A stretch of 64,000 bases of DNA, taken from NCBI RefSeq assembly GCF_027912495.1, contig NZ_CP115463.1, forward strand, positions 3,360,501 to 3,424,500, read 5' to 3'. Made by a program: the position numbers and the translations under genes. Each line of letters starts with the position of its first letter. Position 1 is the first letter of the stretch. The stretch is from Caulobacter sp. NIBR1757. GTDB taxonomy: Bacteria > Pseudomonadota > Alphaproteobacteria > Caulobacterales > Caulobacteraceae. The notes beneath the pieces are model-generated. The model ran no database searches. It was not told where the DNA came from and saw nothing but the letters and a program-made list of their open reading frames with translations. Of the stretch, positions 1-64,000 are shown piece by piece.

Positions 1-2
1 AG

Positions 3-251
3 AACGGCGTCTCGCCGGCCCGGGTGATTAGGTTGCGGATCAGCGCCGATTGCCGCCAGATCGAGAGCATGGCGGTGGTCGCCGCCAACCACCCGGCCCT
101 CGACGACCTGACGCTCGGCGCCGCCATGCCGGCCGGGGTGGCGGTCATCGGCCGTGGCGGCTGGGCGGGCTATGGCGGCGACGGCAAGGCGCTGGCCGAC
201 GCCAGGCCCGAGACCGGGCAGATCCTCACCTTCCCCTACCCCGACGATTGA
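3..251 (+). CDS. C-terminal end of a gluconolactonase/SMP-30-like beta-propeller protein (5' truncated)
   Basis: The reading frame is open from the first bases of the window to a TGA at 249-251, so only the last ~82 residues of a larger protein are present. A GTG at 24 lies inside the frame, but the coding sense continues upstream of it. The visible pattern, NG-x-x-PARV-x-R-x-R followed by NHPALDD-x-TLG and a GW/DGK stretch, resembles the last blade of NHL/SMP-30-type propellers, which usually read 'PARV.R.RLD.. ...HPAFDEPTLG'. That assignment is by eye and uncertain. The gene ends 42 bp before the YbhB gene on the same strand. Confidence 0.5.
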   Translation, partial: NGVSPARVIRLRISADCRQIESMAVVAANHPALDDLTLGAAMPAGVAVIGRGGWAGYGGDGKALADARPETGQILTFPYPDD

Positions 252-293
252 ACCGGGAAGGCTGCTAGGGGTTTCGACTGCAGGAGACACTCG

Positions 294-863
294 ATGCTCA
301 AGAACCTGCCGCCCATCCTCGGACACGCCCTGCAGGGGCTGCGGCCGGGCATGGAGAAGGTGCTCTATCACGACCCGGCCCTTGAGGCTGTCCCCGAGAC
401 CCTGACCCTGGAGAGCGCCGCCTTCGACGCCCCCACCCTGCCCCAGCGGTTCACCGCCGACGGCAAGGGCCTGTCGCCGCCGTTTGCGTGGAAGGGCGTT
501 CCGGCCGGGGCGATATCGCTCCTGCTGGTCATCGAGGACGCCGACAGCCCGACGCCCAACCCCCTGGTCCACGCCATCGTCTACGACCTGCCGCCGAGCG
601 ATGATCTCCTCAAGGAAGGCGCCATCGGCCACCTCGACAAGGCCAACCCGGCGCACACCGGCCTCAACAGCTTCCTGGGCAGCAGCTACCTGCCGCCGGA
701 CCCGCCGCCCGGGCACGGGCCGCACCGCTACGTGGCCCAGATCTACGCCCTCAATGCGCTGAGCAGCTTCAAGGGCGCGCCCGGGCGGCCGCAAGTGCGC
801 GAGCTGCTCCACAAGCACGCCATCGCCCGGGGAATGATCTGCGCCACCTACGTGCGCCACTAA
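294..863 (+). CDS. YbhB/YbcL family PEBP (Raf-kinase-inhibitor-like) protein
   Basis: This 189-residue protein has the phosphatidylethanolamine-binding-protein fold signature. Residues ~40-60 carry the 'RFTADGKGLSPPFAW' entry segment, followed by 'VIEDADSPTPNPLVHA' with the family DxDxP motif and the conserved His. 'GHGPHRYVAQIYAL' near residue 142 matches the GxxxHRY element of the ligand pocket. It has no signal peptide and is probably cytoplasmic. Bacterial members bind small anionic ligands, but their physiological role is generally unclear. The start at 294 has a GGAG at 283-286 with 7-nt spacing. The pirin gene follows 61 bp downstream on the same strand. Confidence 0.93.
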   Translation: MLKNLPPILGHALQGLRPGMEKVLYHDPALEAVPETLTLESAAFDAPTLPQRFTADGKGLSPPFAWKGVPAGAISLLLVIEDADSPTPNPLVHAIVYDLPPSDDLLKEGAIGHLDKANPAHTGLNSFLGSSYLPPDPPPGHGPHRYVAQIYALNALSSFKGAPGRPQVRELLHKHAIARGMICATYVRH

Positions 864-924
864 CCCGAAGGTTCGGGTTGCGCTGGACCGCCGGCTGGGC
901 GAGGTGTTCGCCACGGAGGACATC

Positions 925-1818
925 ATGATCGAACTCGTCATCGACCAGCGGCGCAAGGATCTCGGCGGCTTCGAGGTGGGACGCGTCCTGCCCTATGCGC
1001 CGCACCGCATGGTCGGCCCCTTCATCTTCTTCGACCACATGGGGCCGGCGCAGTTTCAGCCCGGCTTTCCGCGCACCGTCGATGTGCGGCCCCACCCCCA
1101 CATTGGGCTTTCGACCCTCAGCTACCTGTTCGAGGGGGCCATGACCCACCGGGACAGCGTCGGCAGCGAGATCGTCATCCGCCCCGGCGAAGTGAACTGG
1201 ATGACCGCCGGCAGCGGCATCACCCATTCCGAACGCTTCGAGGACCTGCGCGCCGACGGCGGCCGGATGGACGGCATCCAGACCTGGCTGGCCCTGCCCA
1301 CCGAGTCCGAGGAAGTCGCCCCGGCCTTCAGCCACCACGAGGGCAATGACGAACTGCCTTTCTACGAAGCCGGCGGCCTGAGCGCCCGGCTGGTGGCCGG
1401 TAAGGCGTTCGGCGCCGAAGCCAAGGTGCCGGTCTTCTCCCCCCTGTTCTACGTCCACTGGGAGCTGGCCACCGGCGCCAAGGCCGCCCTGCCCGCCGAA
1501 TACCCCGAGCGCGCCGCCTACGTCGCCAAGGGCAGCGTCGAGATCGACGGCCGGACCATCCGGACCGGCCAGATGGCCGTCTTCCAGCCCGGCGAGACCA
1601 TCACCTTCACCGCCCTGGAACCCAGCACCGTCATGCTGCTCGGCGGCGAGCCGGTGGGTCCACGTTTCATCGACTGGAACTTCGTCTCCTCCAGCAAGGA
1701 GCGCATCGACCAGGCCAAGGCCGACTGGCGGGCCGGCCGCATGAAGCTGCCCGACCTCGACCACGACGAGTTCATCCCCCTGCCCGAGCCCAGCCCGCCG
1801 GCCAACCCGATGTCGTGA
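925..1818 (+). CDS. Pirin family protein
   Basis: A 297-residue bicupin. The N-terminal cupin has the pirin signature 'VRPHPHIGLSTLSYLFEG' with the metal-binding His pair, then 'HRDSVGSE' and 'MTAGSGITHSER', which supplies further metal ligands. The C-terminal cupin spans about residues 170-270. Bacterial pirins are Fe-binding proteins, some with quercetin 2,3-dioxygenase activity and some acting as redox-linked regulators; which applies here cannot be told. A GTG at 904 could extend the frame, but the ATG at 925 has GGAGG at 915-919 with 5-nt spacing and starts the conserved domain, so I chose it. Confidence 0.93.
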   Translation: MIELVIDQRRKDLGGFEVGRVLPYAPHRMVGPFIFFDHMGPAQFQPGFPRTVDVRPHPHIGLSTLSYLFEGAMTHRDSVGSEIVIRPGEVNWMTAGSGITHSERFEDLRADGGRMDGIQTWLALPTESEEVAPAFSHHEGNDELPFYEAGGLSARLVAGKAFGAEAKVPVFSPLFYVHWELATGAKAALPAEYPERAAYVAKGSVEIDGRTIRTGQMAVFQPGETITFTALEPSTVMLLGGEPVGPRFIDWNFVSSSKERIDQAKADWRAGRMKLPDLDHDEFIPLPEPSPPANPMS

Positions 1819-1884
1819 TCGGATTCTGCCTTGCCAAGGTCTTAGTTGCGAGTAATTCTCAATTACAGCAATTGGAGACAGGCC

Positions 1885-2040
1885 ATGGTGTTCCAGGCAA
1901 TCGGCGCGTGCGCCCTGATGCGGCTGATGCGGGCGGACCGGCGGGAGGTCGAATCCGACTGGCTGCTGTTTGGTCCCACCGACAGCGAGGTCGTCGAGAA
2001 CGCTGACGAGGCGCCGCCGTTCCTGCTGGCGGCGGAGTAG
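1885..2040 (+). CDS. Small hypothetical protein (51 aa)
   Basis: A short frame starting at an ATG with GGAG at 1874-1877 (7-nt spacing) and ending TAG at 2038-2040, directly abutting the stop codon of pgsA on the other strand. The product has a short hydrophobic N-terminus ('FQAIGACALMRLM') and an acidic C-terminal half. No family was recognised. The ribosome-binding site and the tight tail-to-tail fit with pgsA favour a real gene, but length and lack of homology make this tentative. An earlier ATG at 1846 lies in an AT-rich stretch that looks like promoter rather than coding sequence. Confidence 0.45.
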   Translation: MVFQAIGACALMRLMRADRREVESDWLLFGPTDSEVVENADEAPPFLLAAE

Positions 2041-2610
2041 TCAGCTCTTCAGGGCCTTGCGGGCGGCCAGGCCGTATTCGATCCCGGTCCAGATCGTGAC
2101 GGCGGCGGCCAGCCACAGCGACAGGTCGATGCCGAGGCTGACCGGACCCGTCATCCAGCCCGGCTGGGTCAGGCGCAGCAGGGCGGCGGCCAGGGCGACC
2201 AGTTGCAAGGTGGTCTTCCATTTGGCCAACATCGTCACCGGCAGGCGCAGGCCGCGCGGGGCCAGAACTTCGCGCAAGGCGCTGATCGAGAATTCGCGGA
2301 ACAGGATCAGGCCGCCGGTCAGGGCCGCCACATGGTCCCCGTTGATGGCCAGGCCGACGATGGCCCCGGCCACCAGCACCTTGTCGGCGATCGGATCGAG
2401 GATGGCCCCCGTCAGGCTCTCGACCTTGAACCTGCGGGCCAGCCAGCCGTCGAGGAAATCGGTGACCCCGGCGATGACAAAGCCCCAGAAGGCGAACCAC
2501 AGCAGCGGCGGCCCGGATGTGGGCATCGTCACCCCGGCCAGCAGGGCCAGGAAGACCAGCAGGGTCAGGACCAGACGGGCCAGGGTGATGATATTGGGGA
2601 CGTGCTTCAT
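2041..2610 (-). CDS. pgsA: CDP-diacylglycerol--glycerol-3-phosphate 3-phosphatidyltransferase
   Basis: A 189-residue membrane enzyme of the CDP-alcohol phosphotransferase family that makes phosphatidylglycerol phosphate, the committed step to phosphatidylglycerol and cardiolipin. The catalytic signature D-x2-DG-x2-AR-x8-G-x3-D-x3-D is intact at about residues 51-75 ('DFLDGWLARR...GAILDPIADK'). Hydrophobic segments lie at residues ~9-27, ~33-48, ~80-100 and ~140-175. The N-terminal 'KHVPNIITLARL' is typical of PgsA. It is the first gene on a minus-strand run and converges with the small gene ending at 2040 with no intergenic base. Confidence 0.95.
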   Translation of the reverse strand: MKHVPNIITLARLVLTLLVFLALLAGVTMPTSGPPLLWFAFWGFVIAGVTDFLDGWLARRFKVESLTGAILDPIADKVLVAGAIVGLAINGDHVAALTGGLILFREFSISALREVLAPRGLRLPVTMLAKWKTTLQLVALAAALLRLTQPGWMTGPVSLGIDLSLWLAAAVTIWTGIEYGLAARKALKS

Positions 2611-2664
2611 GGCTTCACCCTAACGCGCGACGGCGAACACCGCTGCGCTACTGGACGACGCCGC

Positions 2665-4884
2665 TTAGCCCATCAACCAGTCGCCGTCACCCTTGGGCGC
2701 CTCGGCCAGCGTCGGCGAGGCCAGGCCAATGAAGTCGGCGGCGCTGAGGCTGCCGACCGAAACGCCGTTCAGGATCACATAGCCGCCGTCGGCGAACACC
2801 ACTTTGGCCCCGGCCGTCAGCTGCACGATTGAGCTGTAGCCGCCGTAGCCCGTGACATCGATGTGATCGACGCCATCCTGGAAGTCGGCGATGGTGTTGG
2901 CGCCGTCGCCGGGCGCCAACACGAAAAGGTCAGCGCCAGCGCCGCCGGTCAGGGTGTCCTGACCCGCCCCCCCGACCAGCACATCGTCGCCGTCGCCGCC
3001 GAGCAGTTTGTCGTTGCCGGCGCCGCCCTCCAGCCGGTCGGCCCCGCCCATTCCGTTCAGCGTATCGTTGCCGTCCAGTCCCTGGACCAGTTCACGCCGG
3101 CCATCGCCAGTCAGGGTGTTGGCCCCGACCGTGCCGACCAGCGTCCGCTCAAAAGCGGTTGGCGGTGGCGGTGGCGGTGGCGGTGGAGGAGGAGGAGGAG
3201 GAGGAGGTGGTGGTGGCGGCGAGGCGCTGGTCACGAAGTCAGTAGTCGTCAGGGTCGAGGCCTGAACGCCGGTCAGGATGGCGTAGCCGCCGTCCGAGAA
3301 GATCACCTTGGCTCCAGACGCCAGTTGGGCGATGGAGCTATAGCCGCCGTAGGCCGAGACATCGATGCGGTCTGTTCCGTGCACGAAGTCGGCGATGGTA
3401 TTGGCGCCGTCGCCGGGCGCCATGACGAACAGGTCGGCGCCCGCGCCGCCGGTCAAGGTGTCCTGCCCCGCCCCTCCGACCAGAACGTCGTCGCCGTCTC
3501 CACCGAACAGCTTGTCGTTGCCGTTTCCGCCTTCCAGCCGGTCATGGCCGCCAGCCCCATCGAGCGTGTCGTTGCCATCGAGGCCCTGGATCAACTCACG
3601 CCGGCCATCGCCCGTCAGGGTGTTGGCTCCGACCGTGCCGACCAGGGTCCGCTCGTACGGTCCGGAGGGCGGCGACAGGCCGATGAAGCTGGCGCTGGTC
3701 ACCGTCGAGGACTGGATGCCGTCCAGGCGGATGGTGACGCCGGCGGCCACGGTGACCAGGGTATTGGCGCCGCTCTGGACGATGCTCTGCACGGCCCCGA
3801 AGGCGGAAACATCAATCCTGTCCACCCCGACCTGGAAGGTGTCGACCGTGTCGGCCCCGCCGCCGACGGTGACGACGAAGATGTCCGCTCCGTCCCCGCC
3901 GATCAGCCGGTCGTTCCCCGCCCCGCCCGTCAGCACGTCGTCGCCTGCTCCCCCGTTGAGGGTGTCGTTTCCGTCGAGGCCATTCAGCCGGTCATGGCCG
4001 TCCGCGCCTGACAGCTGGTTCGGGCCCTGACCGCCGTTGATCACATCGGCGCCGGCCGTCTGCGGCGCATAGGGCGAGGCGAAGACGTTGTAGTTGAACG
4101 TCGGCACGGAATAGGGCGAAGCCCCGTTGGCGTAGAAGGTTTGGGCCGAAATCGTCGGCGAGGGATTGCTGATCAGGCCGAGCAGCTCGACTCCCGCCGG
4201 CTGGACCGCCTGCAGGGCGCCGTTGAAGTCCACTTGGCTGGGGTTCTCCAGCAGCATGGCGTCGATCGCCGCCAGCCAGCGCGCGGCGTACCCGGCGTCC
4301 ATGGTGTTGCCGCCCAGGAAGGGGTCGCCATTGACGATGATGTAGGCCCCTGGAACGGCGGCCGCGACCGCCTCCACCAGCTCGACCATGTAGCGGGCCA
4401 GGGTCTGGTTGCTGGGCTGGCCGGCATAGGTCGAGAGCGGGAAATACGCCCCGACATCATCCAGGAAAATCGCGTTGTAGCCGGCGGCGACGGCGGCCTG
4501 GGCCTGGGCGACGACAATGGTGCGCCACTCGGCCATCCAGAACTTCACGATGCGGGCGTCGTCCGCGCCCGGGTTGGCCTGATCCTCGCCGCCAGGATTG
4601 AAATCGATGACGGGCTGCCCCTGCAGCCAGGCGGGCGCCGACCCCGTCGTCGCGCCCCAGTCCTGACCGTTGGTCGTCCAGGCGGCGTTCCAATAGGGCC
4701 GCGCCGAATCCGTCACCGCCACGTTCACATAGGCGGCCACCAGCCGACCCTGGCCGGTCAGGGCCGCGACCTGGGCTGGAGTCAGCAGGGTCCGCTCAGT
4801 GATGAACAGGTCGAGGCCGGAGGCGCTGACCTGGTTGAAGTCGACATTGGCGTACTGCAGGGCGTAGCTGCTGATCCTGGGCAT
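2665..4884 (-). CDS. Secreted RTX-repeat protein with GH114-like (endo-alpha-1,4-polygalactosaminidase-type) domain
   Basis: A 739-residue protein in two parts. Residues ~1-270 look like the TIM-barrel family of endo-alpha-1,4-polygalactosaminidases ('YALQYANVDF', 'GRLVAAYVNV', 'GYNAIFLDDVGAYF', 'YIIVNGDPF'). Three RTX blocks of GGxGxDxLx nonapeptides follow, separated by ~60-residue spacers ('ADTV.DF..G.DRIDVS' type) and a run of about 20 prolines. RTX repeats bind calcium and go with type I secretion, consistent with the absence of a Sec signal peptide. No T1SS genes are in the window. ATG 4884 is preferred because GAGGAG lies just upstream on the minus strand; a start at 4932 lacks one. 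It may degrade exopolysaccharide, but the substrate is not shown. Confidence 0.82.
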   Translation of the reverse strand: MPRISSYALQYANVDFNQVSASGLDLFITERTLLTPAQVAALTGQGRLVAAYVNVAVTDSARPYWNAAWTTNGQDWGATTGSAPAWLQGQPVIDFNPGGEDQANPGADDARIVKFWMAEWRTIVVAQAQAAVAAGYNAIFLDDVGAYFPLSTYAGQPSNQTLARYMVELVEAVAAAVPGAYIIVNGDPFLGGNTMDAGYAARWLAAIDAMLLENPSQVDFNGALQAVQPAGVELLGLISNPSPTISAQTFYANGASPYSVPTFNYNVFASPYAPQTAGADVINGGQGPNQLSGADGHDRLNGLDGNDTLNGGAGDDVLTGGAGNDRLIGGDGADIFVVTVGGGADTVDTFQVGVDRIDVSAFGAVQSIVQSGANTLVTVAAGVTIRLDGIQSSTVTSASFIGLSPPSGPYERTLVGTVGANTLTGDGRRELIQGLDGNDTLDGAGGHDRLEGGNGNDKLFGGDGDDVLVGGAGQDTLTGGAGADLFVMAPGDGANTIADFVHGTDRIDVSAYGGYSSIAQLASGAKVIFSDGGYAILTGVQASTLTTTDFVTSASPPPPPPPPPPPPPPPPPPPPTAFERTLVGTVGANTLTGDGRRELVQGLDGNDTLNGMGGADRLEGGAGNDKLLGGDGDDVLVGGAGQDTLTGGAGADLFVLAPGDGANTIADFQDGVDHIDVTGYGGYSSIVQLTAGAKVVFADGGYVILNGVSVGSLSAADFIGLASPTLAEAPKGDGDWLMG
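3161..3220. repeat. GGN trinucleotide run encoding a polyproline linker
   Basis: A ~60-bp stretch of nearly pure GGC/GGT/GGA triplets on the plus strand, including eight consecutive GGA-type units. On the minus strand it encodes the ~20-proline hinge between the second and third RTX blocks of the GH114-like protein. Such tracts are prone to in-frame length change by slippage. Confidence 0.9.
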
Positions 4885-4977
4885 GATCGACTCCTCTGAG
4901 GAAAGAGAACTACGGCCATAGAAACTCAACAACCATAAGGCGTGACAATCACATGCTCGCTATCAGCGGGCCTGGGA

Positions 4978-5640
4978 TCACCAGCGCCGGACCGGGCCCG
5001 AGGTGACCGGCCGGCCGCCGCCCCAGCTGGCGCTCGGCGTTGGCGCTCCGGCCAGGGCCTCGAAGGCGGCGACGAAATCGGCTTCCTCGATCAGGTCGGG
5101 GGCCTGGAAGTAGCTGATGGTCAGGCCGGCCGTCAGGGCGTCGATGACCTTGACGAAGCGCTCGGCCGGCATCGGCAGGGAGCCGGCCGGCAGCAGGCGA
5201 CCGAAGCCGACCGCCATGCCGCGCCAGCCGCCGGCCGTCGCCTCGGCCTGGCGGGCGAGCAGGTCCGGCCGGGTCATCAGATGCAGCTGGATGGCCGAGG
5301 TCAGCACCCGCCGCTCCAGCCGCTTGCGGGCATGGGCATAGACCGCCTGGCCGAGCAGCCGCATCTGCACTTTAAGGGGCGCGCCGGGCTGGAACTGCAC
5401 CGACACCGGCGTCGTCTCCTGCTCCATGACGGCCAGGAACAGGGCGTCGCGGCTCTCGAAGTTGCCGTGGAAGGCGCCCCGCGTCATGCCGGCCCGGGCG
5501 CAGATCTCGTCGAGCGAGGTGCGGTCCCAGCCCTTTTCGGCGATCAGCTCGGCGGCGGCGGCGGCCAGGGCCTGGCGGGTGCGGGCCCGCTTGTCGCCCT
5601 TGGGGCGGGAGGCGGCGGAATCCCTGGCGGCGTCAGTCAT
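4978..5640 (-). CDS. TetR/AcrR family transcriptional regulator
   Basis: A 220-residue regulator. Residues ~18-65 form the TetR helix-turn-helix ('RARTRQALAAAAAELIAEKGW', 'TSLDEICARAGMTRGAFHGNF'), followed by a helical ligand-binding domain. The C-terminal tail (after ~residue 200) is low-complexity Gly/Arg. The frame continues upstream to 5793, but that part overlaps the end of the TonB-receptor gene, and the ATG at 5640 begins the normal TetR N-terminus. A dyad ATAC-N2-AT-N2-GTAT sits 10-23 bp upstream, so autorepression is likely. The regulated genes are not evident; both immediate neighbours are on the same strand. Confidence 0.9.
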   Translation of the reverse strand: MTDAARDSAASRPKGDKRARTRQALAAAAAELIAEKGWDRTSLDEICARAGMTRGAFHGNFESRDALFLAVMEQETTPVSVQFQPGAPLKVQMRLLGQAVYAHARKRLERRVLTSAIQLHLMTRPDLLARQAEATAGGWRGMAVGFGRLLPAGSLPMPAERFVKVIDALTAGLTISYFQAPDLIEEADFVAAFEALAGAPTPSASWGGGRPVTSGPVRRW

Positions 5641-5649
5641 GGCGGCTAC

Positions 5650-5663
5650 ATACGGATTGGTAT
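5650..5663. promoter_or_regulatory. Probable TetR operator dyad
   Basis: ATACGGATTGGTAT is a 14-bp interrupted palindrome (ATAC-N2-AT-N2-GTAT) immediately upstream of the tetR-type gene and next to an AT-rich stretch (TATATTTTAA at 5661-5670) that could contain the -10 region. Its position fits an autoregulatory operator. No binding evidence is available. Confidence 0.5.
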
Positions 5664-5698
5664 ATTTTAAGGCAACAGGTAATCCATCGTCACGGTGA

Positions 5699-7843
5699 CT
5701 ACGGCGCGCCGAACCGGTAGCTGAGCGAAAACCGCACCGTCGGCCCCATGCCCCAGTAGGTCGATTCCTGCTCGTAGCCATCGGCCCGCACAAGGCTGGT
5801 CTGTTCGCTGCTGTCGAGGATGTCGGAGAAGGTCAGCGTGCCGGTCAGCTTTTTGGTGAACGGCCGCTTCCAGGTCAGGTCGGCGCGCAGGAAGCCGTCC
5901 GACTCGCCCTGGAAGGAGCGGCTGGGCCCGAGATAGCGCAGGCCAAGCTGGACCTGGTCGCCGCTGTCCGGCTTGGCGGGCGTCGCCTTCCAGCTGAGCT
6001 GGGCGTTGCCGCTGTAGGTGAACTGACTGTCGGTGCGCGGGGCGCCGCCTTCCAGCACCTGTTGCTCGCGCCAGAACAGGTTGGTGGTCACCACATAGGA
6101 CCACTGCGCCGCCAGGTTGCCGCGGACGGACAGCTCGGCCCCGCGGTTGGCGCTCTCGCCGGCATTGACGAGGGTCGACAGCCGTACGCCGTCGGCGGTG
6201 AGGACTGAGCGGCTGGTCAGGGTTCCCGAGGCTTCGCGGGCATAGAGGGTCACGCCAACGTTGAAACTGCCCTTGCTGTAGTCGAGCCGGGCCTCCCAGG
6301 CGTCGGTGGTCACCGGATCGAGATCGGGATTGCCGCGGCTGGCCGAGTCCGTGCTGTAGTAGCGGATGACCGGGTCCAGCTCGCTGAGACCCGGACGGTC
6401 GATGCGCCGGCTGTAGCTGAGGCCCAGCTTGAAGGCCTCGCCGAAGTCGCGGCTGATGTGCAGGCTGGGGTACCAGAAGACATCGTCGGCGCCGCCGAAC
6501 GCCCCGCCGGACTCGACCTCGAACTGTTCGGCCTCGACCCGCAGGCCGGGCATGAAGGTCCAGGTCCACAGCGGGAACTGGTAGGTGACATAGGCCGCCT
6601 GGACATCGCGCACCCCGTGGATCGACCGGTCCAGGTCGCGGAGCGGATCGGGGGCGGTAAGGGTCTCGTACAGCTGGCGCTGGGTCTCGTCCTCGCGGTT
6701 CCAGGCGGCGCCGAGGCTCAGAATACGATCGCCGCTGAGCGGGCGCTTGTAGTCGGCCTTCAGCTCCAGTTCGTTGCGGTCGTTGTCGGTGAGCTGGCGG
6801 TAGCGGCCATCGGGCAGGGCCGGATTGTCGAAATCCCGATCGACCGTCTCGCCGTAGAGGTTGCCCGAAGGGCTGGCCGAAAGGGCCAGGCCGAAGGTCT
6901 CCCCCTCGATCTTGCCGGTCCAGTCGTAGCCGGCGCCCAAGTTCAGGGCGCTGTACCGGCTGGGCCCCCGGCTGCGCTGGACATAGTCGTCGAAGGCGGC
7001 GCTGTCGCCGCTGGCCCGCTCCCGCGATTCGGTGTCGCCCTCGGCCCTGTAGCCCTGGGCGCTGAGATAGAAGCTCTGCTGGTCGTTGCGCCGGAAGGTC
7101 AGCTTGAAGCCGCCCTGCAGGTCGTCGTTGCCATAGTCGTAGCGGCCGGCCTCGCGGATCGTGACGACGCCGCCGGCGCCGTCGTCCTGCCGGCGCAGCG
7201 CCCGTGACCCGCTTTCGTAGGGCTGGCGGCCGACCCCGATATTGGCCCCAATCACCCAGCGGCCCATCACCCAGTTGGGCGCCAGGCTGACCCGGCCGCC
7301 GCCGGTGCTGTCGATCACGCCGGTCATGTTGCCGGTCTGGCCCTGGCGGCGGTCCTTGCGGGTGACGATGTTGATGATCCCGGCGGTCCCCTTGGGGCCG
7401 TACTGGGCGGAGGGGTTGGTCATCACCTCGACTCGCTCGATGTCAGCCCCGCGCAGGGCGCGGGTGCTGCCCGGCTTGCCATCGACCAGGATGGTGACCC
7501 CCGACTGGCCCAGCAGCAGCACCCCGCCGTTCGGGGTGACGGTGACCGAGGGGATCTTGCCGAGGATGTCACTGACCGAGGCGCTCTGGGCCTCTGGATC
7601 CTTGCGGACATCGTAGATCTGGCGGTCGATCTCCTTGACCACGGCCGGACGCTCGCCGACCACCTCGACGTCGGCGACGGTCTTGTCGTCGGCGGCCGTG
7701 TCGGAAGATGAGGCCGGAACCTCCTGTTTGTCGGCCGGCGGTGGCTCAGGCTCGCCCACCACACCCGCCACCATGGCCGCAGCCATCACCAACGCCACTG
7801 CCGCCGACATCACTCCCCCCGAAGACTCAACCCTGTGTCGCAT
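5699..7843 (-). CDS. TonB-dependent outer-membrane receptor
   Basis: About 714 residues with a signal peptide (hydrophobic 'SAAVALVMAAAMVAGVVG'), then an acidic linker, a plug domain ('SVSDILGKIPSVTV...VTILVDGKPG...IERVEVMTNPSAQYGPKGTAGIINIV') and a beta-barrel to a C-terminal aromatic-rich strand ending 'FSLSYRFGAP'. It imports an unknown substrate across the outer membrane using TonB energy. Start choice: ATG 7843 gives a basic n-region; ATG 7810 has a G-rich SD-like run (GGGGGGAG) but too close and no positive charge. The frame continues far upstream as an artefact antisense to the L,D-transpeptidase region. Substrate genes are not adjacent. Confidence 0.9.
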   Translation of the reverse strand: MRHRVESSGGVMSAAVALVMAAAMVAGVVGEPEPPPADKQEVPASSSDTAADDKTVADVEVVGERPAVVKEIDRQIYDVRKDPEAQSASVSDILGKIPSVTVTPNGGVLLLGQSGVTILVDGKPGSTRALRGADIERVEVMTNPSAQYGPKGTAGIINIVTRKDRRQGQTGNMTGVIDSTGGGRVSLAPNWVMGRWVIGANIGVGRQPYESGSRALRRQDDGAGGVVTIREAGRYDYGNDDLQGGFKLTFRRNDQQSFYLSAQGYRAEGDTESRERASGDSAAFDDYVQRSRGPSRYSALNLGAGYDWTGKIEGETFGLALSASPSGNLYGETVDRDFDNPALPDGRYRQLTDNDRNELELKADYKRPLSGDRILSLGAAWNREDETQRQLYETLTAPDPLRDLDRSIHGVRDVQAAYVTYQFPLWTWTFMPGLRVEAEQFEVESGGAFGGADDVFWYPSLHISRDFGEAFKLGLSYSRRIDRPGLSELDPVIRYYSTDSASRGNPDLDPVTTDAWEARLDYSKGSFNVGVTLYAREASGTLTSRSVLTADGVRLSTLVNAGESANRGAELSVRGNLAAQWSYVVTTNLFWREQQVLEGGAPRTDSQFTYSGNAQLSWKATPAKPDSGDQVQLGLRYLGPSRSFQGESDGFLRADLTWKRPFTKKLTGTLTFSDILDSSEQTSLVRADGYEQESTYWGMGPTVRFSLSYRFGAP

Positions 7844-7899
7844 TGGACAGGGCGCAATACGGCATTTCGGCGGCTCCTCAAGAGCGAAGCCTGCGAATT

Positions 7900-8571
7900 C
7901 TATCGTCCTGGAACGGTCGGTATCGCGGCGGGGAAGAAGACCACCTCCAGGGACCGGGTTTCGGGCAGGATGTAGACGACCCCGGTGGTGGCGGCGAACA
8001 GGCCGCGGACGACCAGGTCGTAGAAGGCCGGCGGGACATTGATGCAGCCGAAGGAGATCCGGTTGTCCAGGGCCGTCGGCGAGGCGAGCCGCTGGCCCCG
8101 GCGCTCCGACGGCGGTCCGACGACCACCGGGTGCAGCGAGATGGCGGCGTCGTAGTCGATCCAGAGGATGTCCTTGCCCGCCAGGTTGGCGCCGGGCGCG
8201 GCGACGAAGCGACCAGCCGGGGTGACCCGCTCGCTGGGCCCGATGCGGGACAGGGGCCGGTCGGCGAGGCCCGGAACCATATCGTCGCCCGGCTGGGCCC
8301 CGAGCAGCACCGGGGCCGTCCCGCCGAGCAGGCCCGCGCCATTGAAGGCGAAGACCCGGGCGGCGACCTTGTCGACGATCAGGAACGGCAGGCCCTGGTT
8401 GTCGCCGGTGGCGACGACCCAGGCCGCCAGGCGCCGGGTGTCGGCCGACGCCTTTTCGGTGTCCAGACTGGCCTGGCGGAACAGCGGCCGCCCCGCCGCC
8501 ATCGCCGCCCCCGGATGGACGGCCTGGATCAGCCCCAAGGCCAGGAGGGCGAGGACGGCGCGGCGGGCCAT
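7900..8571 (-). CDS. L,D-transpeptidase (YkuD) family protein
   Basis: A 223-residue exported protein with a signal peptide at residues 1-26 ('RRAVLALLALGLIQAV...AMAA'). The YkuD-type active-site segment is 'DNRISFGCINVPPAFYD' with the catalytic Cys at residue 176. The usual SHGC(x)R is SFGC(x)N here, a variant in which the His before Gly-Cys is replaced by Phe. Members crosslink peptidoglycan 3-3 or attach proteins to it. A second conserved element, 'RVTPAGRF' with 'SLHP', is present upstream. The ATG at 8571 overlaps the stop of the preceding TpsA-like gene as TGATG, so translation was probably coupled to the secretion locus. Confidence 0.8.
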   Translation of the reverse strand: MARRAVLALLALGLIQAVHPGAAMAAGRPLFRQASLDTEKASADTRRLAAWVVATGDNQGLPFLIVDKVAARVFAFNGAGLLGGTAPVLLGAQPGDDMVPGLADRPLSRIGPSERVTPAGRFVAAPGANLAGKDILWIDYDAAISLHPVVVGPPSERRGQRLASPTALDNRISFGCINVPPAFYDLVVRGLFAATTGVVYILPETRSLEVVFFPAAIPTVPGR

Positions 8572-9892
8572 CAGTTGCGGTCCTGCTTGGGCTTGTAGAC
8601 CGGAACCGTCGGCCGCGGCGCGACGGGCGCCGGTCCTGGAGCGACAACGGGCGGAGAGTCCAGCCCGGCTGGCGTCGGCGTCAGCGGAACCGGCGCCACC
8701 TCGGCGACCGGCATTTTGATGCCCTCGCCGAACACCACCAGATCGACGTCATTGTCGAGGGCCGCGATGATGACGATCGGTGTCGGCGTCGGCGACGACG
8801 GCTGGACCTGCGACACGACCACGGGGGGTGTTGCGGGCGGCGGCGGCGGCGGCGGGGGCGGCGCGGCGATGATCGTCCCGGTCGTGCGGAAGGTGGAGAC
8901 GCAGCAGGATCCGGCCAGGACGTACTGGTCGGCGTTGGGGCCGGCCAGGGTGTAGCCGCTGTAGGTGATGCCGACGCTGGTTCCGACGCCGGGGCTGTCG
9001 AAGGTGGCCACGGCGCCGGGGCCGGCGACGAGGGTGACGCCGACCGGCGCGCCCGAGCCAGGTGTCCTGTTGAAGCCGGTCAGGACCGTGGCGGTCGTGC
9101 CGTCCTCCACCCGTCCGCCGTTCGGAAACAGCAGCATCCGCTGGGTCAGGGTCGCGCCCTCGGTCAGGACGAAGTTGGTCGAGAAGTCGGTCGGCGCGGC
9201 GTAGGAAGCGGGGTTGTAGGCGATCGTGGTCGGGGCGACGGTCACCGTGGTCGGCGGCGCCAGCGGGCTGAAGATGATCGTCCCGCCGCCCACGCCGGGT
9301 CCGGTTCCGTCGGCCCCGGCGATCAGGGTCAGGCCGACGGGCAGGCCCAGGCTCTGGGCCGGAATGGTCGTGCCCCGCGTCAGGGTGACGGCGGCGTCGA
9401 TATGGACGTCGTGGCCGGCGCAGAGGGCGATGTTGCCGTCGGTGGTGGTGAGGGCGTGGAACACCCGAACGTCCCGACCGCCGGACAGCAGGATGCTGCC
9501 GTTGGTCGTGGTCAGCGGGGCATTGACGATCACATCGCGGCCGCAGCAGGCCAGGATGTTGCCGCGGGTGGCGGTGATCGGGGCGTTGATGACCAGGTCG
9601 CGCACGGCCAGGAAGGTCAGGGTGGTCGGCTCGCCCGAGGCGGTCCAGGCGATGGCGTCGTTGACGAAGATGTCGCCGGCCCCCGGCTGGGCGGCGCCCG
9701 GCCCGGTGACGGTGCCTGGGCCGCGAAGGCCAGCGGCAGGGAGGCGGCGAGGCCGAACAGGGCCAGTCGGGACAGGCGGCGCATCGGCGGCGGGCGGGGG
9801 GCGGCAGAACGGCCGGTCGGCAGATGGGCGGGGGAAATCATGGCGCTATCCTTGTCGAATTTGATCGGGGGGCGATCGCGGGGGGCGGGCAT
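8571..9892 (-). pseudogene. Frameshifted TpsA-like (filamentous haemagglutinin/adhesin-type) secreted protein
   Basis: The 5' part (ATG 9892) encodes a long basic N-region and a signal peptide ('RRLSRLALFGLAASLPLAFAA'). The frame then ends prematurely, while the -1 frame continues 'GTVTGPGAAQPGAGDIFVN' into a ~370-residue repetitive beta-helix-like body ('DLVINAPITATRGNIL', 'DVIVNAPLTTTNGSILL'), an MBG/YDG-like module, a proline run and a Pro-rich tail ending at 8571. Restoring one base near 9720-9730 joins the two. The N-terminal TPS secretion domain expected in TpsA proteins is not evident, suggesting an internal deletion as well. The start overlaps the stop of the TpsB remnant (TGATG), so this was a TpsB-TpsA operon. 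Confidence 0.65.
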
Positions 9893-10014
9893 CAGAACTG
9901 CTTGGTGATCTGGAACCAGGCGCGGCCGTCGGCGTCCGGGCCCGAGGTGGTCGCCGCGTCGCCCAGCTTGCGGGCGTAGGAAACGCTGACGATCAGCGCC
10001 TCGACCTGTTGCAC
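9892..10014 (-). pseudogene. 3' remnant of a ShlB/FhaC/HecB-type two-partner-secretion transporter
   Basis: The last ~40 codons read as a C-terminal outer-membrane strand: 'EALIVSVSYARKLGD', then 'ADGRAWFQITKQF' ending in Phe, as TpsB barrels do. The stop codon overlaps the ATG of the TpsA-like gene (TGATG). Further upstream the same frame is only the antisense shadow of the carboxymuconolactone decarboxylase gene, so the rest of the transporter has been lost. The assignment rests on the C-terminal pattern plus the adjacent TpsA-like gene. Confidence 0.5.
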
Positions 10015-10176
10015 CGGAACGTGCGCAAGTACGGGACGATCTCCAACACCGTGGCGGCGGCGCTGCCGTTGACCGGCACGATCCGCCGGCGCGGGTAGCG
10101 GCCGAGTGACGCCACGGCGCCGTTGCGCCGCGCCGGCGGCTGGCGCCTGATGGCGGAAAACCCGGAGGATCCGCCC

Positions 10177-10710
10177 ATGTCCCGCCTGCCGCTCGCCGAG
10201 CCCGACGCCCTGCCGCCCTACCTCAAGGCCATCCACGACGCGACGCCGGAGGAGAACTGGCTGGGCCGCAACTTTGCCAAGGCCTTCGCCCCGGCCCCGG
10301 ACCTGGTCCAGGCCTACCAGGCCTTCTACCACCCCTGGCACACGGGCGGCGCCGGCCTGCTGTCGGCCCGGCTGAAGGAACTGATCCGCCTGCGCATCGC
10401 CACCCTCAACGGCTGCGTGCTGTGCAAGAGCGTGCGCATGGCGCCGGACACGGTGAGCGAGGACGAGGCGGCGCGCGGCGTCGACGCGCCGGACGGGGAA
10501 GGCTTCACGGCGCGGGAGCGGGCGGCGATCCGCTTTGCCGAGAAGATGGCGGTGGATCACCACAACATCGACGACGAGGACGTGGCGGCGATGCGGGCGC
10601 TGTTCTCGGACGCGGAGTTCCTGGAGCTGTCGATGATGGCGGGGCAGTACATCGGGTTTGGGCGGGTGCTGGCGATGCTGCAGCTGGAGGTGGCCAGCTG
10701 CCCGATCTGA
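10177..10710 (+). CDS. Carboxymuconolactone decarboxylase (AhpD-like) family protein
   Basis: A 177-residue AhpD-fold protein. The family CxxC is 'NGCVLCKSVRM' (Cys80 and Cys83), but the His usually found three residues after the second Cys is Arg, so AhpD-type peroxidase chemistry may be altered. 'TARERAAIRFAEKMAVDHHNI' and 'EFLELSMMAGQYIGFGRVLAML' are the usual helices of this fold. ATG 10177 is chosen over 10123 because GGAGG at 10164-10168 gives 8-nt spacing and the family N-terminus begins there. The 3' half is duplicated as a decayed copy at 12516-12855. Confidence 0.9.
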   Translation: MSRLPLAEPDALPPYLKAIHDATPEENWLGRNFAKAFAPAPDLVQAYQAFYHPWHTGGAGLLSARLKELIRLRIATLNGCVLCKSVRMAPDTVSEDEAARGVDAPDGEGFTARERAAIRFAEKMAVDHHNIDDEDVAAMRALFSDAEFLELSMMAGQYIGFGRVLAMLQLEVASCPI

Positions 10711-10988
10711 CGGGGCGCCGCTATCGAAGCGGCAGACCATTGTACCAGCCGCGGCGCCCGCCAGGGTGTCAACGGCCCATCCGGGATTCCGGGGGCCCGG
10801 CGCCGGGCGGTGGGCAAGGCGCCTGAAATCGTTGAGGTTTGCGTGGCGCAGGGCGCGGGGAATGTGGGCGCCGGCGTAGGCGCGGCGTTGGCGCCGGGGC
10901 GGGGAATGTAGGCGCCGGGCGCGGCGCCGGCACCTACGCCGGGGCCGGCGGCGGCGTTTAGCGGCGTCCGGGGCCCGAAACCAAGATG

Positions 10989-11006
10989 AATATGTCTAGA
11001 CATATT
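10989..11006. promoter_or_regulatory. Perfect 18-bp palindrome, candidate operator
   Basis: AATATGTCTAGACATATT is a perfect AT-rich palindrome in a very GC-rich setting. It lies ~51 bp upstream of a -10-like GATAAT (11058-11063) and 113 bp upstream of the terminase-like gene. An extended copy occurs at 61958-61981. The GTCTAGAC core resembles operators of GntR-family repressors, but no cognate regulator was identified. Confidence 0.55.
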
Positions 11007-11057
11007 GCCCGGGGCCTTGGCGGGGCTGGTTTTTTCGCTGGCGCCAGGGCGGCGTGG

Positions 11058-11080
11058 GATAATGGTCTGCCGCTTCGATA
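11058..11080 (+). promoter_or_regulatory. Promoter-like motif: extended -10 followed by conserved leader
   Basis: TGG-GATAAT looks like an extended -10 box. It is followed six bases later by CCGCTTCGA. The same layout (TATAAT-N6-CCGCTTCGA) occurs on the minus strand at 61741-61761 upstream of dctA, in both cases about 56-60 nt before the start codon. No convincing TTGACA is present at -35. This is the outer half of the inverted repeat, so promoter and repeat-end interpretations overlap. Confidence 0.4.
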
Positions 11081-11119
11081 AGGCGGCCCCCTCCCCTCTT
11101 CGCCATCCCCGGAGCCGCC

Positions 11120-11731
11120 ATGACCGCGACAAACGCACCCTCGTCCCAGCCGCGCGCGCTGAGCCCCAGGCAGCTGCGGTTCGTGCAGGAACTGCGGCGC
11201 GACGGTCAGGCCACGCCGGCGGCGCGGCGCGCCGGCTACAGCCAGCGGTCCGCCCGCTGGGCCGCTTACCGGCTGATGCGCGATCCTCGCGTCCAGGCCC
11301 TGCTGGCGCCGCCGCCCGCCCCGGTCCCGAGCCCCGACCCGGACGCCTACGTCCCGGCCGACAAGGCGACCGGCGCCTGGGCCCTGGCCGAGTTGAAGGC
11401 GGTGGCCGCCGGCAACATCCTCGACTTCGCCATCGTGCGGCCGGACGGCGCCCTGGAGGTCGACCTGGCCCGGCTGGAGCGCAGCCGCACCGCCGCCGTG
11501 CGCGAGGTCACCGTCCTCGAGAAGATCGCGCCGGACGGCGCCGTCACCCGCCTCACCCGCCTGAAACTGGCCGACAAGTCCCTGGCCCTGTCGCGGCTGC
11601 TGCGGGCTGCCAACCTGCGGCTGGAGGGCCACCAGGAGGGCGTGTGGATGGGCCAGAACGCGGTGGCGCGGCTGGACGAGAAGAGGCTCCTGCGGTGGGT
11701 GAAGCGCAGGCGGGAGGAGGAGGGGCTGTGA
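11120..11731 (+). CDS. Orphan phage-type terminase small subunit-like protein
   Basis: A 203-residue protein whose N-terminal ~55 residues match the helix-turn-helix of terminase small subunits ('SPRQLRFVQELRRDGQATPA', 'ARRAGYSQRSARWAAYRLMR', 'DPRVQALLA'). A second part follows with 'ALAELKAVAAGNILDFAIVR' and 'ADKSLALSRLLRAANL', which fits the oligomerisation/C-terminal region of the same family. In phages this subunit recognises viral DNA for packaging. No large terminase, portal or capsid gene is nearby, so it is an orphan. The start has GGAG at 11111-11114 with 5-nt spacing. A domesticated DNA-binding protein or a prophage remnant are both possible. Confidence 0.75.
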   Translation: MTATNAPSSQPRALSPRQLRFVQELRRDGQATPAARRAGYSQRSARWAAYRLMRDPRVQALLAPPPAPVPSPDPDAYVPADKATGAWALAELKAVAAGNILDFAIVRPDGALEVDLARLERSRTAAVREVTVLEKIAPDGAVTRLTRLKLADKSLALSRLLRAANLRLEGHQEGVWMGQNAVARLDEKRLLRWVKRRREEEGL

Positions 11732-11785
11732 CGGGGATCGACGGGCGCGATTGCCGGGCCGGCGAACCGCGTTAGGCTGGCGCCC

Positions 11786-12214
11786 ATGCAGAGCCTCGCC
11801 CCCGCCTACCTCTCCGCCCTCGCCACCCAGCTGGGGGGCCTGAGCGCCTTCCTCGGCGGCTTCGCGGCGACCTTCCTGGGCACCTTGCTGGCCCTGGGCG
11901 GCCGGCGCCGGAGGACGACCGGCGTGGCCATCGGCTTCGCGGCCGCCGCCTCGGCCGCCTTCATCGTCTGCGTCGTGGCCTCGACGGCCCTGGTCGCCGT
12001 GCTCCACCCGGAGGCCCCGCAGGCCGCCCGCGCCATCGGCACGGACGGCGCCCGCGTCCTCCTGACCCTCAGCTTCGTCCTCGGCCTCTACACCCTGCTG
12101 GCCAGCCTGGGCCTCAGCGGCTGGTCCCGCTCCAGGAGCACGGGCCTGACGACCAGCATCGCGGCGGGGGTGGGGGCGGTGCTGGCGACGGGGCTGGTGT
12201 TGGCGATGGGGTGA
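11786..12214 (+). CDS. Hypothetical integral membrane protein (about four TM helices)
   Basis: A 142-residue, Ala/Leu-rich protein with predicted hydrophobic segments at about residues 8-36, 46-70, 88-112 and 120-141. It has a basic 'GGRRRRTTG' loop after the first segment, placing that loop in the cytoplasm. No family was recognised. It lies 54 bp after the terminase-like gene on the same strand in a region otherwise poor in conserved genes. Codon use is strongly GC-rich like the neighbours, so nothing marks it as recently acquired. Confidence 0.6.
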   Translation: MQSLAPAYLSALATQLGGLSAFLGGFAATFLGTLLALGGRRRRTTGVAIGFAAAASAAFIVCVVASTALVAVLHPEAPQAARAIGTDGARVLLTLSFVLGLYTLLASLGLSGWSRSRSTGLTTSIAAGVGAVLATGLVLAMG

Positions 12215-12296
12215 GGGGTGGGCGCGGGATTGGCGCGAGGCCCGCCCGCCGGCGAAAGCCGCGTGTCGGCCGGGCCCCGGGGTGTAGGCTCACCCC

Positions 12297-12485
12297 ATGC
12301 CCATCGACCTGCCCGAGCCGCCCCCGCCGCCGCACCCCGCCGACCTCATCAGCCAGGCGCTGGCCGACGGCCAGGCCGCGATCGACCACCTGAAAGCCGC
12401 CGCCTCGGGCAGCACCGACGCCGCCGAGGCCCTGGCGGATCTGGCGCGGCTGGCGGGTGAGGGGGCGGGGGTGGAGGGGGACTGA
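12297..12485 (+). CDS. Small hypothetical protein (62 aa)
   Basis: A short frame beginning with 'MPIDLPEPPPPPHPADLISQ' and continuing as an Ala-rich amphipathic helix ('ALADGQAAIDHLKAAASG'). It starts 82 bp after the membrane-protein gene and ends just before the decayed decarboxylase copy. There is no clear Shine-Dalgarno sequence and no recognised family. The charge periodicity of the helix and position in line with the two upstream genes make it plausible but unproven. Confidence 0.35.
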   Translation: MPIDLPEPPPPPHPADLISQALADGQAAIDHLKAAASGSTDAAEALADLARLAGEGAGVEGD

Positions 12486-12515
12486 CGCCGGCGGGGCTGG
12501 CGACCGCGGTCTCGC

Positions 12516-12855
12516 CTGAAGGCGCCGATCCGGCTGCGCATCGCCACCCGGGGCGGCTGCGTGCTGTGCAAGAGCGTACGCATGGCGCTCAGACACGGTG
12601 AGCGAGGACGAGGCGGCGCGCGGCGTCGACGACCCGGACGCGGAGGGCTTCACAGCGCGGGAGCGGGCGGCGATCCGCTTTGCCGAGAAGATGGCGGTGG
12701 ATCACCACAACATCGGCGACGACGACGTGGCGGCGATGCGGGGGCTGTTCTCGGACGCGGAGTTCCTGGAGCTGTCGATGATGGCGGGGCAGTACATCGG
12801 CTTCGGCCGGGTGCTGGCGATGCTGCAGCTGGAGGTGGCGAGTTGTCCGGTGTGA
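12516..12855 (+). pseudogene. Decayed second copy of the carboxymuconolactone decarboxylase gene
   Basis: This stretch matches the 3' half of the gene at 10177-10710. From 12594 to the TGA at 12853-12855 it is nearly the same base for base and encodes 'TARERAAIRFAEKMAVDHHN' and the final ASCPV. Upstream, the CxxC segment (CVLCKSVRMA) is still legible, but a one-base insertion near 12588-12592 puts it in a different frame, and before about 12515 the similarity fades. No start codon in frame gives the full domain. It is best read as an old duplication, partly refreshed at the 3' end, now untranslatable as a whole. It stops 5 bp from the BRCT gene's stop codon. Confidence 0.85.
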
Positions 12856-12860
12856 GGGGT

Positions 12861-13466
12861 TTACCCGAGGTGTTCGGCCCAATGCTGTTCCGAGACGATG
12901 GCGATGGGCTTGCCCTCGTCTCGCCATTCCGTAGCCCGAATAATCTTGTTGCCGAATGAGGAATGTTTCCAAGACTCGGTCGCGTAGGCTCCGATGACTA
13001 GGACCTGGGTTTTCTGTGTGAGGCTACCCGCTACGCCGCCCCGATCTGCTACGGCTTGCTCACAGTGTTTTCGCTGACCGAAGAGGAAGGTGCCTGTGAA
13101 ACTGTACGTGATCCCTTGAAACGTTAACGGCGGGGCCGGGTCGCACAAAGGAAGCGTCGACGATTTCAGTACCTCGCCAAGTTCAAAGTCACGGTCGGAA
13201 AAGCTGTTCAATGTTTCCAGCAGTGCCGTTTTTTCCTCAGCATCCAGAATCCCATCCGCGAGGACGTCATTGATGCGCTGGTAGAGGGTCCGAATTACCG
13301 GTTGCTCACTAATCGAGAGATTTGCGGCCAGCCATTTTTGGAGGAACTGGACCTCCGCGATGTTGAGGTCGCCGTCTGCTGCGATCCCACGCGCAAGTCC
13401 GATTAGTTCGTCAATTTGACGAGATGTAAGCCGATCGCCTCCAAGGCGATTGAGCAACTCATCCAT
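12861..13466 (-). CDS. BRCT-domain protein with N-terminal TerB-like helical domain
   Basis: A 201-residue protein. Residues ~1-100 are helical with 'GLARGIAADGDLNIAEVQFL' and 'INDVLADGILDAEEKTALL', a pattern like TerB/tellurite-type acidic helical domains. Residues ~115-195 form a BRCT domain of the DNA-ligase type ('SFTGTFLFGQRKHCEQAV', 'DRGGVAGSLTQKTQVLVIG', then a C-terminal 'PIAIVSEQHWAEHL'). BRCT domains bind DNA ends or phosphopeptides. The start lies 12 bp after the stop of the giant helicase gene, with AAGGGAG as ribosome-binding site overlapping that stop, so the two form an operon. Its G+C is visibly lower than the flanks. Partnership in defence or repair is inferred from the operon. 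Confidence 0.85.
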   Translation of the reverse strand: MDELLNRLGGDRLTSRQIDELIGLARGIAADGDLNIAEVQFLQKWLAANLSISEQPVIRTLYQRINDVLADGILDAEEKTALLETLNSFSDRDFELGEVLKSSTLPLCDPAPPLTFQGITYSFTGTFLFGQRKHCEQAVADRGGVAGSLTQKTQVLVIGAYATESWKHSSFGNKIIRATEWRDEGKPIAIVSEQHWAEHLG

Positions 13467-13478
13467 TGTTATACTCCC

Positions 13479-16400
13479 TTAGGAAAAATGGTCCCTAACG
13501 TAGTCTGCGACTTGGCTCAGCGGTATTTCCGGCGAAGATGCGCCGGCTCTGACGATCAAGCGCTCCACAGGCGGGCCATTGGTCTCCGAAAGGGCCAAAT
13601 AAGTCGGCGTGCGGGACCGCTTCACATCGACCCGGCAGATCAATTGGTCGCCCAGGATCGGATAGCTCACCGATACGCAGCCCGCCCGGAAGCCTTCCGA
13701 GAACCGGTCCTTGATCAGATTAGTCAGATGAAGTTCGAAGCGATCGCGAATACCACCAAAGCTGTCGAGGTCTGGTTCCAAGCCACGCACGACGCCATCA
13801 TCGCTCACTCCGATCAGCAACGTGCCGCCGCGGTGATTGGTGAAGGCTGCGATCGCCTTCATGGCTGCGTCTTCGAGTTTCCGATTGATCGTGCCCTGGC
13901 GCAAATCCCACCTCAGTGTTTCCTTGAACTCCAGCCGCTCGCCCTCTCCTTCCGCGATCAAAGTTTCGAGGGAGGCCTTCTCCGGTTCGCGTCGTTGCTC
14001 CGGGGCATTAGGGCCGACGTCAATCAGAGTATCTCTCCGGATCAGAACGTCGCGTTCCAACGCGCGATTCAAGACGTCAGCCAGCACCTCACGAAGTTGA
14101 GCGCTGGTTGCCTTGAACCCGAGGGCGCGAGCCACCGCCTGGAAGGCCTGTTCTTCCGTAGCGCCGAAGTTTCGAGAGACGATCTGGATCAGTCCGCATT
14201 CAATCTCGGTCGGCGGTAGCATGTCAGGCCGGCGCAAAGTCGCAGAAGCCGCAACGCTGCGATCCCTCACCTTTATCTGAGCGCCAGGGATCGAAAGGAA
14301 TTCACCGTCGGCGATAATCCGCCCCTGGCGACGTGATACCTCGACCGCACGTCGAATCGCCTCACGAATTCGCCCACCAGCCCGTCCAGCGCCCCACGCC
14401 GTACGAATCCTGACGACGACCTCATCGAAATGAACTGGCCCTTCGCCTTCGACAACAGCCTCGGCGAGCTGGGACAAGATGCCGGTCGGCGCCTCATGTA
14501 TTTCGACATAGACATGCGATGGTCTGACAACGGGAACCTCGACATAGGCTACCGACAAGCCGGCGTCGGCCTCAGAAACGCCAACCAGCCCCATCTCCGT
14601 GACGTCCTCCCTTTCGACCGAGATGATTTCATAGGCAGGTAGCCGGGCCGCCGCTGCCACTCCTTCTCGAGCAAGCTCGACCTTGGCCGCCTCAACGGCG
14701 GCAATGACTCTGTCCAGTTGCTCCTGTGGGCGTTTGAACCAGTCTCCGCTCCAGATGCGATGGACGAACCAACCCTGCCCTTCCAACACGCTTCGGCGAA
14801 GGCGGTCACGATCACGCGCCGACCTCGCGCCGCGATAGGACGGTCCGTCGCATTCCACCGCCAGCAGATACCGATCCGGATGGTCCGCCGAGGCGATGGC
14901 GATGTCCACAAACAGGCCGGAGACTCCGACATTCCGATGGACCTGAAAGCCCCGAGCGTGAACGGCTTGGGCCACTTCATCCTCGAACACGGACTGTCGA
15001 TCCCGCCCGACCGACTCCGCCAGTGACATTCGCCCGGTCCGGGCGAAATGCATGAACAATTTCAGGGCGAAGACACCCTTGCGAGACGATGCGAAGTCCG
15101 GATCGATGTCTTCGTCGGTCATCGACGAGAAAACCTCGCATCGCCGCTTTGCGCGGCTGATCAGGACGTTCAATCGACGCTCACCGCCCTCCTGGCCTAC
15201 CGGGCCAAAGCGCATGGGCGGCCGGGCGCCGAGGGCCGTCGGTCCGTAGCCAATCGAAATCAGAATGACATCCCGTTCGTCGCCCTGGACGTTTTCCAGG
15301 TTCTTCACGAAGAACGGCTCCGTTGGGTGAGCCTGAAAGAAGGCCTCGTCAGCGGCCGACAGCTGGCGACGCATCAGTTCAAGTTGCTCAAGAATCGCCT
15401 TTCGCTGAGCAACCGAGAAGGCGACAACTCCAAGAGACAGTTCGGGCGTCGTTTTGGCGTGATGGATGATGGCACCGGCAACAACCTTGGCCTCGACCGG
15501 GTTGGTCCGGGTCGTGCCCGTTTCGAAGACGCCATTCTTCACGTGATGGAAGCGCAGGCCGAGCCCCGACTGCGCCGTGTAGGGGCTCGGTATGATGACC
15601 AGCTTGTTCTCATAGAACTGCCGGTTGGAGATCGCGATCAACGACTCATGCCGGCTGCGATAGTGCCAGCGCAACATACGGGTCGGCAGGCCCCGAGCCG
15701 TGAACAGACCCAGGATGCTTTCGATATCGGCGACCTTTGCCGCGCCATCATCGTCGTCGCCGTCCGCCTGGCCGGTCATCTTTGAGAAGAAGGAGGTTGG
15801 CGGAAGCTGCTGCGGATCGCCGACAACGACGACTTGGCCGCACCGAGCGATAGCGCCCAACGCATCCACCGGCTGAATCTGGCTGGCTTCGTCCATGACC
15901 AGCAGGTCGAACTTCAACGCACCGGGCGGCAGGAACTGAGCGACAGAAAGCGGGCTCATCATGAAGACCGGCTTCAGGGCCTGAACAGGCTGCGCAGCCT
16001 TCTGCATCAACTGCCGTATCGGCATGTGACCGCGCCTACGTGCCATTTCCGACTTCAGAACCCCGAGCGGTCCCACGGCTCCACCGCCAACTGGCGGCAT
16101 ACGCTGGTGATGCATTCGCGCAACCTGGCCGGCAGCGGCGCGGATGCGCTGGCGATCGAGGTCGACGAACTCGCGCACCCGTCGGCCGTGGATTTCCCCA
16201 TCGAATGTTGCGAGCTCGGGATCGGCGTCTATCTGCTGCTCTAAAACTGCCTCGAAGAATGCCTGCTCGAAGTCGCCGCGCGCCGCGGCCGGCGGCAGGG
16301 TTCCATCGTGAAGCCGGGCGACAAGGTCGCCAAGGCCAAGCGAGATCGCTTCACGCGCCCTGGCGCGATAGCCAACCCAGGACGTCAGCGCCTCACCACC

Positions 16401-19400
16401 ATCCCGCCAGGCAGCGAGATTTTCCGCGAGGTCCGTGGTGGGCGCATCACGCAGGAACTTTGGTGTCACGATGGCTTCCGGTGTCGCCTTCATATCCGTC
16501 AGCAAGGTTTCACTGGCTGCGATCCATTGATCGCGCGACGCCACGGCAGCTTCGGCCCGGGCCTTCAGCCCGCTCCTGTCCGCGACTCGCGCGGCAAGTT
16601 GGCGAATGTCGCCATTCGCGACCAGCCAATCGGCGGCGGAAGTCAGTTCGACCCAATCCGATTTCAGGCCAAGCCAGTTTCCTGCGAAGGCGAGACTTGC
16701 GATGTCCTCACCCAAGACGACTTCGGCACCGGCAGCCTGGCCAGTCGCCAGATCGTCCAGAGCTTCGCGTCGTCGACTGAACGACGCGTCCGGCTCAAGG
16801 CTCAGTTCATTCGTAGCCTGGTAGGCATGGGCCACCGCCCCACAGGTTTTGATAGCGTTGGCAAGATCCGCCTCGTCAGGACCTGCCGCTGCGCCAAAAA
16901 TAGCCGACCGGCCGGCTCCAGTCTCATCCCACAGTGGGGACAGGGCAGTTCGCAAGCCGTCCACCTCGGCGGTCAGCGCTTTCGAAAGGTCATCCAGTCT
17001 GCGTCTATCGGGGCGTGAGCCCATGATCATCCGGGGTTCGGCGCCCAATCCCCGCAAACTCCGCATCCATTCCACCAAGGCCTGCAGCGGCGCGGAGGCG
17101 GACCGCTCGCCTCGCCAGTCGCCTGCAAACGCCGTCCGCCCGAAGTCCGCCTCGTCGCTGATCAGCTTCAGCGCCGTTTGCCCCTTGAAGAGCGCATCCA
17201 GTAACGCCAGGCGGCTCTGCAGCGGAGCTTTTGGGTTCGACTGGAAAGAGCGAACCAGTCGGTCGGCGGCGCGCCACTCGCCACTGAAAAAGCGGAAGAA
17301 GGAACTACCGTGCGCCGCCAGGACGCCTCGTTCCCCGACCAAGTTCGCCGACCAGGCGCCGTCGCTTAGTCCGCCGCTGAGCTCACCGCGCGCGTCTTCC
17401 AAGGCTTTTACCGCACCGGCCAGATCGGCTGCACGCTCTACGCCGCTGTCCCACAGGTCTTGCGCGAAGGCGACCGGGTCCGCCTCGGGCGCGTGGGCGA
17501 CCCTTTCGCCAACCCTGGCCAAGACCTCCAAGTCCCGGATTGTCTCCGGCGCTTCCTGCCGACCGACCGCCTCGGCGAGACGTCGCCCTTGCTCCAAGGC
17601 TGTCTGCGCCCGCGCCGCAACGGCGGCGGCATGGCCGAAGGCCGTGACCGGAGTCCAAGTATCAAGGGGGGCCAAGGTTGATCGGATTTGGTCGAGCGGG
17701 ACCTCCCAAGCCATCTCCCTGAAGACCGGTGCAAGCTTCTCCTTCAGCGACGCGTATCGGGCTCCCGATGACAGGATGCTCCGGATCTCCTCCGGCCTGC
17801 TCCAGGCGTCTGCCGAGAAGGCGGTAGATTGCAGAGCCGGGGCTGTCGCCAGGCGACCCGCCAGCGCGGCAAACTTTGACAGCGTGCTCAAAGCTTCCGG
17901 CGCATCGCTTTCAAGCGCGACAGATATGGCCAAGCTCTCGTCACGGAGCGCCACAAGGTGGTCATAGAGGGCCGAGAGGCGTGCCTCGATCCGCGCCACG
18001 TCTGTCGGGATGGCTCGGTCCAACTCGACCCCGCGCCAAAGGTGGCGACCGGGCGCGCCTAGGTCTACGACCCGTTCCGCCAGCTCGTCGATCAGGCGGG
18101 ACCTCTGCTCGAAATTCTCCTGCGTCCAGCCTTCAACCCCTTCGAGGTCCAAGTAACCCGGCCTGACGCTGGCCTGCTTCAATCGAACAAGGTGGCCGAT
18201 CACGTCATAGGGCGTGAGGGAGGCGGACCCGACTGGAGAATGAATGCGCTCGGCATGATCGTTCAGATGATCTCGCGCCTCGGTAAGGCGCGCGGTCAAC
18301 GCGTCGAGGTTCTCCACGCGAGGCGCACCGAGCTCCCAGGTGCGCCTGAGCTCTTCCAGAACGGCTCGCTTGTTTGCCTTGTTGCTGTGGAGCTCGAGAC
18401 AGGCGTCTCCAACACCCGTCGAATCCAAGCGACGCTTGACGACTTCAAGCGCGGCCATCTTCTCGGCCACGAACAGCACGGTCTTACCGTCGGCCACCGC
18501 CGATGCGATGATATTGGCGATTGTCTGAGACTTGCCGGTTCCGGGCGGTCCCTGGATCACCAGGTCGCGGCCGCGTCGAACCTCCTCGACGGCGAGGGTC
18601 TGAGAGCTGTCGCTGTCGACGATGTGAATCATGTCGGCGGGCGAGATGTTGGCGTCTATCGACTCATCTTCGGACACCATTGGCTCTCCCTCAGGAAAGC
18701 CATCGGACACCAGAGGCCGGATCAACGGATGATCGACAAGCTTTGAGCCAGGAGGCCAAGTCTGTGCGTCCAGGTCGCGGTACATCAGGAATTTAGCGAA
18801 CGAAAAAAAGCCAAGGACGATGTCGTCTTCGTTTACCGACCAGCCGGTCTTGACGGAAACAGCTTCAGCCACCGACGCGGCGTAGGCTGAGGGATCAAAA
18901 TCATCACCGGCCTCAAAAGTCGGCAACTTGAGTCCGTGAACGCGGTCAAGATAGGCCTCGAGGGACAGGTTAGCGGCGAAGTCTTCCGGTCTCGCCCGAA
19001 GCTTGAACTTTTCCGCCGCGTTACCGCGTTCAAGCTCTACAGGGATGAGGATCAACGGCGCGTAGCGGACCGCCGTCGCATTGTTCGGGTCGATCCATTT
19101 CAATGTTCCGATGGCCAGGAACAGGATGTTGACGCCCTGCTCTTCCTCAAGCGTGCGGGCATCGTAGTAGAGATCGAGCAATTTTTTTTGCAGACCGGCC
19201 GGCGTCAGACGTGTCTGGAGGCGGGTGTCGGCATGTCTGTTGGCGATGCCGCGGGCATCCACGCCGTCATCTTCTGGCTGAGCGAGTTCAAGGATTTCGC
19301 CATCCTCGTCATCGGCATCGGGTTTTGCGCCCTTGCCTGGCAGGAAGGTGAACGCCTTGTTCTCCTTCACGAGCAGCCGAAAGACCTCTGCTCCCCGCTC

Positions 19401-19577
19401 ATCGACGATCTCCAGAGTCTTCGCACTCTTCGCGGATCGCGGAATATTTAGCAGCCTGTTTCGCGCCGACAGGTCCAGAAGCTCGGTCCTGGCCTTCTCA
19501 AGTTTGGCGTCGAGCGGCAGATCGCTCTCGAAAATAGATACCGGTTCGGTCGCCGGTTGCGCGGTCGCATCAGTCAT
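13479..19577 (-). CDS. Giant DUF4011 / SF1 helicase / Vsr-like nuclease / DUF3320 / AlbA_2 protein (defence-type)
   Basis: A 2032-residue multidomain protein. Order by eye: DUF4011 at the N-terminus ('KARTELLDLSARNRLLN'); SF1 helicase Walker A 'GPPGTGKSQT' near residue 345; a long insertion; Walker B 'DLLVMDEASQ' near 1225; motifs 'RWHYRSRHESL' (~1305), 'NVQGDERDVILIS' (~1430) and 'LNVLISRAKRR' (~1470); a Vsr/DUF559-type PD-(D/E)xK nuclease ('FVDIAIA...AVECDGPSY', ~1550-1600); a DUF3320-like winged segment (~1690-1770); and a Schlafen-type AlbA_2 domain ('LEFKETLRWD...HRGGTLLIGVSDDG', ~1870-2032). Similar helicase-Vsr proteins are reported in anti-phage surveys. ATG 19577 is preferred over 19604 (G-rich SD). 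G+C is lower than the flanks; it directly follows uvrC. Confidence 0.88.
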   Translation of the reverse strand: MTDATAQPATEPVSIFESDLPLDAKLEKARTELLDLSARNRLLNIPRSAKSAKTLEIVDERGAEVFRLLVKENKAFTFLPGKGAKPDADDEDGEILELAQPEDDGVDARGIANRHADTRLQTRLTPAGLQKKLLDLYYDARTLEEEQGVNILFLAIGTLKWIDPNNATAVRYAPLILIPVELERGNAAEKFKLRARPEDFAANLSLEAYLDRVHGLKLPTFEAGDDFDPSAYAASVAEAVSVKTGWSVNEDDIVLGFFSFAKFLMYRDLDAQTWPPGSKLVDHPLIRPLVSDGFPEGEPMVSEDESIDANISPADMIHIVDSDSSQTLAVEEVRRGRDLVIQGPPGTGKSQTIANIIASAVADGKTVLFVAEKMAALEVVKRRLDSTGVGDACLELHSNKANKRAVLEELRRTWELGAPRVENLDALTARLTEARDHLNDHAERIHSPVGSASLTPYDVIGHLVRLKQASVRPGYLDLEGVEGWTQENFEQRSRLIDELAERVVDLGAPGRHLWRGVELDRAIPTDVARIEARLSALYDHLVALRDESLAISVALESDAPEALSTLSKFAALAGRLATAPALQSTAFSADAWSRPEEIRSILSSGARYASLKEKLAPVFREMAWEVPLDQIRSTLAPLDTWTPVTAFGHAAAVAARAQTALEQGRRLAEAVGRQEAPETIRDLEVLARVGERVAHAPEADPVAFAQDLWDSGVERAADLAGAVKALEDARGELSGGLSDGAWSANLVGERGVLAAHGSSFFRFFSGEWRAADRLVRSFQSNPKAPLQSRLALLDALFKGQTALKLISDEADFGRTAFAGDWRGERSASAPLQALVEWMRSLRGLGAEPRMIMGSRPDRRRLDDLSKALTAEVDGLRTALSPLWDETGAGRSAIFGAAAGPDEADLANAIKTCGAVAHAYQATNELSLEPDASFSRRREALDDLATGQAAGAEVVLGEDIASLAFAGNWLGLKSDWVELTSAADWLVANGDIRQLAARVADRSGLKARAEAAVASRDQWIAASETLLTDMKATPEAIVTPKFLRDAPTTDLAENLAAWRDGGEALTSWVGYRARAREAISLGLGDLVARLHDGTLPPAAARGDFEQAFFEAVLEQQIDADPELATFDGEIHGRRVREFVDLDRQRIRAAAGQVARMHHQRMPPVGGGAVGPLGVLKSEMARRRGHMPIRQLMQKAAQPVQALKPVFMMSPLSVAQFLPPGALKFDLLVMDEASQIQPVDALGAIARCGQVVVVGDPQQLPPTSFFSKMTGQADGDDDDGAAKVADIESILGLFTARGLPTRMLRWHYRSRHESLIAISNRQFYENKLVIIPSPYTAQSGLGLRFHHVKNGVFETGTTRTNPVEAKVVAGAIIHHAKTTPELSLGVVAFSVAQRKAILEQLELMRRQLSAADEAFFQAHPTEPFFVKNLENVQGDERDVILISIGYGPTALGARPPMRFGPVGQEGGERRLNVLISRAKRRCEVFSSMTDEDIDPDFASSRKGVFALKLFMHFARTGRMSLAESVGRDRQSVFEDEVAQAVHARGFQVHRNVGVSGLFVDIAIASADHPDRYLLAVECDGPSYRGARSARDRDRLRRSVLEGQGWFVHRIWSGDWFKRPQEQLDRVIAAVEAAKVELAREGVAAAARLPAYEIISVEREDVTEMGLVGVSEADAGLSVAYVEVPVVRPSHVYVEIHEAPTGILSQLAEAVVEGEGPVHFDEVVVRIRTAWGAGRAGGRIREAIRRAVEVSRRQGRIIADGEFLSIPGAQIKVRDRSVAASATLRRPDMLPPTEIECGLIQIVSRNFGATEEQAFQAVARALGFKATSAQLREVLADVLNRALERDVLIRRDTLIDVGPNAPEQRREPEKASLETLIAEGEGERLEFKETLRWDLRQGTINRKLEDAAMKAIAAFTNHRGGTLLIGVSDDGVVRGLEPDLDSFGGIRDRFELHLTNLIKDRFSEGFRAGCVSVSYPILGDQLICRVDVKRSRTPTYLALSETNGPPVERLIVRAGASSPEIPLSQVADYVRDHFS

Positions 19578-19664
19578 CGCGTCCCCCCCATGCAACCATT
19601 GCATGAGGAGACGACGGTTCGTCCATTAAAGATTTACGGAGAAGGCCTTGCGGACGGCTCCCCC

Positions 19665-21572
19665 TCACTTCCTGAAAAAATCAAACACCCTTCGCGCCAG
19701 CGGCTCGTTCACCCCCGCCACCTTCATCAGGTCCTCCACGCTCGCCCGGCTCACCCCCCGCGCGGACCCGAACGCATGCAGCAGGGCCTTCTTCCGCCCC
19801 GGGCCGACGCCCTCGATCTCGTCCAGCGGGTTCTTGACCATCTCCTTACTGCGCTTGGCCCTGTGGGTGCCGATGGCGAACCTGTGGGCCTCGTCCCTCA
19901 GGCGCTGGAGGTAGTAGAGGATCGGGCTGCGGGGTTCGAGCATGAAGGGGGCGGCGGCGCCGGGGAGGAAGAAGCGTTCCAGGCCGGCGTCGCGGTCGGG
20001 GCCCTTGGCGACGCCGACCACGGGGATGTCGTCGACGCCGAGGTCGGCCATGATTTCCAGGGCGACGCTGAGCTGGCCGGCGCCGCCGTCGAGGAGGACG
20101 AGGTCGGGGCGGGGGGCGGAGACGTCGCCGCCGGCTTCCTCCTCCTTGACCAGGCGAGAGAAGCGGCGGCGCAGGACCTCCTTCATCATGCCGAAGTCGT
20201 CGCCGGGGGTGAGGTCCGTGCCCTTGATGTTGAACTTGCGGTACTGGTTCTTCTGGAAGCCCTCCGGGCCGGCGACGATCATGCCGCCCACCGCGTTGGT
20301 GCCCATGATGTGGCTGTTGTCGTAGACCTCGATGCGCTCGGGCGGGCCGTCGAGCTTGAAGGCCTCGGCGACGCCGGCCAGCAGCTTGGCCTGGGCGCTG
20401 CCCTCGGCCATGCGGCGGCCAAGCGCCTCGCGGGCGTTGGTCAGGGCCTCGTCGACCAGGCCGCGCTTTTCGCCGCGCTGGGGTTTGGCGATCTCGACCT
20501 TGCGGCCGCCCTTCATGCTGAAGGCCTCTTCCAGCAGTTCGATCTCGAAGGGGGCGTGGGAGACGAGGATCAGCTTGGGGATGGGCTTGTCGTCGTAGAA
20601 CTGGCCGATGAAGGCGCCCATGACCTCGGCGTCGGTGTCGGATTTGTCGATGCGGGGGAAGTAGGCGCGGTTGCCCCAGTTCTGGCCGGCGCGGAAGAAG
20701 AAGACCTGGACGCAGGCCTGGCCGCCCTCGGCGTGGAGGGCGAAGACGTCGGCCTCCTCCAGGGTCTCGGGGTTGACGGTGGTTTCCTGGGCGACGGAGG
20801 CCAGGGCGCGGATGCGGTCGCGCAGGCGGGCGGCGAGCTCGAACTCCATGTCGTCGGAGGCGGCCTGCATCTGTTCGCTCATGCGGGCCATGACGGCGCG
20901 GGACTTGCCGCGCAGAAAGGCCTCGGCCTCGTCGACGAGCAGGGCGTAGTCGTCGGCCGCGATCAGGCCGGTGCAGGGGGCGGCGCAGCGGCGGATCTGG
21001 TGCAGCATGCAGGGGCGGGTGCGGGAATCGTAGACGCTGTCGCTGCAGGAGCGGATCAGGAAGGCCTTCTGCAGGGTGTTGAGCGTGCGGTTGACGGCGC
21101 CGGCGCTGGCGAAGGGGCCGAAGTAGTCGCCCTTGATCGTGTGGGCGCCGCGGTGCTTGCGCAGCTGCGGGGCGGCGTGGTCGCGGCGGATGACGATCTC
21201 GGGGAAGGACTTGTCGTCGCGTAAGAGGACGTTGAAGCGGGGCTTCAGCTGCTTGATCAGGTTGATCTCGAGCAGCAGGGCGTCGGTCTCGGTGCGGGTG
21301 GAGGCGAACTCCATCGAGCGGGTGAGATCGACCATGGTGGCGATGCGGTTGGTGTGGAAGCGGCCCTGCGCGTACTGGATGACGCGCTTTTTCAGGGAGC
21401 GGGCCTTGCCGACGTAGAGGCATTCGCCGTCCTCGCCGTACATGCGGTAGACGCCCGGGGCGTCCGGCAGGCGGGCGGCGTGGAACTTGATCAGTTCGGC
21501 GGCGCGGAGGGCTGCGGCCTCCGTGACGGGCAGGTGGTTGTCGGGGGTGGGGGTGTCGGTCGGGTCGCTCAC
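19665..21572 (-). CDS. uvrC: Excinuclease ABC subunit C
   Basis: A 635-residue nucleotide-excision-repair nuclease that makes the dual incision after UvrAB damage recognition. The GIY-YIG domain begins at ~residue 37 ('[20 protein letters not shown]'). A Cys-rich segment near residue 175 ('[19 protein letters not shown]') and a UVR interaction motif near 220-255 follow. The RNase-H-like nuclease ('[18 protein letters not shown]', '[12 protein letters not shown]') and a terminal helix-hairpin-helix pair ('[18 protein letters not shown]') complete it. Full length for the family. The lower-GC defence-type operon starts 88 bp beyond its 3' end on the same strand. Confidence 0.97.
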
Positions 21573-21661
21573 GGGGAGCTATATAGGACGAGTCCGCGCG
21601 GTTGGCGCGGGGGGCTGGTGACGGGGGGTGGCAGCAACCACTGTCTCTCTCCGTTCCGACT

Positions 21662-21769
21662 ATCCCGACGAAAGTCGGGACCCAGCTGGCAAACCAGAAG
21701 ACAGGCTGGCGCTGATCAGAGCTGACCCGGAACCGTGAGCGGACACTGGGTCCCGACTTTCGTCGGGAT
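21662..21769. repeat. Inverted repeat with self-complementary arms (REP-like)
   Basis: A 24-bp arm at 21662-21685 beginning ATCCCGACGAAAGTCGGGA is repeated as its exact reverse complement at 21746-21769. Each arm is itself a hairpin (TCCCGAC-GAAA-GTCGGGA). It lies between the uvrC start and the end of the next minus-strand gene. Similar 'cccgactttcgtcggga' sequences are common dispersed repeats in alphaproteobacteria. No poly-T follows, so a terminator role is uncertain. Confidence 0.75.
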
Positions 21770-21789
21770 GATCGGAGTTTGGGAGGGGC

Positions 21790-22263
21790 CTAAACCCCGT
21801 CCAGCTCCACGCCGCCGCGGCGCAGCTGGCCGACCATGCGCAGGGTGTCCTGGTACTGTTGCTCGGCCAGGCGTTTCATCGCCGGCTCGGCGAGCTTTTC
21901 TGAGCAGGTGAGGATGCCGCTGCGGCTGACGCGCTTGACGAAGCCCTTGTCGATCAGCCGGCCGACACAGCGGCGGGTGGTCTCGTAGGGCATGTGCAGG
22001 GAGCCGGCCAGGGCGTGGACGCTGATCGGCCGGCGCAGGTCTTCCGGCGCGATGGTGTCGATGCCGGCGTATCTGGCGGACAGGGCCGGGTCTTCCATCA
22101 GCGGCGCGATGTTGGCCTGCAGGATGGCGATGTAGACGACGGCCAGCGCGTAGTCGTGGTCGAGGTGGGCCGCCATGCTGATCATGGAGCGGAGGGTATA
22201 GTCGCCCCCGATCCGCGCCACCGCTCGGGCCTGGGTTCTACGTAGCTCGTCTCGCGACCGCAT
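21790..22263 (-). CDS. Winged helix-turn-helix transcriptional regulator-like protein
   Basis: A 157-residue protein with a central DNA-binding segment ('ISVHALAGSLHMPYETTRRC', 'VGRLIDKGFVKRVSRSGILT') that reads as a winged helix like those of MarR/GntR/Crp-type regulators. An N-terminal helical half ('YALAVVYIAILQANIAPLM') may dimerise. No ligand domain was recognised. It is a monocistron between the REP-like repeat and the 235-bp spacer upstream of ispG's end. The target is unknown. Confidence 0.7.
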   Translation of the reverse strand: MRSRDELRRTQARAVARIGGDYTLRSMISMAAHLDHDYALAVVYIAILQANIAPLMEDPALSARYAGIDTIAPEDLRRPISVHALAGSLHMPYETTRRCVGRLIDKGFVKRVSRSGILTCSEKLAEPAMKRLAEQQYQDTLRMVGQLRRGGVELDGV

Positions 22264-22498
22264 GGTCTATCCCCGGTTGCACGACAGGAAGGTCGGCCCG
22301 ACTTGGGTTGAAATGGACGAACGCAAAACTCTGCGTCCGAACTCTACGCCTGATTGCAACTGAATGTGCGGATTTCGAACGGCGGGGACTGCCCCCAGAC
22401 CCGCCGTCGTCAAACCGTTATGTAGTCTAGCCGACTCGGCGGAGCCCGAAACAAACGGGTTGCTCAGAATGGGTCAGGGTGGGCGGAACGGGGTGCGA

Positions 22499-23641
22499 CT
22501 ATTCCGCCGCCTGCAGTTCCGCCGCCGCTTTCGCCGCCTCGAGCTCGGCGGCCTTCTTCTCGACCAGCTCGACGATGTGGTCGACCATGGTCTCGTTGGA
22601 TTGTTTATGGTCGGGCTTGCCGGCCATGTAGACCATGCCCGACCCGGCGCCGCCGCCGGTGAAGCCCAGATCGGTCATCAGCGCCTCGCCCGGGCCGTTG
22701 ACCACGCAGCCGATGATGCTGAGCGACAGCGGGGTGGAGACGTGGGCCAGGCGTTCTTCGAGGGCCTCCACCGTCTTGATGACGTTGAAGCCCTGACGGG
22801 CGCAGCTGGGGCAGGCGATGATGTTGACGCCGCGGTGGCGCAGGCCCATCGACTTGAGAATATCGAAGCCGACCTTGATCTCCTCCACCGGGTCAGCGGC
22901 CAGGCTGACGCGGATGGTGTCGCCGATGCCGGCCCAGAGCAGGTTGCCGATGCCGATCGAGGACTTGACCGTGCCGGTGCGCAGGGCGCCGGCTTCGGTG
23001 ATGCCCAGGTGCAGCGGGCAGTCTATGGCTTCGCTGAGCTGCTGGTAGGCGGCGACGGTCATGAAGATGTCGGAGGCCTTCACCGAGATCTTGAAGTCGT
23101 GGAAGTCGTGGTCCTGCAGGATGCGGGCGTGGCTGAGCGCGCTCTCGACCATGGCGTCGGGGCAGGGCTCGCCGTATTTTTCCAGAAGCTCGCGCTCCAG
23201 CGAGCCGGCGTTGACGCCGATGCGCATGGAACAGCCGTGGTCGCGGGCGGCCTGGATGACCTCGCGGACGCGGTCGGGGCTGCCGATGTTGCCGGGGTTG
23301 ATGCGCAGGCAGGCGGCGCCGGCCTTGGCGGCCTCAATGCCGCGTTTGTAGTGGAAGTGGATGTCGGCGACGATCGGGACCTTCGACTCCCGCACGATGG
23401 TCGGCAAGGCGGCGGTGGATTCGACGTCGGGGCAGCTGACGCGGACGATGTCGGCCCCGGCCTCCTCCAGCTGGCGAACCTGGTCGATGGTGGCCGCCGC
23501 GTCGGCGGTGAGGGTGTTGGTCATCGACTGCACGGCGATCGGCGCGTCGCCGCCGACCGGCACCTTGCCGACCATGATCTGGCGGGACTTGCGGCGGTCG
23601 ATGTGACGCCAGGGGCGGAGGAGGGTGTGGTCTTGGGCCAT
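22499..23641 (-). CDS. ispG: (E)-4-hydroxy-3-methylbut-2-enyl-diphosphate synthase (flavodoxin-dependent)
   Basis: A 380-residue [4Fe-4S] enzyme of the MEP isoprenoid pathway that converts MEcPP to HMBPP. The TIM-barrel N-terminus ('[19 protein letters not shown]') and the three cluster cysteines C277, C280 ('ACPSC') and C312 ('[10 protein letters not shown]') are all present. The C-terminal Ala/Glu-rich helix extends slightly past the usual end. The 235 bp between its stop and the regulator gene downstream hold no recognisable gene, RNA or terminator. It is transcribed away from the divergent TauE-type gene at 23771. Confidence 0.97.
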
Positions 23642-23770
23642 TGCGGGTAACTTAAGCCCTCAAGGGGCGTTTCCAAAGTGGTGAAGAGCCTCTATCGGGG
23701 GCGATAGATTTATTCCTATTCATTAGGTCGGTTTTAAGACGGTACTGCGAAGGCCAGCCTCGGAGCGCCC

Positions 23771-24547
23771 ATGCAAGACTTCCTGCTGTTCTTTTTCGTC
23801 GGTTTCGGCGCCCAGATCGTCGATGGCGCCCTGGGCATGGCCTATGGCGTGGTCAGTTCGACGGTGCTGCTGGCCTTCGGCGTGCCGCCGGCCGCGGCCT
23901 CGGCCAGCGTTCATGCGGCCGAGGTATTCACCACCGCCACCTCCGCCGTCAGCCACGTCGCCCACAAGAACGTCAACTGGAAGATGTTCTTCCCCCTGAC
24001 CATCGCCGGGGTGGTCGGCGGCGTGCTGGGGGCCTATGTGCTGACCAGCATCGACGGCAACACCATCAAACCCTTCATTGTCGTCTACCTGGGGATCATG
24101 GGCCTGGTCATCCTGTGGCGAGCCTGGAAGGGCGCCAGCAAGACGCCGACCTCGCCCAAGCTGATCGCGCCGCTCGGCCTGGTCGGCGGCTTCTGCGACG
24201 CCACGGGCGGCGGCGGCTGGGGTCCGACGGTGACCAGCGCCCTGGTCGGCACCGGCACCGAGCCGCGCTATTCGATCGGCACCGTCAACACCGCCGAGTT
24301 CTTCGTCACCGTGGCCATCTCGGTGGCCTTTGTCACCGCCCTGCTCACCGGCCACTGGGACAAGACCGGCGGGCTGATGCAGCACGCCGCCGCCGTGGCC
24401 GGACTGGTCGTCGGCGGGGTGCTGGCCGCGCCCCTGGCCGGCTGGGTGGTCAAGATCGTGCCGGTGAAGATCTTCACCTGGATGGTGGGGTTCCTGGTGC
24501 TGTTCCTCTGCCTCTATCAGGGCCTGAGACTGTTCAAGATTATCTGA
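23771..24547 (+). CDS. TauE/SafE family sulfite/anion exporter
   Basis: A 258-residue integral membrane protein with about eight hydrophobic segments and the internal duplication typical of TauE/SafE. The first repeat begins 'FFFVGFGAQIVDGALGMAYG'; the second begins near residue 135 ('IAPLGLVGGFCDATGGGGWGP'). Members move sulfite, sulfoacetate or other small anions. The promoter region upstream is AT-rich ('TTTATTCCTATTCATTA'). The TorF-type porin gene follows 49 bp downstream on the same strand and may be co-transcribed. Confidence 0.92.
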   Translation: MQDFLLFFFVGFGAQIVDGALGMAYGVVSSTVLLAFGVPPAAASASVHAAEVFTTATSAVSHVAHKNVNWKMFFPLTIAGVVGGVLGAYVLTSIDGNTIKPFIVVYLGIMGLVILWRAWKGASKTPTSPKLIAPLGLVGGFCDATGGGGWGPTVTSALVGTGTEPRYSIGTVNTAEFFVTVAISVAFVTALLTGHWDKTGGLMQHAAAVAGLVVGGVLAAPLAGWVVKIVPVKIFTWMVGFLVLFLCLYQGLRLFKII

Positions 24548-24596
24548 CGTCTACGGACGGCTTGCCACCAGCGGGCCAGCGCCCTATCTGCGCCTT

Positions 24597-25280
24597 ATGC
24601 TCCGGACACTGACGACCTTCGCTGGCCTGTCCCTGGCCGCCCTGCCCGGCGCCGCCCTGGCCCAGGACGACAAGCCCTGGGCCGTCAAGGCGACGCTGGC
24701 CAGCGAGTATATCTCCAAGGGCGCGGGCAAGAGCGCCGGCGATCCGGTGCTGCAGCTCGATGCTTCCTACGACTTCAAGCCGGTCTACATCGGCGCCTGG
24801 GCCAGCGGCGCCGACACCTCGCAGGGCGGCGATTCCGAGGTGCATGCCTATATCGGCGCCAGGCTGGCGGCCGGAGAAGTGAAGTTCGACCTGCGGGCCA
24901 TGGCCAAGACCATGCCGGGCACGGCCGACGGGTTCCAGAGCGAGTGGCTTGAACTGCGGGCCGAGGCGTCCGTGCCGCTGGCGGGAACCGACCTGCGCCT
25001 GCGCGTCGAATACAGCCCCGACAACTACGCCGCCACAGAGGCCGCCTGGTGGATCGAGACCCAGGCCAGCCGCGAGCTGGCCGAAAACTGGAAGGTTTCC
25101 GCCGCCTACGGACTGCGCGAGCAGGACGGCGGCGCCGACTACCGCGCCTGGAACGCCGGGGTGACCTGGAAGGCCACGGACAGGCTGGCGCTGGACCTGC
25201 GCTGGTACGATACCGACAGCCATGAGCGGGGCGTCAACTACGACGGGCGGGTCTATCTCGCCGCGACGATCGCTTTCTAG
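24597..25280 (+). CDS. TorF family putative porin
   Basis: A 227-residue outer-membrane protein with a clear signal peptide ('LRTLTTFAGLSLAALPGAAL' then AQ). The body is alternating amphipathic strands with 'ATLASEYISKG' at the mature N-terminus, as in the TIGR02001/TorF group, and a terminal aromatic strand ending 'YLAATIAF'. Porin function is inferred from fold. Its stop overlaps the stop of the converging DUF900 gene by four bases. Proximity to the TauE-type exporter suggests the pair could move the same solute. Confidence 0.85.
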   Translation: MLRTLTTFAGLSLAALPGAALAQDDKPWAVKATLASEYISKGAGKSAGDPVLQLDASYDFKPVYIGAWASGADTSQGGDSEVHAYIGARLAAGEVKFDLRAMAKTMPGTADGFQSEWLELRAEASVPLAGTDLRLRVEYSPDNYAATEAAWWIETQASRELAENWKVSAAYGLREQDGGADYRAWNAGVTWKATDRLALDLRWYDTDSHERGVNYDGRVYLAATIAF

Positions 25281-27016
25281 CGCTCCTCGAACCCGCTGAG
25301 CATCTGGCGCATGCGGTCCATGGCTTCTCTTGCCGGGCCGCTGATGCGGGACATCTGCTGATCCACCTCGGTGATCGCCGCCCCCGCCCCGCCGGCCGCG
25401 CGGGCGGCGAGGGTGGCGGCCCGAAAGTCGGTGACCGGACAGGCCCCGCCGAAGGCCCACCAGCGCCGGTCGCCCTGCCCCTGCTGCAGCACGCAGCGGC
25501 GATCGGGGGCGAGGCTGAGCCAGACCACGGCGCGGAAGTCGTCCAGCGCCGTGCCGGCGAAGTCGTCATGACCGATCAACCCGTTGCTGGCGGCGGTGGT
25601 GTCGATGCTTTCGAGGCCGTCGACGAGCACCAGCTGACGGGCGTCGCCCACACGTCGCATGCCGTTGATCTGGGCCGAAAACATCAGCGCCTTGTCGCGG
25701 CTGGAGGCATAGAGGGTGAAGCGCCCGCCGGCCTGGCGCACGCGCGGCCAGGCCTTGTCGAAATCATCGACGCCGACGTCTGGCGCCGCCAGCACCACCT
25801 CATCGAACAGCGGCGGCGCGCCGGCCGGCGGCGGGGCGATCTTCTGCAAGGCGTTCAGCAGCGGCCGGTTACCCATCGAATGGGCGATGAGGGTGATGCG
25901 CTCGGCCCCGGTCTTCGTCGCCACGTCCCGCAGGAAGTCAGCCAGGGTGCTGGCCTCGCGGTCGCTTTCGGACTCCCTTGCGTCGTCGCCATAGCCGAAG
26001 ACGTCGCCGCGCGAGGGCCAACTGTAGAGGATCGGCGCGCCGTCGAACTTCAGGTCGGCAGCCAGCTGGGCGGTGCGCAGGGCGCCATTCTCGAAGCTGG
26101 AGTTGAAGCCGTGGATGAAGACGAAGGCCTCCTTCTCGCGCGACCGGCCGACGGCGCCGGCCACCTCGCCGAGGAAGCCCTCGCGGGTGGAGATCGGGGC
26201 CAGGCTGGTCAGGATGAAGTGCTTTTCCGGGTCGGCCCTGAGGGTCAGGGTGAAGACCGACGGGGTGGGGATCTCGCCCACCTGCCGCCGGCTGGGGACG
26301 CTGACCACCGCCTTGCCAAAGACCATCGGCCCGCGCTTGCCGCCGTAGAAGCTGGCCGGCAGGGCCGAGCCGGTCGGGCGGCGCTCGGTGGCGTAGTAGA
26401 CGGTGACCTTCTGGAAGGGCTTGCGGTCATCGACCCGCCGGGCCGGGGCGGGCGGCGAACCGGGCGGGGGTGGCGGCGGAGGGGGCGGAATGTCGCCGTT
26501 GCCGCCGAGATCGACGCCCCTGGCGGTGGCAGTCCTGGCGTACTGGGCGCTGGTCCTGTCGAGGGCGGCGACCAGCGGGTCGTTGGGACCTAGCGCGCCC
26601 GTGGCGATGGACGAGGCTTCCTCGAGGTTCCAGACGGCATCGGCGTACTGGCCGTCGGCGAACTGGGCGGCGCCCAGCAGGCGGTGAATTTCGATCAACG
26701 ACGCGTGACGGGGGCCACGGCTGGCGCGTCCCTCCTCGATCGCCAGATCGTAGGCCTGGGCCGCCGCCTTGCGCCGACCCAGGCGGTCGAGGGCTTTGCC
26801 GACGGCGACATAGTAGTCGATCACCGCATCCGGGCCGATGAGCTTCAGGGCTTCGACGACCGAGGGATCCTTCCAGTCCCGCAGCAGTGTGGCGGCGTCG
26901 CCCTTCTCGGCGGCGGCCATGACGCCGGACAGACTGGCGGCGGCGGCCGTCACCGGCGCGACCAGCAGGGTCAGCGCTGCAAACAGTGCGATCAGTCGTT
27001 TCATGGTCCGCCCCAT
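25277..27016 (-). CDS. DUF900-type alpha/beta hydrolase with N-terminal TPR-like domain
   Basis: About 579 residues with a signal peptide ('MKRLIALFAALTLLVAPVTA'). Residues ~30-165 hold TPR-like helices ('KALDRLGRRKAAAQAYDLAI', 'AQFADGQYADAVWNLEEA'), then a nine-proline hinge, then an alpha/beta hydrolase of the DUF900 type from ~200. The oxyanion/GXSXG region reads 'VFIHGFNSSFENGAL' and 'ITLIAHSMGNRPLL' (nucleophile Ser), with 'VVLAAPDVGVDDF' downstream. Probably periplasmic; substrate unknown. Start could be 27016 or 27004, where the basic n-region MKR begins. Confidence 0.85.
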   Translation of the reverse strand: MGRTMKRLIALFAALTLLVAPVTAAAASLSGVMAAAEKGDAATLLRDWKDPSVVEALKLIGPDAVIDYYVAVGKALDRLGRRKAAAQAYDLAIEEGRASRGPRHASLIEIHRLLGAAQFADGQYADAVWNLEEASSIATGALGPNDPLVAALDRTSAQYARTATARGVDLGGNGDIPPPPPPPPPGSPPAPARRVDDRKPFQKVTVYYATERRPTGSALPASFYGGKRGPMVFGKAVVSVPSRRQVGEIPTPSVFTLTLRADPEKHFILTSLAPISTREGFLGEVAGAVGRSREKEAFVFIHGFNSSFENGALRTAQLAADLKFDGAPILYSWPSRGDVFGYGDDARESESDREASTLADFLRDVATKTGAERITLIAHSMGNRPLLNALQKIAPPPAGAPPLFDEVVLAAPDVGVDDFDKAWPRVRQAGGRFTLYASSRDKALMFSAQINGMRRVGDARQLVLVDGLESIDTTAASNGLIGHDDFAGTALDDFRAVVWLSLAPDRRCVLQQGQGDRRWWAFGGACPVTDFRAATLAARAAGGAGAAITEVDQQMSRISGPAREAMDRMRQMLSGFEER

Positions 27017-27106
27017 TGCCTCAAGCCCAAGAGTAATCGGCCGGAAACTCGCGGGTCATCCCCAGATGCGGGGTGTGTTCGCCCGGAACATGCTAGGAAC
27101 ATCGCC

Positions 27107-27706
27107 ATGACCGACGGCTTGATTCGCTGCCCCTGGCCCGGCGTGAAGGACCAGATCTATATCGACTACCACGACACCGAATGGGGCGTGCCCGAGTGGG
27201 ACGCCCGGGCGCTGTGGGAGAAGCTGGTGCTGGACGGGTTCCAGGCCGGGCTGTCGTGGATCACCATCCTCAAGAAGCGCGAGGCCTTCCGCCTGGCCTT
27301 CGACGACTTCGATCCGGAGAAGGTGGCCCGCTACGGCGACGCGGATCGCGCCCGGCTGATGGCGGATGCGGGCATCGTCCGCTCCAACGCCAAGATCGAC
27401 ATGGCCATCAATGGCGCCCGGCTGTGGCTCGACATGCGTGAGAAGGGCGAGGATTTCAGCGCCTTCCTCTGGGACTTCGTGGGCGGGGCGCCGATCCAGA
27501 ACCAGTGGACGTCCTTCAAGGAGGCGCCGGTCAAGACGCCGCAGGCCGAGGCGATGGCCAAGGCCTTGAAACAGAAGGGCTTCAAGTTTACCGGGCCGGT
27601 GATCGTCTATGCCTTCATGCAGGCGGTCGGGATGGTCAACGATCACCAGACGACCTGTTTCCGCCACGAAGAGTGCCGACACCTCGCCCATGGCCAAAAA
27701 GCCTGA
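27107..27706 (+). CDS. tag: DNA-3-methyladenine glycosylase I
   Basis: A 199-residue base-excision-repair enzyme that removes 3-methyladenine. The family N-terminus 'RCPWPG' with the zinc Cys, '[12 protein letters not shown]', '[18 protein letters not shown]' and '[18 protein letters not shown]' then 'CFRHEEC' (the remaining zinc ligands) are all present. Its 3' end overlaps the start of rnhB by 17 bp, so the two are co-transcribed. Alternative upstream starts at 26684 are antisense to the DUF900 gene and were rejected. Confidence 0.96.
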
Positions 27707-28323
27707 TCTTCTGCTGGAACGCGCCTGCCCCGGCCCCGTCTGCGGCGTGGATGAGGCCGGCCGTGGGCCGCTGGCCGGGCCGGTCAGCGCCGGGGCGGTG
27801 ATCTTCGATCCTCAGCTGCGGCTGCCCAAGGGGCTGAACGACTCCAAGAAGCTGACCCACAAGCAGCGCGAGGAGCTGGAGTTCGAGATCAAGCTGAAGG
27901 CGGTGGCGTTCGGCGTGGGGTTCGCCTCGGTCGAGGAGATCGCCGAGCTGAACATCCTGCATGCGGCGGGCCTGGCCATGTGCCGGGCCATCGAGGCGCT
28001 GTCGGTGAAGCCGGTCTATGCGCTGGTTGACGGCAACTACCGGTTCAAGCTGCCCTGTGAGGTGAAGACAGTGGTCGGCGGCGACGGAATTTCCGCCTCG
28101 ATCGCGGCGGCGTCGATCCTGGCCAAGGTGGCGCGCGACCGGGTGATGGTGGCGCTGGACGCCGAGCATCCGGGGTATGGGTTCGCCAGCCACAAGGGCT
28201 ACAGCGCCAAGGCCCACTTCGCGGCGTTGCGGGAACTGGGGCCTTGTCCGCAGCACCGGCTGAGCTGGGGCGCGGTACGGGAGGTGTGCGGTTTGCCACC
28301 GCTGGTTCCAGAGTTGCCGCTCG

Positions 28324-28346
<23 letters not shown>
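27690..28346 (+). CDS. rnhB: Ribonuclease HII
   Basis: A 218-residue enzyme that nicks at ribonucleotides embedded in DNA. The active-site signature '[15 protein letters not shown]' is near residue 18, with '[10 protein letters not shown]' and '[12 protein letters not shown]' further on and '[20 protein letters not shown]' at the C-terminal side. The ATG at 27690 lies inside the end of tag. The last few codons (ENPPSAA) fall in the first arm of the inverted repeat that follows, so the C-terminal tail may have been supplied by that element. Confidence 0.96.
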
Positions 28347-32002
<3,656 letters not shown>

Positions 32003-32108
32003 GACAGGCGACCTAGCACGGCGCGACAAATTTTCGAGGCCCGGCTGTCGGAACCGTCTTGCGCCGGTCGTCCTCAGTGCCGAAGACCGAAGCGAAGAGG
32101 TATCCGAC

Positions 32109-32789
32109 ATGCGCCGTCTGCTCACCGCCCTGCCCGTCCTGATTCTGCTGGCCGCCGGCCCGTCCGCCGCCAAGCCCGCCGAAGCCCCGAAGGCCGGGGC
32201 CGTAGCGGCGCCCGACATCCTGCCGGGGACCTACAAGGTTGATCTGGATCACTCGACCGTCATCTTCCGCGTCGATCACATCGGCATGTCGAACTTCACC
32301 GCCCAGTTCCGGGATTTCACCGGCGCGCTGACGCTCGACCCCGTCAGCCCCGAGGCCTCCTCGGTGACGGTGGACATCGACGTTACGTCGCTGCAGACCC
32401 CGGTGCGGTCGATCCCCGGCTTCGACAAGACCCTGACCGGTCCAGACTGGCTGGACGGCGCCGCCCATCCAAAGATCACCTTCAAGTCGACCAGGATCAC
32501 CCGGACCGGACCGGACACCGCCGACATCACCGGCGATTTCACCCTCAAGGGCGTGACCCGGCCCATCGTCCTGAAGGCGAAGTTCAATGGCGGCTGGAAA
32601 CCCAACGCCTATGACGGGGCCCGGGTCGGGTTCTCCGCCACCACCAGCTTCAAGCGCTCGGACTTCGGGATCGCCTACGGCGTCCCGGCCCCGGGAACCA
32701 GGCTGGGCGTCAGCGACGAGGTTCAGGTGGCCATCGAGACCGAATGGAGCCAGGGCAAGCCGACCGGCGAGGCGGCGCCGTCGCACTAG
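32109..32789 (+). CDS. YceI family periplasmic protein
   Basis: A 226-residue exported protein with a signal peptide ('RRLLTALPVLILLAAGPSAA'). The lipocalin-like YceI domain starts at ~residue 40 ('GTYKVDLDHSTVIFRVDHIG') and includes 'FKSTRITRTGPDTADITGDF' and 'GFSATTSFKRSDFGI'. YceI proteins bind polyprenoid-type lipids in the periplasm; the ligand here is unknown. It is divergent from mutY with ~107 bp between, and the dciA-like gene follows 33 bp downstream. Confidence 0.93.
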   Translation: MRRLLTALPVLILLAAGPSAAKPAEAPKAGAVAAPDILPGTYKVDLDHSTVIFRVDHIGMSNFTAQFRDFTGALTLDPVSPEASSVTVDIDVTSLQTPVRSIPGFDKTLTGPDWLDGAAHPKITFKSTRITRTGPDTADITGDFTLKGVTRPIVLKAKFNGGWKPNAYDGARVGFSATTSFKRSDFGIAYGVPAPGTRLGVSDEVQVAIETEWSQGKPTGEAAPSH

Positions 32790-32822
32790 CCCGCCCGCCC
32801 TTCCGGACGGTATGATGACCCC

Positions 32823-33368
32823 ATGCCGCCCCGCCGCCCCCTGCCCACCGCTGACGAAGCCGCGCAGATTCTGGCCCGGCGGCGAACCAAGCCGCAGCGG
32901 CGACCGCCGCCGCCGGCCGGACGCTCGCTGGCCCCGCTGATCAAGTCGCTGGACGAGCGGTTCGGCAAGGGCAGCGCCGGCCTGGCCGCCCGCTGGCGCG
33001 AGATCGTCGGCGAAACCCTGGCCCGCCACACCGAGCCGGTGCGGGTGGTCAAGGGCCGGGCCGGCCAGCCCTCGATCCTGGAGATCCGCGTCGCCGGCCC
33101 GGCCGCCGCCATCGTCCAGCACCAGGCTCCCGATATTCTCAGCCGCGTCGGCATGATGCTGGGCGACCCCAGCGTCTCGAAACTGCGCATCGTCCAGGGG
33201 CCGGTGAAGCCGGCGCCGGGGGCCAAACAGCAGGCCCGCAAGCGGCCGAAGGGGCCGCTGGATGCCGCCACGGAGGCGCAGCTGGCGCAGGGGCTTTCCG
33301 AGGCGCCGGATGGTCCCTTGAAGGCGGCACTGTTGCGTCTCGGCCGCGAGGTGCTGCGGGAACGTTGA
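32823..33368 (+). CDS. DUF721 / DciA-like protein
   Basis: A 181-residue basic protein. The DUF721 core spans about residues 38-125 ('LIKSLDERFGKGSAGLAARW', 'REIVGETLARHTEPVRV', 'SILEIRVAGPAAAIVQH'). Proteins of this domain include DciA, the replicative-helicase loader of bacteria that lack DnaC. An N-terminal Pro/Arg-rich tail and a C-terminal Ala/Leu helical extension flank the core. Whether it loads DnaB here is inferred only from the domain. Confidence 0.88.
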   Translation: MPPRRPLPTADEAAQILARRRTKPQRRPPPPAGRSLAPLIKSLDERFGKGSAGLAARWREIVGETLARHTEPVRVVKGRAGQPSILEIRVAGPAAAIVQHQAPDILSRVGMMLGDPSVSKLRIVQGPVKPAPGAKQQARKRPKGPLDAATEAQLAQGLSEAPDGPLKAALLRLGREVLRER

Positions 33369-33471
33369 CTCTCAACGCTAGGCGCCGCATCGCGCCTTCC
33401 TATTGCCGCCTTCGTACGGTCAGCAGAATCGCCTTCTACTGATCCACTGCTTTTCGGGGAGCTTTGAGCCC

Positions 33472-34110
33472 ATGGGCCTGTTCAACCGCCGCGCCGCCAT
33501 CGGCGCCGCCATCGCCGTCACCCTCACCGCCGGCGCCAGCGTCGCGCTGGTCGGCTGCAACAAGGGGGGAGCCGGCGGCTCCGTCGACGGCGACATGACC
33601 CTCGGCGACGTCAACGCCAAGGTGAAGATGATCGAGTACGGCTCGCTGAGCTGCGTCCATTGCGCCAACTGGAACAAGGACGTCTTCCCGCAATTCAAGA
33701 AGAAGTACGTCGATACCGGCAAGATCCACTACACCTTCCGGCCCTACAAGCTCGGCCCGCAGGACAGCTACACGGCCGCCGGCGACCTGCTCGGCCGCTG
33801 CGCCGGCAAGGACAAGTACTTCAGCGTCATCGACGCCCTGTTCCACAGCCAGGAAGAGGCCTTCAGCGCCGCCGGCGGCGCCAAGCAGGTGCTGTTCAAC
33901 GTCGGCGCCCAGGCCGGGCTGTCGGAAGACGCGGTGCGCGCCTGCCTCAGCGACGACAAGGCCCTGCTGGCCCTCGACAAGCGGCTGAACGAGCCCAAGG
34001 CCAAGGAAGTGAAATACACCCCGACCTTCTTCATCGGCGACCAGAAGTTCGAAAGCGAACTGCCGATGGCCGAGATCGACAAGGCCTACGCCAAGGCCGG
34101 CGGCAAATAG
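33472..34110 (+). CDS. DsbA-type thioredoxin-fold lipoprotein
   Basis: A 212-residue exported thiol oxidoreductase. The N-terminus is a signal sequence with a lipobox-like LVGC (Cys29). The thioredoxin fold starts 'VKMIEYGSLSCVHCANWNKD' with the active-site CVHC (Cys61, Cys64), and the cis-Pro loop is 'YTPTFFIGDQ'. It fits the DsbA/BdbD group that forms or isomerises disulfides in the periplasm. ATG 33472 has GGGGAG upstream. smc begins 25 bp after its stop. Confidence 0.9.
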   Translation: MGLFNRRAAIGAAIAVTLTAGASVALVGCNKGGAGGSVDGDMTLGDVNAKVKMIEYGSLSCVHCANWNKDVFPQFKKKYVDTGKIHYTFRPYKLGPQDSYTAAGDLLGRCAGKDKYFSVIDALFHSQEEAFSAAGGAKQVLFNVGAQAGLSEDAVRACLSDDKALLALDKRLNEPKAKEVKYTPTFFIGDQKFESELPMAEIDKAYAKAGGK

Positions 34111-34135
34111 GTAAGGGAGACCCGAGGGTCCGACC

Positions 34136-37576
<3,441 letters not shown>

Positions 37577-37587
37577 CTGGCGCTTTC

Positions 37588-37763
37588 CCTTCTCCCGCTT
37601 GCCGGGAGAAGGTGGCCGCGAAGCGGTCGGATGAGGGCAGCACCGGCTTTCGGTGGTTGAGGTTCAAAGCAGAAGCTTTGCGGTCCGCACCAGAACGCGC
37701 GCGATCTTCCTCTTCCGCTCTGCCCTCATCCGACCCCCTTCGGGGGGATGGTCTTCTCCCGAC
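37588..37763. repeat. Long inverted repeat (REP-like) after smc, overlapping the truncated MerR gene
   Basis: The left arm begins CCCTTCTCCCGCTTGCCGGG (37588) and continues with GAAGCGGTCGGATGAGGGCAG to ~37641. The right arm begins CTGCCCTCATCCGACCCCCT (37720) and ends at GTCTTCTCCCGACACGG (37763). Arms are complementary over about 22 bp (GTCGGATGAGGGCAG region) with outer partial pairing. This type ('gagaaggtggccgcgaagcgg...cggatgaggg') is a common dispersed repeat. Its right arm forms the 3' half of the MerR-type reading frame. Confidence 0.75.
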
Positions 37764-37924
37764 ACGGCGCGGGCCATCTGCTCGGGGCCATAGGCGCGCC
37801 AGCCGGCCTCCGTGCGCGGCGGGGCGACCAGGCCGCGCTGCTCGTAGAGGCGCAGGGCCTTGGCGGAAACGCCGAGGCGCGACGCGGCCTCGGCGGGGCT
37901 GAAGTAACGGTTCGGAGTGCTCAC
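37664..37924 (-). pseudogene. MerR-type regulator truncated by the inverted repeat
   Basis: Residues 1-52 are a clean MerR N-terminus ('YFSPAEAASRLGVSAKALRL', 'YEQRGLVAPPRTEAGWRAYG', 'PEQMAR'). After that, translation runs into the repeat, giving 34 residues unlike any MerR dimerisation helix (SGEDHPPEGG, then a basic tail). The wing and coiled coil needed for MerR function are missing, so it is a remnant or at most a DNA-binding fragment. The loss point coincides with the repeat's right end at ~37763. Confidence 0.75.
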
Positions 37925-38050
37925 GACTCACCTCTGCGGTTGCTGACCGCGCCATCAGTCGGGGCGCCCCCAGGGGCCGGGTCAAGCACGGCCTTTCCAG
38001 CGCCCCGAAATCGCGGCTAGTGTTCGCCCAACGCCAGTCGGAGCCCCTTC

Positions 38051-38494
38051 ATGAAACGCGCCCTTATCGCCGGTCTCGCCATCGCCCTGACGGCCGGAGC
38101 CGCCCTCGCCTACGACGCCGCCAGCCAGGTCAAGGACCGGCAGGCGAACATGAAGCAGATCGGCGGCGCCATGAAAGGTCTCTACGACACGCTCAGCGGC
38201 GACAAGGACCCGGCCAAGCTCAAGACCTACGCCGCCAACATCAACGCCCTGGCCGGCAAGGTCCCGAGCTGGTTCCCGGTCGGCAGCGGTCCGTCCAGCG
38301 GCGAGAAGACCAAGGCCAAGGCGGAGGTCTGGACCGACCCGGTCGGCTTCAAGGCCGCTTCGGCCGACTTCGCCGCCCAGGCCGCCAAGCTCAACGCCGC
38401 CGCCCAGACCGGCGACGCCGAAAAGGTGCAGGCCGCCTTCGGCGCCGTGCGCGGCACCTGCAAGGGCTGTCACGACAAGTATCAGGCCAAGTAG
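38051..38494 (+). CDS. Cytochrome c' family protein
   Basis: A 147-residue periplasmic haem protein. The signal peptide is 'KRALIAGLAIALTAGAALA'; the body is a four-helix bundle and the haem site is 'GTCKGCHDKYQ' (Cys137, Cys140, His141) near the C-terminus, as in cytochrome c'. Members bind NO or carry electrons. The next gene on the strand encodes a cytochrome b-type membrane protein, the usual partner, but the two are separated by a long hairpin repeat. Confidence 0.93.
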   Translation: MKRALIAGLAIALTAGAALAYDAASQVKDRQANMKQIGGAMKGLYDTLSGDKDPAKLKTYAANINALAGKVPSWFPVGSGPSSGEKTKAKAEVWTDPVGFKAASADFAAQAAKLNAAAQTGDAEKVQAAFGAVRGTCKGCHDKYQAK

Positions 38495-38679
38495 CCTCCC
38501 AATCCTCCCCCGTTCACGGGGGAGGGGGACCGCGCGAAGCGTGGTGGAGGGGGCGAGTGACGGAGTGCGGGCGCCGAGGGTTTCGATGAAGACAGTGGAG
38601 CATCACGGACGAAGGCGCACGGCCCTCGCCCCCTCCACCGCTTCGCGGTCCCCCTCCCCCGCTTCGCGTGGGAGGATTG
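38495..38679. repeat. Long inverted repeat between cytochrome c' and cytochrome b genes, containing the latter's RBS
   Basis: The left arm 38495-38556 contains AATCCTCCC, GGGGGAGGGGGACCGCG and GTGGTGGAGGGGGCGAG. The right arm 38622-38679 contains the complements CTCGCCCCCTCCACCGC, GCGGTCCCCCTCCCCC and GGGAGGATT. The closing stem pairs AATCCTCCC (38501-38509) with GGGAGGATT (38670-38678), which holds the Shine-Dalgarno GGAGG of the cytochrome b gene. Confidence 0.85.
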
Positions 38680-38682
38680 TTG

Positions 38683-39330
38683 ATGCCGACACTGATCTGG
38701 GACCTGCCGACGCGGCTGTTCCATTGGCTGCTGGCGGCCCTGGTCGCCTTCTCCTGGTGGAGCCACGAGGACCATCTCGACTGGCACAAGGTCAGCGGCT
38801 GCGCCATCGCCGGCTTGCTGGTCTTCCGGCTATGGTGGGGGATCGCCGGCAGTTCGACGGCGCGGTTCGCCGGTTTCCTGAAAGGTCCGGCCGGGATCGC
38901 CGCCTACCTTAGGGGCGGCGCGGCCGGGGCGCCGGGGCACAACCCGCTGGGCGGCTGGAGCGTGGCGGCCATGCTGCTGGTGCTGATCGCCCAGGTCGGG
39001 CTCGGCCTGTTCGCCATCAACGAGGATTTCGAGGGCGGGCCGCTGACCCGGTACGTCGACTACGACACCGGCCTGGCCATCGCCCAGTGGCACGGGACGC
39101 TGTTCAACGTCCTCGTCGGCCTGATCGTGCTGCACCTGCTGGCCATCGGCTTCTATGCGGCGCGCAGGAAGAATCTGGTCGGACCGATGATCACCGGCAA
39201 CGGCGCCCTGGCCGAAGGCGTCGAAGCGCCGGTCATGGCCCCGCTCTGGCGGCTTCTGGTCGGACTGGTCCTCGGCGGCGCGACGTTCGGGATTCTCTAT
39301 TGGCTGAATGGGCAGGCATCGGCATTCTAG
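38683..39330 (+). CDS. Cytochrome b561/b6-type membrane protein
   Basis: A 215-residue di-haem membrane cytochrome with four main hydrophobic segments. The first has the haem His in 'WDLPTRLFHWLLAALVAFSW' and the second in 'LDWHKVSGCAIAGLLVFRLW'. Further His are in 'IAQWHGTLFNVLVGLIVLHL', consistent with the four haem ligands of Ni-hydrogenase/b561-type proteins. It probably passes quinol electrons to the cytochrome c' encoded upstream. The ATG at 38683 follows GGAGG (38671-38675) by 7 nt; a GTG at 38668 would precede that SD and is less likely. Confidence 0.92.
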   Translation: MPTLIWDLPTRLFHWLLAALVAFSWWSHEDHLDWHKVSGCAIAGLLVFRLWWGIAGSSTARFAGFLKGPAGIAAYLRGGAAGAPGHNPLGGWSVAAMLLVLIAQVGLGLFAINEDFEGGPLTRYVDYDTGLAIAQWHGTLFNVLVGLIVLHLLAIGFYAARRKNLVGPMITGNGALAEGVEAPVMAPLWRLLVGLVLGGATFGILYWLNGQASAF

Positions 39331-39366
39331 GCAAAATTTGAAAACCGGGTATGGCGGGAGGCCAGC

Positions 39367-40512
39367 ATGAAGTTCCAGATCACAGCCTTGGCGATGTTTG
39401 CCAGCCTGGGGCTCTCCGGCCTCGCCGCCGCCCAGACGCCCCCGGCAGCGAACGACTATTCCAAGCCCGAGACCTGGCTCTGCCTGCCCGGCCGGGCCGG
39501 CGACGCCTGCACCGTCGACCTGGCCACGACGGTCGTCGAGGCCACCGGCAAGAGCGACAAGATCACCCTCGAAGCCACCCCGGCGCCGGCCGCCATCGAC
39601 TGCTTCTACGTCTATCCGACGGTCTCGACCGACCCGACCCCCAACAGCGACATGACCATCGACGAGGCCGAGCGCCGGGTCGTGGCGGTGCAGTTCGCGC
39701 GCTTCCGCAATGTCTGCCGGCCCTTCGCCCCGATGTACCGCCAGGTCACGCTGTCGGCCCTGCGCCAGTACATGACCGGTCAGAATCCGGGGGCCAGCCG
39801 GGAACTGGCCTACAATGACGTCAAGGATGCCTGGGACTGGTACCTGGCCAACGAGAACAAGGGCCGCGGCGTCGTGCTGATCGGCCACAGCCAGGGCTCG
39901 GGCGTGATCCAAGAACTGGTCAAGCGCGAGATCGACGGCAAGCCGATCCAGAAGCAGATCGTCGGGGTGATGCCGATCGGCTCCAACGTGCCCGTCGATG
40001 ACAAGGGCATGTTTGGCTCCATCCCCAGTTGTTCGGCCAAGGGCCAGACCGGCTGTCTGATCTCCTACGTCAGCTTCCGGGCCGAAACGCCGCCGCCGGC
40101 CACAAGCCGCTTCGGCAAGGTGGCGGAGGACGGCAAGCACGCCGCCTGCATCAATCCCGCGGCTCTGGGCGGCGGCAAGGGTGAGCCGGTGTCCTACCAC
40201 TGGAACCGCCCCCTCACCGCCGGCGCCCCGCCGACGGCCTGGGCCAAGGACCTGACTGTGGACACCGCCTACGTCACCACGCCCGGCCTGCTGACGACCG
40301 AATGCGTACGCGATGGCGAGTTCAGCTATCTGAAGGTCACCACCAACGCCGACCCGGCCGACGCCCGCGCCGACACCATTCCCGGCGACGTGGTCGTGTT
40401 CGGCAAGGTCGACGCCAACTGGGGCCTGCACCTGATCGACATGAATGTGGCTATGGGCGACCTGGTCGAAATCGTCCATCTGCAGGCCGTGGCCTGGAAG
40501 AAGAGCCACTAG
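39367..40512 (+). CDS. DUF3089 alpha/beta-hydrolase-like protein (copy 1)
   Basis: A 381-residue exported protein (signal peptide 'KFQITALAMFASLGLSGLAA' then AQ). It begins 'NDYSKPETWLCLPGR' and has 'IDCFYVYPTVSTDPTPNSDM' and the nucleophile elbow 'VVLIGHSQGSGVI' (GHSQG), all typical of DUF3089. The C-terminal part ('TTECVRDGEFSYLKVTTNAD') is conserved with the next gene. Substrate is unknown; possibly a periplasmic esterase/lipase. A close paralogue follows 23 bp downstream, indicating tandem duplication. Confidence 0.92.
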   Translation: MKFQITALAMFASLGLSGLAAAQTPPAANDYSKPETWLCLPGRAGDACTVDLATTVVEATGKSDKITLEATPAPAAIDCFYVYPTVSTDPTPNSDMTIDEAERRVVAVQFARFRNVCRPFAPMYRQVTLSALRQYMTGQNPGASRELAYNDVKDAWDWYLANENKGRGVVLIGHSQGSGVIQELVKREIDGKPIQKQIVGVMPIGSNVPVDDKGMFGSIPSCSAKGQTGCLISYVSFRAETPPPATSRFGKVAEDGKHAACINPAALGGGKGEPVSYHWNRPLTAGAPPTAWAKDLTVDTAYVTTPGLLTTECVRDGEFSYLKVTTNADPADARADTIPGDVVVFGKVDANWGLHLIDMNVAMGDLVEIVHLQAVAWKKSH

Positions 40513-40535
40513 CTCCAAAGAAGGAAACCCGCGCC

Positions 40536-41669
40536 GTGAAGACTCCCCTCATCGTTCTCGGCGCGGCCCTCCTGCTGGCGGGCGGCGCCGGCTGCGCGGC
40601 GGCGCAGAACCCGCCCAGCTTCGCGCCCAACGACTACAGCAAGCCCGAGACCTGGCTCTGCCTGCCCGGCCGGTCGGATCCCTGCTCGACGCAGGACCTG
40701 ACCACCTCGGTGATCGCCGCCGATGGCGCGGTGACGCTGGAGCCCTTCGTGCGGGCGGCTGATCCCGGCATCGACTGCTTCTACGTCTACCCGACCATCT
40801 CCACCGACAGGACGCCCAACAGCGACATGACCCCTGACGACGAGCCCCGGGTGGCGGCGGTGCACTTCGCCCGCTTCAGCGGCGTCTGCCGCACCTTTTC
40901 GCCCTTGTATCGGCAGGTGACCCTGGCGGCGCTGGGCAAGACCATGAGCGGCCAGCCCGCGGGGGCCGACATGGAACAGCCGTACAAGGACGTGAAGGCG
41001 GCCTTCGACTGGTACCTGGCCCATGAGAACAAGGGCCGGGGCATCGTCCTGATCGGCCACAGCCAGGGGGCCGGGATCGTCCAGCGGCTGACCCGCGACT
41101 ATTTCGACGCCAAGCCCCTGAGCAAGCAGTTGGTCGGGACCATGCCGATCGGCTGGAGCGTGCCGGTCGACGACAAGGGCCGGTTCGGGACCATCGCCAG
41201 CTGTTCCAAGCTCGGCCAGACCGGTTGCCTCGTCTCCTACGTCAGCTTCCGAGACACCCTCGGCCCGGCTCCGGCGACAATGTTCGGACGGGTGCAAGGG
41301 GCTGGGATGCATGCCGCCTGCGTCAATCCGGCCGCGCTGGCCGGCGGCAAGGCCCAGGCCCACAGCTACCTGCGGACAAAGAGCGGCGCCGGCAAACAGC
41401 CCTGGGTTCAGGGCAAGGCCATCGAGACCGGTTACGTCTCCGTCCCCGGCCTGCTGACCACCGAGTGCGTGCGCGAGGGGGCGTTCAGCTACCTGAAGGT
41501 CACCACCAACGCCGACCCGGCCGATCCGCGCACCGACAGCATCGGCGGCGACCAGAACAACAACGACCCGCTATGGGGCCTTCATACCCTGGATATGAAC
41601 ATCGGCATGGGCGACCTGATCGCCGTGGTGAAGGCGCAGGCGGAGACGTGGCGGACGGGGCCCCGTTGA
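40536..41669 (+). CDS. DUF3089 alpha/beta-hydrolase-like protein (copy 2)
   Basis: A 377-residue paralogue of the preceding gene, sharing 'NDYSKPETWLCLPGR', 'IDCFYVYPTISTDRTPNSDM', 'IVLIGHSQGAGIVQR' and 'TTECVREGAFSYLKVTTNAD'. The N-terminus is a signal peptide with a possible lipobox ('LLAGGAGC'), so this copy may be lipid-anchored while copy 1 is soluble. The GTG at 40536 is chosen because AAGGAAA precedes it and the signal peptide starts there; the frame is open upstream as a shadow of copy 1. Confidence 0.92.
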   Translation: MKTPLIVLGAALLLAGGAGCAAAQNPPSFAPNDYSKPETWLCLPGRSDPCSTQDLTTSVIAADGAVTLEPFVRAADPGIDCFYVYPTISTDRTPNSDMTPDDEPRVAAVHFARFSGVCRTFSPLYRQVTLAALGKTMSGQPAGADMEQPYKDVKAAFDWYLAHENKGRGIVLIGHSQGAGIVQRLTRDYFDAKPLSKQLVGTMPIGWSVPVDDKGRFGTIASCSKLGQTGCLVSYVSFRDTLGPAPATMFGRVQGAGMHAACVNPAALAGGKAQAHSYLRTKSGAGKQPWVQGKAIETGYVSVPGLLTTECVREGAFSYLKVTTNADPADPRTDSIGGDQNNNDPLWGLHTLDMNIGMGDLIAVVKAQAETWRTGPR

Positions 41670-41708
41670 GGCCTCGACGCAGGCGTCAGGACCGGAGAAG
41701 GTTCGGGC

Positions 41709-42572
41709 TCACTCTCGCCACTCGGCCAGCGACTGACCGTCGGCCGTCTCGAACGCGATGCGATCAAAGGTGACGGCGTAGAGGCAGATGGGACGATGAT
41801 CCGGGCTCTCGGCCGCGCATCGAATTGTGCGGCCGTCCGGGAATGTCGCGATCCGCCCTTCGAGCACGAGCCTGTAGGAAACCGCCAGGGGCGGCTGGTC
41901 CACGGCAGTCTTGCGCACGAATTCATAGGGGCGGCCATCGCGCCGCAGGAGGCGTGATCCGCCGGGCTCAAACAGCCGGGCCAGGCCCAGGGTCTGGGTC
42001 GCGGTGGGCGTTGGCGTGGCGGGCGCGCCGACGTCACGGCGCGGCGGACAGGCTTCCGAGGTGCTCCACGGCCGGGCCAGCCAAAAGCCTTCGACCGCCT
42101 CCGGCTTGGCCCCCGACGGGAAATTCTGCAGCATCGGCAAGGCGGACCAGTTGCCGGGCCGGGCCACGAGTTTCGTGACCTTGCCGGCCGGATCCTGCTC
42201 CACGAAGGCCTGGGCCGGCCCCGGAGACACCTGGGGACCTTCGCAGCCGAAGGGGATGCGTAGCGCGAACGGCCGCCCCTTGATTTCGGCGAGGGCCTTG
42301 GGCGAGCCGGAGCCGGCCGAATAGGCGGCGGCTTCCAGGGTGGCGCCTTCGATGAGGTCCTGACGGGTGAGGGGCCCGGCCTGAGGCCCCGGCTTCTCCG
42401 GCGGCGGCTTTACGACCGGCGGCGGCGGGGGCGCCGGCTCGGGCGCGGGCGCCTTGGGCTCGCGATTGAGGAACAGCAGCGCCGCAAGCAGAACAATGAC
42501 GATGGCGCCGATAACGACCGGGGCCACGAGCGAGAGTTTGCGGTCTGACGTCGGCGGTCTATTCTCGGTCAT
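41709..42572 (-). CDS. Hypothetical membrane-anchored protein with Pro-rich linker
   Basis: A 287-residue protein. One transmembrane helix at ~15-35 ('LVAPVVIGAIVIVLLAALLF') is followed by a Pro-rich stretch (PEPAPPPPPVVKPPPEKP) and a ~215-residue extracytoplasmic domain with no recognised family ('GRPFALRIPFGCEGPQ', 'RLVLEGRIATFPDGRTIRC', four Cys). N-in/C-out topology is likely from the basic residues before the helix. It is monocistronic, convergent with the DUF3089 pair and divergent from the SLC13 permease. Function unknown. Confidence 0.75.
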   Translation of the reverse strand: MTENRPPTSDRKLSLVAPVVIGAIVIVLLAALLFLNREPKAPAPEPAPPPPPVVKPPPEKPGPQAGPLTRQDLIEGATLEAAAYSAGSGSPKALAEIKGRPFALRIPFGCEGPQVSPGPAQAFVEQDPAGKVTKLVARPGNWSALPMLQNFPSGAKPEAVEGFWLARPWSTSEACPPRRDVGAPATPTPTATQTLGLARLFEPGGSRLLRRDGRPYEFVRKTAVDQPPLAVSYRLVLEGRIATFPDGRTIRCAAESPDHRPICLYAVTFDRIAFETADGQSLAEWRE

Positions 42573-42667
42573 GGTTCGAGCCTAGCAGATTGGCGATGCG
42601 TGTTCACAGCCCCCCCGTCCCGGCGCCTGACGCCGTTCTGCTTGCCTGTCGCTGAGCCGACGGGCGA

Positions 42668-43960
42668 ATGACCGCGCCGCAACTCGTCGCCCTCGCCGTA
42701 TTGCTGGCGGTTGTGGTCGCCCTGATCTGGGGAAAGGTGCGATCCGACATCGTCGCCCTGTCCGGCGCCGCTGTTCTGCTGGCCACGCGGACCATTCGGC
42801 CCGTGGAGGTCCAGGGGGCCTTCGCCAGCCCGGCGATCATCGCCCTCGCCTCCCTGTTCGTCATCGCCTATGCCATGGAGCTGTCGGGCCTGCTGGGACT
42901 GATCATCCGCAAGGCGACCGGCCTTTGCGCCCGCCTCGGCGCGACCGGTCTGTGGATCGTCATCGGCATAGCCGGCGCGGCCTCCGCCTTCCTCAACAAC
43001 ACGCCGATCGTCGTGCTGGCCGCCCCGGTGGTGCGGGATGTCGCCCAGTCGATGAACCTGTCGGCCAAGCGGTTCCTGATACCGCTGTCCTACGTCACTA
43101 TTCTCGGCGGCGCCTGCACCCTCATCGGCACCTCGACCAACCTGCTGGTCAACGACATGGCCCGCAGCGCCGGCCAGCCGGTGTTCGGCATGTTCGAGGT
43201 CACGCCGGTGGCGCTGATCGTGGCGGTCGCCGGGGGGCTCTACCTCTATCTGATCGGCGGCCGTCTGCTGGGCGGGTCCGACGGCGGGGAGACCGACGCC
43301 GGCATCAAGGCGCCGGCCGATGCCGCCGGCGATGACCCCGCCCTCTTTCCCGCCAACCGACCATTCAAGCCCTTCGAGGCCTTCACCTCGCTGGGTGTCT
43401 TCGTTGTCGTGGTGCTGGTCGCGGCGCTCGGCTACGCGCCCATCGCCGCCTCGGCCTTCGCCGGGGCGGTCTTGCTGGTCATCCTGCGGGTGATCAGCGC
43501 CGAGGACGCCTACAAGGGGCTGCGGCCAGAAATCCTGCTGTTAATCGCCGGCATGGTGGTGGTGGGGCTCTCGCTCGAGGTTACGGGCCTGGCGTCCCTG
43601 GCGACCGACGCCCTGGTGGTCTGGGTCCGCGTGCTGGGGCCGCTGGCAGCGCTCGCCCTGCTCTATGGCGCGACGCTGTTCCTCACCGAAATCCTGTCCA
43701 ACGCGGCCGTCGCCGTGCTGCTGACCCCGGTCGCCGTCGCCCTGGCCGAAAGCCTGGGCGTCAGTCCCCGGCCCTTCCTGATCGCGGTCATGATGGCCGC
43801 CAGCGCCGCCTTCGCGACACCCTTCGGATACCAGACCAACGTTCTGGTCTTTCAGTTGGGGCGCTACAGCTATGTGGACTTTGTCCGCATCGGGATGCCG
43901 TTGAATCTGCTGACCTGGCTGGTCGGTGTAGCGGTCATTCCGCTGTTCTTCCCGTTCTGA
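42668..43960 (+). CDS. SLC13 family permease (DASS/ArsB-NhaD superfamily)
   Basis: A 430-residue permease with about 11-12 transmembrane helices. 'PVVRDVAQSMNLSAKRFLIP', 'LSYVTILGGACTLIGTSTNL' and the second-half counterpart 'TEILSNAAVAVLLTPVAVAL' show the paired re-entrant SNT-type motifs of the family ('GTSTN' and 'LSNAA'). Members take up dicarboxylates or sulfate with Na+ or H+; the substrate is not evident. No TrkA-C loop domains were seen, the central loop being only ~50 residues. Confidence 0.9.
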   Translation: MTAPQLVALAVLLAVVVALIWGKVRSDIVALSGAAVLLATRTIRPVEVQGAFASPAIIALASLFVIAYAMELSGLLGLIIRKATGLCARLGATGLWIVIGIAGAASAFLNNTPIVVLAAPVVRDVAQSMNLSAKRFLIPLSYVTILGGACTLIGTSTNLLVNDMARSAGQPVFGMFEVTPVALIVAVAGGLYLYLIGGRLLGGSDGGETDAGIKAPADAAGDDPALFPANRPFKPFEAFTSLGVFVVVVLVAALGYAPIAASAFAGAVLLVILRVISAEDAYKGLRPEILLLIAGMVVVGLSLEVTGLASLATDALVVWVRVLGPLAALALLYGATLFLTEILSNAAVAVLLTPVAVALAESLGVSPRPFLIAVMMAASAAFATPFGYQTNVLVFQLGRYSYVDFVRIGMPLNLLTWLVGVAVIPLFFPF

Positions 43961-44058
43961 CCGCTGTCGCCGGGGAAGTTCACGGGATCGTCAGAACATA
44001 TGATCCCTTACCCTCAATAACGACGATAAAATGCAGGCGTCCTGTTTTTCGATAAATC

Positions 44059-44430
44059 ATGGAGCAGCCGCGGATGTATGACGGGGGCATGGATACTGTA
44101 TTATTCGTTTGTAACGATGAAGTAATTTCAACTGATATTCTGGACAAGCTTCACTCTGCCGGATTTGGCGTTGTTGGGCCAACCCCACGCGCAGCGACGG
44201 CACTGGCTCTGACGGCCCAGACGCCGCCGACCCTGGCCCTGGTCGCCGGAGACCTGACGGGCGAACGCTCAGCCAGCCAGCTGGCCGAAGACCTGATGTC
44301 CAACTGGGGCGTTCGCTCCCTGATCCTCCGGGACGGGACGCTTGCACATGGCGAACCTCTCGCCCATTGGGCCGTCGACGGCGAACAACTCGAACGACTT
44401 CGCCGGGCGTTCGGCCGGAACGACGCCTGA
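44059..44430 (+). CDS. Degenerate single-domain response-regulator receiver
   Basis: A ~123-residue protein that threads onto the receiver fold: 'MDTVLFVCNDEVISTDILDK' as beta1/alpha1 with an acidic residue pair, 'TLALVAGDLTGERSASQLAE' as beta3, then 'WGVRSLILRDGT' as beta4. The phospho-acceptor position after 'LALV' is Ala, with Asp shifted two residues, so normal phosphorylation is doubtful. The C-terminus is shortened. ATGs at 44059, 44074 and 44089 are all possible; the last begins the fold. The first ~100 bp and upstream are AT-rich, unlike the surroundings. Confidence 0.65.
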   Translation: MEQPRMYDGGMDTVLFVCNDEVISTDILDKLHSAGFGVVGPTPRAATALALTAQTPPTLALVAGDLTGERSASQLAEDLMSNWGVRSLILRDGTLAHGEPLAHWAVDGEQLERLRRAFGRNDA

Positions 44431-44658
44431 AGGCGACTCCATAACGGGTTTGTGTACATCTGGGGGTGGATCGCCAATACCCCCTTGCCTACGATCAGAT
44501 CGTTGAGGGCCGCTGGCTGCGGACCCTCGACTATAGGCGCTCCATAATCGGAGCGGTGCGTCGCCGGATAGTCGAGCGATGGCCGAAACACACAAACTGG
44601 TCTTTTCCGCCCGTCAGCTGCTCTGACGGATCGCGGGGCCATATCTGAAAGGAAACTG

Positions 44659-45822
44659 GTGACTGCCAGCGAACATCTGCTTGCGGCCGGACGCGCCGCC
44701 CTTGCGCACCTGTCCTCGATGAGCCTCCTGCAGGTCTCGCTCAATCTGGCCCTGACCCTCGCCCTGGTGCTGGTCGGGCTTCTGTCGGGCTGGGCCGGCC
44801 GCCTGCTGTTGCGCGCCGCGGCCCGGCGCGTGCCCGGACCGCACACGGCCGAGCGGACTGTGCGGACGGCGCGGGTCACACGCGTCATGATGTGGACGCT
44901 CAGGCTGGTGGCCGTTGTTGTGATCGCCGCCCTGATCGCCAACGTCTGGGGGATCGACGTCCTCGCCTGGGCGTCTCGCGGCTATGGCGAGGCCTTCGTC
45001 GGCGCGGCGCTGCGGCTGGCGGCGATGTTCGTTGTCGCCGTCGCGGCCTTCGAACTGGCGGGACTGATGATCGGCCGCGTCATCGGTGGCGTCGTCGATC
45101 GGGCGCACGATCCCCGCCGCCAGGCCCAGTTGAGGACGCTCGGCCCCCTGCTGCAAGGCATCGCCCAGACCGCCATCCTGATCGTCGTCACCCTGATGGC
45201 GCTGAGCGAGATCGGCGTGAAGATCGGTCCGTTGCTGGCCGGGGCCGGCGTCGTCGGCATCGCCCTGGGCTTCGGGGCGCAGACCCTGGTGAAGGACTTC
45301 CTCACCGGCATGTTCCTGATCGTCGAGGATATCGTCTCGGTCGGCGACATCGTGCGGATCGGCGACTCCGGCGGCCTGGTCGAGGGCATGACCCTGCGAA
45401 CCATCCGGCTGCGGGACTTCGACGGGACGCTGCACGTCTTCCCCTACAGCGAGGCGCAGGTCGTGCATAACCTGACCAAGACCTTCTCCTACTATGTCTT
45501 CGACCTGCAGGTTTCCTACGGCTCCGACCTCGACGAAGCGCTGGCGATCATGTCGCGGGTCGGCGCCGACATGCAGGCCGAACCAGAATTCGGTTCGAAG
45601 ATCCTCGAGCCGATCGAGGTCGTCGGCGTCGACAACCTCGCCGACAGCGGGGTCATGCTGAAGGCCCGCATCAAGACCCTGCCGATCCAGCAATGGACCG
45701 TCGGCCGCGAGTACAACCGCCGGATCAAGCTGGCTTTCGACAAGGCCGGGATCGAGATCCCGTTCCCGCACATGCAGGTCGTGCTGCCGGAGCAGCAACT
45801 TTCCGAACTGGCGAAACACTAG
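44659..45822 (+). CDS. MscS family mechanosensitive channel
   Basis: A 387-residue channel. Three N-terminal hydrophobic segments (~22-50, ~75-95, ~110-135) lead to the pore helix region 'AGAGVVGIALGFGAQTLVKD', the signature Gly/Ala-packed TM3, and the beta domain 'IVEDIVSVGDIVRIGDSGG'. The C-terminal ab domain ends 'IEIPFPHMQVVLPEQQ'. It releases solutes on hypo-osmotic shock. GTG at 44659 has AAAGGAAAC upstream. The 228 bp before it hold no recognisable feature. A hairpin follows the stop. Confidence 0.95.
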   Translation: MTASEHLLAAGRAALAHLSSMSLLQVSLNLALTLALVLVGLLSGWAGRLLLRAAARRVPGPHTAERTVRTARVTRVMMWTLRLVAVVVIAALIANVWGIDVLAWASRGYGEAFVGAALRLAAMFVVAVAAFELAGLMIGRVIGGVVDRAHDPRRQAQLRTLGPLLQGIAQTAILIVVTLMALSEIGVKIGPLLAGAGVVGIALGFGAQTLVKDFLTGMFLIVEDIVSVGDIVRIGDSGGLVEGMTLRTIRLRDFDGTLHVFPYSEAQVVHNLTKTFSYYVFDLQVSYGSDLDEALAIMSRVGADMQAEPEFGSKILEPIEVVGVDNLADSGVMLKARIKTLPIQQWTVGREYNRRIKLAFDKAGIEIPFPHMQVVLPEQQLSELAKH

Positions 45823-45842
45823 CCGAGGGTCATTCCCTCGGC
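45822..45842. terminator. Hairpin between convergent genes (no U tract)
   Basis: GCCGAGGG-TCATT-CCCTCGGC forms a perfect 8-bp stem directly after the MscS stop codon and before the end of the convergent flagellar-like gene at 45849. A poly-T run is lacking on both sides, so it may act as an imperfect bidirectional terminator or only protect 3' ends. Confidence 0.45.
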
Positions 45843-45848
45843 CTGCCT

Positions 45849-46067
45849 CTAGGCCAGCATGTCCAGCAGGACGCCGGTCATCTGGTCGGCGGTGCGGATG
45901 ACGGCGACATTGGCCTTGAAGGCGGTCTTGGCTTCGATCTGCTCGACCGCTTCCTTGGCCAGATCGACGTTGGACTCCATGCCCCAGGACGCGGTGCGAC
46001 GGGCGCTGGCGTCGAGGCGTTGGGTGGCGGCCATCAGGCCGGCGGTGGCGGAGCCGATCGCTTGCAT
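45849..46067 (-). CDS. Small protein with flagellar rod/hook C-terminal motif
   Basis: A 72-residue protein whose C-terminal half ('SNVDLAKEAVEQIEAKTAFK', then ANVAVIRTADQMTGVLLDML) closely follows the Flg_bbr_C consensus at the end of FlgC/FlgF/FlgG/FlgE ('[33 protein letters not shown]'). The N-terminal half is a short amphipathic helix ('AIGSATAGLMAATQRLDASA'). No other flagellar gene is nearby. It may be an orphan rod-like or regulatory protein, or a shortened paralogue. Start at 46067 is the only ATG that fits. Confidence 0.75.
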   Translation of the reverse strand: MQAIGSATAGLMAATQRLDASARRTASWGMESNVDLAKEAVEQIEAKTAFKANVAVIRTADQMTGVLLDMLA

Positions 46068-46169
46068 GGAGGTACGGATATCGAGGCGAGGTTAAGTCTC
46101 GGCGAGCAAACAGGGTAAATCCGCATCGTGGCCTTTCCCCCGCCCTGCGCCGGTGCTTAAAACGGACGT

Positions 46170-48101
46170 ATGAGCGGCAAGACCGAAAGCCCGACCGAAC
46201 CCTTCAAGCGCGCGCTGGCCCATGCCGCGCGCTCTCTGGCCGAGATGCCGGACCTGGAGGTGGTGTTCTCCGGCGACGGGCCGCAGCTGTCGGGCAACCG
46301 GGCGGTGCTGCCGCACCCGCCGCGCGACCTTTCCATGGCCGAGGCCTCGCGGATTCGCGGCCTGGCCGACCAGATGGCCCTGCGCCTGGCCCACCACGAC
46401 GCCGTCGCCCATGCGCGCGGCCGGCCCGCCTCGCCCCAGGGCCAGGCGGTGTTCGAGGCCGTCGAGCAGGCGCGGATCGAGGCCATCGGCTCCAACAACC
46501 TGGGCGGCGTGCGCAAGAACCTGACGACGGTTCTGGAACTGGCGCTGGAGCGCAAGGGCCTGGCCCGCATCCAGGACCGGGCCAACGCGCCGCTGGCCGA
46601 CATCGTCAGCCTGATGGTCCGCGAACGGCTGACCGGGCAACAGCCGCCGCAGGCCGTGCGCCCCCTCGTCGACATGTTCCGGGCCGAGATCGAGGCCAAG
46701 GCCGGCCCCGACCTCGACAAGCTGCTGACCAGCATCGACGACCAGGCCGCTTTCGCCAAGGTAACCCGGGCTATCCTGCGCGACCTCGACATGGGCGACG
46801 AGGGCGCCGACCCGACCGAGGGCGAAGAGGACGAGCAGGGCGAGGAACAGCAGGAGCAGTCGGACGACAGCGAGGGCGACGGCGAGGGCCAGTCGCCCGA
46901 AGGCAGCTCCATGCAGGAGACCGAAACCACCGACAGCGACCAGGACGACGGCGAGGAACAGGCGGTCGAGAGCGAGGACGATCCTGACGCCGAGATGAGC
47001 GACGAGGCCCCGGAGATGGGCGACGGCGCAAAGCCGGCCCGCCCGGACCCCAAGGATTCGGGCAGGCCGGAGCCGGCCTACAAGGTCTTCACCACCGCCC
47101 ACGACGAGATCGAACCGGCCGAGGAGCTTTGCGATCCCGAGGAGCTGACGCGGCTGCGCGCCTATCTCGACCAGCAACTGGCGAGCCTGTCGAGCGTCGT
47201 CTCGCGGCTGGCCAACAAGCTGCAACGGCGGCTGCTGGCACAGCAGAACCGCAGCTGGCAGTTCGACCTGGAAGAGGGGATGCTGGACGTCGCCCGCCTG
47301 CCCCGGATCATCATCGACCCCACCGCGCCCTTGAGCTTCAAGCAGGAGAGCGACACCGACTTCCGCGACACCGTCGTCACCCTGCTGATCGACAATTCCG
47401 GCTCGATGCGCGGGCGGCCGATCATGGTGGCGGCGGTCTGCGCCGACATCCTGGCCCGCACCCTGGAGCGCTGCGCGGTCAAGGTCGAGATCCTCGGCTT
47501 CACCACCCGGGCCTGGAAGGGCGGCATCTCCAGAGACGACTGGATCAAGGCCGGCAAGCCGCCGTCTCCCGGCCGCCTGAACGACCTGCGCCACATCATC
47601 TACAAGTCGGCCGACAGCCCTTGGCGCCGGGCCCGCAAGAACCTCGGGCTGATGATGCGCGAGGGTCTCCTGAAAGAGAACATCGACGGCGAGGCGCTGA
47701 TGTGGGCGCACCACCGGATGATGAGCCGGCCCGAACAGCGCCGCATCCTGATGGTCATCAGCGACGGCGCGCCGGTCGACGATTCGACCCTGTCGGTGAA
47801 CAGCGGCCACTATCTGGAGCGCCATCTGCGCAACGTCATCAGCGAGATCGAGAATCGCAGCCCGGTCGAGTTGCTGGCCATCGGCATCGGCCATGACGTG
47901 ACCCGCTACTACCGCCGGGCGGTGACCATCGTCGATGTCGAGCAGCTGGGCGGCGTACTGGTCGAACAGCTGGCCAGCCTGTTCGAGGAAGAGCCCAAGC
48001 GAGTGGCCAAGGCGCGAGGCCTGCTCAGCGCTCCCCCGACGGTGGTGCCGACGCCGGTGAAGGCGACGACGTTTTCGGCGGTGAAGGAAGCGCTGTCGTG
48101 A
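46170..48101 (+). CDS. cobT: Cobaltochelatase subunit CobT
   Basis: A 643-residue AAA+-partner subunit of aerobic cobaltochelatase, which inserts Co2+ into hydrogenobyrinic acid diamide in B12 synthesis with CobN and CobS. The N-terminus ('[20 protein letters not shown]') and the '[16 protein letters not shown]' element are family features. A highly acidic linker (~210-290) precedes a C-terminal von Willebrand A domain with the MIDAS motif '[15 protein letters not shown]'. cobS and cobN are not in the window, although cobS usually lies just upstream; here the upstream gene is the flagellar-like one on the other strand. Its TGA overlaps the next start (GTGA). Confidence 0.95.
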
Positions 48102-49246
48102 GTCTCACCCACAATAGCCCTCCCCCTCGAGGGGGGAGGGTTGGGTGGGGGTGTTCGCGCGAGGCCCGTGGAAGCGCGCGCAAGGCGTCGTCGCCCGCTT
48201 TGAACTTCGCTTATGGGCCGGTGCACGCACCCCCATCCCCGGCCCTTCCCCCCTCGAGGGGGAAGGGAGTCCTTGCGCTCTTTCTCGCGCTCTCGACCTT
48301 GGCCGCATGCGCCGCGCCGCCGCCGCCCCTGCCCGACAAGCCGCAGCCGGCCGGGCCGGAGATCCAGCTGGTCACCACGCCTGTGCCGTTCGATCCCTCG
48401 AACCCGGCGCGCATCAACCTGAACGGCTTCACCTACATGGGCGGGCTGGCGGTCACCGACCCGATCACCAACCGCCTGCACGGCCTCTCGGACCTGAAGA
48501 TCACCCCCGACGGCCGGCTGGTGGCGATCAGCGACTTCGGCGACCTCTTCGAAGCGCGGCTGCAGTTCGGCGAAGACACCCGCCTCACCGGCCTGACCGA
48601 TGGCAAACTGTGGCCCCTGAAGCGCCCCGATGGCCAGCCGGTGCAGGGCAAGACGGAGGGCGACGCCGAGGGCCTGGCCATCCTCGCCAATGGCGACCGC
48701 CTGGTCAGCTTCGAGCGCGACCACCGCATCTGGCGCTATCCGGCCGCCGGCGGACCGCCGACCGTGGCCCCCAAGCCCGGCAACCTGTTCTCCGAGAACG
48801 AGGGCATGGAGGGGCTGACCGAGTACCCCTTCGCCGGTCCCGACGCCTATCTGGTCGGCTCGGAAGAGGGCGAGCTCTGGCTCTGCAAGCTCAGCGCCGC
48901 CTGCCAGACCTTCAGCGTGCTCAACGGCCCGGACCTCGAGTTCGGCCTGACCGCCATCGCCCCCTTCCAGGATGGCAGCGTGGTCGCCGTCCACCGCGCC
49001 TGGGACCCGGTTCGCGGGTCGCGGATCACCGTCTCGGTCTATGCCGCCGCCGCCCTGAAGGCCCGCCAGCCCCAGCCCATGGCGCGCCTGACCCTGCAGG
49101 CCCCGCTGACCGTCGACAACATCGAGGGCGTGGCCCTGGTCACCGCCCCGACCGGCGCGACCCGCATCCTGCTGCTCAGCGACGACAACGCCGACGCCAA
49201 ACAGAGGACCCTCCTGATGGTCTTCGACTGGACAGGCCGCAAGTGA
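48098..49246 (+). CDS. Esterase-like-of-phytase family lipoprotein with repeat-derived N-terminus
   Basis: The GTG at 48098 overlaps the cobT stop (GTGA), giving 382 residues. Residues ~8-57 are encoded by an inverted repeat; then comes a lipoprotein signal ('[14 protein letters not shown]', lipobox LAAC) and a beta-propeller-like domain ('[20 protein letters not shown]', '[15 protein letters not shown]', '[11 protein letters not shown]') of the phytase/esterase-like type. From 48098 the signal would be buried ~57 residues in. An in-frame GTG at 48221 would place it near the N-terminus but has only a weak SD. Substrate unknown. It ends in a GTGA overlap with lldD. Confidence 0.8.
48118..48269. 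repeat. Long inverted repeat lying inside the start of the phytase-like gene
   Basis: The left arm CCCTCCCCCTCGAGGGGGGA ... GGGTGGGGGTG (48118-48153) pairs with the right arm ACCCCCATCCCC ... CCCTTCCCCCCTCGAGGGGG ... (48228-48269). Each arm also contains its own CCCTCGAGGG-type palindrome. Unlike the other repeats it lies within a translated frame and spans the distance between the cobT stop and the lipoprotein signal. Confidence 0.8.
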
Positions 49247-50385
49247 TCGCCGCCTGCGTCGCCGATTACCGGGAGTTGGCCCGGCGGCGGCTGCCCCGGG
49301 TGCTGTTCGACTACATCGATGGCGGCTCCTACGGCGAAGTCACCCTGCGCCGCAATGTCGAGGACTTCGAAGCTATCGCCCTGCGCCAGCGGGTCCTGCG
49401 CGATGTGTCGAAGATCAGCCTGGCCACCGAATGGTTCGGCCAACCGCTCAGCATGCCCGTGGCCCTGGCGCCCGTCGGCATGGCCGGCATGTATGCGCGC
49501 CGGGGCGAGGCGCAGGCGGCGCGCGCGGCCCATGCGGCCGGCGTGCCGATGATCCTCTCCAGCGTTTCGGTCTGCGATCTCGCCGAGGTCAAGGCAGCGA
49601 CCGGCGAGGCGCCCTGGTTCCAGCTCTACATGATCAAGGACCGCGCCTACATGGCCGACCTGCTGGCCCGGGCGGCGGGCCTCGGCGTCAAGGTGCTGGT
49701 CTTCACCGTCGACCTGCCGGTGCCGGGGGCGCGGTATCGCGACTACCGCACCGGCCTGTTCGGCGGCAACGCGGCGGCGACCGTCCTCAAGCGCGGCCTC
49801 GACGGGGCGCTGCATCCCGGCTGGGTGCAGGACGTCTGGCTGCGCGGGCGGCCGCACAGCTTCGGCAACATCGCCGCGGCGATTCCCGACGCCAGGGGGA
49901 TCATGGAATTTTGGCCCTGGGTCACCCGCAACTTCGACCCGACCCTGACCTGGGCCGACCTCGAATGGGTGCGGCAGCACTGGAAGGGGCCGATCGTCCT
50001 CAAGGGCGTGCTCGATCCCGAGGATGCGCGCGAGGCGGTCAGGCACGGCGTCGACGGTATCGTCGTCTCCAACCACGGCGGGCGTCAGCTCGACGGCGTG
50101 CTGAGCGGAGCCCGCGCCCTGCCCGCGATCGCGCAGGCCGTGGGCGATGACACGACGGTGCTGATGGACGGCGGCGTGCGCTCGGGGCTCGACGTGGTCA
50201 AGGCGCTGGCCCTGGGCGCCAAGGGCGTCCTGATCGGGCGCGCCTGGGCCTGGGCGCTGGGCGCGCGCGGCGAGGCCGGGGTCGCCCATGTGCTGGCCGT
50301 ACTGCGCCAGGAGATGATGATGGCCATGGCCCTGACCGGCTGCACCGACGTGAGCAACGCCGACGCGAGCCTGTTGGCGGCATAG
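49243..50385 (+). CDS. lldD: FMN-dependent L-lactate dehydrogenase / alpha-hydroxy-acid oxidase
   Basis: A 380-residue FMN flavoenzyme. 'FDYIDGGSYGEVTLRRNVED' is the family N-terminus, 'MPVALAPVGMAGMYARRGE' binds FMN, 'FQLYMIKDR' follows, and the catalytic His/Arg segment is 'GIVVSNHGGRQLDGV', followed by 'VLMDGGVRSGLDVVKALALG'. It oxidises L-lactate (or a related 2-hydroxy acid) to the ketoacid with electrons to quinone. The GTG at 49243 overlaps the phytase-like stop (GTGA), so cobT, the lipoprotein and this gene form a coupled set. A terminator-like hairpin abuts the stop, on the opposite strand for rpmB. Confidence 0.93.
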   Translation: MIAACVADYRELARRRLPRVLFDYIDGGSYGEVTLRRNVEDFEAIALRQRVLRDVSKISLATEWFGQPLSMPVALAPVGMAGMYARRGEAQAARAAHAAGVPMILSSVSVCDLAEVKAATGEAPWFQLYMIKDRAYMADLLARAAGLGVKVLVFTVDLPVPGARYRDYRTGLFGGNAAATVLKRGLDGALHPGWVQDVWLRGRPHSFGNIAAAIPDARGIMEFWPWVTRNFDPTLTWADLEWVRQHWKGPIVLKGVLDPEDAREAVRHGVDGIVVSNHGGRQLDGVLSGARALPAIAQAVGDDTTVLMDGGVRSGLDVVKALALGAKGVLIGRAWAWALGARGEAGVAHVLAVLRQEMMMAMALTGCTDVSNADASLLAA

Positions 50386-50417
50386 AAAAACGGCCCGCGA
50401 GTCGCCTCGCAGGCCGT
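50386..50417 (-). terminator. Rho-independent terminator of rpmB
   Basis: Read on the minus strand: ACGGCCTGCGAG-GCGA-CTCGCGGGCCGT followed by TTTTT (plus-strand AAAAA at 50386-50390). The 12-bp stem has one G-T wobble and the U tract is perfect. It ends transcription from rpmB and abuts the lldD stop codon. Confidence 0.85.
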
Positions 50418-50442
50418 CTTCAGAACTTCAGAACCGCGTGGT

Positions 50443-50739
50443 TTAGGCGGCGGCCTTTTCGGCCAGCTTGGCCTTGACCTGGCGCTTGATCTTCAGGGCG
50501 CGGGGCGAGAGGTTCTCGTCCTTCAGCTTGACGATCACGGGATCGAGGCCGCCCTTGAAGTCCAGGGTGCGCAGCGCGGCGTTGGTGATCCGCAGCTTGA
50601 ACGACTGGCCCAGCACTTCCGAGACCAGGGTGGCGGGAGCCAGGGCCGGCAGGAAGCGGCGCTTGGTCTTGATGTTCGAGTGGCTCACATTGTGGCCGAC
50701 CATGGGGCCGACACCGGTGAGTTCGCAGCGACGCGACAT
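50443..50739 (-). CDS. rpmB: 50S ribosomal protein L28
   Basis: A 98-residue L28. 'SRRCELTGVGPMVGHNVSHS' and 'NIKTKRRFLPAL' are the family signature, with 'RITNAALRTLDFKGG' and a basic C-terminus. The ATG at 50739 is the normal start, with GAAGG upstream; the frame extends to 50790 without homology. A strong terminator follows at 50386-50417. Its divergent neighbour is the DUF3617 gene. Confidence 0.97.
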   Translation of the reverse strand: MSRRCELTGVGPMVGHNVSHSNIKTKRRFLPALAPATLVSEVLGQSFKLRITNAALRTLDFKGGLDPVIVKLKDENLSPRALKIKRQVKAKLAEKAAA

Positions 50740-50945
50740 GTTGGAACCTTCGCAATAGAATTTCGGGCGCGCCAGGGAACCCCTGCGCACGAGAGGGGCG
50801 TCTATAGGGGTAAGGGCGGGGAGAGGTCAACCCTTTGAGCCGATTCAGAAACGACTCTCTGCCCGCGTCGCGAGAGACCCCTTCAGCCGCCATTCATGCG
50901 CCGCCATTATGGAACAAGACCGCAAGCCTCGACGCTCTGGAGCCC

Positions 50946-51407
50946 ATGCCCGATATGATCCGCCCGGCCGCCATCATCGCCACCGTCGCCCTGCTGGCCA
51001 TCCCGGCCGTCGCCTCCAGCCAGGCGACGAACACCATCCTGCCCGGCTACTGGGAATACCGCAGCAAGGTGAGCTACGGCGTCTCCTCGACCAGCGTCGA
51101 GAAGAAGTGCGTCGAGCCCAAGGACATCGACAAGTTCTTCAGCGGTCCCAGCAACCGCCACTACAAATGCACCTACCCGACCCGCAACGTCGCGAACGGC
51201 AAGGCGGAGTTCCAGGGCACCTGCGTGGACAAGCGCGGCCGCAAGGCCTTCGTCACGGCGTCCGGGGCCTACAGCCCCAAACACTTCACCCTGGTCGCCA
51301 AGATCAAGACGAGCATCATTGGCCTGCCCGTGACCCCGACCGGCTCGATCGACGCCACCTGGATCGGCCCCACCTGCCCGCCCAAGAAGCCCAAGAAGCC
51401 GAAGTGA
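50946..51407 (+). CDS. DUF3617-type exported protein
   Basis: A 153-residue protein with a signal peptide ('MIRPAAIIATVALLAIPAVA'). The mature part begins 'LPGYWEYRSKVSYGVSSTSV' and has the paired cysteines of DUF3617 ('KKCVEPKDIDKFF', 'YKCTYPTRNVANGKAEF', 'GTCVDKRGR'), ending in a Lys/Pro-rich tail. Function unknown; periplasmic location inferred. ATGs at 50946 and 50955 are both usable. The frame opens at 50835 but that section overlaps the rpmB promoter. Confidence 0.8.
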   Translation: MPDMIRPAAIIATVALLAIPAVASSQATNTILPGYWEYRSKVSYGVSSTSVEKKCVEPKDIDKFFSGPSNRHYKCTYPTRNVANGKAEFQGTCVDKRGRKAFVTASGAYSPKHFTLVAKIKTSIIGLPVTPTGSIDATWIGPTCPPKKPKKPK

Positions 51408-51618
51408 GACTCTGAGGGTTGTGGTTAATCGGCGTTAAGATACAATAGCTTGTAGGGAACAAATGCCGAATCGGGCGAGGTCGCCGATTCGGTCCTGATT
51501 CGTTTCGCAGCCGTTCCTGCGCCATCCCCGCCGCCGTTAACCTGCCCCTCGCCGCAGTGCCCGCCCGCCCCCGCGCGTGCTACTGTCGGCTGGACAACAA
51601 CCTCTTCGGGGCCATCCC

Positions 51619-53331
51619 TTGCACAAGTTCCTTCGCCCGCTGGCCGTTCTCGCGGGCCCGATTCTGGGGGCCTTGGTCCTTTCCAGCTGCGCGGCCCGGG
51701 CGGGCGGCGCCGATGGCGACGACTTCCTGATGTTCGGCGGCCCGATCTTCAGCGACGGTGGCGCGGCCCAGGCCGACGGCTCGACCCAGGTGATTCCGGC
51801 CGAGGCGCTGGTCGTGCGGGACGGCAAGGTGGTGTTCGCCGGCGACCTGGCCTCGGCGAGGGTCCAGGCCAAGGGCCTGCCCCAGATCGACCTGAAGGGC
51901 GCCGCCGCCTACCCCGGCTTCGTCGACAGCCATGTTCACCTGACCGGCGTGGGCCTGCGCGAAATGACCCTCAACCTCGACCAGGTGAAGTCGGTCGCCG
52001 AAATGACGGAGGCCGTGAAGGCCTGGAACGCCGCCCACCCGGGCGCCGAGCCGCTGACCGGCCGAGGCTGGATCGAGACCCACTGGCCCGAGAAGCGCTT
52101 CCCCACCAAGGCCGACCTCGACGCCGTGGTCGCCGACCGTCCGGTGGTGCTGGAGCGGGCCGACGGCCATGCGGTGGTGCTGAACACCGCCGCCCTGGCC
52201 CTGGCCGGGATCACCAAAGACACCCCCGACCCCAGCGGCGGCCGCATCGAGCGCGACGCGGCAGGCCAGGCGACCGGCATGCTGATCGACACAGCCCAGG
52301 GCCTGATCGGCGCCAAACTGCCGCCGCTGTCCTACGCCCGCCGGCGCGAGGCGCTGGAAAAGGCGGTCAACCTCTACGCGGCCCGCGGCTGGACCGGCGG
52401 CGCCAACATGAGCACCGAGGCCGACGACGTGAAGGTGCTGTTCGCGCTGGCCGCCGAGAAGAAGCTGCCGATCACCGTCGATGTCTTCATGACGCCTGAG
52501 GATTCCGCCGAGGTCCTGCGCCGCGGCCCCTACAGCGATCCGACCGGCATGGTGCGGGTGCGCGGGGTGAAGCTCTACATGGACGGCGCCCTGGGGTCAC
52601 GCGGCGCCCTGCTGCTCAGCCCCTACAGCGACCAGCCGGCCGCCAGCGGCCTGCAGATCGCCCAGCATGACGAGGCGCTGGCGATCATGAAACAGGCCCT
52701 GAAGGTCGGCGCCGACATCGCCTTCCACGCCATCGGCGATCGCGGCAACCGCCAGGCGCTCGACTGGATGGCCGAGGCCTTCGCCGCCGATCCGACCGCC
52801 GCGAAGAAAGTGCATTGGCGCATAGAACACAGCCAGATCGTCAATCCGGCCGACTATCCGCGCTTCAGGCAGCTGGGCGTCATCGCCTCCATGCAGCCCA
52901 GCCACGCCATCGGCGACCTCTACTTCGCCCCGGCGCGCCTCGGCGAGGACCGCCTCAAGGGCGCCTATGCCTGGCGCAGCCTGACCAACGCCGGCGCCCT
53001 GGTCATCGGCGGCACCGACGCCCCGGTCGAGGTCGGCGATCCCAGGATCGAGTACTACGCCGCCGCCGTGCGCAAGGACCTGAAGGGCGCCTCGGGCTCC
53101 GACTGGCATGCCGAAGAGGCGCTGAACCGCGTCCAGGCCCTGCACCTCTTCACGCTCAACCCGGCCCAGGCCGACCATCGCCCGGCCGGCTGGGGCCGGC
53201 TGGTCGTCGGCAGCCCGGCCAACATCACCGTCTTCTCGCGGGAACTGCTGACCGCCGCCGAGGCCGATATCCCGACCGCCAGGCCGGTGCTGACCGTGGT
53301 CAGGGGCCGGACGGTGTTCGACGGTCGCTAG
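51619..53331 (+). CDS. Amidohydrolase family lipoprotein (YtcJ-like)
   Basis: About 570 residues. The N-terminus is a lipoprotein signal ending LVLSSC. The amidohydrolase-3 domain has the metal site 'GFVDSHVHLTGVGLREMTL' (HxH), 'GVKLYMDGALGSRGALLL', 'DIAFHAIGDRGNRQALDW', 'HWRIEHSQIVNPADYPRF', and 'VIGGTDAPVEVGDPRIEYY' with the metal Asp. YtcJ-type enzymes hydrolyse amides; the substrate here is unknown. The TTG at 51619 gives the cleanest signal peptide; a GTG at 51577 is in frame but adds 14 unrelated residues. Confidence 0.9.
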   Translation: MHKFLRPLAVLAGPILGALVLSSCAARAGGADGDDFLMFGGPIFSDGGAAQADGSTQVIPAEALVVRDGKVVFAGDLASARVQAKGLPQIDLKGAAAYPGFVDSHVHLTGVGLREMTLNLDQVKSVAEMTEAVKAWNAAHPGAEPLTGRGWIETHWPEKRFPTKADLDAVVADRPVVLERADGHAVVLNTAALALAGITKDTPDPSGGRIERDAAGQATGMLIDTAQGLIGAKLPPLSYARRREALEKAVNLYAARGWTGGANMSTEADDVKVLFALAAEKKLPITVDVFMTPEDSAEVLRRGPYSDPTGMVRVRGVKLYMDGALGSRGALLLSPYSDQPAASGLQIAQHDEALAIMKQALKVGADIAFHAIGDRGNRQALDWMAEAFAADPTAAKKVHWRIEHSQIVNPADYPRFRQLGVIASMQPSHAIGDLYFAPARLGEDRLKGAYAWRSLTNAGALVIGGTDAPVEVGDPRIEYYAAAVRKDLKGASGSDWHAEEALNRVQALHLFTLNPAQADHRPAGWGRLVVGSPANITVFSRELLTAAEADIPTARPVLTVVRGRTVFDGR

Positions 53332-53344
53332 ACTGACTGGAACC

Positions 53345-53863
53345 CTAGAACATCCACGCGATCAAGGCACCCGCGCAAACCGCGACTAGGGGAAGAAGGG
53401 CGATAACCGCGCAGCCCGCCCCAGAAGGTCCTTCCGCGACCCTGCGTCGTCCAGGGGCCGAGCGCTCTCCTAGAATCATTCGTCGGTGCTTGCGATCAAA
53501 GTCAGTATCAGCGGGACGTTCGTAGTCTGTTGCCCGCTTGAAGTACTTTGGCGACGTCGGGTCAAAGTAGGGCGCGGCCCAACTCTCAGTGATCCCCTCC
53601 ACGATGCGCCTGATCTCTGCCCCTCGGATGCGATATCGCTCTGGCGGGGTCTCAAGCACATACCGCCGCCCGCGAACGGTTATTGCATAGACCTCGCCCA
53701 CCTCGATCTGATGAGCTCGGCTGGCTCCGTCCGATTTGAGTCTCAACACAGTGAACCCATCGGAGGCGCGTTCCACAACGCCCTCATAGACGGCACTAAC
53801 CTTGTGTTTCGGATCGTCCCCGCGAGTGTTCGGATAATACTCCACCAGGTCCAAGACCGTCAT
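53345..53863 (-). CDS. Hypothetical protein with C-terminal transmembrane anchor
   Basis: A 172-residue protein with a beta-rich N-terminal half ('KHKVSAVYEGVVERASDGFT', 'GEVYAITVRGRRYVLETPPE') and a charged middle ('RKHRRMILGERS'), ending with a single hydrophobic helix ('AVIALLPLVAVCAGALIAWM'). Its tail-anchor-like layout would place the domain in the cytoplasm. No family recognised. ATG 53863 has a very strong ribosome-binding site (GAGGAGGGGAGA). G+C is lower than in the neighbours, which may mean acquisition. The frame extends to 53992 without SD. Confidence 0.7.
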   Translation of the reverse strand: MTVLDLVEYYPNTRGDDPKHKVSAVYEGVVERASDGFTVLRLKSDGASRAHQIEVGEVYAITVRGRRYVLETPPERYRIRGAEIRRIVEGITESWAAPYFDPTSPKYFKRATDYERPADTDFDRKHRRMILGERSAPGRRRVAEGPSGAGCAVIALLPLVAVCAGALIAWMF

Positions 53864-54001
53864 TCTCCCCTCCTCAGACTCACAGGCCTGACCAAGCCAC
53901 CCGACGAGGAACATGCCCTTGTCGTCAGCGTTGCCAGACAAGTTGCCACAGCGAGACCAACCGCGCTTGCCCGACTCGAAGCCCCGCCCCACCTATAGGC
54001 C

Positions 54002-56527
54002 ATGAGTGATCGCTCGACCGGCCAGGCGCCGGCCCGGCTTACGGCCGTCCTGGGCCCTACGAACACCGGCAAGACGCATCTGGCCGTCGAGCGGATGTGC
54101 GGTCACGCCAGCGGCATGATCGGCCTGCCCCTGCGCCTGCTGGCGCGGGAGATCTACGATCGGGTGGTGGCGCTGAAGGGCGTGCGCGAGGTGGCGCTGA
54201 TCACCGGCGAGGAAAAGATCGTCCCGCCGCGCGCCAACTATTTCATCTGCACCGTCGAGGCCATGCCGCTGGGCCGCGAGGTCGAGTTCATGGCCATCGA
54301 CGAGATCCAGCTGTGCACCGACCCCGAGCGCGGCCATGTCTTCACCCACCGGCTGCTCCACGCGCGCGGCAAGCACGAGACCATGCTGCTGGGCTCGGGC
54401 GCCATGGTGAACCTGGTCCGTCGCCTGCTGCCCAAGGCCGAGATCGTCACCCGCGAGCGGTTCAGTTCGCTGACCTACGCCGGACCCAGGAAGATCACCC
54501 GCCTGCCCCGGCGCAGCGCCGTCGTCGCCTTCAGCGCCGATCAGGTCTACGGCATCGCCGAGCTGATCCGTAGGCAACGGGGCGGCGCCGCCGTGGTCAT
54601 GGGCAGCCTGTCGCCCCGCACCCGCAACGCCCAGGTCGCCCTCTATCAGTCAGGCGAGGTCGATTTCCTGGTCGCCACCGACGCCATCGGCATGGGGCTG
54701 AACATGGACGTCGACCATGTCGCCTTCGCGGGCCTGCGCAAGTTCGACGGCAAGCGAAGCCGCTGGCTGCACGCCGCCGAGATCGCCCAGATCGCCGGCC
54801 GGGCCGGCCGCTATCGGCGCGACGGCACCTTCGGGGTGACCGGCGAGGCAGATGAGATCGACGAGGACCTGGTCGAGCGGGTCGAGAACCACAGCTTCGA
54901 GCCGATCACCACGGCCGAATGGCGCAACAGCCGCCTCGACTTCACCAGCATGACGACGCTGATCAAGACGCTGGACGAAGCGCCGCAGCGCGAGGGGCTG
55001 AAACTGTCGGCCGAGGCGCTGGACGAGCTGACCCTAAAAAAGCTGGCCGAGGACCCGGAGATCGCCCACCGGGCCAAGGCGCGGCCGCAGCTTGAGAAGC
55101 TGTGGGAGGTCTGCCAGACGCCGGACTTCCGCAAGATCGCCAGCGACGATCACCTCAACCTGCTGCGCCGCATCTTCAACGAGCTGACCAGCGGCCGGCG
55201 GCGGATTCCCGACGACTGGATGGCGGCGCAGTTCGCCGGCCTCGACCGCACCGACGGCGAGATCGACTCCCTGGCGGCGCGGCTGGCGGCGGTGCGCACC
55301 CTGTCCTACGTCGCCAACCGGCCCGACTGGCTGCACGACCCGGCCTTCTGGCAGTCGACCATGCGCCAGCTTGAGGACCGCCTCAGCGACACCCTGCACG
55401 AGAAGCTGATGGCGCGGTTCGTCGACCGGCGGACCAGCGTGCTGATGCGCCAGCTGGGCGACCGCGAGACGATGATGGCTGGCGTCGCCGAGGACGGCAC
55501 GGTGACCGTCGAGGGCCACTATGTCGGCAAACTGAGCGGCGTGGTCTTCGACCAGCCCAAGGCCATCACCAGCCTCGAGGAAAAGGCCCTGCGCGGCGCC
55601 GCCCAGCGGGCGGTGGCGCCGGAGGTGGCCAAACGGCTCGGCGCCCTGGCGGCCGAGGATGATGACGCCTTCAGCCTGACGCCGGACGGCATGGTCCTCT
55701 GGCGCGGCGCGGCGGCCGGACGGCTGGATGCGGCGGGCAAGGTCAGGCTGCTGGGCGAACTGGGCCCTGCCCCGGCCCGTGAGCGGGCGCAACGACGGCT
55801 GGAAGCCTGGCTGGCCCATGAGCGGGCCCGCAAGCTGTCGCCGCTGGCGGCGCTGGAGGCGGCGATGAGCGACGGCGGCCTGCGCGGTCTGGCGCGGGGC
55901 CTTGCCCACCGGCTGCTGGAAAACGGCGGCGTCCTGCCCCGCCGCCAGGTCGAGGAAGAGATGAAGGTGCTGAGCCAGGCCGAGCGCCGGGCCCTGCGCA
56001 GCCTCGGGGTGCGGATCGGCGCCTTCAGCCTGCACCTGCCCGGCCTGCTGACCGAGGACGCGCGGGCCTTTGCCCAGTCGCTGAAGGCCGATCTCACCGC
56101 GCCCGCCCCCGGCAAGGTCAGCCGCTTGAAACCCGGCCCCGTCGACGCCAAGGGCCTGTCGGCGCGTGGCCTGATGGCGGTCGGCGGCCTGGCCGTGCCC
56201 GTCGATCAGCTGGAGGCGCTGGACGAAGCCCTGCGCGCCGCGCCGCAGAAGGCCGGCGGCTCGGTCGTCTCCGACAAATTGCTGGAAGGGCTGGGCTGGG
56301 CCGCAAGGGACGCGACCGACATCCTGCGGGGCCTTGGCCTCACCCCCGTCAATCGCGATCACCCCATCGCCTGGCGCCGGCGCGGCGCGGCCAGAGCCGC
56401 CGCCCCCACGCCGGTCAGCCCGCCGCCCGGCTCCCCCTTTGCCGCCCTTGCCAGGCTGCAGGTCCCGGTCCCCGCGCCCAAACCCCGCCGACCGCGTCGA
56501 AAGGCGACCCGGACCGTCAAACCGTGA
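54002..56527 (+). CDS. Suv3-like DExH-box RNA helicase
   Basis: An 841-residue SF2 helicase. RecA1 has Walker A 'AVLGPTNTGKTHLAVERMCG' at ~residue 15, 'LITGEEKIVPPRANYFICTV' and the DEIQ box 'EFMAIDEIQLCTDPERGHVF'; RecA2 has 'VDFLVATDAIGMGLNMDVDH' and 'AEIAQIAGRAGRYRRDGTFG'. This is the mitochondrial-Suv3-type alphaproteobacterial helicase family implicated in RNA turnover. The C-terminal ~350 residues are Ala/Arg-rich with a proline-rich tail. Its TGA overlaps the S4 gene's GTG (GTGA), so they are coupled. Confidence 0.92.
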   Translation: MSDRSTGQAPARLTAVLGPTNTGKTHLAVERMCGHASGMIGLPLRLLAREIYDRVVALKGVREVALITGEEKIVPPRANYFICTVEAMPLGREVEFMAIDEIQLCTDPERGHVFTHRLLHARGKHETMLLGSGAMVNLVRRLLPKAEIVTRERFSSLTYAGPRKITRLPRRSAVVAFSADQVYGIAELIRRQRGGAAVVMGSLSPRTRNAQVALYQSGEVDFLVATDAIGMGLNMDVDHVAFAGLRKFDGKRSRWLHAAEIAQIAGRAGRYRRDGTFGVTGEADEIDEDLVERVENHSFEPITTAEWRNSRLDFTSMTTLIKTLDEAPQREGLKLSAEALDELTLKKLAEDPEIAHRAKARPQLEKLWEVCQTPDFRKIASDDHLNLLRRIFNELTSGRRRIPDDWMAAQFAGLDRTDGEIDSLAARLAAVRTLSYVANRPDWLHDPAFWQSTMRQLEDRLSDTLHEKLMARFVDRRTSVLMRQLGDRETMMAGVAEDGTVTVEGHYVGKLSGVVFDQPKAITSLEEKALRGAAQRAVAPEVAKRLGALAAEDDDAFSLTPDGMVLWRGAAAGRLDAAGKVRLLGELGPAPARERAQRRLEAWLAHERARKLSPLAALEAAMSDGGLRGLARGLAHRLLENGGVLPRRQVEEEMKVLSQAERRALRSLGVRIGAFSLHLPGLLTEDARAFAQSLKADLTAPAPGKVSRLKPGPVDAKGLSARGLMAVGGLAVPVDQLEALDEALRAAPQKAGGSVVSDKLLEGLGWAARDATDILRGLGLTPVNRDHPIAWRRRGAARAAAPTPVSPPPGSPFAALARLQVPVPAPKPRRPRRKATRTVKP

Positions 56528-56814
56528 GCGAGGCGGCCGAGACCGCCTGCCGGGCCGATGTCTGGCTGTGGCGCGCCCGCTTCTTCAAGAGCCGCACGAT
56601 CGCTGCGAAGTTCCTTGAGGAAGGCCGCGTGCGCATGACCCGCGGCGGCGTCGAGACCCGCCTCGACAAGCCCAGCCGCACCCTGCACATCGGCGACGAA
56701 CTGGTCTTCGCCCTCGGCGGCCGGCTGATCGCGGTGCGCATGGAACAGGCCGGCGAGAGACGCGGTCCGCCGCCCGAAGCTCGCGCCCTCTATACCACCT
56801 TGGAGAATAACTGA
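56524..56814 (+). CDS. S4-domain RNA-binding protein (Hsp15-like)
   Basis: A 96-residue protein; the S4 domain begins '[20 protein letters not shown]' and continues '[20 protein letters not shown]', then '[20 protein letters not shown]'. Hsp15-type proteins rescue stalled 50S-tRNA complexes after heat stress. Its GTG overlaps the helicase stop by four bases, so both are made from one message, consistent with an RNA-metabolism pair. Confidence 0.92.
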
Positions 56815-56926
56815 CGGGCCGCGAGCCCTCGCCGCATTGACAAGGCGCCCTCCCCCATCGGATGACGCGCCTCCACGATCCGATCCCGCGCGCGCGATCC
56901 CCATGTGCGCGCCTTTAGAGCGCCTG

Positions 56927-57268
56927 ATGACCTACATCGTCACCGATCCCTGCATCAAATGTAAGTTCATGGACTGCGTCGAGGTTTGCCCCGTCGACTG
57001 CTTCTATGAGGGCGAGAACTTCCTGGTCATCAATCCGGACGAATGCATCGACTGCGGCGTCTGCGAGCCCGAATGCCCGGTCGACGCCATCAAGCCGGAC
57101 ACCGAGGACGATCCCGACAGCAAGTGGCTGAAGATCAATACCGACTTCGCAAAGGTCTGGCCGAACATCACCCTGAAGGGCGAACCGCCGGCCGACGCCG
57201 AGGCCTTCGAGCGCGAGACCGACAAGTTCGCGAAGTACTTCAGCGAAAAGCCCGGCAAGGGCAGCTAG
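56927..57268 (+). CDS. fdxA: 7Fe-type ferredoxin FdxA
   Basis: A 113-residue [3Fe-4S]/[4Fe-4S] ferredoxin. Cluster cysteines are in '[20 protein letters not shown]' (Cys9, 12, 17, 21) and '[20 protein letters not shown]' (Cys40, 43, 46, 50). The C-terminal extension ('[20 protein letters not shown]') is typical of FdxA. ATG 56927 is the family start; an ATG at 56837 adds 30 unrelated residues. The 280 bp downstream to carD hold only a promoter-like region. Confidence 0.95.
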
Positions 57269-57318
57269 AGCTTCGCGACGCCTGGTTGTCGCAAACCTTT
57301 CATTCGGCTGAATTTTGT

Positions 57319-57326
57319 GCTAATAC
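57319..57326 (+). promoter_or_regulatory. Possible carD -10 element within a 280-bp leader
   Basis: GCTAATAC matches the Caulobacter housekeeping -10 consensus GCTANAWC with one mismatch. It lies in the locally AT-rich part (57290-57330) of the 57269-57548 gap. No matching -35 at the expected spacing is obvious. The remaining ~220 bp before carD is a GC-rich leader; no ORF or structured RNA was recognised there. Confidence 0.3.
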
Positions 57327-57548
57327 ACCCTCGACGCGGTGGGATTTTCCTGCTTGCGCCTCGGTTCAAGAACAGCCGCTCCCGAACGGCGCGCCCGGAC
57401 GAAGGCGAAGGGTGTCCTAGAAGACTTTTGAGCAAGACAGTTTGAGCCCGCGCCACTTCAGCGCCTGGGGCTTTTTCGCGTCCTGACAAGAGCCTTCGTG
57501 GGAGCAGGTGCTCCGCGCAGTCCGCGGAGGTGATGGAGAAGGAAGACA

Positions 57549-58052
57549 ATGAGCAAGACCGGTCTGGCGTTTTCCGTGGGCGACCACGTTGTATACCCCG
57601 CCCATGGCGTGGGCTCGATCCAGGCGGTCGAGACTCAGGAAGTCGCCGGAATGTCTCTGGAAGTCTACGTGATCACCTTCGACCACGAGAAGATGACCCT
57701 GCGCGTCCCGACCAAGAAGGCGGCCACCAGCGGCCTGCGTTCGCTGGCCGAGGAAGGCGTGATGAGCAAGGCGCTGACCACCCTCAAGGGCCGCGCCCGG
57801 GTCAAGCGCACCATGTGGTCGCGTCGCGCCCAGGAGTATGAAGCCAAGATCAACTCGGGCGACCTCGTCTCGATCGCCGAGGTGGTCCGCGACCTGCACC
57901 GCGCCGAGAACCAGCCGGAACAATCCTACTCGGAGCGCCAGCTGTACGAATCGGCCCTGGACCGCATGGCCCGCGAAGTCGCCGCCGTCGAACGCATCGA
58001 CCGCGACGCGGCCGTGAACCTGCTGACCAAGAGCCTGCAGAAGGCCGCCTAG
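57549..58052 (+). CDS. carD: CarD/CdnL family transcriptional regulator
   Basis: A 167-residue RNA-polymerase-binding regulator that stabilises open complexes, notably at rRNA promoters. The RNAP-interacting Tudor-like domain starts 'FSVGDHVVYPAHGVGSIQAV' and includes 'FDHEKMTLRVPTKKAATSGL'; the C-terminal helical DNA-binding domain includes 'VKRTMWSRRAQEYEAKINSG'. ATG 57549 is chosen at 'MSKTGLAF'. A canonical terminator follows at 58080-58108. Confidence 0.95.
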   Translation: MSKTGLAFSVGDHVVYPAHGVGSIQAVETQEVAGMSLEVYVITFDHEKMTLRVPTKKAATSGLRSLAEEGVMSKALTTLKGRARVKRTMWSRRAQEYEAKINSGDLVSIAEVVRDLHRAENQPEQSYSERQLYESALDRMAREVAAVERIDRDAAVNLLTKSLQKAA

Positions 58053-58079
58053 GCGGTTCCTCTACGGTATGAAGATTGA

Positions 58080-58108
58080 CGCCCGGATCGAAAGGTCCGG
58101 GCGTTTTT
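58080..58108 (+). terminator. Rho-independent terminator of carD
   Basis: CGCCCGGA-TCGAAAGG-TCCGGGCG (8-bp perfect stem, 8-nt loop) followed by TTTTT at 58104-58108 and CTTT. It lies 28 bp after the carD stop and ends the operon before the parDE promoter. Confidence 0.9.
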
Positions 58109-58173
58109 CTTTGCCGCATTTTCGATTGACAAACTTTGCCATGAAAGGGAATTCTCCTTGAAAGAGGTGACCG

Positions 58174-58422
58174 ATGGCGACGATGAATGTCTCCCTGCCC
58201 GACGCCATGAAGGATTGGGTCGAGCGCCAAGCGGACGATGGCCGCTACAGCAATTCGAGCGACTATGTCCGAGACCTGATCCGCCGGGATCAGGAGCGTA
58301 CCCGCAAGATCGTGGCCATGAACGCCCTCATTGAGGAGGGCATCGCCAGTGGCGTTGGCACGATGACGATGGACGAGATCCGGGCCGCTGGTCGGCGCAA
58401 GGCCGGGTTGGATGAAAGCTAG
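58174..58422 (+). CDS. parD: ParD-type antitoxin (ribbon-helix-helix)
   Basis: An 82-residue antitoxin. The RHH DNA-binding part is 'MNVSLPDAMKDWVERQADDG', followed by 'YSNSSDYVRDLIRRDQERTR' and a disordered toxin-binding tail with 'EEGIASGVGTMTMDEIRAAG'. It would repress its own promoter and neutralise the ParE-type toxin whose ORF overlaps its 3' end by 11 bp. A TTGACA at 58126-58131 is the likely -35; the AT-rich stretch with GAATTC ~17 bp later may supply the -10. G+C is lower than for carD. Confidence 0.93.
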   Translation: MATMNVSLPDAMKDWVERQADDGRYSNSSDYVRDLIRRDQERTRKIVAMNALIEEGIASGVGTMTMDEIRAAGRRKAGLDES

Positions 58423-58723
58423 ACTGTCGGTTCGGGCTCAGCAGGACCTGATCGACATCTACGCCACGGGCGTACGCCTGTTTGGGGTTGCCCAGGCGGA
58501 CCGCTATCAGGATGGCTTCGAGGCCGCGTTCGACTTTATCGCTGACTATCCGCTCGCATCGCGGGAACGGGCCGGCGCCTTTCGATCAGCCAGAATTCAT
58601 CCCTACAAGTCTCACGTCATCGTCTATCTTCTGGATTCAGACGGCGTGCTGATCGTTCGAATCCGGCACGGGCATGAGGATTGGGCGAACGATCCCGCAG
58701 GCCCGGACGATCTGAACAACTAA
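58412..58723 (+). CDS. parE: ParE-type toxin (RelE/ParE superfamily)
   Basis: A 103-residue toxin of the RelE/ParE fold: 'KARLSVRAQQDLIDIYATGV', then 'FEAAFDFIADYPLASRERAG' and 'FRSARIHPYKSHVIVYLLDS' with the basic strand typical of gyrase-poisoning ParE proteins, ending 'VRIRHGHEDWAND'. The ATG overlaps parD's 3' end, the standard antitoxin-first arrangement. Activity as a toxin is inferred from the fold and context. Confidence 0.93.
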   Translation: MKARLSVRAQQDLIDIYATGVRLFGVAQADRYQDGFEAAFDFIADYPLASRERAGAFRSARIHPYKSHVIVYLLDSDGVLIVRIRHGHEDWANDPAGPDDLNN

Positions 58724-58770
58724 ATTCCCCAGTAGTGATCCACCGCCGCACGCCCCGCGTACCTCGCCAC

Positions 58771-59655
58771 ATGGCGAGAGAAGCAGTGACGGCGGAAACA
58801 GCGGAGCGGCGGTACATCCGCCAGGCGATGCGCACGCCCATGCTCGAGGCCGCGCATGAGCATGACCTTGCCGTCCGCTGGAAGGAACAGCAGGACGAGG
58901 CGGCCCTGCACGAACTGACCGGCGCCTACATGCGGCTGGTCATCGCCATGGCCGGGCGGTTCAAGGCCTACGGCCTGCCGCACGGCGACCTGATCCAGGA
59001 AGGCAGCGTCGGCCTGATGCAGGCGGCGGCCAGGTTCGAGCCGGACCGGGCGGTGCGGTTCTCGACCTATGCCGGCTGGTGGGTGCGGGCGGCGATGCAG
59101 GACTATGTGCTGCGCAACTGGTCGATCGTTCGGACCGGCACGACAGCGGCCGGCAAGAGCCTGTTCTTCAACCTGCGCCGGCTGCGGGCGCGGCTGGGCG
59201 ACATGGAGGGCCGGCTCACCCCCGAAGCCCGGGTCGCCATCGCCATCGAGCTGGGTGTCGAGGAAGAGGATGTCGAGGCCATGGCCTCGCGGCTGTCGGC
59301 CTCGGACCGTTCCCTCAACGCCCCGATCACGGCCGGGGCCGAGGACGCCTACCAGGACTTCCTGCCCGACGAACGCCCCGATCCCGAAGCCGCCACAGCC
59401 GAGACGCTGGACGGCGAGGCGCGGGCCGGGGCGGTGGCCAGGGCGCTGACGGTGCTGTCGCCGCGCGAACTGCTGATCGTCCGGGCCCGGCGGCTCAGCG
59501 ACGAGCCGCGCACCCTGGAATCGCTGGGCGAGGAGATCGGCGTCTCCAAGGAGCGGGTGCGCCAGGTCGAGCATGGGGCGCTGGAGAAGCTGCGCCGCGC
59601 CCTGCAGAATGAGTTCTCCCCCGCTGCCCTGGCCGGTCTCATCGGCGCCTATTGA
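58771..59655 (+). CDS. RpoH-type (sigma-32 family) RNA polymerase sigma factor
   Basis: A 294-residue group 3/heat-shock-type sigma. Region 2 is 'AYMRLVIAMAGRFKAYGLPH', 'GDLIQEGSVGLMQAAARFEP' and 'FSTYAGWWVRAAMQDYVLRN'; the RpoH box-like 'LFFNLRRLRAR' follows; region 4 is 'LESLGEEIGVSKERVRQVEH'. Many alphaproteobacteria have an RpoH2-type second copy; which this is cannot be decided here. ATG 58771 starts the conserved region; the frame extends to 58681 into parE. Its stop overlaps the convergent nuclease gene's end by 7 bp. Confidence 0.9.
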   Translation: MAREAVTAETAERRYIRQAMRTPMLEAAHEHDLAVRWKEQQDEAALHELTGAYMRLVIAMAGRFKAYGLPHGDLIQEGSVGLMQAAARFEPDRAVRFSTYAGWWVRAAMQDYVLRNWSIVRTGTTAAGKSLFFNLRRLRARLGDMEGRLTPEARVAIAIELGVEEEDVEAMASRLSASDRSLNAPITAGAEDAYQDFLPDERPDPEAATAETLDGEARAGAVARALTVLSPRELLIVRARRLSDEPRTLESLGEEIGVSKERVRQVEHGALEKLRRALQNEFSPAALAGLIGAY

Positions 59656-60392
59656 GGATTGAGGATCTCCAGCCCCTCGGGGTGATCGAGCTTCAGCTGG
59701 CCGTCCCGCAGATACCCCCGCACCCGCACCAGACGCCCCTCCAGCGAGGCCGGTGAGCGGCCGGCGCTGTCGAAATCCTGGATCGCCCGGGCCGGAATGA
59801 CCGCCGACAGTCCGTGGCCAAGGTCGAGGATGCGGGCGTCGGTCCCGGTCCGCACATGGCCGACCTGGGCCTCGACCAGGGTGAAGCCCGGCGCCGCCAC
59901 GGCGGCCTCGCCGGCGATCAGCACCCGGTAGCCGGGTAGCGCCCACAGCCCCCGTCTGGCGTTCCGCCCCTCGGCCTCGCGGCGCAGCATCTCCCGGGCC
60001 AGCGCCCGGCTTTCGGGGAAGGTGCGGACCCGCGCCGCGCCCTCGCGCAGCATGCGGCCCTGCACCCAGCGCCGCCCCTTGGCCAGGCGCAGCTGGGCGA
60101 CCTTGCGGCCGAACGGATCGGTGGCGGCGCCGGCCGACAGCATCTCGACATCCTTGCCCAGCACCATCTGCGCCAGCCGCTCCCGCGAGGCCTCACCGTA
60201 GGGCGCGTCGAGCCTGGGGGCAGTGATGCCGGCCAGCTTCACGTCGCTGCCGTCCGACAGCCGGACCATGTCGCCGGTGACCACCTCGACCACCTTGGCC
60301 TTGCCCTGGGTGGCCAGGGCGTCGAGCCGGGCGGCGTCGCCGCAGGCGGCCAGACACAGGGCGGCGACAACGATGGCAAGGACGCGAATCAA
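59649..60392 (-). CDS. Thermonuclease (SNase-like) family lipoprotein
   Basis: A 247-residue exported protein. The TTG at 60392 gives a lipoprotein signal ('[16 protein letters not shown]'), then an SNase-like OB-fold: '[20 protein letters not shown]', '[20 protein letters not shown]' and '[20 protein letters not shown]' with 'EGAARVRTF'. The catalytic Arg/Glu set of SNase is only partly recognisable. A C-terminal OB-like domain follows. Its TTG overlaps dctA's TGA (TTGA), and a GGAG lies 9 nt upstream, so it is translated from the dctA message. Confidence 0.8.
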
Positions 60393-61696
60393 GGGGCGGG
60401 CTCCAGCAGGGGTTCCTTCAAGGCCGGGATCGGGCCGCGATCCAGCTCGGCCCGCAGGTGGGCGACGTCGAGCTCGCCCTCCCAGCGGGCGATGACCAGG
60501 GTGGCGACGCCGTTGCCGACCAGGTTGGTCAGGGCCCGGCACTCGCTCATGAAGCGGTCGATGCCGAAGATCACCGCCAGGGCGATCAGCGGGATGGTGT
60601 GAACCTCGGTGATGGTCGCCGCCAGGGCGATGAAGCCGGCTCCCGTGATCCCGGCAGCCCCCTTCGAGGTCAACACGGCGACGCCCAGCAGGGTGGCGAT
60701 CTGCCAGCCGTCGAGATGGGTGTTGGTCGCCTGGGCGAGGAACAGGATGGCAAGCGTCATGTAGATGTTGGTGCCGTCGAGGTTGAAGCTGTAGCCGGTC
60801 GGGATGACCAGGCCCGTCACCGACTTGCTGGCGCCGAGCCGCTGCAGCTTTTCCATGATCTGCGGCAGCACCGATTCCGAACTGGAGGTGCCGAGCACGA
60901 TCAGCAGCTCCTCGCGGATGTAGCGCAGGAACTTGATCAGGCTGAACCCGGCCCAGGCCGAGATGCCCCCCAGCACCACCAGCACGAACAGCAGGGAGGT
61001 GGCGTAGAAGGTCACGATCAGCTTGCCCAGCTGCACCAGACTGCCCAGGCCATGCTCGCCGATGGTGTAGGCCATGGCCCCGAAGGCGCCGATCGGGGCG
61101 AAGCGCACGACGATGTGGATGATCGAGAAGAAGACGCGTGCGATGTCTTCCAGCACATGACTGACCTTGGCCCCGAACTCGCCCAGCCGCGCGCAGGCGA
61201 AGCCGGTGAGGATGGCGATGACCAGCACGGGCAGGATGGCCCCGTCGGCGAAGGCCCCGATGAAGGTGTCGGGGATCAGATGCAGGATATAGGCGGCCAG
61301 GCCCGGCGCATCGGCGGCCTTGTCGGCATAGCCGGCGACGGCCTTGGCGGCCTTGCTGGCCGGGTCGATGGCGGCCGGGTCGATGTTCATGCCGGCGCCC
61401 GGCTGGACAATCAGGGCCACGGCGAGGCCGACCAGCAGGGCGAAGCTGGAGACCACCAGGAAGTAGAGCAGCGTCCGCGCCCCGACCCGGCCGAACCTGG
61501 CCATGTCGCTCATATGGCCGATGCCGGCGGCGACGGTGCAGAAGATGACCGGAGCGATGACCAGCTTGATCAGCTTGATGAAGGCGTCGGCCAGCCACTT
61601 CAGCTCGGTCCCCAGCCCCGGCGCCACAGCGCCCAGCGCGATGCCGGCGGCAATGGCCAGCAGGACCTGGACGTACAGCAGACGCAAGAACCGCAT
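60389..61696 (-). CDS. dctA: Dicarboxylate/amino acid:cation symporter
   Basis: A 435-residue DAACS-family transporter. '[20 protein letters not shown]' in the N-terminal half, the HP1 serine-rich loop '[20 protein letters not shown]', '[20 protein letters not shown]' (TM7 NMDGT-like) and HP2 '[17 protein letters not shown]' are all present. It imports C4-dicarboxylates (succinate, malate, fumarate) with H+/Na+. Upstream at 61741-61763 is the promoter-like motif shared with the 11-kb element, and a palindrome at 61958-61981 may serve as operator. Confidence 0.93.
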
Positions 61697-61740
61697 GACC
61701 CCTCCCCGGGCGAAGCAAGGCGCGACGATAGCCGGGCCTG

Positions 61741-61763
61741 TCGAAGCGGACCAACATTATACC
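61741..61763 (-). promoter_or_regulatory. Promoter-like motif upstream of dctA
   Basis: On the minus strand it reads GGTATAATGTTGGTCCGCTTCGA: TATAAT, six bases, then CCGCTTCGA, matching the motif at 11058-11080. The -10-like box ends ~59 nt before the dctA ATG. No good -35 is visible. The 305-bp gap 61697-62001 otherwise holds no ORF with coding character. Confidence 0.45.
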
Positions 61764-61957
61764 GCGGGCGCCGGCCGCAAGCGTGCCATCCGACAATAAT
61801 CCTCTGAAAATTCCGCGCCTTGGCGTTGGTCCAGAGGCTGTGACTGTAGACCGGGCGTCGGCGCCGGCGTTGACATGGCGTCGCCGAAAGTTGACCTGCC
61901 GGCGCCCACCTTTGAGACGCCGGTCGGGCGGAGCACCGCGAGAGTCCGCAAAGTCTC

Positions 61958-61981
61958 ATGAATATGTCTAGACATATTCAT
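61958..61981. promoter_or_regulatory. Perfect 24-bp palindrome, candidate operator
   Basis: An exact palindrome with the core AATATGTCTAGACATATT extended by ATG/CAT on either side. It lies ~200 bp upstream of the dctA promoter-like motif and 21 bp beyond the end of the response-regulator gene. The same 18-bp core occurs at 10989-11006. Chance occurrence of a 24-bp palindrome in such GC-rich DNA is very unlikely. Confidence 0.65.
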
Positions 61982-62001
61982 CTTCGGCAAACCCGCGCCC
62001 T

Positions 62002-62391
62002 CTAGGCCGCCTGTGAACCCCGCGTCAGTAGCCGCGCCGCCAGCGGCAGCAGGGTTTCGCGGCGGAGTGGCTTCGGGATCACCTCGTCGGCCCCCAGCGC
62101 GGCGGCCATCCGCAGCAGGCTCTGCAGGGTTATCGTCCGGGCGCCGCCCGACATCACGATGACCGGCAGGTCCGGCCAGCGGGCCTTGATCTGACCCAGG
62201 GCCTCGACCCCGTCCATGTTGGGCATGATCATGTCCAGCAGCACCAGATCGGCGGGGTGCGCCTCGAGGCTGGCGAGTCCCAACAAGCCGTCCTCGGCGA
62301 CCCGGCACTCATGGCCTGCATCGCCCAGCAGTTCGACGGCGATCTCGCGCAGGAGCGGGTCGTCGTCGATGATCAGGATCTTGTGCGTCAT
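62002..62391 (-). CDS. Single-domain response regulator
   Basis: A 129-residue CheY-like receiver: 'KILIIDDDPLLREIAVELLG' (acidic triad), 'LVLLDMIMPNMDGVEAL' with phospho-acceptor Asp53, 'VIVMSGG' (Ser81) and 'EVIPKPL' (Lys107). No output domain is present, so it is probably a phosphorelay intermediate or protein-interaction module. The cognate kinase is not in the window. ATG at 62391 is the only sensible start. Confidence 0.93.
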   Translation of the reverse strand: MTHKILIIDDDPLLREIAVELLGDAGHECRVAEDGLLGLASLEAHPADLVLLDMIMPNMDGVEALGQIKARWPDLPVIVMSGGARTITLQSLLRMAAALGADEVIPKPLRRETLLPLAARLLTRGSQAA

Positions 62392-62555
62392 GCCGCTTCC
62401 GGGCTGGCTTTATGGGTGGCCGACCAGTCTGGTCGAAGCAGCCTTAAGAAATCCGTGACGGGCCTGGTTAAGCCGGCCGCGGCGTCATTCCCCGCACAGT
62501 GTCCGCAAGCGGGGTTGTGAGCCTGGGGGCTTGGAGGCTATCAGGGCGCCAGTGC

Positions 62556-62632
62556 GGCCCCGTAGCTCAGCCGGATAGAGCAGGGCTTTCCTAAAGCCAA
62601 GGTCGGGGGTTCGAGTCCCTCCGGGGCCGCCA
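62556..62632 (+). tRNA. tRNA-Arg (anticodon CCT)
   Basis: A 77-nt cloverleaf: acceptor GGCCCCG/CGGGGCC, D-arm GCTC-AGCCGGATA-GAGC, anticodon loop TTCCTAA giving CCT, variable AGGTC, T-arm GGGGG-TTCGAGT-CCCTC, discriminator G and an encoded CCA. It decodes AGG. The outermost anticodon-stem pair is G-A mismatched. The SWIM gene begins 20 bp downstream. Confidence 0.93.
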
Positions 62633-62651
62633 GCCGCTATTGTGACCCGCG

Positions 62652-64000
62652 ATGCAGACTCCGCGATTCGCGCCCGTGTCCGACGCACTTCTCCGCAGCC
62701 TTGTCGGGCCGAAGGTCTACGCGCGCGGTGTCGCCTATCACGACGAGCGGCGGGTCGAAATCCTTTCAATCGACGATCGGCGCGTGCTGGCGCGCGTGCG
62801 GGGCTCGGAGGCTTACCGGGTCGAGCTGCACTCGGCCAAGGGTCGCCCCGGCGGCGCCTGTGACTGCCCGGCCTTCGAAGACGCCGGCTTCTGCAAGCAT
62901 CTGGTGGCCGTGGCCCTGTCGGTGACCGAGGCCCTCGATGCCGGGACGCCGCCGGCCGATCGACTGTCCGCCGCCCGCCGGTATCTGCAGGCGCAGGGGG
63001 TGGACGCGCTCGTCGACCGGCTGCTGCGCCAGGCGCTGCGGGACGAGGCCCTGCTGGCGGAGATCGAACTGGACGCGGCCGATGCGGAGGAGGACGAGGC
63101 GGCGTTGGCCGGTCGCTATCGCGCCATGATCGACGAGGCCTGCGACGGCGGCGGCTATGTCAATTGGCGCGGCGCCCGCGATTACGCCGAGGGGATCGGC
63201 GAGGTGCTGGAAAGGCTGCAAGGCCTGATCGACAGTGGCCGCGCCGCCCTGGTGGTGACGCTGCTGGATCATCTGTTCGATGAGATGGAAGAGGCCTACG
63301 AGGACGTCGATGATTCCGAAGGGGAAGTCAGCGGCGTGCTGTCGCGGGCGGTCGATATTCACCTCGAAGCCTGTCGAAAGGCGCCCGCCGACCCCCTTGC
63401 CTTGGCCGCCGCCCTTCTGGAGCGTGAACTGAATTGCGACTGGGCGGCGTTCGAGGGCGCGGTGGCGATCTATTTTGAGGTTCTGGGACCCCGGGGCGTT
63501 GCCGAGTATCGCCGACTGGCGACCGCGGCCTGGGACGCCGCCGGGGCCGAGCGCCCCTGGGGCCTCAGGGCCATTCTCGACGGCTTCGCCAAGGAGGAAG
63601 GCGACCTCGACGCGCGCATCGCCCTGCGCAAGGGCGACCTCAAGACGCCGAGGGGCTACGTCGAGATCGCCGCCCTGTTGTCCGAAGGCGGCCGCGCGGA
63701 CGAGGCCCTCAGATGGCTGGAAGAGGGGCTATGGTGCTTCGAGGATAAACCTGACGAACGGCTGCACAGCTTCGCCGCCGAGCTGATGGCGAAGGCGAAC
63801 CGGTCGGCCGAGGCCGAGACTCTCCTCTGGGACGCCTTCACCCGCTGGCCGAGCCTGCATCTCTACAAGGAGCTTCAGCGAGCCTGTCCGGAGGCCGGGC
63901 CACGCATCGAGCGAGCCCTGGGGATACTGCGGCAACCAAAAGCCGGTTCCGACCGGGTGGAGTTCTTTCGATCGCCGCCGATCGTTCTTCTGGAAATCCG
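62652..64000 (+). CDS. SWIM zinc-finger protein (runs off the end of the window)
   Basis: An open frame of 449 codons with no stop before 64000, so the 3' end is missing. The SWIM motif CxCx(n)CxH is 'CDCPAFEDAGFCKHLVAVAL' at ~residues 75-90. A long acidic/Ala-rich helical region with TPR-like repeats follows ('GYVEIAALLSEGGRADEALR', 'ANRSAEAETLLWDAFTRWPS'). SWIM proteins often bind DNA or act with SWI/SNF helicases. ATG 62652 starts the conserved 'MQTPRFAPVSDALLRSLVG'. Function is not otherwise evident. Confidence 0.8.
   Translation, partial: MQTPRFAPVSDALLRSLVGPKVYARGVAYHDERRVEILSIDDRRVLARVRGSEAYRVELHSAKGRPGGACDCPAFEDAGFCKHLVAVALSVTEALDAGTPPADRLSAARRYLQAQGVDALVDRLLRQALRDEALLAEIELDAADAEEDEAALAGRYRAMIDEACDGGGYVNWRGARDYAEGIGEVLERLQGLIDSGRAALVVTLLDHLFDEMEEAYEDVDDSEGEVSGVLSRAVDIHLEACRKAPADPLALAAALLERELNCDWAAFEGAVAIYFEVLGPRGVAEYRRLATAAWDAAGAERPWGLRAILDGFAKEEGDLDARIALRKGDLKTPRGYVEIAALLSEGGRADEALRWLEEGLWCFEDKPDERLHSFAAELMAKANRSAEAETLLWDAFTRWPSLHLYKELQRACPEAGPRIERALGILRQPKAGSDRVEFFRSPPIVLLEI

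Follow-up and report, generated by a model that had tools for sequence, protein, structure and literature searches.

A very large helicase-nuclease and a small BRCT protein are encoded side by side in Caulobacter sp. NIBR1757, and the question raised by the locus is what the pair does and whether the two proteins belong to one system. It was approached in a window of 64,000 nucleotides (the whole stretch of DNA analysed: contig NZ_CP115463.1, positions 3,360,501 to 3,424,500), to which all coordinates refer. An anti-phage role of the operon is likely. The reading we favour, at slightly better than even chances, is an acquired ProA-type anti-phage operon with a recruited phage-borne TerB-BRCT accessory that senses DNA ends; the role of the accessory is one that we infer. 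The probabilities of this reading and of the three others weighed below were rounded and sum to slightly more than one.

The operon and the uvrC-pgsA interval

2041..2610 (-): pgsA, named by eye; the neighbour of uvrC when the interval is empty
12592..12859 (+): right border of the operon, formed by a truncated duplicate of the gene at 10123-10710
12861..13466 (-): TerB-BRCT accessory gene, 201 aa, PHROG 3989 (profile E 4.1e-58)
13474..13480 (-): Shine-Dalgarno-like AAGGGAG, overlapping the TAA stop of the giant
13479..19577 (-): ProA-type giant, 2032 aa (NCBIfam ProA 1552.5 bits, PADLOC PDC-S37 1816.5 bits)
19665..21572 (-): uvrC, on the strand of the operon; bounds the variable interval on the left

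An earlier note on this DNA had described a tight two-gene unit of lower G+C than its flanks, beside a decayed duplication, and all of this was borne out. The giant and the TerB-BRCT gene are 12 bp apart and the AAGGGAG was found over the TAA (an in-frame upstream ATG is an alternative start for the giant, giving 2041 aa). G+C per kb is 0.57-0.67 across 13-20 kb vs 0.66-0.77 across 1-13 kb and 20-40 kb. The duplication was verified, with 94% identity between 10447-10714 and 12592-12859, and in a close relative, L117, a single stretch matches both copies. Scans for promoters (1 vs 1.0 in shuffles) and terminators (7 vs 5.8 in shuffles) gave nothing above chance. Among the 20 listed of 51 direct-repeat families in 12400-20100, all are short (the longest 27 nt at 74%) and there is no obvious operon-end repeat.

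The operon immediately follows uvrC on the same strand, after 87 bp. This placement would suit an operon with a housekeeping role in DNA repair, linked to uvrC, and a helicase, a nuclease and a BRCT domain are repair parts too. Such a role is nevertheless very improbable, and a core repair operon was rejected: the interval is variable, several relatives have pgsA right beside uvrC (in 9 of the 23 genomes offering both for comparison, 18-210 bp separate the two), only three genomes of the genus carry the AlbA-type giant (390 Caulobacteraceae genomes searched), the same place is taken by other defence genes, and in the G591 and RHG1 genomes the ProA and TerB-BRCT pair is not near uvrC. The variability of the interval among relatives agrees with the acquired position claimed earlier. 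Homologues in core contexts lacking the BRCT neighbour had been named as the pattern that would speak against the earlier interpretation. The BRCT part of that pattern is what was found in most relatives (see below); as for context, the operon of the window occupies an interval that varies.

Five other Caulobacter genomes have Mokosh or restriction-type genes immediately behind uvrC: Mokosh A and B along with SIR2, type IIG enzymes (in one case accompanied by Mrr), or a type II methyltransferase and a GHKL ATPase. Among the intervals listed, most of those between uvrC and pgsA hold metabolic or transport genes (by eye), and the interval is therefore a defence hotspot only in part. In Caulobacter, the 3' end of uvrC is worth searching for defence systems. 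For Pseudomonas aeruginosa, PMC10250203 reports in an excerpt that a defence hotspot is flanked, in each isolate of its set, by a large core gene described as DUF4011.

The giant as a ProA-type protein

18948..19484 (-): DUF4011, residues 32-210 (Pfam E 1.3e-42; 23 of 23 aligned sequences)
18378..18611 (-): first part of the SF1 helicase; its Walker A GPPGTGKS (343-350) is the same in all 23 aligned sequences
15978..18290 (-): long insertion between the helicase parts, about residues 430-1200 (limits approximate)
15117..15929 (-): second part of the SF1 helicase (1217-1487), with DEAS box, GDP..LPP and motifs V and VI
14697..14987 (-): MTES_1575 Vsr-like nuclease (1531-1627; Pfam E 2.3e-30)
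14361..14504 (-): DUF3320, residues 1692-1739 (Pfam E 9.8e-15; 23 of 23)
13533..13946 (-): C-terminal Schlafen/SAMD9-like AlbA_2 (1878-2015; Pfam E 1.9e-10)

The giant passes the cut-off of the family "anti-phage protein ProA" (NF058533; cut-off 1500 bits) and matched the candidate PDC-S37 in the PADLOC scan, in line with the claim of an anti-phage defence family. The name given in the earlier note, Hhe (NF042953), has to be replaced: the protein reaches 1028.3 bits against a cut-off of 2000 and is not a member. Hhe, whose name includes DUF4011, aligns over a long range in three stretches and is a cousin of the giant. ProA may be the Prometheus system of DefenseFinder.

The core architecture is that of ProA: DUF4011, the SF1 motifs, the MTES_1575 nuclease and DUF3320 (a feature list of our own, not the NF058533 definition) are all present with conserved residues. 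No variation occurs in the helicase and nuclease motifs across the 23 aligned sequences, which comprise the window protein and 22 relatives (L018, with a broken frame, was left out). The helicase segments match Pfam AAA_11 and AAA_12; the long insertion has no Pfam match of its own. The DUF4011, split helicase, DUF3320 and AlbA_2 segments named in the earlier note were all matched by Pfam profiles. For the nuclease, described as of Vsr/DUF559 type, the Vsr-like part stands through MTES_1575, but DUF559 (Pfam E 0.001) falls below the family cut-off. Its residues D1558 and E1575-C-D1577-G are unchanged in all 23 sequences. With the giant, a PDB sequence search gave 7 matches, each to a helicase or a RecA fusion. 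Judging from family and motifs, ProA would be an ATP-driven SF1 helicase or translocase with a Vsr-like PD-(D/E)xK nuclease attacking phage DNA.

Unlike the ProA model, the window operon adds a TerB-BRCT partner gene, and the giant continues past the model's last matched residue (1822) into an AlbA_2 tail. No description of ProA with either addition appears among the matches listed from open-licence PMC papers, as far as their available excerpts go. The tail passes its Pfam cut-off (41.7 vs 25.3 bits) and is an add-on, present in 7 of the 23 aligned giants and absent from 16. Its structural model is of moderate quality (pLDDT 73.5, pTM 0.47; the four further models reach 50-62). The best fold match is DIP2311, a bacterial protein of unstated function (1.5e-5), followed by SAMD9 with DNA (2.6e-5), the SAMD9 tRNase (6.8e-5) and Schlafen 14 and 13 (3e-4); by profile, SLFN12 matches the tail weakly (0.0036). 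The G-E-x4-E-F-K and D-D residues are invariant in 7 of 7, in a stretch where the HMMER alignment is shifted, and in our own reading of the sequence the acidic residues may be equivalent to the Schlafen triad. The fold is shared with Schlafen and SAMD9 AlbA_2 domains, but here the domain is the C-terminus of a helicase-nuclease and its catalysis is putative. Added in this lineage, it could bind nucleic acid or cut RNA as an additional arm, after the fashion of SAMD9 and Schlafen proteins.

The TerB-BRCT protein

13197..13424 (-): TerB-like helical half with two ADGxxNxxE-type motifs (D31..E38, D71..E78; Pfam TerB E 0.084)
12879..13130 (-): BRCT domain with T124, G125, R132 and K174 (family profile and Foldseek)

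The PHROG 3989 profile covers both halves of the small protein (residues 15-200). The TerB-like N-terminal half is absent from the earlier note. The BRCT domain claimed there is weak by Pfam alone (0.033, below cut-off) but firm by the family profile (RFC1 BRCT 2.6e-9, LigA 6.1e-6). Foldseek with the predicted model (pTM 0.53) also places the BRCT domains of RFC1 and LigA best. Searched by itself against PDB sequences, the small protein gives weak matches (LigA 0.0054, calmodulin 0.03, RFC1 0.37). RFC1 and LigA are the nearest solved relatives of this BRCT domain by profile and fold; unlike them, the accessory lacks a ligase or clamp-loader part and has a TerB-like half. T124, G125, R132 and K174 are invariant in 13 of 13 aligned sequences and align to the T, G, R and K of RFC1, which we take to be its 5'-phosphate pocket. 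In L078, a relative outside the 13, the K174 position is T. The protein matches the RFC1 type in fold and in the T-G, R and K positions, and 5'-phosphate binding is only predicted.

In the favoured reading, TerB-BRCT would be made together with ProA by coupled translation, as the spacing suggests, and would serve as a sensor of DNA ends or as a loader. Phage DNA may be bound by its BRCT domain at 5'-phosphorylated ends or gaps, and the TerB-like half may relay the signal to the helicase.

A gene shared with other defence operons and phages

Among the 390 Caulobacteraceae genomes, 5 carry the AlbA-type giant and 11 the TerB-BRCT gene; within Caulobacter, the same three genomes carry both, adjacent. 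Beyond them the pairing dissolves: 22 of the 23 genomes that supplied the giant relatives lack a full TerB-BRCT match. The proposed survey of homologues for co-occurrence therefore shows a gene that is not fixed, and the BRCT gene as a fixed ProA component was rejected. Absent as they are from most relatives, neither TerB-BRCT nor AlbA_2 is needed for the function of the family.

The window's TerB-BRCT is a mobile gene common to other defence operons and temperate phages. Three Caulobacter genomes carry it 3' of ProA, and three other Caulobacteraceae genomes and one Hymenobacter plasmid carry it 3' of SngC (Shango); other neighbours are Mrr or an AAA_27 ATPase. Shango is described, in an excerpt of PMC10250203, as three genes (TerB-like, ATPase, helicase). 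The PADLOC scan of the two window proteins found no SngA, SngB or SngC at this locus. Among five records, no second plasmid with Shango beside TerB-BRCT was found. In four of five plasmid contexts examined, the gene has no recognisable defence neighbour. The same was seen by eye at L104 (beside a mutL-like gene) and in the other phylum contexts. TerB-BRCT beside Shango is not described among the listed matches, in the parts available of open-licence PMC papers. In temperate phages the gene is found behind the repressor gene, and in most phages examined beside repressor or integrase genes. The count of viral neighbours used 57 of the 63 loci L179-L241 (L231-L234, L236 and L238 were dropped as short or partial matches). 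The TerB-BRCT tree is poorly resolved at the branches that matter.

This distribution could also mean that TerB-BRCT is an independent one-gene phage-exclusion cassette, parked 3' of defence operons and sharing their mRNA without working with ProA. That is less probable, though a serious competitor: the gene is found alone and behind a phage repressor gene, its neighbours come from different defence families, and the record of phage VPUSM 8 annotates it as "orf 2; involved in phage exclusion". Against it, the gene sits on the same strand as its neighbour and close behind it, at 3-21 bp from ProA in the Caulobacter trio and at 9 bp from SngC in G1022, spacing that suggests coupled expression, and the ProA and TerB-BRCT pair occurs at different sites in different genomes.

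An unlikely alternative is that TerB-BRCT restrains its neighbour, covering host DNA ends or binding the nuclease so that the chromosome is spared from ProA, and serves phages as counter-defence. Likeness to DNA-end binders and carriage by phages fit masking as well as sensing. However, ProA relatives persist without the gene in nearly all genomes surveyed, where no general need for restraint is seen, and in most phages examined the gene keeps company with repressor or integrase genes.

Returning to recruitment of an accessory, we tentatively extend it to the whole family. TerB-BRCT (PHROG 3989) may be a portable DNA-end-sensing module, used by temperate phages for superinfection exclusion and added by bacteria to several unrelated anti-phage operons at their 3' end (ProA, Shango, AAA_27 ATPase) or placed beside others (Mrr), where it would direct or boost a helicase or nuclease. 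As a shared accessory it would join ProA and Shango, thought separate, with phage-encoded exclusion, and would offer a testable answer to how foreign DNA is recognised by these helicase-nucleases, via free 5'-phosphorylated ends or gaps. The data hint that a small DNA-end-binding-like protein is a shared plug-in part of bacterial immunity.

On the phage side, prophage TerB-BRCT would bring about superinfection exclusion. Nesper et al. 1999 reportedly treat, by their title, immunity and exclusion in Vibrio phage K139. The orf2 of K139 is a PHROG 3989 member and so of the same family as the window's BRCT gene; it lies between cI and glo, and its 301 aa include an extra N-terminal stretch resembling a TerB repeat.

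A ProA-type giant with an AlbA_2 tail

The locus is a variant of the known ProA type, with a probable anti-phage role, and is made up of ProA, AlbA_2 and a recruited TerB-BRCT gene. It shares with ProA a score above the cut-off of the NCBIfam anti-phage model (1552.5 bits, cut-off 1500); AlbA_2 and TerB-BRCT are additions. The 2032-codon giant lies 87 bp downstream of uvrC on the minus strand; the 201-codon TerB-BRCT gene follows 12 bp after the giant.

2041-2610 (-), pgsA, named by eye
12861-13466 (-), TerB-BRCT gene
13479-19577 (-), giant, with the AlbA_2 tail at residues 1878-2015
19665-21572 (-), uvrC

The best PADLOC model for the giant is the candidate PDC-S37. The earlier note's placement in Hhe has to be given up, the NCBIfam Hhe score being 1028 bits against a cut-off of 2000. 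No description of ProA itself was found in the accessible literature. Pfam detected DUF4011, an SF1 helicase, the MTES_1575 Vsr-like nuclease, DUF3320 and a C-terminal AlbA_2 domain, which bears out the split helicase, Vsr-type nuclease, DUF3320 and AlbA_2 read earlier from the sequence; about 800 residues separate the two helicase parts. PMC3710099 names both a Vsr-type nuclease, MTES_1575, and a winged helix that overlaps DUF3320. The operon stretch is poorer in G+C than both sides, also as previously stated.

A scan of genome contigs yielded 23 loci with relatives of the giant, 22 of which were aligned with the window sequence (23 sequences); L018 was left out for its broken frame. Invariant cores are seen in the helicase motifs (Walker A, DEAS box, V and VI) and in the nuclease signature. 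DUF4011, MTES_1575 and DUF3320 are present in all 23 giants, AlbA_2 in seven. On the giant tree the tail needs two changes: it is found in all four Caulobacteraceae rows and in three of the six rows in a clade made up mainly of Sphingomonas. At two loci (L015, L020) it is apparently encoded by a separate gene just downstream of the giant. The L020 gene (13611-16247), directly behind an AlbA-less giant, is AlbA-type and by eye has an NTPase-like part. Relatives at E 1e-100 or better occur in 24 of 199 sampled Caulobacteraceae genomes, mostly as more distant (35-51% identical), two-piece or partial proteins; one, in the Caulobacter genome G188, has no tail match.

The model of the last 392 residues (pLDDT 73.5; remaining giant models 50-62) matches in fold DIP2311 (1.5e-5), SAMD9 with DNA (2.6e-5), the SAMD9 tRNase domain (6.8e-5) and Schlafens 14 and 13 (3e-4). 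Families, motifs, position and pairing are observed here; as to activities, ProA would translocate on phage DNA and cut it, and AlbA_2 may contribute binding or RNase action.

The variable place behind uvrC

uvrC was found in 59 of 61 Caulobacter genomes searched. Fifty uvrC stretches were fetched and the uvrC end is visible in 47, three of which (L119-L121) have less than 2 kb or nothing behind it. pgsA lies inside the stretch in 23 of the 47, with a uvrC-pgsA gap of 18-210 bp in nine and 2.8-7.8 kb in the other fourteen; the window gap is 17.1 kb (2610-19665). Among those listed, the longer intervals hold mostly metabolic or transport genes by eye.

Ten proteins, chosen by eye from six intervals, were run against profile libraries. 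PADLOC matches were found in five intervals, directly 3' of uvrC: Mokosh A (1.1e-236) and B (2.5e-87) in L118 (11409-17658), with a SIR2-domain gene on the opposite strand; type IIG enzymes in L164, L168 and L145, accompanied in L168 by an Mrr enzyme; and a type II methyltransferase with a GHKL ATPase in L163. In the sixth, L147, the sole match was Pfam Abi_C, barely above cut-off. An apparent end of a type IIG gene remains in L138 (by eye), and the nearest relative, L117, has different genes at the operon's place. Since gene content 3' of uvrC differs among genomes, five of them with defence genes, this is a variable place and partly a defence hotspot.

An AhpD-like gene (by eye) is partially duplicated at 10447-10714 and 12592-12859 (94%) and single in L117, so the decayed duplication reported earlier beside the operon is real. 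Near the defence genes of both the window (11120-11731, plus strand) and L118 (17738-19225) are genes that by eye resemble the terminase small subunit; no other phage genes were recognised beside them.

TerB-BRCT and its partners

The TerB-BRCT protein combines a TerB-like helical half with a BRCT domain (model pLDDT 80.3, pTM 0.53). Foldseek gave LigA (1.4e-4) as the sole match below 0.001, followed by RFC1 (1.9e-3) and others, while the family profile found RFC1 at 2.6e-9 and LigA at 6.1e-6. T124, G125, R132 and K174 of the BRCT domain are invariant in 13 of 13 sequences and align with RFC1 T, G, R and K, which we take to be 5' phosphate binders; L078, a relative outside those 13, has T in place of K174. 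TerB-BRCT may mark DNA ends.

The BRCT gene does not generally accompany giant homologues, a co-occurrence the earlier note had proposed to survey: 22 of the 23 genomes from which giant loci were fetched lack a full match, two of the 22 having short partial matches near 1e-6. G143 and G027 likewise lack it, but they correspond to the genomes of L012 and L024 and do not enlarge the count. Of 390 Caulobacteraceae genomes, 11 carry TerB-BRCT and five the AlbA-type giant. Within Caulobacter both are confined to the same three genomes (G000, G591, G606), where they are adjacent; for three shared genomes the hypergeometric probability is 1.6e-4, kinship ignored. The G591 and G606 pairs are located far from uvrC.

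Of the eight other family genomes with TerB-BRCT, three have it downstream of Shango, at distances of 9, 202 and 212 bp from SngC. Profiles were run on L259 (SngA 1.7e-74, SngB 3.1e-171, SngC 7.9e-231, PADLOC) and L261 (SngA 1.6e-82 and SngC 1.3e-237, the only two scored); L260 was assigned by its identical layout. Shango is described as comprising three genes, with TerB, a helicase and an ATPase (PMC10250203), and TerB is listed for Shango and Bunzi (PMC10952713). In L257 (6257-17619) TerB-BRCT follows an AAA_27 ATPase, itself with no PADLOC match, and a PDC-S37 giant is close by on the opposite strand. Elsewhere, once each, it lies immediately 5' of an Mrr gene on its own strand, diverges from an SF1 helicase that is next to a UvrD/PD-(D/E)xK pair, has a mutL-like gene nearby and no visible defence gene, or is a fragment containing stops.

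In wider samples there are matches in 3 of 385 genomes for the class, 15 of 398 for the phylum (counting the window's own and G049) and 7 of 72,556 plasmid records. A Hymenobacter plasmid carries SngA (9.8e-37), SngB (8.4e-167) and SngC (1.5e-206), then TerB-BRCT after 64 bp; the other four of five plasmid contexts examined showed no known defence genes beside it, and no neighbouring defence system was recognised by eye in ten phylum-sample contexts. The association with defence genes is therefore strong in Caulobacteraceae but not universal. The window copy is equally close to a Shango-linked and a ProA-linked copy (76% each) and the tree lacks resolution in that part; TerB-BRCT seems to have switched partners.

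TerB-BRCT in phages

More widely, TerB-BRCT may be a portable accessory common to several defence systems and prophages, and this is the part worth testing. The family is PHROG 3989 (annotated function unknown), present in 17 of 50,697 phage records; 12 contexts were inspected. In K139, Kappa and VPUSM 8 the gene is flanked by cI and the exclusion gene glo, and the VPUSM 8 record annotates it as 'involved in phage exclusion'. It directly follows a repressor-like gene in Pseudomonas phages Marin, phi1, FBPa47, U7 and phPA-G, and is one gene further away in PG1. In Lodos and D14L an integrase gene and a BamE/SmpA-like gene precede it. The copy in Sulfurimonas phage SNW-1 diverges from CII and stands ahead of a thermonuclease gene. 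Among 57 counted IMG/VR loci, mostly near-copies, a Marin-like CI is upstream in 36, an integrase in seven and neither in 14. A viral contig whose genes include, by eye, terS-, terL-, portal- and HNH-like ones has a copy that shares 70% identity with that of the window. On the viral contig L229 (4001-4870) the protein by eye has an apparent second BRCT domain at its end.
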